The notes beneath the pieces were generated by a model, which worked only from the letters and a program-made list of their open reading frames with translations, was not told the origin of the DNA and did no database searches. Shown piece after piece: positions 1 through 26,314 of a stretch of DNA of 26,314 bases. The translations under genes and the position numbers were made by a program. Source of the DNA: a virus; IMG/VR virus record IMGVR_UViG_3300028607_002693, positions 1-26,314 of that record, one strand, 5' to 3'. How positions within the stretch are numbered: the first letter of the stretch is position 1; each line of letters opens with the position of its first letter.

Positions 1-123
1 TCTTCTTCTCGTAGTAATTATTCACCTTCACGAAGTTCAACAAGGAGTAGTTATAGTCCTTCAAAATCTTCTTCAAGAAGTAGTGGTGGAAGTAGATCAA
101 GTTCAGTCAGACGACATAATTAA
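1..123 (+). CDS. 3' end of a protein with a Ser/Arg-rich tail (5' end outside window)
   Basis: The frame starting at base 1 is open for 40 codons and stops at TAA 121-123. The peptide is almost entirely Ser, Arg, Gly, Pro and Tyr, with SSSRS and SYSPS repeats, and ends VRRHN. This is a low-complexity, basic, probably disordered C-terminus. The catalytic or structural part lies upstream of the window, so no function can be given. A structural or membrane-associated protein of the phage is possible but unsupported. Confidence 0.6.
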   Translation, partial: SSSRSNYSPSRSSTRSSYSPSKSSSRSSGGSRSSSVRRHN

Positions 124-210
124 TTTACAAGAAATATTATAAAATAATATGCGAGAGATTAGGATACCTAAAGAAAAGTTCGTATATTGACGCATATAAT
201 ATAAAGACAA

Positions 211-465
211 ATGGATATAAAAACACCCTTTCCTCAAAGTAGGAAACTAACAAAACCTGATGGAACAATAGCTTATGTGTGGGATGGTAAACTTCATAAT
301 TGGGAAGGTCCAGCCTTAATTCCAGAAGGAAACACAAAAAAATCAGAATATTATTTATATGGCATTCAAAAAACCAAGGATGAATGGCAAGAAACAGTTT
401 CCCAACGTACTGGTTTACCTTGGTTTAAACAACCTGCTCCTAAAGGACAAAATCACAGACATTAA
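211..465 (+). CDS. Small conserved-looking phage protein, MORN-like GxxHxxxGPA motif
   Basis: This is an 84-residue protein whose ATG follows an A-rich leader with no clear Shine-Dalgarno. The centre reads W-D-G-K-L-H-N-W-E-G-P-A-L-I, then a Y-Y-L-Y-G-I segment and a Trp-containing helix. The G-x-x-H-x-x-x-G-P-A layout recalls the short MORN-like repeats (GxxHRxxGPAV) that are common in large phages, where the function is unknown. It is compact, has no signal peptide or membrane segment, and lies between the partial upstream gene and the P-loop protein. I do not recognise a specific family and infer no function. Confidence 0.7.
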   Translation: MDIKTPFPQSRKLTKPDGTIAYVWDGKLHNWEGPALIPEGNTKKSEYYLYGIQKTKDEWQETVSQRTGLPWFKQPAPKGQNHRH

Positions 466-532
466 AATCTATAAAATATTTTGGATTGCACTTACTTTAT
501 TATTATATTTAACCCAAATTAATATTATATAA

Positions 533-1072
533 ATGAAAACATATAAAATAGGTATTTGTGGTACTCAAAGTGTAGGAAAAAGTACATTAGTTAAATCACT
601 TTCCAATAACCCAAAATTTGCAAATTTCAAACTATTTACAGAAAAATCTAAAGAAATAAAAGATATAGGAGTCCCTTTAAATGTAGATTCTACTTTAATG
701 GGACAAACTATTTTCTTAAGTTACAGAGTTAAAGAATTAATGTCCCCCTATATGTTTACTGATAGGACAATTTTAGATGTTATAGCTTTTACTAATTGTG
801 CTAAATCTATAAATCAACATTGTAAAGAAGAATTTGAACAATATGCTTTAAATTTTTTAGGAGAATATGATTATATATTTTACATTCCTCCTGAAGGAAT
901 ACCAATAGTAGATAATGGTATAAGGGAAGTTGATGAACATTATAGAGATTTAATTGATTTTGCAATCCTTCACTTAATAAAAAGATATTCACATAGAATT
1001 AAAAATTTCCATTCCCTACAAGGAACCACAAAAGAACGTACTGCACAAATGTTGAATATTATAGGCCTTTAA
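533..1072 (+). CDS. P-loop ATPase/kinase, NadR/AAA_28-like
   Basis: This 179-residue protein has a canonical Walker A motif, GTQSVGKST, at residues 10-18, right after a beta strand (YKIGICG). An FTDR segment follows at about 75-78, then a YDYIFYIPPEG strand and a REVDEHYRDLIDFAI stretch. This order fits the AAA_28/NadR-type kinase family, small cytoplasmic P-loop proteins that phosphorylate nucleosides or related metabolites. Phages often carry them as auxiliary metabolism or NAD-related genes. The substrate cannot be told from sequence. The short leader before the ATG contains TAATATTATATAA. The gene ends 27 nt before the next start and is complete. Family assignment is fairly secure; the reaction is not. 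Confidence 0.8.
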   Translation: MKTYKIGICGTQSVGKSTLVKSLSNNPKFANFKLFTEKSKEIKDIGVPLNVDSTLMGQTIFLSYRVKELMSPYMFTDRTILDVIAFTNCAKSINQHCKEEFEQYALNFLGEYDYIFYIPPEGIPIVDNGIREVDEHYRDLIDFAILHLIKRYSHRIKNFHSLQGTTKERTAQMLNIIGL

Positions 1073-1074
1073 TA

Positions 1075-1084
1075 TATTTATAAC
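1075..1084 (+). promoter_or_regulatory. TATTTATAAC motif, candidate late promoter element
   Basis: TATTTATAAC lies 15 nt upstream of the ATG at 1100, in the gap after the P-loop gene. The same ten bases recur before several other operon-leading genes here at similar distance. It contains the reverse complement of the T4 late -10 box TATAAATA, so its polarity differs from T4. The promoter role is inferred from recurrence. Confidence 0.45.
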
Positions 1085-1099
1085 AAAATATATTTTTTT

Positions 1100-1648
1100 A
1101 TGAAAAAATTCAATTTAACTAATTTTATCAAGGAACAAATCATCTCCATTTTGAATGAAGATGATGGAGAATTAAATACAGACCATGTAATTTCTGCTTT
1201 TAAAAAAAATAATGTTAGTAATGATATAAAACAATTACTTTTTAGAGCCTATAAAGAAGGAGATATAAGTGCTGAGACTGTAATTAAAATTGTTAGTGGT
1301 GGGGTAGATGAAGCAACAATCGAAACTTCACCTGAAGATTTAAATAAAATAAAAGACAAAGTTGATGATGATGATACTATTAGGATAGTAAATGAAGATG
1401 AAGACGAAGATGAAGACCACAAATCAGCTGAAAAAGGGGCAAGAATAAACCACCCTAAATCTAAAAAATTAGATAATGTTATCAAAGCCTTAAATGATAC
1501 TAAAAAGGAAATGAAAACCCTTGTTAATCAATATAAAAAAGCAGAAGGAGAAGATAAACAAAAATATGTTCAACAATTAAAAGTTAAAACAAAAATAAAA
1601 AGTGAATTAGAATCATTAGTTCAGAAATTAGAAAAAGATGTTGTTTAA
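1100..1648 (+). CDS. Charged coiled-coil protein with a capsid-targeting-like leader
   Basis: This 182-residue protein is rich in Lys, Glu and Asp, with an acidic DEDEDED run near residue 100 and a Lys/Glu-rich coiled-coil-like C-terminal third. It has no membrane segment. The first 13 residues, MKKFNLTNFIKEQ, match the leader of the later cargo-like genes (MDNFDLRKYLAEG) position by position: Phe4, Asp/Asn5, Leu6, aromatic 9, Leu/Ile10 and Glu12. An (L/I)-x-E cleavage site for a gp21-type protease would fall after Glu12. A packaged head protein or prohead-core component is therefore plausible but inferred. The last codons overlap the start of the next gene at 1638. It is preceded by a TATTTATAAC motif. 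Confidence 0.75.
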   Translation: MKKFNLTNFIKEQIISILNEDDGELNTDHVISAFKKNNVSNDIKQLLFRAYKEGDISAETVIKIVSGGVDEATIETSPEDLNKIKDKVDDDDTIRIVNEDEDEDEDHKSAEKGARINHPKSKKLDNVIKALNDTKKEMKTLVNQYKKAEGEDKQKYVQQLKVKTKIKSELESLVQKLEKDVV

Positions 1649-2006
1649 TAAAGAAAGAGTTATTTATTTAATAATAATTACAGTTTTATTAGGAATTATG
1701 GGTTATATACTTTTTATTCAAACTACCCCTGACTATGTAAAAAAATATGAAAATGAAATTGAAACATTAGATAAAAAAGTTGATTCAGTATTGGGTTTAA
1801 ATAATGATTTAATTGAAAATATAAAAAGTTTAAATTACCAAATTGATAGTTTAAATATAAAAATTATATCAAAAACAGGAGAAATAATACGATTAAAAAA
1901 TAAAACAAATGAAAAAGTTATTGATGTTGATAATTTTAATGATGATGAGCTTATTAAGTTTTTCACAGAACGTTACAAAGGATTCGACAAAGATACAATT
2001 CACTAA
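1638..2006 (+). CDS. N-terminally anchored coiled-coil protein, i-spanin-like
   Basis: This 122-residue protein has a single hydrophobic segment at about residues 8-27 (YLIIITVLLGIMGYILFI), then a long heptad-rich stretch up to about residue 95. Such a layout, an inner-membrane anchor with a periplasmic coiled coil, is that of Rz-type i-spanins, which help fuse the membranes at the end of lysis. It overlaps the previous gene by 11 nt. Its last 98 nt overlap the following gene in another frame, as Rz and Rz1 often do. Sequence homology to known spanins is not visible, so the call rests on topology and gene overlap. A general membrane-anchored structural protein is the alternative. Confidence 0.65.
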   Translation: MLFNKERVIYLIIITVLLGIMGYILFIQTTPDYVKKYENEIETLDKKVDSVLGLNNDLIENIKSLNYQIDSLNIKIISKTGEIIRLKNKTNEKVIDVDNFNDDELIKFFTERYKGFDKDTIH

Positions 2007-2322
2007 ATTTATAGTACGTTTAATAATAAAAGATCTTATTACAGGGGATGGTGCTAAGGAAGAAGTAGGACTTTTAACTCATAAAGTAAGTTTATTAGAA
2101 AACAAATCTACACTTCAAAATAATACTATTGAAGATTTAAATTCCCAAATAATAAATTATCTAACTGCTTTTAGATTTAAAGAACAACAATTGAATTTAT
2201 CCCAAACTTTGAGTAAAAAATTAGAAACTGATTTGAAAAAAGAAAAAAGAAAATCTAATATTTACAAATTAGGTGGGGGATCAATCTTATTAGTTTTAGG
2301 AGTAATAATTTTATCCAATTAA
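1909..2322 (+). CDS. Exported coiled-coil protein with C-terminal membrane segment, spanin-like partner
   Basis: This 137-residue protein starts inside the preceding gene in a different frame (98-nt overlap). It begins with a signal peptide: MKK, a long hydrophobic Leu/Ile/Met core, then SLLSFSQN, where cleavage next to SFSQ is typical of Bacteroidetes secretory proteins. A coiled coil of about 80 residues follows, then a C-terminal hydrophobic segment (LGGGSILLVLGVIIL). There is no lipobox Cys, so it is not a classical Rz1 lipoprotein; a u-spanin-like or two-anchor arrangement is possible. The pair with the 1638 gene suggests a joint envelope job, probably lysis. That role is inferred. Confidence 0.65.
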   Translation: MKKLLMLIILMMMSLLSFSQNVTKDSTKIQFTKFIVRLIIKDLITGDGAKEEVGLLTHKVSLLENKSTLQNNTIEDLNSQIINYLTAFRFKEQQLNLSQTLSKKLETDLKKEKRKSNIYKLGGGSILLVLGVIILSN

Positions 2323-2323
2323 T

Positions 2324-2452
2324 ATGGTTGGAATATATAAAATAACAAACTCAAAAAGTGAGATTATTAATTTAAATACATCCCTAACTACAATAAGTAA
2401 TTCTTTAAGAAAATTTTATAAAACTTCTAAATGTAACTTTATATATGAGTAA
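2324..2452 (+). pseudogene. GIY-YIG-like stub (42 codons), possible homing-endonuclease remnant
   Basis: An ATG one base after the preceding stop opens a 42-codon frame beginning MVGIYKITNS. This is the classic first strand (GIY) of GIY-YIG endonucleases. The YIG half and the catalytic Arg and Glu are missing; instead a short Asn/Ser/Thr-rich tail runs into GAG-TAA. The stop lies inside ATGAGTAA, which holds the start codon of the terminase gene. A similar stub ends the same way before the gene at 6152. It may be a decayed seg-like endonuclease or a small genuine leader ORF coupled to terminase. Confidence 0.4.
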
Positions 2453-4028
2453 TAATGTTGATTTCAAACAAATAATTAGACAAGAATATATTAAATGTTG
2501 TTCTAGTCCTGTTCATTTTATGCGTAAATATTGTTATATACAACATCCCGAGAGAGGTCGTATATTATTTAATTTATACCCTTTCCAAGAAAAAATATTA
2601 AAATTATTTAATAAGCAAGACCTTTTAATAAATAAAGGAAGACAATTAGGAATTAGTACTTTAGTAGCGGCCTATTCTCTTTGGTTTATGTTATTTTTCC
2701 CTGATAAAAATATATTATGTATCGCCACTAAACAAAGTACCGCTAAAAATTTAGTTACTAAGGTAAAATTTATGTATGAAAACCTTCCTTCTTGGTTAAA
2801 AGTAGGATTTGAAGAAAAAAATAAATTAACTTTAAGATTAAAAAATGGTTCACAAATAATAGCTACTGCTGCTACTGATGATGCCGGTAGATCTGAATCT
2901 GTATCTTTACTAATAATTGATGAAGCAGCTTTTATTTCAAATATTGATAAGATTTGGCCTTCAGCTCAATCTACCCTTGCTACTGGAGGTAAATCAATAG
3001 TACTTTCAACTCCTTATGGTAGAGGAAATTGGTTTCATAAAATGTGGGTTGATGCTGAATTACAAGAAAATGAATTTATGCCTATTAAACTTCCTTGGTA
3101 CATCCACCCTGAAAGAGATCAAAAATGGAGAGATAGAGAAAATATTAGATTAAAATCAAAAAGAATAGCAGCACAAGAAAATGATTGTAATTTTTCAACT
3201 TCTGGAGAAGGGGTTTTTCATCCTGATTCTTTATTATACTATGAAAAAAATATGGTTAAAGAACCTTTATACAAAAGAGGGGCAGATCAAAGATTATGGA
3301 TTTGGGAAGACCCTGATTATACTAAAGATTATATGGTTGTAGCAGACCCTTCAAGAGGAGATGATAAAGACTTTTCAGCCTTCCATGTTATAGATGTTGT
3401 AAAAAATAAACAAGTTGGGGAATTTAAAGGTAAAATTAGTACAACTGATTTTGGAAATTTATTAGTTGGGGTAGCAACAGAATATAATAATGCTTTATTA
3501 GTTATTGAAAACTCTAATGTAGGGTGGGCTGTTGTACAAGTTGCAATAGATAGAGATTACCATAATTTATACCATTCCCCTAAAGGAAACAGTAATGCAA
3601 CACGTCATGATAAATTTTATGACAAATGGGTAAATTCAGGAAATATGGTGGCTGGATTCACTACTTCTTCTAAAACAAGGCCTATGATGATAGGTAAATT
3701 AGTGGAATATGTTAGTGAAAAAAATTTAATTATTCAATCAATCCGAACCTTAAATGAGATGGGAGTTTTTATTTGGAAAGGGGGTAGACCTGAATCAACA
3801 AAAGGATTTAACGATGATTTAGTAATATCTTTAGGAATAGCAATGTACATAAGAGATACAGCTCTTAAATTTAGACAAAGAGGAATTGAAATGACTAAAG
3901 CTGTTATTAATAATATGAGAGTAAATAGAACTTCTTATGCTGGGGCTTATAGACCCACAAAAGTAGATAACCCTTATATTATGAAACATAGTAAAGGAAA
4001 AGAAGACATCAGTTGGCTTTTAAAGTGA
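2445..4028 (+). CDS. 17: Terminase large subunit (gp17-like packaging ATPase-nuclease)
   Basis: This 527-residue protein is the motor that packages DNA into the prohead through the portal and cuts the concatemer. The adenine-binding/Q region (LYPFQEKIL) at about 44-52 precedes a Walker A of variant form, NKGRQLGIST (63-72), in which the usual Gly-Lys-Thr is Gly-Ile-Ser and the basic residue is K64 or R66. Walker B is LLIIDEA with D159 and E160. The C-terminal RNase H-like nuclease has its acidic triad in MVVADPSRGDD (D301), LLVIENSN (E355) and GFNDDLVIS (D457/D458). Length and order fit T4-like gp17, which is usually about 550-610 residues. The portal gene follows directly; the start overlaps the GIY-YIG-like stub by 8 nt. 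Confidence 0.95.
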   Translation: MSNNVDFKQIIRQEYIKCCSSPVHFMRKYCYIQHPERGRILFNLYPFQEKILKLFNKQDLLINKGRQLGISTLVAAYSLWFMLFFPDKNILCIATKQSTAKNLVTKVKFMYENLPSWLKVGFEEKNKLTLRLKNGSQIIATAATDDAGRSESVSLLIIDEAAFISNIDKIWPSAQSTLATGGKSIVLSTPYGRGNWFHKMWVDAELQENEFMPIKLPWYIHPERDQKWRDRENIRLKSKRIAAQENDCNFSTSGEGVFHPDSLLYYEKNMVKEPLYKRGADQRLWIWEDPDYTKDYMVVADPSRGDDKDFSAFHVIDVVKNKQVGEFKGKISTTDFGNLLVGVATEYNNALLVIENSNVGWAVVQVAIDRDYHNLYHSPKGNSNATRHDKFYDKWVNSGNMVAGFTTSSKTRPMMIGKLVEYVSEKNLIIQSIRTLNEMGVFIWKGGRPESTKGFNDDLVISLGIAMYIRDTALKFRQRGIEMTKAVINNMRVNRTSYAGAYRPTKVDNPYIMKHSKGKEDISWLLK

Positions 4029-4081
4029 TTCTATATATTTATATATAAAAATTATATAGGAAATAGAAATAAATTTAATAA

Positions 4082-4091
4082 TATTTATAAG
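4082..4091 (+). promoter_or_regulatory. TATTTATAAG motif, candidate late promoter element
   Basis: This one-base variant of the recurrent TATTTATAAC motif ends 14 nt before the portal ATG at 4106. A related TATTTATATA lies at 4036-4045 in the same 77-nt gap. The promoter role is inferred from recurrence and spacing. Confidence 0.4.
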
Positions 4092-4105
4092 TATAAAATT
4101 GGAAA

Positions 4106-6001
4106 ATGGTAAATAAAAGCATATTTAGTAGATTAAAAAGATTATTCTCTAATGACATTATAATAAGAAATGTTGGAAGAAATAGGATTAGAACTATTGA
4201 TATTAATTCTATTCAAAGAAGTGGGAAAATTGCAACCAACTCAATGGATGATAGGTTTAATAGAATTTTTGCTACAGGTTCACCTACATCTCTTTATGGA
4301 AAACAATTTAATTTAAATTATCAATATTTAAGACCTCAATTGTATTCAGAATATGATACAATGGACCAAGATGCAATTATAGCAACAGCATTAGATATTG
4401 TAGCAGATGAATCTACATTAAAAAATGATTTAGGAGAAACATTACAAATACGAAGCTCAAACAAAGATATCCAAGATAAATTATACAATTTATTTTATGA
4501 TATTTTAAATATTGAATTCAATTTATGGTCTTGGGTTCGTCAAATGTGTAAATTTGGGGATTTTTTCTTAAAATTAGAAATAGCCGAAAAATTTGGAGTA
4601 TATAATATAATACCTTATACAGCCTTTCATATAGAAAGACAAGAAGGATATGATAAAGACAATCCAGCAGATGTAAGATTTAGATTTGACCCTGATGGAA
4701 ATATAAGTACAGGATATGCTCGTGGTTATGTTTCTCCTAAAGATAGTAAAACGGGAACATTTTTTGATAATTATGAAATGGCTCACTTTAGATTAATATC
4801 TGATGTAAATTACCTTCCTTATGGAAGATCATACATAGAACCTGCTCGTAAATTATTTAAACAATATTCTCTTATGGAAGACGCGATGCTTATCCATAGA
4901 ATAACTAGAGCCCCTGAAAAAAGAATATTTTATATAAATGTAGGAGCAATTCCACCAAATGAAGTTGACGCTTTTATGGAAAAAACTATTAGTAATATGA
5001 AGCGTACTCCTCATCAAGACCCTGAAACAGGAGATTATAACTTAAAGTATAATATTCAAAATTTATTAGAAGATTTTTATATTCCCCAAAGAGGTAATGA
5101 TAATTCCACTAGAATAGAAACTATTAAAGGTTTAGAATACACTGGAATAGATGATGTTATATATTTAAGAGATAAATTATTTGCTGCTTTAAAAGTTCCA
5201 AAAGCTTTTATGGGGTATGATGAAAACCTTGAAGGTAAAGCCACACTTGCAGCTCAAGATATTAGATTTGCCAGAACTATTAATAGAATTCAAAAAATTA
5301 TAATATCAGAATTAAATAAAATTGCATTTGTTCATTTAACAACTTTAGGGGTAAATGAAAATGAATTAATTAATTTTACATTAGAATTAACAACACCTTC
5401 AATTATATATGACCAAGAAAAAATTGAATTATTAAAATCAAAAGCTGAATTATCCCAAACTCTATTAGACCAAAAATTGATTCCATCAGATTGGATTTAT
5501 GATCACATTTATCACTTTAGTGAAGATGAATATGAGGAATATAGAGCTTTAGTTAGAGAAGATTCTCAACGTAATTTTAGAAATCACCAAATTCAAGAAG
5601 AAGGTAATGACCCACAAGAAACTGGTAAATCATATGGTACTCCTCATGATTTAGCATCATTATATGGAAAAGGAAGAACAGCTTCAGACCCAAGTAATGT
5701 CCCTGATGGTTATGAAGAAGAAGATTTAGGAAGACCCCAAGATACGATTACCAAAAGAAATAAACAAGAAGATAATTTTGGTAAAGATAGATTAGGAGTT
5801 GATAGAATGAAAGGCAAAGACCATAATGAAGGTGATGGCATTTTCCCAAAAACTAAAAAAGGACCATTAGCTTTAGAAGGAACTGTGAGGTCTTTTTATA
5901 AAAATAAAAAAATGTTAATTAATTATTCCAAAAAACAATTAATTTTTGAAACTAATCCTAACCAATTATCACTTTTAGATGAATCCCAATTAGAAGAATA
6001 A
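4106..6001 (+). CDS. 20: Portal vertex protein (gp20-like)
   Basis: This 631-residue protein forms the dodecameric ring at one capsid vertex through which the terminase threads DNA and to which the neck attaches. The region YSEYDTMDQDAIIATALDIV, followed by ADEST, at about residues 80-105 is a strong signature of T4-family portals. So are the later FGDFFLKLE, PYGRSYIEPARK and RITRAPEKR segments and the KVPKAFMGYDENLEGKATLA segment in the crown/clip region. The last 110 residues are hydrophilic, Gly/Asp/Lys-rich (GKSYGTPHDLASLYGKGR) and probably disordered, making it longer than T4 gp20 (524 residues). It lies directly after terminase, without gp18 or gp19 between. Confidence 0.95.
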   Translation: MVNKSIFSRLKRLFSNDIIIRNVGRNRIRTIDINSIQRSGKIATNSMDDRFNRIFATGSPTSLYGKQFNLNYQYLRPQLYSEYDTMDQDAIIATALDIVADESTLKNDLGETLQIRSSNKDIQDKLYNLFYDILNIEFNLWSWVRQMCKFGDFFLKLEIAEKFGVYNIIPYTAFHIERQEGYDKDNPADVRFRFDPDGNISTGYARGYVSPKDSKTGTFFDNYEMAHFRLISDVNYLPYGRSYIEPARKLFKQYSLMEDAMLIHRITRAPEKRIFYINVGAIPPNEVDAFMEKTISNMKRTPHQDPETGDYNLKYNIQNLLEDFYIPQRGNDNSTRIETIKGLEYTGIDDVIYLRDKLFAALKVPKAFMGYDENLEGKATLAAQDIRFARTINRIQKIIISELNKIAFVHLTTLGVNENELINFTLELTTPSIIYDQEKIELLKSKAELSQTLLDQKLIPSDWIYDHIYHFSEDEYEEYRALVREDSQRNFRNHQIQEEGNDPQETGKSYGTPHDLASLYGKGRTASDPSNVPDGYEEEDLGRPQDTITKRNKQEDNFGKDRLGVDRMKGKDHNEGDGIFPKTKKGPLALEGTVRSFYKNKKMLINYSKKQLIFETNPNQLSLLDESQLEE

Positions 6002-6013
6002 AAAATTCTCCCA

Positions 6014-6023
6014 TATTTATAAC
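6014..6023 (+). promoter_or_regulatory. TATTTATAAC motif, candidate late promoter element
   Basis: An exact TATTTATAAC sits just after the portal stop and ends 13 nt before the ATG of the GIY-YIG-like stub at 6037. It may drive the block of core-like genes from 6152 on. Inferred from recurrence. Confidence 0.45.
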
Positions 6024-6036
6024 AAAATGCTTCAGA

Positions 6037-6159
6037 ATGGCACATTTATATAGACACATCAGATTAGACAAAAATCATCTCTTTTATATAGGGATAGGAA
6101 GTAATTCTAATTTCAAAAAAAACAGAGAGGAGCTAACTTTAATTATAAAAAATGAGTAA
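6037..6159 (+). pseudogene. GIY-YIG homing-endonuclease N-terminal remnant (40 codons)
   Basis: The frame from ATG 6037 reads MAHLYRHIRLDKNHLFYIGI then GSN, closely resembling the start of phage GIY-YIG endonucleases (YxYRHIRLDxNxPFYIGIG). It breaks off after about 25 recognisable residues into a Lys/Asn/Glu-rich tail and stops at GAG-TAA. The stop lies inside ATGAGTAA, which contains the start of the 6152 gene. The catalytic Arg/Glu region and the DNA-binding domain are gone, so it should be inactive. It lies between the portal and core-like genes, a usual place for homing genes in T4-like phages. Recognition of the motif is fairly good; the decay history is inferred. Confidence 0.55.
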
Positions 6160-7024
6160 AAAGTATATTATTTCCCATTCAAAATATAAGAATACAGGAA
6201 TTATTTTTGAGTTATTAGTAAGAACTATTACATCAGATACTTTGAAAGGAAAAGATTCTTATGCTATTAGTTTACTAAAAAAATATTTTGTAAAAACAGA
6301 ATTAGGCAAAGAACATAAATTATATGAGTCTTTATTAAAATGTAAACACTTACCGGAATCAAGAGCAAATATTTTTATTAATACCATATTAGAATCTTCA
6401 AAAAAATTAAATAGGAAAATTTTAAGAAAACAAAAATATAATTTAATTAAAGAAATTAAAGATAATTATAATATAGAAACCTTTTTTGGTGCAAAAATCA
6501 ATAAATATAAAGTATTAGCCTCAATTTATACTTTAATTGAAAATAAAAATACCCAAAGTTATATTGACCCAAACCAAATAATTGATAATAAAATATTTTT
6601 ATTAGAATATTTAACAAAGAAAGAAGTTAATAAGGCAGAAGTTAAGAAAGATATATTGGATGAATTTAAAGATTTAGATAAAGACTTAAGATTTCTAACC
6701 TATAAAATAATATTAGAAACATTTAATGATAGTTATCAAAATTTTAATTATAATCAAAAATTAATATTAAGGGAATATATTAATATGGTTGATTCTACCC
6801 CCAAATTAAAAAGTTTTTATAATATTAAAATAAATGATGTAAGAATTCAATTGTTAAAAGAATCTAAAAAAATAAAGAATTTAGTTACTAAAATTAAAAT
6901 AAATGAAATTTGTAAATTATTAGTAGAATTAAAAAGTAATTGTAAATTTAGTAATGATAATTTAGTAGACTTGTTACAATACTATGAATTGTTAGAAGAA
7001 GTAAAAAATGCCAACAAAGTTTAA
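6152..7024 (+). CDS. Conserved-looking phage protein in the prohead-core gene position
   Basis: This 290-residue protein is mostly helical and Lys/Asn/Ile/Leu-rich. It starts MSKKYIISHSKYKNTGIIFE and has no signal peptide or membrane segment. The KYKNTGIIFELLVRTI stretch is a feature I associate with uncharacterised proteins next to gp20 in marine T4-like phages. In T4 the genes between portal (20) and protease (21) are 67 and 68, both prohead-core proteins, so a core or assembly role is likely by position only. It overlaps the GIY-YIG stub by 8 nt and the next gene by 17 nt, which suggests translational coupling. No catalytic motif is visible. Confidence 0.75.
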   Translation: MSKKYIISHSKYKNTGIIFELLVRTITSDTLKGKDSYAISLLKKYFVKTELGKEHKLYESLLKCKHLPESRANIFINTILESSKKLNRKILRKQKYNLIKEIKDNYNIETFFGAKINKYKVLASIYTLIENKNTQSYIDPNQIIDNKIFLLEYLTKKEVNKAEVKKDILDEFKDLDKDLRFLTYKIILETFNDSYQNFNYNQKLILREYINMVDSTPKLKSFYNIKINDVRIQLLKESKKIKNLVTKIKINEICKLLVELKSNCKFSNDNLVDLLQYYELLEEVKNANKV

Positions 7025-7436
7025 ATATAAAATAAAAGAAGAAAAATTTAACGTAGGAGATGTTGAAAAAAGTAGAGGTGTTAAAAGTACAGTTACTTAT
7101 GTAGACCCCATAACGGGAACAATTTCTTGGGATATAGAAAATATTCCTGCTATAGATTCAGTATTTAAAGAATTTGAAGAATTAAGAAGATTTATTGATG
7201 TTTTAGACCGTGGAATTGATGATGTTGAAATTTCATTAATTTCTAAACAAGTAATTAAATTATTTAACCAATATAGAACACATATTAGAAAAAATTATCC
7301 TGAATTTTATAAAAAAACAAAAACTAATGAACAAGATATAGAAGAAACATCTACATCAGGGGGGGCGGGTTCATATTTAACTCCAAAAGCATTTAAAAAA
7401 AATAAATACCAATATAAATTACCAGGTAAAAAATAA
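7008..7436 (+). CDS. Small phage protein of the portal-protease block, GGAGSYLTPKAF tail
   Basis: This 142-residue protein begins inside the previous gene (17-nt overlap). An N-terminal beta-rich part (STVTYVDPITGTISWDIE) is followed by a helical part (FKEFEELRRFIDVLDRGI) and a flexible basic tail with TSGGAGSYLTPKAFKK. The tail recalls a conserved end of small hypothetical proteins in marine myoviruses, whose function is not known. The 1-nt gap to the next gene and the chain of overlaps argue for one operon with the 6152, 7438 and 7685 genes. A prohead-core role is possible by position; no direct evidence is visible. Confidence 0.75.
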   Translation: MPTKFKYKIKEEKFNVGDVEKSRGVKSTVTYVDPITGTISWDIENIPAIDSVFKEFEELRRFIDVLDRGIDDVEISLISKQVIKLFNQYRTHIRKNYPEFYKKTKTNEQDIEETSTSGGAGSYLTPKAFKKNKYQYKLPGKK

Positions 7437-7437
7437 T

Positions 7438-7710
7438 ATGTATAAGTATAAATTAAGTGAAGAAGTTAGTCGTGTTGAAAACTTTCAACAAGGTAGAATA
7501 TCTTCCTTTGATAATTTAGAAAAACAATTAATTGGTATAAAAAAAGCATTAAGAATAGCAAAGAATGAAACTATAAAATATTATAATGAAAATCCCCAAA
7601 CATATGAAGTTGTATATGGAACAGATTTAATTCAAGACTATTTTAAAGACATAAAAACATTATTAAGACAAGAAAATAAAACATATGAAAACTCTACAAG
7701 AACAATTTAA
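7438..7710 (+). CDS. Small helical protein of unknown function
   Basis: This 90-residue, Lys/Glu/Asn/Tyr-rich protein is predicted mostly helical by eye (EKQLIGIKKALRIAKNETIK). It has no membrane segment or cysteine and no motif I recognise. It starts one base after the stop of the 7008 gene and its last 26 nt overlap the start of the 7685 gene in another frame. This tight coupling places it in the same assembly operon. Confidence 0.65.
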   Translation: MYKYKLSEEVSRVENFQQGRISSFDNLEKQLIGIKKALRIAKNETIKYYNENPQTYEVVYGTDLIQDYFKDIKTLLRQENKTYENSTRTI

Positions 7711-9274
7711 CCTTATCCAAGAAGGTAAAGGACATAAAGGAGTATTTTTAACAGAAGCAAAAAGAAAATACCCACACTTTATTGTAAATAAAGCAACTTT
7801 TAAACAGGCAGAACATATCTTAAAAACCAAAAATATAATTACTGAGGGTTATGTAGATTTAATGCCTATTAATACTTTTCAACGTAGTGCAAAACCTGAA
7901 TGGCAATTAGATTTTGAAAAATTTTTAACTGAGGAAAATAAAAAAGTTAAAGAAGAAAATGTAAAAGTTGAATCTAAAAAAATATCCAAAGAAGTTGAAG
8001 AAATTCAATCTCATAATTATGATTTTAAAGATAAGTCAAATCTTGATAACCAAATAGGTCATGAAATTCAAAAAGGAATATATTATGAATCTAAACAAGA
8101 TGAAGCAGCAACTTTAGAAGAAATTAAAAAAATAGTATCTAAAAATTTAGAAAAAGATCCTTTATGGTATAAGAAAAATGCTGCTTTTGGAATTAAAGGA
8201 ATAGGATATGAAGAAGCTGAGGTATATGAAGTAAGTGGTAAACATAAAGAAAGCGGATTCTCAGATAAACATAAAAAATTAGTTAAAGAATCCTTAATAG
8301 GAGGCATTTCAAACTTAAATGAATATGATGAGTCTACAACAGAATCATCTTCTACATTATCAGAAGAAAAACAAATAGAAATAAAAACATTACTTGCTGA
8401 TTATGGTGATGAAGCAGAAATTGAATTATATGTAAATTCTTTATTTAAATCAATTATAGGAGGAGATACAAGTTACCAAGAATTTTCACAAGATGACTTT
8501 ATTGAAGACTTTAAAAATTATGTAGCTGATAAATCATTAGAAGAAAAAGAATCAATAGGCGAAGATGATAATGGGAAAAGTAAGGATGATTATGATTACC
8601 CTCCAGGTAAAGAAGGAGAAGATGGTGAAGAAGAAGATTCTACATATGCTGATCCTGAAGTAGGTCCTCAACCTTCAGATGACCCCGATTATGGATATAT
8701 AAAAAATGAGGATGACCATCCTTCACCTAAAGAAGATAAAACTAAACCAAAACCTAAAAAAATGAAAAAAGATTCTTTAACTGCAAGACTTAAAGAAATC
8801 GACAATCAAGGATTAATAGTAACTATGGAAGCTAAAATTGAAGCTATTAGTGAAGAAATTGAACGTCGAAATGAAAGATTATCAATGATTGATGAAAATA
8901 GTGATTTAGCAGAATTAATTGATAAGAAAAGATTAAAAGAAATGCAACGTGATATTAAAAAACTTGAAAAAGAAAAAGCTAGACATGAAAAAATGTATGA
9001 AAGATTAGCTAAATCTCCATATTCTAAGAAAAAAATTATTGATGAAAATTTAAAAAAATATTTAGCTGAAGGTAAGCTATTAAAAGAATCTTTAGATATA
9101 GAAAAACTAAGATTTGAAGTAGATGATGTAGCATCTTATCTGGAAGATGAATCTTTAGAAAAAGAAGTAATGGATAATGTATTGAGTAAAAATGAGGACG
9201 ACCCCTTTCAGACTTTTGGTGAATTATATGCTTATCTAGATGGTTTACTACAGCACCCAAACTACGCATTTTAA
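7685..9274 (+). CDS. Acidic prohead-core-like protein with several gp21-type cleavage sites
   Basis: This 529-residue, strongly charged protein starts MKTLQEQFNLIQEGKG, similar to the leader of T4 internal proteins (MKTYQEF.AEA). Sites of the form (L/I)-x-E|(G/A) occur at IQE|G (after E13), LTE|A (after E24), ITE|G (after E54) and LAE|G (after E462). An acidic low-complexity stretch at about 285-350 is followed by a Lys-rich segment (KPKPKKMKK) and a long coiled coil (about 375-440). The last 80 residues begin with LKKYLAEGKLLKES, the same leader found at the start of the downstream cargo-like genes, so this end looks like a fused leader plus cargo. It is probably a core protein processed during maturation. 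The function is inferred from cleavage motifs and position. Confidence 0.75.
   Translation: MKTLQEQFNLIQEGKGHKGVFLTEAKRKYPHFIVNKATFKQAEHILKTKNIITEGYVDLMPINTFQRSAKPEWQLDFEKFLTEENKKVKEENVKVESKKISKEVEEIQSHNYDFKDKSNLDNQIGHEIQKGIYYESKQDEAATLEEIKKIVSKNLEKDPLWYKKNAAFGIKGIGYEEAEVYEVSGKHKESGFSDKHKKLVKESLIGGISNLNEYDESTTESSSTLSEEKQIEIKTLLADYGDEAEIELYVNSLFKSIIGGDTSYQEFSQDDFIEDFKNYVADKSLEEKESIGEDDNGKSKDDYDYPPGKEGEDGEEEDSTYADPEVGPQPSDDPDYGYIKNEDDHPSPKEDKTKPKPKKMKKDSLTARLKEIDNQGLIVTMEAKIEAISEEIERRNERLSMIDENSDLAELIDKKRLKEMQRDIKKLEKEKARHEKMYERLAKSPYSKKKIIDENLKKYLAEGKLLKESLDIEKLRFEVDDVASYLEDESLEKEVMDNVLSKNEDDPFQTFGELYAYLDGLLQHPNYAF
9045..9088 (+). repeat. Internal copy of the capsid-targeting-like leader repeat
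   Basis: Within the 7685 gene, these bases encode NLKKYLAEGKLLKES. At DNA level they nearly match the starts of the genes at 9673, 13214 and 13593 (shared TATTTAGCTGAAGGT and AAGCTATTAAAAGAA pieces). This copy is internal, unlike the others, suggesting fusion of an upstream gene to a former leader-bearing gene. Confidence 0.6.
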
Positions 9275-9294
9275 TAAAAATAAACAAAAACAAA

Positions 9295-9666
9295 ATGGAT
9301 AATTTCGATTTAAGAAAATATTTAGCTGAAGGTCGCATTCACCTAAGTGAAAATATAACTCAATTTGAAATTAAATCTAAAGAAGATGTAAAATTTAATG
9401 ATTATGTTGAAGTTAATCAAGCAGAATTTGATAGACTATATGATAGACTAGAAGATGAGTTTGATGGGAGTGTAGAAGATTTTGTAGAAGAATATGGTCC
9501 AGATTTTTTAGGCCCTAACATAGAAGCAATTAATCAATATTATGGTGTTAAAGTTTATGCAGATGATGTAATTACTGATTTCTTTGAAGCAGGGGGTGTT
9601 GATAATATCTCCTCTAATGAAGAATTTGAAGCGTGGTTAGATAAAAATAGAGAATTTTATATATAA
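9295..9666 (+). CDS. Putative internal head protein with YLAE|G leader
   Basis: This 123-residue acidic protein starts MDNFDLRKYLAEGRIHLSEN. The first 12 residues match the shared leader of this region, and LAE|G fits the T4 prohead protease consensus, so the mature form would begin at Gly13. The rest is rich in Asp, Glu and aromatic residues (DRLYDRLEDEFDGSVEDFVE, then EYGPDFLG) with no family I recognise. A FEAGGVDNISSNEEFEAWLD stretch near the C-terminus suggests a small helical fold. The ATG sits in a Shine-Dalgarno-free A-rich leader 20 nt after the previous stop. A packaged cargo role is inferred. Confidence 0.75.
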   Translation: MDNFDLRKYLAEGRIHLSENITQFEIKSKEDVKFNDYVEVNQAEFDRLYDRLEDEFDGSVEDFVEEYGPDFLGPNIEAINQYYGVKVYADDVITDFFEAGGVDNISSNEEFEAWLDKNREFYI

Positions 9667-9672
9667 AATAAA

Positions 9673-10011
9673 ATGGATACTTTCGATTTAAAAAAATATT
9701 TAGTTGAAGGTAAGCTATATAAAGACGATGTATGGTATATAGAGGCATCAGAAGATAGTGCTGATATATCGGATGCAGGCCCAGAATATAAAGAAGCAGT
9801 AATAAACATTATTAAATCAAAACACCCTGATATTTCAGATAAAGATTTAGAAGCATCTATAGAAGTAATGAACGTTACATGGTATAATGAAGCAAGGAGT
9901 AATGCTAAAGGATCTGAACCAGAAGAAATGGAAGTTTCTGCTGAAGATTTTGCTGATGGAGCAATAGAACACTATGAAGATGTGATTGTATGGGATAATA
10001 ATAATAAATAA
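9673..10011 (+). CDS. Putative internal head protein with YLVE|G leader
   Basis: This 112-residue acidic protein starts MDTFDLKKYLVEGKLYKDD and has the same leader as its neighbour, with the predicted cut after Glu12. The body (YIEASEDSADISDAGPEYKE onward) is Asp/Glu-rich and contains a segment like a small alpha/beta domain (INIIKSKHPDISDKDLEASI). Apart from the leader it shows no clear similarity to the 9295 protein. It lies 6 nt after it, and the gene after it starts 4 nt past its stop. No function can be assigned beyond probable packaging into the head. Confidence 0.75.
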   Translation: MDTFDLKKYLVEGKLYKDDVWYIEASEDSADISDAGPEYKEAVINIIKSKHPDISDKDLEASIEVMNVTWYNEARSNAKGSEPEEMEVSAEDFADGAIEHYEDVIVWDNNNK

Positions 10012-10015
10012 AATA

Positions 10016-11236
10016 ATGAGTATATTCGATAAATTTTTTACAAAATTTGCTTATAAATTTGACAAAGGATATCCTGACATGAATAATGATCAGGATATTT
10101 TGTTGTTGGAGAGTATATTGGAAGAATTAGGTGTGAGAGTAAGGATGAATGAAGCAGGTAAAATAAAAAACCATGACATTGCTAAAGAAAAAATTGTAAA
10201 TTCACCTGAAGGTAAAAAAGCAGGTTTAGTACCAATGGCTAAAACCGCTACATATAGAATTGGTAATAGAAATAAAATCTCATCAGATGAATTTATTGAA
10301 GTTATCAAATCTGTATACCCAGAAACAGAAGTTGAAGTATTAAGTAAAGGAGTAGGAGATAATACAAGTGGTCAATTTAATTTGTTTAAGTTTCAAACTG
10401 AAGGGGGTGATGTTAAATTCTATTTAGCAGGTGGTGGTAATGAAGGTGAAAAATATGAACAAGATTTTATTAAAAACGCTCAAATAGGAGCAGGTCAACC
10501 TAATGATACTTTACCTATAAATCTTCAAACTTTATATAAAAGATTAGATATAGATAATACAAAATTATCCCCAAAAGATATTATATTTGCAGGAGCAACT
10601 GATACTAAACGTGATTTATCATTTGAAGGTCCTAAAGATATAGGTGAAACCGTATCTGATATGACAATTACTTATAACAATGAAGATATTTATATTTCAC
10701 TTAAAAATGTAAAAGGATCTGGAGTTTATAGTGGTAAAAATGTTCCCTTTATTGTAGGTAAACCTAATAATAAGGAACCTCAAACTATAATATATGATGC
10801 TTCTAAAAAAGAAGCGATACCTAATATAAGTACATTATATGATATGTTTGGAATAGACCCTGAAAAAGTGGCCCAAGGTTTAAATGACTATATTTCAAAA
10901 GAGGGAGTAGAAGATAGTTGGTCTAGTGTAGATATTGACGAAGAAAAATTTCAAAAGTTTTTAGCTTCTTCATTTGGTTATGGTTATTGGTATGTAAAAG
11001 AAATTAAAGGAGACGATGTAAAAGTAGTCCCTATCCTAACCTCAACCCAAGCATTAGATGCTGCCGGAGAAGTAACTTCAACAGAAATTAAATATGCAGG
11101 TCCAAAAACAAAAATAACAGCAGTTAAAATAAAAACAAAAAGTGAAGCATTTGGACAATCAGAATATTTAGTAGCTTCAAGAAACACCACAGGAGACATT
11201 GTTCCTCTAGCTTTAAGAATTTCTAAAACCAAATGA
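10016..11236 (+). CDS. Possible PD-(D/E)XK-like nuclease in the head-cargo region
   Basis: I prefer ATG 10016 (406 residues, MSIFDKFFTKFAYKFDK), because the upstream ATG at 9986 lies inside the previous gene; an internal ATG at 10079 is also possible. The N-terminal 50 residues are leader-like, ending LLLESILEELGVRVRMNEAG with possible Glu cleavage sites (E36, E37, E46). The centre has GEKYEQDFI (E148), VSDMTITYN (D215) and IYISLKNVKGSG (K230), the spacing of an E...D...xLK restriction-like nuclease core, though the usual D/E before x-K is Ser. After about residue 330 a beta-rich region follows. If packaged, it could act on host DNA on injection or on DNA in the head. The nuclease call is tentative. 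Confidence 0.7.
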   Translation: MSIFDKFFTKFAYKFDKGYPDMNNDQDILLLESILEELGVRVRMNEAGKIKNHDIAKEKIVNSPEGKKAGLVPMAKTATYRIGNRNKISSDEFIEVIKSVYPETEVEVLSKGVGDNTSGQFNLFKFQTEGGDVKFYLAGGGNEGEKYEQDFIKNAQIGAGQPNDTLPINLQTLYKRLDIDNTKLSPKDIIFAGATDTKRDLSFEGPKDIGETVSDMTITYNNEDIYISLKNVKGSGVYSGKNVPFIVGKPNNKEPQTIIYDASKKEAIPNISTLYDMFGIDPEKVAQGLNDYISKEGVEDSWSSVDIDEEKFQKFLASSFGYGYWYVKEIKGDDVKVVPILTSTQALDAAGEVTSTEIKYAGPKTKITAVKIKTKSEAFGQSEYLVASRNTTGDIVPLALRISKTK

Positions 11237-11310
11237 TATTTATAACCATGAAAGAATCACTTACATCATATACACGTTTAAAAAAACTTATAAAATAAGC
11301 ATTTCATCAT
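11236..11310 (+). repeat. Direct repeat copy 1: TATTTATAAC plus decayed MKESL mini-ORF
   Basis: This stretch carries TATTTATAAC at 11237-11246, one base before an ATG at 11248 encoding MKESLTSYTRLKKLIK and then TAA. It is nearly identical to 13028-13101. Where the second copy has a GAA codon followed by an open frame, this copy has TAA, followed by a one-base length change, so it looks decayed. It also carries the regulatory motif. Confidence 0.75.
11248..11298 (+). pseudogene. Decayed MKESL leader mini-ORF (16 codons)
   Basis: ATG 11248 encodes MKESLTSYTRLKKLIK followed by TAA. The intact-looking relative at 13041 continues E-A-F-S-S-S-P, so the TAA replaces the Glu of the L-I-K-E|A cleavage-like site. 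It is probably a nonsense-mutated copy. Confidence 0.5.
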
Positions 11311-11323
11311 CTCCATTAAATAA

Positions 11324-11333
11324 ATTTATAATA
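11324..11333 (+). promoter_or_regulatory. AATTTATAAT, weak copy of the late-promoter-like motif
   Basis: AATTTATAAT differs from TATTTATAAC at two positions and ends 7 nt before the ATG of the 11341 gene. It is weaker than other copies. Assignment rests only on similarity and position. Confidence 0.25.
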
Positions 11334-11340
11334 AAATAAA

Positions 11341-12033
11341 ATGGATAATTTTAATCTAAGAAAGTACCTAATAGAAAACCAACTCACACACTCCTCAGTG
11401 TCATTAAATGAGATTTCTATAGATATGTTACACACCCACTTTGTGGATACAGGTAGAATAGATAAAAATACATTTAGTACTATATTGGATGCATCCCAAA
11501 AAGATTCTGCTTTTGCTACATGGTTAACTTCTAGAGTAGCTGGTACTAAAAAGGTAAAATCTATTATTAAAAAGGAAGACATATCTAAATACAAAAAATA
11601 TTTAGACATATTTAAAAGAAACAAAAGAGAATATCCACTTAAGGATATTAACATGATCAAAGATCAAAACGCATTAGATGATTTTATTAAAAAATCAAGA
11701 GAAATACAAGCTAACGAAGAAGGAGATATTTCCCAACAAAAAGGATTATCTAAATCTGAAAAATATACTAAGCTAAAACTTGGGGAAGTAGATGGATATG
11801 AAATATTCAAATTCCCAAAAGATTCAAAAGATTTATATAACGCAAGCTGTGAATTAGGAGCAGGTACATCATGGTGCACATCAACAGGTAATACCGATAC
11901 TTGGTTTTTAAACTATATTAGCCAAGGAGACATATATATTATAATAAATAAAAATAATCCAAAAGATAAATATCAATTTCATTATGAAAGTAATTCATAC
12001 ATGGACTCAAATGATATAGATATTTTTGGATAG
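11341..12033 (+). CDS. Leader-bearing protein with GTSWCT domain, possibly C-terminally truncated
   Basis: This 230-residue protein starts MDNFNLRKYLIENQLTHSS, the shared leader with LIE|N as predicted cut site. After a helical, Lys-rich middle (about 60-130) comes VDGYEIFKFPKDSKDLYNAS, then ELGAGTSWCTST, a GDIYIIINK strand and KYQFHYESNSYMDSND. I associate this block (GTxWCT ... LYxIxxK ... KYQFHxESxxxMDxxD) with an uncharacterised domain of large phage proteins. The gene stops immediately after that block, where relatives I recall continue, so it may be shortened. It is followed after 13 nt by an unrelated nucleotidyltransferase-like gene. Function unknown; packaging is inferred from the leader. 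Confidence 0.75.
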   Translation: MDNFNLRKYLIENQLTHSSVSLNEISIDMLHTHFVDTGRIDKNTFSTILDASQKDSAFATWLTSRVAGTKKVKSIIKKEDISKYKKYLDIFKRNKREYPLKDINMIKDQNALDDFIKKSREIQANEEGDISQQKGLSKSEKYTKLKLGEVDGYEIFKFPKDSKDLYNASCELGAGTSWCTSTGNTDTWFLNYISQGDIYIIINKNNPKDKYQFHYESNSYMDSNDIDIFG

Positions 12034-12046
12034 GTAAAAGTTTCAA

Positions 12047-12481
12047 ATGGAGTTAGATATACAACTAGAAAAATATTTAGAAGATTATATAAAAATACAA
12101 AATAGTTTTGATTTTATTTCACTAGGAGGAAGTTTACCATTAATGATATATGGTTACATCCCATTTAGGAAAATTAAAGATTTTGATATTATTAGTACTC
12201 AATATATAGATAAGAACGAAATAAGATACAAAGCATTTAATATTTTACCACCTAAATACCCAATAAAAGGAAATCATATAACACATAATAGAAATAAATT
12301 TGATTTACACATAAACTCAAACGCAACATATAATTTCATATTCTTTGAAGGGTACAATTTAAGATTATCTCCATTAGAAGAAATATTATTTTTTAAATCA
12401 TACCATTTAAATAAAAATAAAACAAAAGAAGACTTTAAAACATTAATAAACACTATATCAAATGGACATACAAATAGATAA
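12047..12481 (+). CDS. Nucleotidyltransferase-like protein (pol-beta superfamily pattern)
   Basis: This 144-residue protein shows the minimal nucleotidyltransferase pattern: FISLGGSLPLMIYGYIPFRK (GGS at 27-29), then IKDFDII with D45 and D47 as the D-x-D pair, and KFDLHIN with D86 as the third acidic residue. A C-terminal LSPLEEILFFKSYHL helix is typical for such proteins. Members transfer nucleotides to small molecules, RNA or proteins, and many are antitoxins, toxins or abortive-infection components. Here the target cannot be told. It has no MDNF leader and its last 20 nt overlap the next gene. It lies inside the segment flanked by direct repeats, so it may be a recently acquired cargo or moron gene. 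Confidence 0.7.
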   Translation: MELDIQLEKYLEDYIKIQNSFDFISLGGSLPLMIYGYIPFRKIKDFDIISTQYIDKNEIRYKAFNILPPKYPIKGNHITHNRNKFDLHINSNATYNFIFFEGYNLRLSPLEEILFFKSYHLNKNKTKEDFKTLINTISNGHTNR

Positions 12482-12989
12482 ATTTAAAGACTATCAAGTA
12501 GTAAATACTCCAAAAGTTACTCAAATAATAGACGGTTCTATAAACAAAGAGTGGTGGGATGCAGAGGGGTGGTCATCAATGTACGATATGAGTGCTCAAA
12601 AATTTAAAGAAGGTTTACCGGGTTGGGATAGAGATATATCATCTGCTGTAACTCCTCTTTTATTTAAACAATCCAGTGAAGAATCTGATAAACTACAAGG
12701 GGTATTCTATTTTTTAGAAAAAAAAGAAGGTAGAGAAAACCCACTAAAAGCTGAGGCAGAATCAAATTATATATTTACAAACCCTAAAGCCTTATATGTA
12801 GGAAAACTAGGTTTTGGTTACATTAATGATAAAGGTAAAATAGAAGTATTTCCTTACCCTGCATCTAATGAAGCTGCGAACGAGGATGGTGAAACTAAAT
12901 TGTATATTACAGGTGTTAAAGACAGAGGTGTAGTAGTATGGAATGATGCTTTAGAACAAGAATATGATAACCCATATGATATAATGTAA
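12462..12989 (+). CDS. Hypothetical protein coupled to the nucleotidyltransferase-like gene
   Basis: This 175-residue protein starts MDIQIDKFKDYQVVNTPKVT, 20 nt inside the previous gene. The middle is rich in Trp and aromatic residues (NKEWWDAEGWSSMYDMSAQK), followed by a beta-rich half (FTNPKALYVGKLGFGYINDK) and an acidic end. It lacks the MDNF leader and any membrane segment or catalytic motif I recognise. Overlap with the nucleotidyltransferase-like gene suggests a functional pair, for example enzyme and partner or inhibitor, but this is inference from spacing only. Confidence 0.7.
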   Translation: MDIQIDKFKDYQVVNTPKVTQIIDGSINKEWWDAEGWSSMYDMSAQKFKEGLPGWDRDISSAVTPLLFKQSSEESDKLQGVFYFLEKKEGRENPLKAEAESNYIFTNPKALYVGKLGFGYINDKGKIEVFPYPASNEAANEDGETKLYITGVKDRGVVVWNDALEQEYDNPYDIM

Positions 12990-13027
12990 AAATTATATAG
13001 ATTTAAATTTAAAATAAAATATAGTTA

Positions 13028-13101
13028 ATATTTATAACCAATGAAAGAATCACTTACATCATATACACGTTTAAGAAAACTAATAAAGGAAGCATTTTCA
13101 T
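13028..13101 (+). repeat. Direct repeat copy 2: TATTTATAAC plus MKESL mini-ORF
   Basis: This is the second copy of the repeat at 11236-11310. TATTTATAAC lies at 13029-13038, two bases before ATG 13041. The copies share an almost unbroken block through TCACTTACATCATATACACG and then diverge by scattered substitutions. The pair brackets about 1.7 kb holding the 11341, 12047 and 12462 genes. Confidence 0.75.
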
Positions 13102-13130
13102 CTTCTCCTAAAAAGAATGATTGTAATTGA
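13041..13130 (+). CDS. MKESL leader peptide with Cys-rich tail interrupted by TGA
   Basis: ATG 13041 encodes 29 residues, starting MKESLTSYTRLRKLIKEAFS and ending PKKNDCN, then TGA (13128-13130). The frame continues after the TGA as GCGGCANKHKTLIINK to TAG at 13179-13181. Reading TGA as a mutated Cys or Trp codon would give a Cys-rich CNxGCGGC motif. LIKE|A fits the prohead protease consensus with the cut after Glu17, so this may be a second leader class with a tiny Cys-rich cargo. It may be a pseudogene, a sequencing error or a recoded gene. Confidence 0.45.
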   Translation: MKESLTSYTRLRKLIKEAFSSSPKKNDCN

Positions 13131-13187
13131 GGTTGTGGGGGATGTGCTAACAAACATAAAACTTTAATAATTAACAAATAGTTTGTA

Positions 13188-13197
13188 TATTTATAAC
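13188..13197 (+). promoter_or_regulatory. TATTTATAAC motif, candidate late promoter element
   Basis: An exact copy ends 16 nt before ATG 13214, in a gap containing no other gene after the Cys-rich mini-ORF. The spacing matches the copies before 1100, 4106, 6037 and 17910. Confidence 0.45.
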
Positions 13198-13213
13198 AAA
13201 CCAAAATAAAAAA

Positions 13214-13591
13214 ATGGATAATTTCGATTTAAGAAAATATATTAGCGAAGGTAGGCTATTAAAAGAAGATATGTCTCTCGAAGTGGATGGTGATTTTACA
13301 GGTGATTATGAAGTTGACAAATACACCACCATTACACTGTCAGGTGACTCAGGTGATTACGATGGATTTTTAAATGACGATGGTACAATATCTTTTTCAT
13401 TAGTTGATGATAATATAGAAGATAAATATGAAGAGGGATTTGAAGATGAAAATTGGTTTTATTATTTAGGACCAAAACACACACTTGTACAAATATCAAA
13501 AAAAATACCTACTAAAGTAGAAACAGGAGGTGACTATGTAATGATTACAGTAGATTTAGAAGATCTTAAAAATCTCTTTAAAATAAACTAA
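13214..13591 (+). CDS. Putative internal head protein with YISE|G leader
   Basis: This 125-residue acidic protein starts MDNFDLRKYISEGRLLKED, with the shared leader and a predicted cut after Glu12. The body is Asp/Gly-rich and beta-like (TITLSGDSGDYDGFLNDDGT) and ends in a short beta/helix part (VMITVDLEDLKNLFKIN). It has no recognised domain and is unlike the other leader-bearing genes after residue 20. It is preceded by an exact TATTTATAAC motif and followed after 1 nt by the orphan leader at 13593. A packaged function is inferred. Confidence 0.75.
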   Translation: MDNFDLRKYISEGRLLKEDMSLEVDGDFTGDYEVDKYTTITLSGDSGDYDGFLNDDGTISFSLVDDNIEDKYEEGFEDENWFYYLGPKHTLVQISKKIPTKVETGGDYVMITVDLEDLKNLFKIN

Positions 13592-13592
13592 A

Positions 13593-13685
13593 ATGGATAA
13601 TTTCGATTTAAAAAAATATTTAGCTGAAGGTTGGTTATTAAAAGAAGAAAATATAATGAAACTTCTCATCAAGATGAAGATTTAA
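13593..13685 (+). pseudogene. Orphan capsid-targeting-like leader with cargo lost
   Basis: ATG 13593 encodes 30 residues beginning MDNFDLKKYLAEGWLLKEEN, a near-perfect copy of the shared leader, and then stops at 13683-13685. A one-base shift near 13655 would instead read YNETSHQDEDLNI to a stop at 13691-13693, an acidic tail like those of the neighbours. That suggests a frameshift in a short gene, or the remains of a leader whose cargo was deleted. The protease gene starts 4 nt after that second stop. Confidence 0.55.
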
Positions 13686-13696
13686 ATATATAATGA

Positions 13697-14305
13697 ATGA
13701 AACAATTATTAATTGAAACTCACATTTTTCAACCTATTAAATCTACACTTAATGAAAGTCTTGGAGATGATAATAAAAATCTTGTAGTAGAAGGAATTTT
13801 AGCAACTGTAGAAGTTGAAAATGGGAATGGAAGATATTATTCAAGAGAACTTTGGGAAAGAGAATTGGGTAAATATGCTGAAGTAGTCAAACAAAGACGT
13901 TCAATGGGAGAGCTTGACCATCCTGAATCTGAAGTAATTAATCTAAAAAATGTATCTCATTTAATTAAAGAATTTTGGTGGGAGGGTAAAGAAATAATGG
14001 GTAAAATAGAAATTTTACCTACCCCTTCAGGTAACATATTAGCTGAATTACTTAGAAATAAAGTAGTTTTAGGAGTTTCATCAAGAGGATTAGGTTCATT
14101 AGAAGAAAGAGACGGAATAATGGAAGTTCAAGATGATTTTGCTTTACTTTGTTTTGATTTCGTATCAACACCTTCAAACCCCGGTTCTTATTTTCATACT
14201 CTGAATGAAAATAAAAAAATGAAAGATATAAAAAACACTTATAAAAAAGTTAATGAAATATTAACTGAAATATTATGTTCTAAAGGAACATGCCCAACAT
14301 TTTAA
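13697..14305 (+). CDS. 21: Prohead core protein protease (gp21-like)
   Basis: This 202-residue serine protease matures the prohead by cutting scaffold, internal proteins and the capsid precursor, mainly after Glu in (L/I)-x-E sites. GRYYSRELWERELGKYA is followed by the catalytic His in MGELDHPESE (H75) and the catalytic Ser in VLGVSSRGLGSL (S128 or S129), the herpesvirus-type order shared by T4 gp21 and HK97 proteases. Its own N-terminal region (STLNESLGDD, LVVEGIL) offers possible self-cleavage sites. It lies directly after the leader-bearing genes and before the scaffold, which fits its use of the YLAE|G sites. The length agrees with T4 gp21 (212 residues). The end overlaps the next ORF's upstream ATG. 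Confidence 0.92.
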   Translation: MKQLLIETHIFQPIKSTLNESLGDDNKNLVVEGILATVEVENGNGRYYSRELWERELGKYAEVVKQRRSMGELDHPESEVINLKNVSHLIKEFWWEGKEIMGKIEILPTPSGNILAELLRNKVVLGVSSRGLGSLEERDGIMEVQDDFALLCFDFVSTPSNPGSYFHTLNENKKMKDIKNTYKKVNEILTEILCSKGTCPTF

Positions 14306-14307
14306 CT

Positions 14308-14616
14308 ATGGAAGATTATAAAAAAGCATTTCAAGAATATTTAGCAAAAGAAGGTGTTAGTAAATTAATACCAAATCAAAAAAATAAAAATTTAGATGAA
14401 GAAAATATTTGGAATCTTAATAAATCAACTAATGCCCCTTCAAACTCTGTTCAAGAAATAAATGAAGGAGGTTGGGGTAGAAATAATATTGAATTACATG
14501 AAATTGGGGATGAAATAATGGGTGAATTAAAAAAGGTTGAGCCTGGTTCTACTTTAAATATTCAAATTGAACATTTAGAAGAATTCCAATATAATATAAT
14601 ATTTGATGTTTATTAA
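14308..14616 (+). CDS. Small acidic protein between protease and scaffold
   Basis: From ATG 14308 this is a 102-residue protein, MEDYKKAFQEYLAKEGVSKL; an in-frame ATG at 14290 inside the protease gene would add six residues. The YLAKEG segment resembles the leader consensus but has one extra residue before Glu. The rest is Asn/Glu-rich (EINEGGWGRNNIELHEIGDE) and ends with a beta strand (FQYNIIFDVY). I do not recognise a family. Position between gp21 and gp22 suggests a head-assembly role. A clear terminator follows 24 nt after its stop. Confidence 0.65.
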   Translation: MEDYKKAFQEYLAKEGVSKLIPNQKNKNLDEENIWNLNKSTNAPSNSVQEINEGGWGRNNIELHEIGDEIMGELKKVEPGSTLNIQIEHLEEFQYNIIFDVY

Positions 14617-14640
14617 TAAACCCTAACAAATATACATAAT

Positions 14641-14666
14641 ATCCACAAGAAATTGTGGATTTTTTA
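14641..14666 (+). terminator. Rho-independent terminator after the protease block
   Basis: The perfect 8-bp stem ATCCACAA (14641-14648) / TTGTGGAT (14653-14660) with GAAA loop is followed by a T run from 14661. This ends the operon of core, cargo and protease genes and separates it from scaffold and capsid. Confidence 0.8.
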
Positions 14667-14713
14667 GTTTCCTTGCAATTTTAATATACTTTTATATATG
14701 TATCACTGATAAT

Positions 14714-14733
14714 ATGTCATCCTTATATGACAT
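14714..14733. promoter_or_regulatory. Inverted repeat upstream of scaffold gene
   Basis: ATGTCAT (14714-14720) and ATGACAT (14727-14733) form a perfect 7-bp inverted repeat with CCTTAT between. It lies in the 188-nt gap that separates the terminator from the scaffold ATG at 14805 and could be an operator or mRNA hairpin. No exact TATTTATAAC motif was seen in this gap. Confidence 0.35.
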
Positions 14734-14804
14734 TCACAAATTATTAATTATTATTACGTTATTATTCAATAAACGTATTTCACTAAACAAATTTTAGGAA
14801 AAAA

Positions 14805-16001
14805 ATGTCAACAAACAGAGAATTGTTAAGAAAATCTATTGCGGATGCAAAGGTTTTAAAAGAAACAGCTCTTGCAACTGCTAAAAAAGCATTAGAGGAA
14901 GCATTTACACCTCACTTAAAATCTATGTTATCAGCAAAACTCGAAGAAATGGATAAAGAAATTGAAGAGGGAGACTATAAAATAGATGAAGGTAAGGAAG
15001 AAATTGAAGAATCGCAAGAGGACGGAATTAATTTAGACGAATTATTATCCGAATTAGAAGAGGAAGAATCAAAAGATGGTGATGAAAGTGTAGACGAGAA
15101 AAAGGATGCAGATGACAAACCAAAAGATGATAAAAAAGATTCTAAACCAAAAGAAAAATCAGATGATGATGATAAGGACGATAAGCCCAAATCAGATACT
15201 GAAGATGAAGATGAAGGTGGAGATGAAGTAGATGGAATAGAAGGAGACCTTGATGATGAGGAAATTAATTTAGAAGATTTATCAGAAGAAGAATTTACAT
15301 CTTATATCGAAGATGTTATAAGAGGAATGGTTTCAGCAGGTGAATTAGAAGCTGGTGAAGGATATTCTGAAGGTGATGACTTAGAAGATGTTGAGGGTGT
15401 AGGAGATGGAAAAGGGGCAGAAGGCCCTGATTTAGAAGGAGAAATTGATGATTTAGAAACAGGTACTGACACTCTAGGAACAATGGTAACAGAATATGTC
15501 CCAGAATCTTCAGTAGCAGGAGGTTTAGATAACATTATTAGTTTAATTAAATCAGCAGTTGAAAAAACTCCAGAGTACGCTAAAAAGATTAAAGACTTTG
15601 TTGAAGATTTAGGTTCAGCAGCAGGAAGTGCTATTAGAAACGAAGAAGGTATTAGTCAAGACCAATTCCAATCATTGCAAGAAGAAAATAGAAAAACAAA
15701 TTTATTAAATGGTAAATTAATGTATTCTATAAAAATCTTTAAAGGTAAACAATTAACCGAAGCAAAACAAATAAAAGTTTTAAATGCTTTTGACAAAGCA
15801 AAAACTATTAAAGAAGCTAAAGTAATTTATGCAACTTTAAATGAAAATTTAGAATCAAAAAGAACAATTAAAAAACCTTTAAGAGAAATTAGAGGAAGAG
15901 CTTCACAAACAATAGGAGCAGTTCATAATTCTAGAAAAAAACAGCCAATAGTTGAAAATGAAGCATATGTAAGAATGCAAAAACTAGCGGGATTAAAATA
16001 A
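14805..16001 (+). CDS. 22: Prohead scaffold/core protein (gp22-like)
   Basis: This 398-residue protein is the expected major scaffold around which the capsid shell forms, later degraded by gp21. It has a helical N-terminus (MSTNRELLRKSIADAKVLKE), an extremely acidic Asp/Glu/Lys region (about 45-220) and a helical C-terminus. Sites of the (L/I)-x-E|A type occur at LEE|A (after E32), QLTE|AKQ and TIKE|AKV near the C-terminus. It is longer than T4 gp22 (269 residues), mainly through the acidic region. TTTTAGGAAAAAATG gives a modest Shine-Dalgarno. It lies immediately before the capsid gene, as in T4. The identity rests on composition, cleavage sites and order. Confidence 0.85.
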   Translation: MSTNRELLRKSIADAKVLKETALATAKKALEEAFTPHLKSMLSAKLEEMDKEIEEGDYKIDEGKEEIEESQEDGINLDELLSELEEEESKDGDESVDEKKDADDKPKDDKKDSKPKEKSDDDDKDDKPKSDTEDEDEGGDEVDGIEGDLDDEEINLEDLSEEEFTSYIEDVIRGMVSAGELEAGEGYSEGDDLEDVEGVGDGKGAEGPDLEGEIDDLETGTDTLGTMVTEYVPESSVAGGLDNIISLIKSAVEKTPEYAKKIKDFVEDLGSAAGSAIRNEEGISQDQFQSLQEENRKTNLLNGKLMYSIKIFKGKQLTEAKQIKVLNAFDKAKTIKEAKVIYATLNENLESKRTIKKPLREIRGRASQTIGAVHNSRKKQPIVENEAYVRMQKLAGLK

Positions 16002-16019
16002 TTTAAAAAAAACAAAACA

Positions 16020-17645
16020 ATGAGTTTACAAAAACTTTTAGAAAGTGCGAACCCTTATAAATCACTTCAATCAGATGCAGCAAGATTAGCTAGCAAATGG
16101 GCAAGAACAGGGTTACTTAAAGGCTTAAATGAAGACCAGAGAAATCATATGTCTTTATTATTAGAAAGCCAAGCAAAACAACTTGTGATGGAAAGTTCAC
16201 AAACTGGTGGGGGCACAGGCTCTACAGGAGCATTTACATCAGGAGTTGGTGAACAATGGGCGGGCGTTGCTCTTCCATTAGTAAGAAAAGTATTTGGTAG
16301 TATTGCTGCACAAGAATTTGTATCAGTACAACCAATGAATTTACCTTCGGGACTAGTATTTTATCTAGATTTCCAATATGGTACTAATAAAACTCCTTTT
16401 TCTAAAGGAGATTCAGTATATGGTGATAGTGGTAGTAATGCTCCATTTGGTAACACAGATACAGGTGGATTTTATGGTGCAGGAAGATTTGGATATTCTA
16501 CAAATAATACATCATCAGTAGTTACAGCAACAACTTCATCAGCCAATTGGTCAGATGTTGGATTTGATTCTGATTTTTCAGCATCAGCCACAGGAGGTGA
16601 ATTAACTAAAGTACAAGTTGCTAAATCTGAATTATCAAATTTAGATGAAGCTGGTGTTAGAGGATTTGTATTATCAGGTACTAATTTAACTGTATCAGAA
16701 AACCTCCCACAATTTACATCTAATAGTGCAGATAACGTAACTTGGATTATTAGTGGTTCAGATGCTGATACTACAACTGCTAATGAGTATACAGTTGAAT
16801 ATCAATTACAACCAACTGACCGATATAGAGGTGATTTTGAGGATGGAAACGATGCCTTAACACCTGGTAGTAGTGATATTAGTATTCCAGAAATTAACGT
16901 TGAAATGAGAAGTTCAGCCATAGTTGCTAAAACTAAAAAGTTAAAAGCAGTATGGACTCCTGAGTTTGCTCAAGATTTAAATGCTTACCAATCATTAGAT
17001 GCCGAAGCAGAATTAACATCTATTTTAAGTGATTATATTTCATTAGAAATTGACTTAGAAATTTTAGATATGTTAATTGATGGTGCTTCTGCTGGAACGG
17101 AAATTTGGTCAGCAGTAAACAATCAGTCAATTATTGATAATGAAGGAAATGGAACAATTAGTGATTTAGGATTCTATAATTCACAAGGACAATGGTTCCA
17201 AACATTAGGTACAAAAATCCAAAAATTAAGTAATGTAATTCACCAAAAGACTCTTAGGGGTGGTGCTAACTTCATGGTAATTTCACCAACAGTAAGTACT
17301 ATTATAGAATCAATCCCAGGATTTGCTTCTAATCATACTGGTGATGTTACAAAATCTAATTATGCTTTTGGAGTACAAAAATCAGGAACATTTGGAAGTG
17401 GACAATACAAAGTTTACAAAAACCCTTATATGAAAGAAAACACAATCCTATTAGGATTTAGAGGTTCTCAATTCTTAGAAAGTGGTGCTGTATTTGCCCC
17501 ATATATTCCTTTAATAATGACTCCTCTTGTTTATGACCCAGACACATTTACACCAAGAAAAGGTCTATTAACAAGATACGCTAAGAAATTAGTTAGACCA
17601 GAATTTTATGGTATTGTTAAAGTTAGTGGTTTAAATACTCTATAA
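16020..17645 (+). CDS. 23: Major capsid protein (gp23-like)
   Basis: This 541-residue precursor of the capsid shell subunit has an N-terminal delta-like region rich in Leu, Gln and Glu. Cleavage by gp21 is expected near QLVME|SSQTGG (after E58). Mature regions match T4-family gp23: VGEQWAGVALPLVRKVFGSI, AQEFVSVQPMNLPSGLVFYL and KTKKLKAVWTPEFAQDLNAY, then LDAEAELTSILSDYISLEID. The C-terminus has YDPDTFTPRKGLLTRYAKKL. Residues about 135-270 form a Ser/Thr/Asn/Gly-rich insertion with little similarity to T4, probably a surface domain. No vertex paralogue (gp24) is seen next to it. A strong terminator follows. Confidence 0.96.
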   Translation: MSLQKLLESANPYKSLQSDAARLASKWARTGLLKGLNEDQRNHMSLLLESQAKQLVMESSQTGGGTGSTGAFTSGVGEQWAGVALPLVRKVFGSIAAQEFVSVQPMNLPSGLVFYLDFQYGTNKTPFSKGDSVYGDSGSNAPFGNTDTGGFYGAGRFGYSTNNTSSVVTATTSSANWSDVGFDSDFSASATGGELTKVQVAKSELSNLDEAGVRGFVLSGTNLTVSENLPQFTSNSADNVTWIISGSDADTTTANEYTVEYQLQPTDRYRGDFEDGNDALTPGSSDISIPEINVEMRSSAIVAKTKKLKAVWTPEFAQDLNAYQSLDAEAELTSILSDYISLEIDLEILDMLIDGASAGTEIWSAVNNQSIIDNEGNGTISDLGFYNSQGQWFQTLGTKIQKLSNVIHQKTLRGGANFMVISPTVSTIIESIPGFASNHTGDVTKSNYAFGVQKSGTFGSGQYKVYKNPYMKENTILLGFRGSQFLESGAVFAPYIPLIMTPLVYDPDTFTPRKGLLTRYAKKLVRPEFYGIVKVSGLNTL

Positions 17646-17673
17646 TATTAAGAGTAATTAAATAGATTTTACT

Positions 17674-17705
17674 AAGAGCTGCATTTTGCAGCTCTTTTTT
17701 AATTT
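17674..17705 (+). terminator. Rho-independent terminator after the capsid gene
   Basis: The perfect 10-bp stem AAGAGCTGCA (17674-17683) / TGCAGCTCTT (17687-17696) with a 3-nt loop is followed by Ts. It lies 29 nt after the gp23 stop and ends the scaffold-capsid transcript. Confidence 0.88.
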
Positions 17706-17790
17706 TTATGTCTCCAAACATGCTTAAACGTATGCCTCTACTTTATCACCGCCCCCTACATAATATTTAATATAATGTAATTAAACACCT

Positions 17791-17820
17791 TATAAACATC
17801 ATAATATGTGAATGTTTATA
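17791..17820. promoter_or_regulatory. Inverted repeat in the capsid-neck intergenic gap
   Basis: TATAAACAT (17791-17799) and ATGTTTATA (17812-17820) form a perfect 9-bp inverted repeat with a 12-nt spacer. The 264-nt gap 17646-17909 otherwise contains only the terminator and a TATTTATAAT motif. An operator or processing hairpin is possible. Confidence 0.3.
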
Positions 17821-17882
17821 TAAAAAAATAATACTACTTAAAATTCAAACATTAAAATTTTTACTCAAGAGATAAGTTTTAA

Positions 17883-17892
17883 TATTTATAAT
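17883..17892 (+). promoter_or_regulatory. TATTTATAAT motif, candidate late promoter element
   Basis: This one-base variant of the recurrent motif ends 17 nt before ATG 17910. It lies downstream of a strong terminator, so a new promoter for the neck genes is expected hereabouts. This is the best-placed copy for a promoter role. Confidence 0.5.
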
Positions 17893-17909
17893 AAAATATT
17901 TAATAAATT

Positions 17910-19055
17910 ATGAATGTAAGTATTTGGAATGGAACTTCAACCTTTACAGCAGGAACAACACCTTTTGGATTTTATGATGAGGATACAGATTTCCAAACTG
18001 ATGCAGATAAAGTAGCAGATTATTGTGCAAGAAGTTTAGGATATCCTTTAGTAGATATAGAATTACAATCAGGTTCCTTTTATACAGTTTTTGAAAAAGC
18101 TACAACAGTTTATGGAAATGAACTATATGCTTTTCAAATAAGAGACAATCAACTTTCAATAATGGGAGCCCCAACTGGCTCATTACTTAATACAGCAATT
18201 ATTACTCCCAATTTTGAAACAACAATAAGACTATCAGAGATGTATGGGGCAGAAGCGGGTTCAGGGGGAAATATTCCATATTATTCAGGTTCGATTGCAA
18301 CCACATCAAGTGTTCAAAATTATGATTTAAAAGAATGGGCAGTAAACGAAGGAATAACAGGTTCAATTGAAATAAAAAAAGTATTTTACCAATCACCACC
18401 TGCAATTACAAAATATTATGACCCTTATTCAGGCACAGGGTTTGGTTTTCAAGGATTATTTAATTCTTTTGGGTTTGGGAGTATGAGTCCAGCCATTAGT
18501 TTTTTAATGATGCCTTTAAATTATGATTTACAAACTATTCAAGCAATTGAATTAAATTATACTGTAAGAAAGTCTAATTATAGTTTCCAATTAAGAGATA
18601 ATCAATTAAAAATATTTCCTATCCCTAATGTTGGAAGTGGTCATATATGGTTTGAATACATTAAAAGAAATGAAAGAATAGAAAGTTCTATTGATACTTC
18701 ACAAAGTGATTCAATTACAAATGTATCTAATGCTCCCTATGTAAATATAACTTATAACCAAATAAATTCGGTTGGAAGAGCATGGATATTTGAATATGCT
18801 TTAGCATTATCAAAAGAAATATTAGGATACGTTAGAGGAAAATATACTAATATACCTATCCCAAATGATACTATAACTTTAAATCAAAATGATTTATTAA
18901 CAGATGCAAGAAAAGAACAAGAATTTTTAAGAGAAAAACTGAAAATCTTTTTTGATGAAACTTCTAGACAGGCATTATTAGAAAGAAGAACGAAAGAATC
19001 GGACTTTAATTTAGATGAGATAAAAAAAGTTCCTTTTGTTATATATCTTGGATAA
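17910..19055 (+). CDS. 13: Neck protein (gp13-like)
   Basis: This 381-residue protein shows features of the neck proteins that cap the portal after DNA packaging in T4-like phages. The region ADYCARSLGYPLVDIELQSG, then FYTVFEKATTVYGNELYAFQ, is typical of marine gp13-like proteins. So are the later ITGSIEIKKVFYQ and the repeated FQIRDNQLSI / FQLRDNQLKIFPIP elements. A membrane-like FGFQGLFNSFGFGSM stretch is probably a loop. The C-terminus is helical and charged (DARKEQEFLREKLKIFFDET). It is longer than T4 gp13 (309 residues). The gp14- and gp15-like genes follow, which supports the call. Confidence 0.8.
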   Translation: MNVSIWNGTSTFTAGTTPFGFYDEDTDFQTDADKVADYCARSLGYPLVDIELQSGSFYTVFEKATTVYGNELYAFQIRDNQLSIMGAPTGSLLNTAIITPNFETTIRLSEMYGAEAGSGGNIPYYSGSIATTSSVQNYDLKEWAVNEGITGSIEIKKVFYQSPPAITKYYDPYSGTGFGFQGLFNSFGFGSMSPAISFLMMPLNYDLQTIQAIELNYTVRKSNYSFQLRDNQLKIFPIPNVGSGHIWFEYIKRNERIESSIDTSQSDSITNVSNAPYVNITYNQINSVGRAWIFEYALALSKEILGYVRGKYTNIPIPNDTITLNQNDLLTDARKEQEFLREKLKIFFDETSRQALLERRTKESDFNLDEIKKVPFVIYLG

Positions 19056-19080
19056 TAAATTAATTAATATATTATAAAAT

Positions 19081-19596
19081 ATGTGTGCTCTTTTTGCAGG
19101 AAGTAGAGATGTTTCCTTAATTAGAAAATTTAATAGAGAATTATTAGGTAATATTATTACCCAACAAGCCTCTCTTTATAAATTTAAACTTGAAAAAACT
19201 CAAGTTAATTTGTATGGAGAAGCAAATGGGGAAAAATTTTATGATGGTCCTTTTATATTTAATTGTCTTATAGATAGAGAAGACCAAACTTTCCCCAACC
19301 AAGATATAGGAATTAATTTTAACCAATCTATTAACTTTTATTTTTTAAGAGATGATTTAGTTGATGCAGGTGTAGTTCCTGAAATTGGAGATATAATTTT
19401 ATACCAAGAAAAATATTATGGGGTTGAGGGTTTAATAGAAAATCAATATTTTGGTGGAAAAGACCCAAAATATCCTAATAATGAAAATCCTTTAAATCCT
19501 GGACTAGAAGAATTTGGAAGTAATATATCAATATTAGTTTCAACTTATTACATACCATCTGATAAAGTAAATATTTCACAATATAAAGAAAGGTAA
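19081..19596 (+). CDS. 14: Neck/head-completion protein (gp14-like)
   Basis: This 171-residue protein starts FAGSRDVSLIRKFNRELLGN after MCAL. A beta-rich core follows: VNLYGEANGEKFYDGPFIFN, REDQTFPNQDIGINFNQSIN, DDLVDAGVVPEIGDIILYQE and the YYGVEGLIENQYFGGKDPKY stretch. This layout fits small connector proteins placed after gp13 in T4-like phages. T4 gp14 is longer (256 residues) and the sequence match is only moderate, so another head-tail connector family is possible. It begins 25 nt after the gp13-like gene, which suggests one operon. Confidence 0.65.
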   Translation: MCALFAGSRDVSLIRKFNRELLGNIITQQASLYKFKLEKTQVNLYGEANGEKFYDGPFIFNCLIDREDQTFPNQDIGINFNQSINFYFLRDDLVDAGVVPEIGDIILYQEKYYGVEGLIENQYFGGKDPKYPNNENPLNPGLEEFGSNISILVSTYYIPSDKVNISQYKER

Positions 19597-19600
19597 ATTT

Positions 19601-20614
19601 ATGACAAAAATACGTAAACCTATACCTAAAACACAAAAAGAAATTAGTGTTAGTCAACATGAAGTTTATGATAAAACAACTTCTAACCCTAATGCAAGGT
19701 TAAATCCCAATGAAAATGAAACAGGGATAAGTTTTAATAGGTCTGAAAAACTAAGTTTTAAGGGAGATAAGGTTAAACCCTTTAAAATAGGGTTACAAGA
19801 TTTAGATGAAGCTGTATTCTATTATTTTGAAAAAGTAATTCAACCATTTGTTTTACAAAATGGTGAAAGAATAAAAGTTCCAATAATATATAGTGACCCC
19901 GAAAGATGGAAGAGTTTTAGAAAAGATGGATATTATAGAGATAAGCAAGGAGCAGTAATGCTTCCTATTATTATAATAAAACGAGATAATTTACAAAAAG
20001 ATAGAGGTTTAGCTCATAAGATAGATGCAAATTTTCCCCAGATATATGGTTCATTTCAAAAATCTTTTAATTCAAGAAATTTCTATAGTAATTTTGCAAC
20101 ATTAAATAATAGAGTACCTGAAAAAGAATTTCATGCTATTGTTGTTCCTAATTATATAACTTTAAATTATAGTTGTGTAATTCAAACTTATTATATGAAC
20201 CAGTTAAATAAAATAATTGAATCCATAGAATATGCTTCTGATTCATATTGGGGTGACCCCGAAAGATTTAAATTTAGAGCTTTTATTGATGGTTTTGCTA
20301 CAACAACAGAGATAAATAAGGGAGAAGATAGAATTATTAAAGGAACTTTTGAAATAAGATTAAAAGGACACATAATTTCGGATGTTATTCAAAATGACTT
20401 AAATTCATTGAAGAAATGGAACTCTAAATCTAAAATAATAATCCAAATGGAAACTACTTCTAATAGCGATATATATGAGCCTAATGTTACTAAATTAAAA
20501 GACGGTAGAACAAGGAAAAAAAGACAAGTTAGTAGTAGAATTGATAACATAGGAGATGTTTTACCTGGAAGAGAGGTTCAAGATACAGAACCTGGAACAG
20601 ATTTACGAGAATAA
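19601..20614 (+). CDS. 15: Tail sheath stabilizer/completion protein (gp15-like)
   Basis: This 337-residue protein would cap the tail tube and sheath and join it to the neck. Its order of elements matches T4 gp15: a motif for an early strand (ERIKVPIIYSDPERWKSFRK), a PIIIIKRDNLQKDRG strand corresponding to the LPRINL region, then YITLNYSCVIQTYYMNQLNK, IIESIEYASDSYWGDPERFK and KGTFEIRLKGHIISDV. N- and C-terminal extensions are Lys/Asn/Glu-rich and likely disordered, making it longer than T4 gp15 (272 residues). GAAAGG lies 7 nt before the ATG. The sequence identity is low but the pattern and the gp13-14-15 order make the call good. Confidence 0.75.
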   Translation: MTKIRKPIPKTQKEISVSQHEVYDKTTSNPNARLNPNENETGISFNRSEKLSFKGDKVKPFKIGLQDLDEAVFYYFEKVIQPFVLQNGERIKVPIIYSDPERWKSFRKDGYYRDKQGAVMLPIIIIKRDNLQKDRGLAHKIDANFPQIYGSFQKSFNSRNFYSNFATLNNRVPEKEFHAIVVPNYITLNYSCVIQTYYMNQLNKIIESIEYASDSYWGDPERFKFRAFIDGFATTTEINKGEDRIIKGTFEIRLKGHIISDVIQNDLNSLKKWNSKSKIIIQMETTSNSDIYEPNVTKLKDGRTRKKRQVSSRIDNIGDVLPGREVQDTEPGTDLRE

Positions 20615-20617
20615 AGA

Positions 20618-20983
20618 ATGACTAAGATAAGATTTATAGATAATCTCAAAGTAGGAGCTTATAGCATTAGGGGGGGTGATATAGTTGATAATGTAAATAA
20701 TTATATATTAACTGCTACTGGTGGAGATGCTCTACAAGCAGAATCTGGGGTAGTAATTAAAGATAGTAAATTAGGTGTTGGAACTATCAACCCTACAGCA
20801 ACATTTGAAATATCAAAAGATAATACGGATGATTTACTTTTAATAAGAAATTCAACAACCCTCCAAGGTCTTAGAATTCAAAAAGAAGGCATTTTACAAT
20901 TAATAGAATTTGATATTTTACCTAATTCTATAGATGGAGGTGTAGTTTATAGTGGAGGAAATTTTTATGTGGGAGCACCTTAA
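20618..20983 (+). CDS. Small fibre-like virion protein with a GVGTxNP motif
   Basis: This 121-residue protein starts MTKIRFIDNLKVGAYSIRGG. The middle contains SKLGVGTINPTATFEISKD, the same GxVGIGTxxP element that repeats in the long fibre downstream, followed by LLLIRNSTTLQGLRIQKEG, a beta-helix-like stretch. It appears to be a single-repeat fibre or fibre-attached protein. It begins 3 nt after the gp15-like gene. The small size may mean a whisker or decoration role. No enzyme motif is present. Confidence 0.7.
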   Translation: MTKIRFIDNLKVGAYSIRGGDIVDNVNNYILTATGGDALQAESGVVIKDSKLGVGTINPTATFEISKDNTDDLLLIRNSTTLQGLRIQKEGILQLIEFDILPNSIDGGVVYSGGNFYVGAP

Positions 20984-21001
20984 TCTTAATCTTTTTTTAA
21001 A

Positions 21002-21011
21002 TATTTATAAC
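21002..21011 (+). promoter_or_regulatory. TATTTATAAC motif, candidate late promoter element
   Basis: An exact copy in the 64-nt gap between the two fibre-like genes ends 36 nt before ATG 21048, farther than other copies. Between them lies an A/T-only repeat of TATAAAATTA-type units. Confidence 0.4.
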
Positions 21012-21047
21012 AAATATAAAAATATAAAATTATAAAATTATAAAATT

Positions 21048-21779
21048 ATGTCAACATGGAAAAAAATAGCGGTATCAGGTTCGGATATATCTCAATTTGC
21101 AAATAATACAGGATATGTAACTTCAGTAGAAGGAGGAACAGGAATTGCTTCAACAGGGGGAACAACCCCCGAACTTTCATTAACAGTAAATGAATTAGCA
21201 GAAAAATCAGGACTATTAGTTGGAACTGATAGATTAGTAGGAACAAGTGGTAATTCAAATTTTGCAGAAACAATTAGTGAAATTCCCTTAACTTTATTTG
21301 ATAATGATCTAGAAGCCTCAAGAGGAGATAATAGAGTATTAACAAGTGATGGTGATGGTACTTATACAGCAGAAGCTAATTTACTATTCACAGGTACCGA
21401 ATTAACAATAACAGGAGACCAAATCATAACAGGAGATTTAACAGTACAAGGTACTGCATCTTTCCAAGAAACTACAAATTTATCAATTACTGATAGATTT
21501 ATAAGGCTAGCTTCAGGTTCAGCAGCAACCGGAGATGGTGGTTTAGTAGTACAACAAACTTCCCAAACAGTAGGTGAATTATTTGGATTTGATTCAGGAA
21601 CAACAAGATGGGCATTAACAAGTTCATTTGATGCTTCAGTTTCAGCCTTTACTCCTGATGCTTATTTAGCAGCAGCTTTAATAGGAGCAGGTACTGACCC
21701 AACATCGGTGCCTGATAGATATCAGGCAAAAGGTAATATATTTGTTGGGACTGATCAAGAAATTTGGATTTACTCATAA
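21048..21779 (+). CDS. Tail fibre-like structural protein with WKKxxVxGSD start
   Basis: This 243-residue protein starts MSTWKKIAVSGSDISQFANN, paralleling the PNWKKVIVKGSDANLN start of the long fibre. A Gly/Thr/Ser-rich beta-structured body contains LLFTGTELTITGDQIITGDL and TVQGTASFQETTNLSITDRF, elements common in marine myovirus fibre and baseplate-attached proteins. The end (PDRYQAKGNIFVGTDQEIWI) is a compact closing domain. It is probably a short fibre or a connector carrying the long fibre. Assignment by composition and motifs; the exact place in the virion is unknown. Confidence 0.75.
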   Translation: MSTWKKIAVSGSDISQFANNTGYVTSVEGGTGIASTGGTTPELSLTVNELAEKSGLLVGTDRLVGTSGNSNFAETISEIPLTLFDNDLEASRGDNRVLTSDGDGTYTAEANLLFTGTELTITGDQIITGDLTVQGTASFQETTNLSITDRFIRLASGSAATGDGGLVVQQTSQTVGELFGFDSGTTRWALTSSFDASVSAFTPDAYLAAALIGAGTDPTSVPDRYQAKGNIFVGTDQEIWIYS

Positions 21780-21800
21780 AAAAAATAAAAAAAAGTTATA

Positions 21801-21998
21801 ATGTTAAATTTTGAAAACGTAAAAATTAAAGGAGAAGATATAATAAAAAATCCTAAAATAAGTATTGAACTTGAAGATAAAGAATTGGAATTTTTACTAT
21901 TAACTATAAAAAATTCATTATTCAAAGGGGAATATGTTGAATTACTTTATAATTTAACTTTAAAATTACAAACACATTATCAAAAAATAAAAAAATAA
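21801..21998 (+). CDS. Small charged protein between fibre genes
   Basis: This 65-residue protein, MLNFENVKIKGEDIIKNPKI onward, is rich in Lys, Glu and Leu and probably has a helical C-terminal half (NLTLKLQTHYQKIKK). It has no motif I recognise. It lies between two fibre genes and could be a chaperone or regulator of fibre assembly by position alone. Confidence 0.6.
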   Translation: MLNFENVKIKGEDIIKNPKISIELEDKELEFLLLTIKNSLFKGEYVELLYNLTLKLQTHYQKIKK

Positions 21999-22077
21999 TA
22001 ATTTAATATTATTGGCTCTAAAAAAGAGAAGTGGGCATCACACATTTGATGTAACCAACCTATAAAATTAAAAATAA

Positions 22078-22107
22078 ATGGTAAAGAAAGGAGGCAATTT
22101 TGCCTAA
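22078..22107 (+). CDS. Nine-residue leader ORF overlapping the long-fibre start
   Basis: ATG 22078 encodes MVKKGGNFA and stops at TAA 22105-22107. Its codons 4-6 contain the AGGAGG Shine-Dalgarno of the fibre gene and it overlaps the fibre TTG start in another frame. It may couple or dampen fibre translation, or may be chance. Confidence 0.35.
   Translation: MVKKGGNFA
22089..22094 (+). promoter_or_regulatory. Strong Shine-Dalgarno AGGAGG deciding the TTG start of the fibre gene
   Basis: A perfect AGGAGG lies 5 nt before TTG 22100. It is the strongest ribosome-binding site in the window, where most genes have none, and it fixes the start of the fibre gene in the absence of an ATG. Confidence 0.8.
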
Positions 22108-25100
22108 TTGGAAAAAAGTCATAGTTAAGGGTTCTGATGCTAACTTAAATTCTTTAGTAGTTAATACTAATATAACTTCCTCAAATATACTTATTTCAAA
22201 TGATTTAGATGTTACAGGTGATGTAGATGTTGATGGTCATGTTCTGATTGGAAGTGCCGATGATACAGGTCACAAACTTCATGTTGATGGTTCAATTGGT
22301 GCGTCTAATTTACATTTGCTCTCTGATGGAAGTATAACTTGGGCACACGGTGATGTGAGTATTGTTGAGGGTACTTCAGAAGATTATTCACTATCATTTA
22401 ATACATATGATGGTTCATCAAATTCAAGAGCATTATGGTTACAAGGTAATAATAACGCAACTTTTGCAGGTGATGTAACTGCTACTGGTATTATTTCAGG
22501 AGACTATTTCGAAGCTCAAGGTTATGGGGAGCTAATAGGACACTCTGGTGGACAAGTTTATTTGAAAGATAATAAAATCGGAAATGGAGGGTTAGGAATA
22601 TCTTCTGCAGCTAATCACCCTATAACATTCTGGACTGGAGGATCAGCATCTTTTACAAGCGAAAGAATGCGTATTACTAACGATGGCAACGTTGGTATCG
22701 GGACGGATGATCCGACTGGAAATTTAAACATTGTTGATACTGCTACAGCTGCTGTAAATATTGAGGGAAGTGCAGTAAAACTACAATTAGAAGCACAGGG
22801 CTCAACTCGGGCAACTGTAGGAACGACAACTTCACATCCATTTAGGCTTGTTACGAGTAATACTGAAAGATTAACTATTGAGTCTGGCGGCAATGTAGGT
22901 ATCGGAACTACTAGTCCAGCATCTATACTGGAAATAAATGGTGGCTCAGCTGATGGTGTGAAAATAATAGCTGCAAATGCTGGAACTGAATTCGTATTAA
23001 ATGCATCAACTTCTAATGGAACTAGTAGACTTTGGGTTGGAGGTACGGGCAACGTTGGTATCGGGACTACGAGTCCTAGCGCCAAGTTCCATGTTAATGG
23101 AACTGGTGTAACAAGTGGAACAACATCGGTTTTAGTAGAGAATGCTATTGGTGATGATATTTTTGAGATTACTGATGATGGTCAAATTATATTGAGAGAA
23201 TATAATTCTGTTAGTCCATTAAAGATTATTTCTTCAATAACGGATATTACTGAACCATCTATTAAAATAGATAGTAGTAAAGATAGTATAATAGATTTAG
23301 ATAGGGGATCTGACATTAGACGAAGTTATTTAGGATTTAGTACGGCTGGGACTTTAAACTGGGTTGTTGGTGGTGCGTCAACAGCTATAGGTAATGGGGA
23401 TGAGTTTTATATAGGTCAACATTATTCAGATGCCAAATTAATAATTCTGACGGGTGGTAACGTAGGTATCGGAACGACTAGTCCGGGGGAAAAACTAGAC
23501 GTTGGGGGTTACATAAAATCTAATATAGGATTTAAAGCCCTTAATTATACAACTTTACTAGAAAGCGGTAACAACACTGTATTAAGCAACACCGCTTATT
23601 ACAACATGTTGTTTAAGACTAATAACGCAGAGAGAATGCGTATTACAAATGCCGGCGACGTCGGTATCGGGACGACTAGTCCTAGTGCTAAGTTAGATGT
23701 GCGTGGAGTTGGACTCTTTGGTGATCAAACTTCATCTATTGCTGGTTCGTCACATCTACAAATTGCACGTTCCAATGACCCAATTATGTCATTCAGACAT
23801 CTTAATGCGGCGAGTACAGGACAGTCAGACTATACAAATTATTATTTCAAAGATACGGGTGGAACAGAACGTATTGGTGCAAGAATATCGGCTTACCATG
23901 CGACTACACACGCATCGCAGCCTGGTGTTGAATTGAGATTTGCTACAACACCAGATGGCGGTTCTCTCACGGAACGGCTCACAATTGATGAAGACGGCAA
24001 CGTTGGCATCGGAACGACGAGTCCTGGTCAGAAATTGGAAGTTGATGGGACAGTTCTTATTAATAATCAAACAGGCAGTAGTTACTTGCAGATTAAAAAT
24101 GCCCAAAATTATTTAGGGCATTCAGGTTCAGATTTTACGCTTCGGACAAGTGAGAGTGGAGTTGATTTGGGTATTAGTTCTAATAAGGGGGTAAGTATTC
24201 ATGTCGATAGGGGAAATGCGGGAAGTGGCGCATTCTCAATAACAACGGGCGGGACAAGTAATACTCGATTTCGGGTTGATAATGCTGGGAATGTAGGAAT
24301 TGGAACGAGTAGTCCAATTGCAAAATTAGAAATTCAGGGTGCAAATGAATCAAATATATTTTTACGAAATTCAAATACAAATGATTTTGAAAGTGGAAGA
24401 ATAAGATTTATTGAGAATATTACGTCATTTCAGGGAGGATTTATTCATTATGATGGGAGTGGTAATGTTTTCAATATAGGGGTTCATAATTCAGGTGATG
24501 AGCTAGTAAGTAGTGATGCTAATGCTATAAGTATTTTGAGAAGTTCTGGCAATGTCGGAATTGGGACTACTGCGCCGGGGGCTAAACTTGAAATCGCTGG
24601 CACAGGTAATCAAAAACTACTTGTTAATAGAACAGATGGAGATAACTTTTTTATAGACGCTCAAAATGGTCAAATAAGACTAAGAGGGTCTAGTAATATT
24701 ATTATGGGTGTTGGTGCGGATGTTATGACCGTAACTAATACAAACGTCGGTATCGGGACTACTAATCCAGGTAGATTATTGACAATAAAACCACTAACAG
24801 GTCACAAAAATCAAGGAATTAGTTTTATGGACGGTAGTAGCACAGAGCAAGCTACTGTTTCAATAGATACAACTACTAATGATTTATTGACAGCTAGTAA
24901 AGCGAATTTAAGGTTTTATACAGGTAGTACTATAGGTAACACTAATGAAAGAATGGTTATTACCACAGCAGGTAAAGTTGGTATTGGGACGACGGATCCT
25001 ACACATCCATTTTCTGTTCAAAATAAATTTATGGTAACTTCTGGGGGATCAGTTTTTATTCCAGCAGGTCAAGGAATTGGTATTGACCCTCATGCAGGAG

Positions 25101-26314
25101 GAGCTAATACAAATATATATTTTCATGCGGGACAAATTCAGATTGCTGGAACTACTGATTTTAAACATAATAATGCTAATTTTATAATAGAAAATGCTGG
25201 TAACGTTGGTATCGGGACGACGAGTCCAGGAACAGCTTTACAGGTTGGTGGTTTAGACGATGGTAGCAATTACGATATAACATTAGGTTGGAATGCAGTA
25301 GATAGCCAAGCTGTTGGAACTAAACGGTCAGCTATAACATTTAAGACAGGACAAACATCTGTAAATAATCAAGACATATATAAATGGGATATTGCGATGC
25401 TTGCGGCTCCCGCTACAGTTACTACTGAAACATTTGGATCGGATTTAGCTTTTTTAAGAACAAGTAGAGACGGAGGGGAAAATGAAGATGTTACAATGAT
25501 TCTAACAAGAACAGGAAAAGTCGGTATCGGGGAAACAACACCTTTATCAAAACTACACATTAACGGTGGTGTTGGTTCGCTTTCAACAGGTTTAACATTC
25601 GGTGATGGAGATACAGGGTTTTATGAAAGTGCTGATGATATTTTGAATGTTAATATAGGTGGTAATAATAGATTTAAATTTGAAACTAAGTGGCTTAGAG
25701 GTTCAGGAGGAAATCGAGCGCCAGCAATTTATTATAAACCTGGATCATTAATTAACCCAGTATATACATTTGAAGGTGATCTTAATACGGGAATGACAAG
25801 CTTAGGTGGTGATGAAATAAGTTTAATAACAGGGGGTGTTGAGGCGATAAACATTGATGCAAATCAAAAAGCAACTTTTGCAGGTGAAGTTTTAGTACCA
25901 AGTGGGGATTTTATATCTTGGGGAACATCTGGAGTGACTGCTATCGAAGGTAGTACGGTTTCAAATAAACTTTCATTCAGAACTTCATCAACAGAAAGAT
26001 TATTACTTAATTCTTCAGGTGCAACTTTTGCAGGTGATGTTGGTATAGGAATGACCGCAGGAACAATACCAACAGAAATTAAAGGACGTTCTTCAGATGG
26101 TAAATCATTAAGATTATGGGATAATGCAGGAACAGACATATTAGATTTATACAACAACGGAACGAGTGCTTATATTAATACAACCCATAGTGGAGGAGCA
26201 GGTAACCCATTAATTATACAAACTAATTCCATTACTGCCTTAACATTAGACACTTCCCAAAATGCAACTTTTGCAGGAACAGTATCTGTTACAGCCGCGG
26301 ATTCAATAACAATT
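22100..26314 (+). CDS. Long tail fibre with GNVGIGTTSP repeats (3' end outside window)
   Basis: The frame from TTG 22100 appears open to the last base (1405 codons): I read the first 520 or so directly and checked the reading phase at each later repeat. It starts PNWKKVIVKGSDANLN, as many marine myovirus fibres do. At least 13 copies of GNVGIGTTSP-type motifs occur (first at 22685, last a degenerate one at 26033), spaced about 53-173 residues apart. They are often preceded by ERMRIT and followed by K-L-x-V-x-G, with ATFAGDV elements near both ends. Such repeats are seen in trimeric beta-structured fibre shafts. The likely role is host recognition. The C-terminal tip and any chaperone domain lie outside. 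The repeat DNA is GC-richer than its surroundings. Confidence 0.9.
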   Translation, partial: MPNWKKVIVKGSDANLNSLVVNTNITSSNILISNDLDVTGDVDVDGHVLIGSADDTGHKLHVDGSIGASNLHLLSDGSITWAHGDVSIVEGTSEDYSLSFNTYDGSSNSRALWLQGNNNATFAGDVTATGIISGDYFEAQGYGELIGHSGGQVYLKDNKIGNGGLGISSAANHPITFWTGGSASFTSERMRITNDGNVGIGTDDPTGNLNIVDTATAAVNIEGSAVKLQLEAQGSTRATVGTTTSHPFRLVTSNTERLTIESGGNVGIGTTSPASILEINGGSADGVKIIAANAGTEFVLNASTSNGTSRLWVGGTGNVGIGTTSPSAKFHVNGTGVTSGTTSVLVENAIGDDIFEITDDGQIILREYNSVSPLKIISSITDITEPSIKIDSSKDSIIDLDRGSDIRRSYLGFSTAGTLNWVVGGASTAIGNGDEFYIGQHYSDAKLIILTGGNVGIGTTSPGEKLDVGGYIKSNIGFKALNYTTLLESGNNTVLSNTAYYNMLFKTNNAERMRITNAGDVGIGTTSPSAKLDVRGVGLFGDQTSSIAGSSHLQIARSNDPIMSFRHLNAASTGQSDYTNYYFKDTGGTERIGARISAYHATTHASQPGVELRFATTPDGGSLTERLTIDEDGNVGIGTTSPGQKLEVDGTVLINNQTGSSYLQIKNAQNYLGHSGSDFTLRTSESGVDLGISSNKGVSIHVDRGNAGSGAFSITTGGTSNTRFRVDNAGNVGIGTSSPIAKLEIQGANESNIFLRNSNTNDFESGRIRFIENITSFQGGFIHYDGSGNVFNIGVHNSGDELVSSDANAISILRSSGNVGIGTTAPGAKLEIAGTGNQKLLVNRTDGDNFFIDAQNGQIRLRGSSNIIMGVGADVMTVTNTNVGIGTTNPGRLLTIKPLTGHKNQGISFMDGSSTEQATVSIDTTTNDLLTASKANLRFYTGSTIGNTNERMVITTAGKVGIGTTDPTHPFSVQNKFMVTSGGSVFIPAGQGIGIDPHAGGANTNIYFHAGQIQIAGTTDFKHNNANFIIENAGNVGIGTTSPGTALQVGGLDDGSNYDITLGWNAVDSQAVGTKRSAITFKTGQTSVNNQDIYKWDIAMLAAPATVTTETFGSDLAFLRTSRDGGENEDVTMILTRTGKVGIGETTPLSKLHINGGVGSLSTGLTFGDGDTGFYESADDILNVNIGGNNRFKFETKWLRGSGGNRAPAIYYKPGSLINPVYTFEGDLNTGMTSLGGDEISLITGGVEAINIDANQKATFAGEVLVPSGDFISWGTSGVTAIEGSTVSNKLSFRTSSTERLLLNSSGATFAGDVGIGMTAGTIPTEIKGRSSDGKSLRLWDNAGTDILDLYNNGTSAYINTTHSGGAGNPLIIQTNSITALTLDTSQNATFAGTVSVTAADSITI
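22685..26062 (+). repeat. Array of 13 fibre motifs encoding GNVGIGTTSP-type units
   Basis: Motif starts are at 22685, 22889, 23048, 23456, 23654, 23996, 24287, 24548, 24740, 24971, 25199, 25514 and 26033. Many share DNA close to AACGTTGGTATCGGGACGAC, while the DNA between them differs. The array is irregular in spacing and lies in one frame. Confidence 0.85.

Follow-up and report, generated by a model that had tools for sequence, protein, structure and literature searches.

A recurrent leader beside the prohead protease

The proteins that an uncultured phage injects together with its DNA normally cannot be read from its sequence, and the present locus raises the question of whether a short, shared N-terminus marks them. 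The window (the whole stretch analysed, 26,314 nucleotides) is a 26 kb virus fragment in which terminase, portal, core, gp21, scaffold and major capsid protein (MCP) genes follow the same order as in relatives. All features given here lie on the plus strand. The landmarks are the terminase large subunit (2445..4028), the portal (4106..6001), with a conserved C-terminal LLDE↓(S/N) (arrows mark predicted cuts), the prohead core protein (7685..9274; in a gp67/68-like position, which in relatives lies immediately before gp21, and here carrying an additional C-terminal cassette), the scaffold (14805..16001; gp22 position), ending in YVRMQKLAGLK with its C-terminal tail motif at 15966..15998, and the MCP gp23 (16020..17645), whose propeptide holds conserved LLE↓S, LLE↓G and ILE↓N sites. 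A gp21-like gene had been expected next door to the leader genes, and 13697..14305 indeed encodes a gp21-type prohead protease with GELDHP and SSRGLGS motifs (phrog_207, E 1.7e-55; T4 gp21 5jbl, E 7e-15). Among the phage records searched, the window MCP was closest to that of Flavobacterium phage immuto (57%), and it also matched Rhodothermus phage RM378 (36%), placing it on the Far-T4 side of the T4-like phages (PMC4360716).

Five ORFs of the window share the start MDNFDL(K/R)KYLxE(G/N) and then have divergent bodies. Leader-cargo gene 1 (9295..9666, 123 aa, start MDNFDLRKYLAEG, predicted sites MDNFDLRKYLAE↓GRIHLSE↓N) is acidic (pI ~4.1), and its homologue L200:705 is leader-borne too, 387 bp from gp21. 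Gene 2 (9673..10011, 112 aa, start MDTFDLKKYLVEG, predicted site MDTFDLKKYLVE↓G) is also acidic; every homologue found was leader-borne, and its own leader is without a clear second site. Gene 3 (11341..12033, 230 aa, start MDNFNLRKYLIEN, predicted sites MDNFNLRKYLIE↓NQLTHSSVSLNE↓ISID) is followed by two companions, one nucleotidyltransferase-like by eye (12047..12481) and one at 12462..12989, and the same trio occurs in contigs L073 and L249. Gene 4 (13214..13591, 125 aa) starts MDNFDLRKYISEG and has predicted sites MDNFDLRKYISE↓GRLLKE↓D. The last ORF (13593..13685, start MDNFDLKKYLAEG) is only 30 aa long, a solo leader that may be an empty or truncated cassette. A sixth copy, NLKKYLAEGKLLKE (9048..9088), lies in frame inside the 529-aa core-protein ORF 7685-9274 and is 93% identical to 13606-13646; the window core protein has taken in a leader cassette.

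Leader DNA was identical at 26-38 of 39 positions between pairs of window copies. The passing score of a position matrix was reached by 206 real N-termini and by 0/23,450 shuffled ones, so the near-identical starts at 9295, 9673, 11341, 13214 and 13593, as originally reported, are not due to chance. The bodies had been described as diverging completely after the leader. This stands for direct alignment, which connected none of the five, but 9295, 9673 and 13214 are connected via multi-domain relatives. The AlphaFold model of 13214 (pLDDT 73) has a floppy leader (residues 6-18 below 50) and a folded domain at residues 39-119, which fits a removable tail and proves nothing; a Foldseek search with this model gave no significant match. 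The model of 11341 (pLDDT 46) was of no use.

In viral contigs from IMG/VR, which are fragments and partly redundant, the leader DNA pattern occurred in at least 119 stretches. The leader set comprised the pattern matches listed, 80 gp21 loci and five near-complete genomes, with at least 199 distinct leader proteins in viral contigs among the matches listed. Clustering these 199 by the part after the leader gave at least 110 homology clusters, 82 of them singletons; the largest had 30 members, and some cargos within one genome were related. In the five near-complete genomes (156-241 predicted genes each) the leader was exclusively N-terminal and present on 1 to 7 genes each at the core-matrix cut-off, a looser matrix score adding an eighth gene in genome G006.

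The leader was found only in one Far-T4-like clade, of which immuto is the one cultured member. Leader contigs of at least 25 kb numbered 26, and all of those having an MCP or terminase match carried this clade's version; three further ones had its helicase or sheath, and the remainder were fragments without MCP, terminase, helicase or sheath markers. Of the 50,697 phage records, immuto alone had the leader, on four genes, and no known phage leader outside immuto showed alignable homology to it. A 15-residue pattern run on 257 Gb of prokaryote genomes hit three contigs, which we take as stray phage fragments because they held many matches to the clade's phage genes; the pattern matched nothing else there. 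No gene plainly unconnected with the virion turned up among those bearing the leader.

Conserved sites and the module boundary

Part of the leader set had been found by a pattern fixing Glu12, so site rates were taken from a sample selected on residues 1-9 only (n=114). Of these proteins, 94.7% kept Glu12 and 95.6% kept L/I10, and 98% had G, N, S or A directly behind Glu12. In the window, Glu had been placed at position 12 throughout, with the leader ending in (L/I)xE; four of the five leaders have L/I-x-E with Glu12, and 13214 reads YISE, also I-x-E. F4 is invariant, and Y/F9 immediately precedes L10-x-E12, a spacing two residues longer than in T4. A second (L/I)xE lay within residues 13-26 in 105/130 proteins, compared with about 17 when windows were drawn at random from these proteins and 36 when segments were shuffled. 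All seven proteins without Glu12 retained it, at residue 17 or 18. LxE is itself a short motif, which counts against the head-cargo reading.

Conserved (L/I)xE↓(G/N/S/A) sites were also seen across orthologues of the clade's head proteins: E20 in gp21 (100%, followed by G, N or S), E13 and E54 in the core protein, E8, E34 and E49 in the MCP, several in the scaffold and E626 in the portal. In immuto, the sites predicted in the four leader proteins are MENFDLKKFLVE↓NKLTTNSKILKE↓NSN (immuto26A_195), MENFDLKKFLVE↓NRLTYNSKLINE↓GQA (immuto26A_3), MADNFNLRSFLTE↓NKLTKNAQLLKE↓GSD (immuto26A_194) and MENTFDLKKFLVE↓NKLTNNSRLLEVE↓GAA (immuto26A_179).

The extent of the module was indicated by cargos found behind two different leaders. 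The 11341 cargo (SLNE↓ISIDML) aligned with its L249 counterpart (MKLRDLLNEMLNE↓VAIDQL) from the second LxE onwards. Further pairs were L102 LLKE↓AQDNPKA with L209 MISLVQLLRE↓AQGNPKA, L094 LYE↓AVMACP with L226 LSE↓AEVAKCP, and L090 LSE↓ESKKRDRC with L109 LLE↓EKEKRDRC, where the local alignment starts slightly upstream. Since same-cargo alignments start at the second LxE, the exchanged unit appears to end at a protease-type site. These alignments place the true module boundary at the second LxE (residue 17-24) and not at residue 12, where the original prediction had it; residue 12 would be the first of two sites.

At the DNA level, leader codon identity was 0.76 within contigs and 0.69 between them, against 0.62 expected from codon usage, giving mild support to the proposed exchange of cargo by recombination at the leader. 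Leader codons for L, A and G were more uniform, whilst those for D, N, K, Y and E were used as in the cargo, which argues that the peptide and not the DNA is conserved. The likeness of leader DNA is compatible with common descent plus a degree of duplication or recombination, and no more.

Cargo, core protein and further leader types

In two loci (L130 and L116) the protein in the core position, just upstream of gp21, holds domains that elsewhere are free and leader-borne (L193:3042-3305, L090:849 and L106:2954). Against the L130 core protein these scored 254, 168 and 162, compared with at most 59, 57 and 77 after shuffling, and the domain junctions in the core protein read ELKE↓N, VVTE↓N and IVE↓D. 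The coiled domain conserved in other core proteins turns up on a leader protein of L088. The cargo domain of 11341 matched PA5oct EST35_0205 (29% over 174 aa), a protein annotated as ESI-MS/MS-detected whose gene adjoins the terminase. The core-protein fusions and this PA5oct virion homologue are, in our view, the strongest evidence pointing to head cargo.

Gene position was also informative. A leader gene lies directly 3' of gp21 in many relatives' loci, and 13/20 leader genes of the near-complete genomes were near terminase-gp21 (20 kb upstream of terminase to 3 kb past gp21), with 3.5 expected, although leader genes that neighbour each other within a cluster should not be counted as separate events. 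Some leader genes are distant from the head genes, an observation that counts against the head-cargo reading. In DSL-LC01, an unrelated phage, a relative of the HiPIP-annotated cargo adjoins a capsid maturation protease. A Pfam scan of 111 cargo representatives gave few matches (zeta toxin/AAA, HD, DUF5872) and no replication, transcription or tail family, and no internal-protein family was matched in the cargo scans. PADLOC matched cargos weakly (E ~1e-4), and these matches were left unused. The cargo was mostly acidic (median pI 4.69).

When the N-termini of each genome were compared de novo, two further shared leaders emerged besides MDNFDL. The type 2 leader reads MKK..L(K/R)xIIKEE...LNE. 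The gene at 1100..1648 (MKKFNLTNFIKEQIISILNE) had been assigned to the MDNFDL leader, and its letters do fit; its orthologues, however, read MKKSELKSFIKEEILSTLSE, which assigns it to a different leader family. Together with the remnants at 11248..11304 (MKESLTSYTRLKKLIK, then a stop) and 13041..13097 (MKESLTSYTRLRKLIKEAF..., a second copy), it appears to belong to type 2. Selenocysteine at the 13041 TGA was considered and found no supporting RNA structure (z 0.9). No type 2 counts are given because a loose pattern also matched terminase N-termini. The type 3 leader, MKKxILSEQFxRMQKLAGIITE, found in relatives of the window, contains RMQKLAG, which is the conserved C-terminal scaffold tail of the clade (45/53 tails have M or F; most others read RWQ.LAG). 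Over all ORFs RMQKLAG was C-terminal 21 times, N-terminal 19 times and mid-protein once, which suggests that at least the type 3 leader acts by imitating the scaffold. A longer N-terminal module, YKFxKGYPDMxNxQD...LLLE↓S on the island gene 10016..11236, recurs before at least nine different bodies.

We lean somewhat towards an open head-cargo system of the plug-in kind, whose interchangeable leaders would belong to three or more families (MDNFDL..., MKK..IIKEE..LNE and the transplanted scaffold tail RMQKLAG) and in which the core protein of some members would have become an LxE-cut polyprotein of the same cargo domains.

Proposed mechanism and comparison with known systems

We consider it highly probable that the leaders form a capsid-targeting, gp21-cut system resembling that of T4, larger and with several interchangeable leaders. 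The MDNFDL leader would be a capsid-targeting propeptide whose initial segment (F4, Y/F9) attaches to the prohead core while the prohead is being assembled, carrying any attached protein into it. The gp21-type protease would then cut after the Glu of (L/I)xE, whether at residue 12, at the second site (residues 17-24) or at both, and so release the cargo inside the head, from where it would probably be injected along with the DNA. Cargo genes would be exchanged as leader-plus-cargo cassettes, and their domains could alternatively move as parts of a prohead core protein. The modular head-cargo packaging first proposed agrees with a modular leader, gp21-type sites and cargo of many kinds, but at least two other leader types serve beside the one on which it was based. 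Also counting against the head-cargo reading are the acidic cargo (median pI 4.7, versus basic T4 internal proteins), the confinement of alignable leader homology to immuto and the unclear second site of 9673.

An uncut leader that targets proteins into the prohead, with LxE as a helix or binding requirement, is the least improbable alternative, though still unlikely: in the T4 capsid targeting sequence (CTS), Asp at position 10 stops processing and permits targeting (PMC9026906). Against it, P3, P1 and P1' are conserved as in MCP, gp21 and core, the second LxE is retained where the first is lost, and cargo homology begins right after LxE. The leader DNA likeness above codon-usage prediction and the solo copy at 13593 would suit an element that acts at the level of DNA or translation (recombination site or start-region enhancer) with an incidental peptide; we regard this as very improbable, as synonymous D, N, K, Y and E codons vary as in cargo, unrelated leader sequences serve the same cargo, and the peptide sites are conserved and compensate each other.

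Equally slight is the chance that the leader directs proteins to some other destination in the infected host (membrane, replication site or degradation), as the proximity of some leader genes to replication genes (immuto26A_3) and the few enzyme cargos (zeta-toxin-like kinase, HD domain) might suggest; the core-protein fusions, gp21 adjacency, the virion homologue in PA5oct and restriction to the Far-T4-like clade all speak against it. The leaders are clearly homologous and some cargos in one genome are related (the 30-member cluster), yet a single ancient paralogous family with bodies diverged past recognition is scarcely credible given distinct known cargo families (zeta toxin, HD, DUF5872, HiPIP-annotated) and the same cargos behind other leaders.

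Should the leader prove to address proteins to the head, contigs alone would suffice to list what a widespread T4-like clade carries: at least 110 clusters, almost none of them of known function, with zeta-toxin-like kinases and HD enzymes among them. From the scaffold-tail leader comes a concrete suggestion as to how tags of this sort might bind the prohead, and the minimal leader could be a ready packaging tag outside T4. We found no paper tying capsid targeting sequences to metagenomic phages.

Among known systems, SPN3US gp53 and gp54 have their first 15 residues in common, with two sites (PMC5694885). The ejection proteins of SPN3US/phiKZ likewise have N-termini cut by the prohead protease on head cargo, the cutting here being predicted; they differ in having propeptides mostly longer than 100 aa, AXE/SXE cleavage motifs and a leader common only to one paralogue pair. 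PA5oct EST35_0205 likewise has a domain homologous to the 11341 cargo and a gene next to terminase, but it is a 482-aa protein of a Pseudomonas jumbo phage without the MDNFDL leader.

T4 is also a phage with a gp21-type protease, and its IPI, IPII, IPIII and Alt likewise bear a short N-terminal propeptide ending in (L/I)xE on unrelated proteins. Its CTS, originally quoted as MKTYQEFIAEA, has an aromatic residue at position 4 and another just before L/I-x-E. T4 internal proteins are basic, whereas the cargo of the leader clade is acidic. In T4, gp21 cuts after L/I-x-E, and the CTS is 10-19 residues long, with residues 4 and 7 used in targeting and 8 and 10 in processing (PMC9026906). The MDNFDL leader showed no homology to the T4 CTS or internal proteins (50,697 phage records; cargo scans), and differs in sequence, spacing and its conserved second site. 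Unlike T4, the leader clade has at least 110 cargo clusters, up to 7-8 leader genes per genome, several leader types in one genome, and cargo domains that are also built into the core protein.

N-terminal modules and leaders

A mini-ORF at 13041–13180 of the window has an apparent leader of type 2 (general pattern MKK..L(K/R)xIIKEE...LNE) and ends at a TGA, which coincides with a Cys codon of its relatives (DCN*GCGGC in the window vs. CDCGCGGC in the relative G003). This TGA could represent a nonsense mutation, an error or recoding. At 10016–11236 there is an N-terminal module of approximately 40 residues (YKFxKGYPDMxNxQD), which was common to 41 distinct proteins whose C-terminal bodies differ and are of at least nine kinds. 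The C-terminal tail of the scaffold, RMQKLAG (15966–15998), was also seen as the N-terminal leader of unrelated proteins, in the relatives L202 (1676), L203 (25061) and L235 (4271).

Cargo genes and the core protein

The leader-cargo, nucleotidyltransferase-like and 12462-like genes (11341–12989) stay grouped in the window, L073 and L249, with a different order in L249. Zeta-toxin-like kinases are frequent in the phage clade, with swappable leaders (L102:8743, L209:8433, L243:3990). The Flavobacterium phage protein immuto26A_194 (L202:7632–8630) carries the leader and is labeled cob(I)alamin adenosyltransferase (PduO) in GenBank, a label for which comparison with Pfam gave no support. The prohead core protein of L130 (775 aa; ORF start 4727, minus strand) looks like cargo domains in series with LxE sites between them.

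Repeats at the window end

Numerous imperfect repeats were found at 22448–26308; the encoded NVGIGTTSP-like stretches resemble those of tail-fibre proteins.

Follow-up and report, generated by a model that had tools for sequence, protein, structure and literature searches.

A capping-loop motif as a probable joint for in-frame module exchange in phage tail fibres

A long fibre gene with 13 copies of a ten-residue motif

The window, that is, the whole stretch of DNA analysed here, comprises the 26,314 nt of an IMG/VR virus record and covers a T4-like structural region. The major head protein encoded there matches phrog_138 and has 57% identity to the counterpart in Flavobacterium phage immuto. 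The last ORF of the window encodes a long fibre matching PHROG tail-fibre families (E 1e-50), whereas no family was matched in Pfam and NCBIfam searches with the part of the fibre ORF that is present. Window relatives with 65-77% nucleotide identity in the structural genes carry fibres that are unrelated to the fibre of the window. The ORF contains 13 ten-residue copies of a [GT]xVGIG-type motif; they lie at 22685-26062 and are spaced 53-173 residues apart, as the first-pass annotation had stated. GNVGIGTTSP is the commonest form of the motif and is exact in 5 of the 13 window copies. The features of the window are as follows:

22100..26314, + strand: long fibre ORF, 1405 aa, last ORF, running off the contig end
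22685..22714, + strand: motif 1, GNVGIGTDDP
22889..22918, + strand: motif 2, GNVGIGTTSP
23048..23077, + strand: motif 3, GNVGIGTTSP
23456..23485, + strand: motif 4, GNVGIGTTSP
23654..23683, + strand: motif 5, GDVGIGTTSP
23996..24025, + strand: motif 6, GNVGIGTTSP
24287..24316, + strand: motif 7, GNVGIGTSSP
24548..24577, + strand: motif 8, GNVGIGTTAP
24740..24769, + strand: motif 9, TNVGIGTTNP
24971..25000, + strand: motif 10, GKVGIGTTDP
25199..25228, + strand: motif 11, GNVGIGTTSP; junction, with a shared module downstream and unrelated sequence upstream
25229..25378, + strand: stretch after motif 11 that is common to other phages, 150 nt compared
25514..25543, + strand: motif 12, GKVGIGETTP
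26033..26062, + strand: motif 13, GDVGIGMTAG; weak copy lacking the proline

The motif resembles the capping loop of MAT fibres

The window fibre matches the solved Bdellovibrio MAT fibre Bd2133 (8ond; phmmer E 1.8e-11) and three further PDB chains of MAT fibres (E <= 1.4e-4). According to the capping-loop passages of Caulton et al. 2024 (PMC10769870), these loops are identical in structure, sit on an intertwined trimeric beta-helix and follow the consensus V-G-G/N-pi-X-X-P-X-X-X-L. In the same passages the loop is handled as a structure, and one of the two uses of 'recombin' concerns gene deletion and not fibre evolution. The MAT consensus resembles the window-type VGIGTTSPxxKL, and VGIG...P-x-x-x-L can be read by eye in the translations of 10 of the 13 window copies, although the consensus as printed lacks a residue that stands between VG and G in the window motif. 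As far as those passages describe them, the MAT fibres of Bdellovibrio are modular with swapped tips, like the phage fibres studied here; however, they are bacterial cell-surface fibres, whereas that of the window is a phage fibre. MAT/S74-type fibres end in a C-terminal S74 chaperone or an adhesive tip, whereas the window ORF ends at the contig edge, and they have a conserved N-terminal domain of ~130 aa following a signal peptide. A signal peptide is not expected on a phage fibre. A single-sequence AlphaFold model of 24947-25600 had a pLDDT of 37, too poor to show a trimeric beta-helix. Judging from these sequence likenesses, the window motif is probably the capping loop of a modular beta-helical fibre, and the fibre is probably trimeric. 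A natural place for an in-frame joint is a loop of this kind, which closes off one block of the beta-helix.

Codon usage of the motif

The use of rare codons in the window motif, which the first-pass annotation had pointed out, is real and strong. The motif has a GC3 of 0.408. From the rest of the fibre, 0.138 ± 0.028 would be expected, and none of 2000 simulations based on rest-of-fibre codon usage reached the motif value (simulated maximum 0.238). ACG accounts for 11 of the 24 Thr codons in the motif vs 6 of 367 in the other genes, ATC for 9 of 13 Ile codons vs 33 of 503, and AGT for all 8 Ser codons vs 112 of 449, with further differences for GGC (7/39 vs 17/415), GGG (9/39 vs 40/415) and CCG (3/12 vs 2/210). 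When the remainder of this fibre serves as the reference, the GGG difference falls short of significance (9/39 vs 19/155, p 0.08). The accompanying claim that the window copies keep near-identical DNA had to be dropped: the 13 copies have a synonymous identity of 0.441 vs 0.434 ± 0.033 on resampling, a repeat test gave no excess either (0.441 vs 0.429 expected), and homogenisation of the window's own copies is not measurable. Near-identical motif DNA is common in related fibres, unlike that of the window.

A codon-blind pattern scan of IMG/VR yielded at least 206 copies from at least 121 sources, the window included. In these viral sources, the motif codons depart from the usage of their own locus at most positions, most strongly at G1 (GGC), G6 (GGG), T7 (ACG) and S9 (AGT), with no departure at P10, and the departure persists after controls for dipeptide context, GC matching and same-ORF background. 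In an independent set of at least 118 bacterial and archaeal genome loci, for which the expectations were fixed before analysis, GGC at position 1, GGG at 6, ACG at 7 and AGT at 9 were raised and P10 was flat, as expected. The expected drop in AGC was absent from the genome loci (0.20 vs 0.17), where I5 showed a mild shift (ATC 0.47 vs 0.33) and AAC at position 2 was weak and vanished against the same-ORF background.

The codon shift had also been read as a hint of transfer from a GC-richer source, and the window fibre does have a GC content outside the motif of 0.363, compared with 0.293 in the other window genes, next to a motif GC3 of 0.41. However, in AT-rich as well as GC-rich phages the GC3 excess is restricted to the motif codons and stops at the motif edges, the flanks being at background or below it; in phages with GC >= 0.52 it is still present at codons 1-4 and 6, and motif GC3 follows locus GC3 with a slope of 1.0. 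Because the excess does not reach past the motif edges and is seen in every GC class, transfer from a GC-richer donor is not supported, and recent acquisition of the fibre or the motif from such a donor is very improbable. This origin was rejected, as a GC-rich donor would not yield an excess confined to motif codons.

Breakpoints and one-sided homology at the motif

Five motif scans, together with two relative searches and 11 isolate regions, contributed to a pool of relatives with at least 648 loci, at least 645 motif-bearing ORFs and at least 2008 motif copies, a sample rather than a census. The loci are fragments, ORFs were taken stop to stop, and 20 ORFs were dropped as near-duplicates (>=97% over >=70% of the shorter), the remaining related loci not being fully independent. 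In the part of the ORFs that bears motifs, matches between the loci listed (>=90%, >=200 nt) have 26 unique breakpoints; 18 of these fall in the motif ± 6 nt, vs 3.1 ± 1.7 under the null (maximum 10 in 1000 null sets). Looser matches (>=80%, >=100 nt) place 62 of 128 breakpoints in the motif, where 15.6 are expected. Over whole ORFs (>=90%, >=200 nt) the motif holds 19 of 50 breakpoints (null 3.4), most lying elsewhere. Where an alignment ends within the conserved motif, the crossover is not placeable to the base.

After near-duplicates were dropped, flank homology between loci was one-sided in 197 copy pairs (138 upstream-only, 59 downstream-only) and two-sided in 7; because the dropping removes two-sided pairs by construction, counts from before it are also reported; they come from a smaller set, in which 107 pairs were upstream-only, 84 downstream-only and 56 two-sided. 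In the alignments, modules are 93-100% identical up to the motif and give way to unrelated sequence beyond it. In the 14 upstream-homologous pairs at >=95%, codon identity declines across the motif: it is 0.68 over the first five codons but 0.40 over the last five (CI of the difference 0.13-0.44; random 0.36/0.31). The 5 downstream-homologous pairs, in contrast, are high throughout, at 0.84 and 0.70, without a clear gradient, suggesting that the motif may travel along with the downstream module. Two ORF pairs (L168/L171 and L111/L398) differ by gain or loss of a module between motifs, and eight junction copies unite modules found in two other phages. In likeness to the consensus, junction copies do not exceed the remaining copies of the same ORF. 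Module order is therefore not fixed among relatives.

Junctions of this kind are also present between isolate phages. The Pelagibacter phage isolates Kolga and HTVC120P have 308 nt in common at 96%, starting inside the motif, and Jormungand and Kolga have 260 nt in common at 93%, starting at the motif end; in each of these pairs one partner carries a degenerate motif at the site, which the motif regex leaves uncounted. HTVC168P and HTVC131P have their first 115 nt in common at 91%, up to the motif. A counter-case is the block swapped between S-TIM5 and S-TIM61/66, the ends of which in S-TIM5 have their closest motifs 345 and 248 nt away. As the loci are mostly metagenomic contigs, the junctions might be thought to be assembly chimaeras at short repeats. 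This is extremely unlikely, given the motif junctions between isolate genomes, three loci from three metagenomes (L141, L142, L143) with fibres identical throughout, and the homogenisation also seen in isolate ORFs (see below). The clustering of breakpoints, the one-sided homology, the two cases of module gain or loss and the isolate genomes together bear out, in relatives, the earlier suggestion of recombination at the motif.

Direct evidence for exchange at a motif of the window consists of a single apparent junction, at motif 11 (ORF position 3114, counted from the stop-to-stop ORF start at 22085). The stretch following this copy is 83% identical over 129 nt to one other phage locus (L080) and 81% over 141 nt to another (L436), whereas the upstream modules of these two loci are unrelated to that of the window.

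Concerted evolution of motif DNA within fibres

Motif copies within one fibre evolve in concert. Among the matches listed, synonymous identity between copies with unrelated flanks in the same fibre was 0.584 vs 0.385 expected (280 ORFs); the motif is thus not saturated at synonymous sites within fibres, whereas between GC-matched fibres identity is as codon usage predicts, with no excess (0.369 vs 0.372). An excess was also found in cellular-genome ORFs (0.452 vs 0.341; 80 ORFs among the matches listed) and in isolate ORFs (0.566 vs 0.384; 9 ORFs), and in extreme cases (L748) a 24-nt core is exactly repeated. The within-fibre excess peaks at codons 1-5 and is gone by about -3 and +11, and the flanks are not homogenised. 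In addition, the third-base association of neighbouring motif codons declines with distance in viruses (mean z 3.0, 2.1 and 0.5), against a mean z of ~0.6 for adjacent codon pairs in the viral background, as reckoned from the background figures; the contrast is weaker in the genome set, where the Thr-Ser background alone reaches 2.6. Consensus-like codons increase with the number of copies per ORF (t 4.06). Exchange partners without other detected homology share codons at their other copies as well (0.498 vs 0.374; 28 tested of 45 pairs), a similarity that could alternatively stem from hidden relatedness or from multiple exchanges per pair.

Proposed mechanism and alternative explanations

The capping loop likely serves as a recombination joint, with its DNA homogenised in each fibre, that lets phages shuffle modules in frame. 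Exchange would occur between motif copies of the same fibre or of co-infecting phages, would be homologous via 20-30 nt of motif DNA, and would swap, insert or delete whole modules with the reading frame kept. Homogenisation would be a by-product of repeated exchange, through gene conversion or unequal crossing-over, and the limits on exchange may be set by DNA identity more than by protein compatibility. For the window, a role of the motif as a joint is suggested by the shared module, a fibre unlike those of its relatives and the GC-shifted motif, but its own copies show no measurable homogenisation.

Junctions at the loop could also arise by domain shuffling in which motif DNA has no part, with illegitimate breaks falling anywhere and selection keeping only those joints that are in frame at loops separating fold units. 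Such shuffling is in keeping with the motif being a structural boundary in MAT fibres, with junction copies of ordinary consensus likeness and with the isolate swap of S-TIM5 and S-TIM61/66 that avoids motifs. However, it predicts neither the synonymous homogenisation confined to the motif within fibres, nor the drop in codon identity within the motif, nor the more consensus-like codons at higher copy number, and is rather unlikely. Less probable still is codon selection, acting through translation speed at a fold boundary or through RNA or DNA structure, that keeps the motif special while recombination is incidental. The position-specific bias shared by the viral sources and genome loci, except at P10, would fit it, as would the use of codons rarer than expected, seen in each of the three viral GC classes (in genomes not significantly so) and a 15-nt G6-P10 stretch more stable than synonymous resamples (-2.15 vs -1.36). 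Codon-permuted controls, however, have nearly equal stability in viruses (-2.03), positions 6 and 9 do not covary (MH odds ratio 1.4 for GGG/AGT, 0.9 for GGG or GGA/AGT), and the one-sided homology is left unexplained. Between-fibre identity at the codon-usage expectation further indicates that there is no universal codon string, which counts against codon selection. A candidate hairpin, GGNAC..GTCC, was rejected: its folding exceeded that of synonymous resamples, but covariation was absent.

The recombination joint may be taken a step further, to a loop acting as a community-wide adaptor, private uniform DNA versions of which define exchange groups across unrelated genomes. This extension is tentative and somewhat doubtful; if it is true, loop DNA identity would decide which phages trade fibre modules.

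Relation to known systems and implications

In T-even phages, adhesin specificity is reportedly swapped by recombination between conserved motifs, to go by the title of the 1998 work of Tetart, Desplats and Krisch. As in that swapping, breakpoints here lie at conserved motifs, in relatives and at one window junction. However, whereas T-even coliphages have the His-box motifs of gp37, the capping-loop motif occurs in phages, bacteria and archaea, is present many times per fibre and is homogenised within the fibre. According to the relevant sections of PMC10684548, tail fibres belong to the protein classes with the most recent domain shuffling; the mosaicism in those sections is at the level of protein domains, with no shared DNA joint named, whereas the joint described here is one of DNA. 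A literature search on the motif string and its substrings found no paper, and among the papers listed for fibre recombination, modular shuffling, capping loops and concerted evolution no title or abstract opening described a capping-loop joint. Fibre swapping as an event is known; a widely shared capping-loop joint and its concerted evolution are less so.

In abundant aquatic phages, host range depends on fibres so diverse that they cannot be aligned. With a shared joint, the movement of modules among unrelated phages can be explained, and there is a handle to find, count and date such exchanges. The joint also makes it possible to test if the adaptability of phages is governed by short DNA identity at a protein loop.

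Folding and distribution of the motif

The 15-nt stretch covering codons 6-10 (G6-P10) of the fibre motif (commonest form GNVGIGTTSP) folds more stably than its synonymous resamples in both the viral set and the genome set, and a search for covariation within these five codons found none. Among the matches listed from cellular genomes (L214-L331), with taxa taken from the record titles, the motif is encoded by bacterial bins of Patescibacteria, Bacteroidota, Omnitrophota, Planctomycetes, and Bdellovibrionota, and by archaeal bins including Nanoarchaeota and Woesearchaeota.

Fibre and adhesin genes in other phages

One phage (L404) carries two separate fibre ORFs, each with its own nearly uniform version of the motif DNA. 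Between the cyanophage isolates S-TIM5 and S-TIM61/66 (L553, L554, L555), a block of ~1.1-1.2 kb has been swapped within one fibre, and the ends of this block lie away from the motif. In the adhesin genes of pelagiphage isolates, including Kolga (L557-L561), the opening 72-118 nt are 85-99% identical, after which the sequences diverge; this common 5' stretch is a predicted shared N-terminal anchor.

Repeated N-terminal peptides

Near-identical starting peptides, such as MDNFDLRKYLAEGRL, occur at several ORFs in the window (9295, 9673, 11341, 13214, and 13593), and a weaker example was listed:

Window 1100: ORF with a similar but weaker starting peptide

L124 and L125 each contain one such MDNFDLRKYLAEGRL-like start. 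The contig of L124, a relative, is 26,314 nt long, exactly as the window, yet only ~70% identical to it, and the equal size is probably coincidental. The window's ORFs with MDNFDLRKYLAEGRL-like starts lie upstream of the gene at 13697, which we take to be a likely prohead protease, and their starts presumably recall the capsid-targeting sequences of T4.
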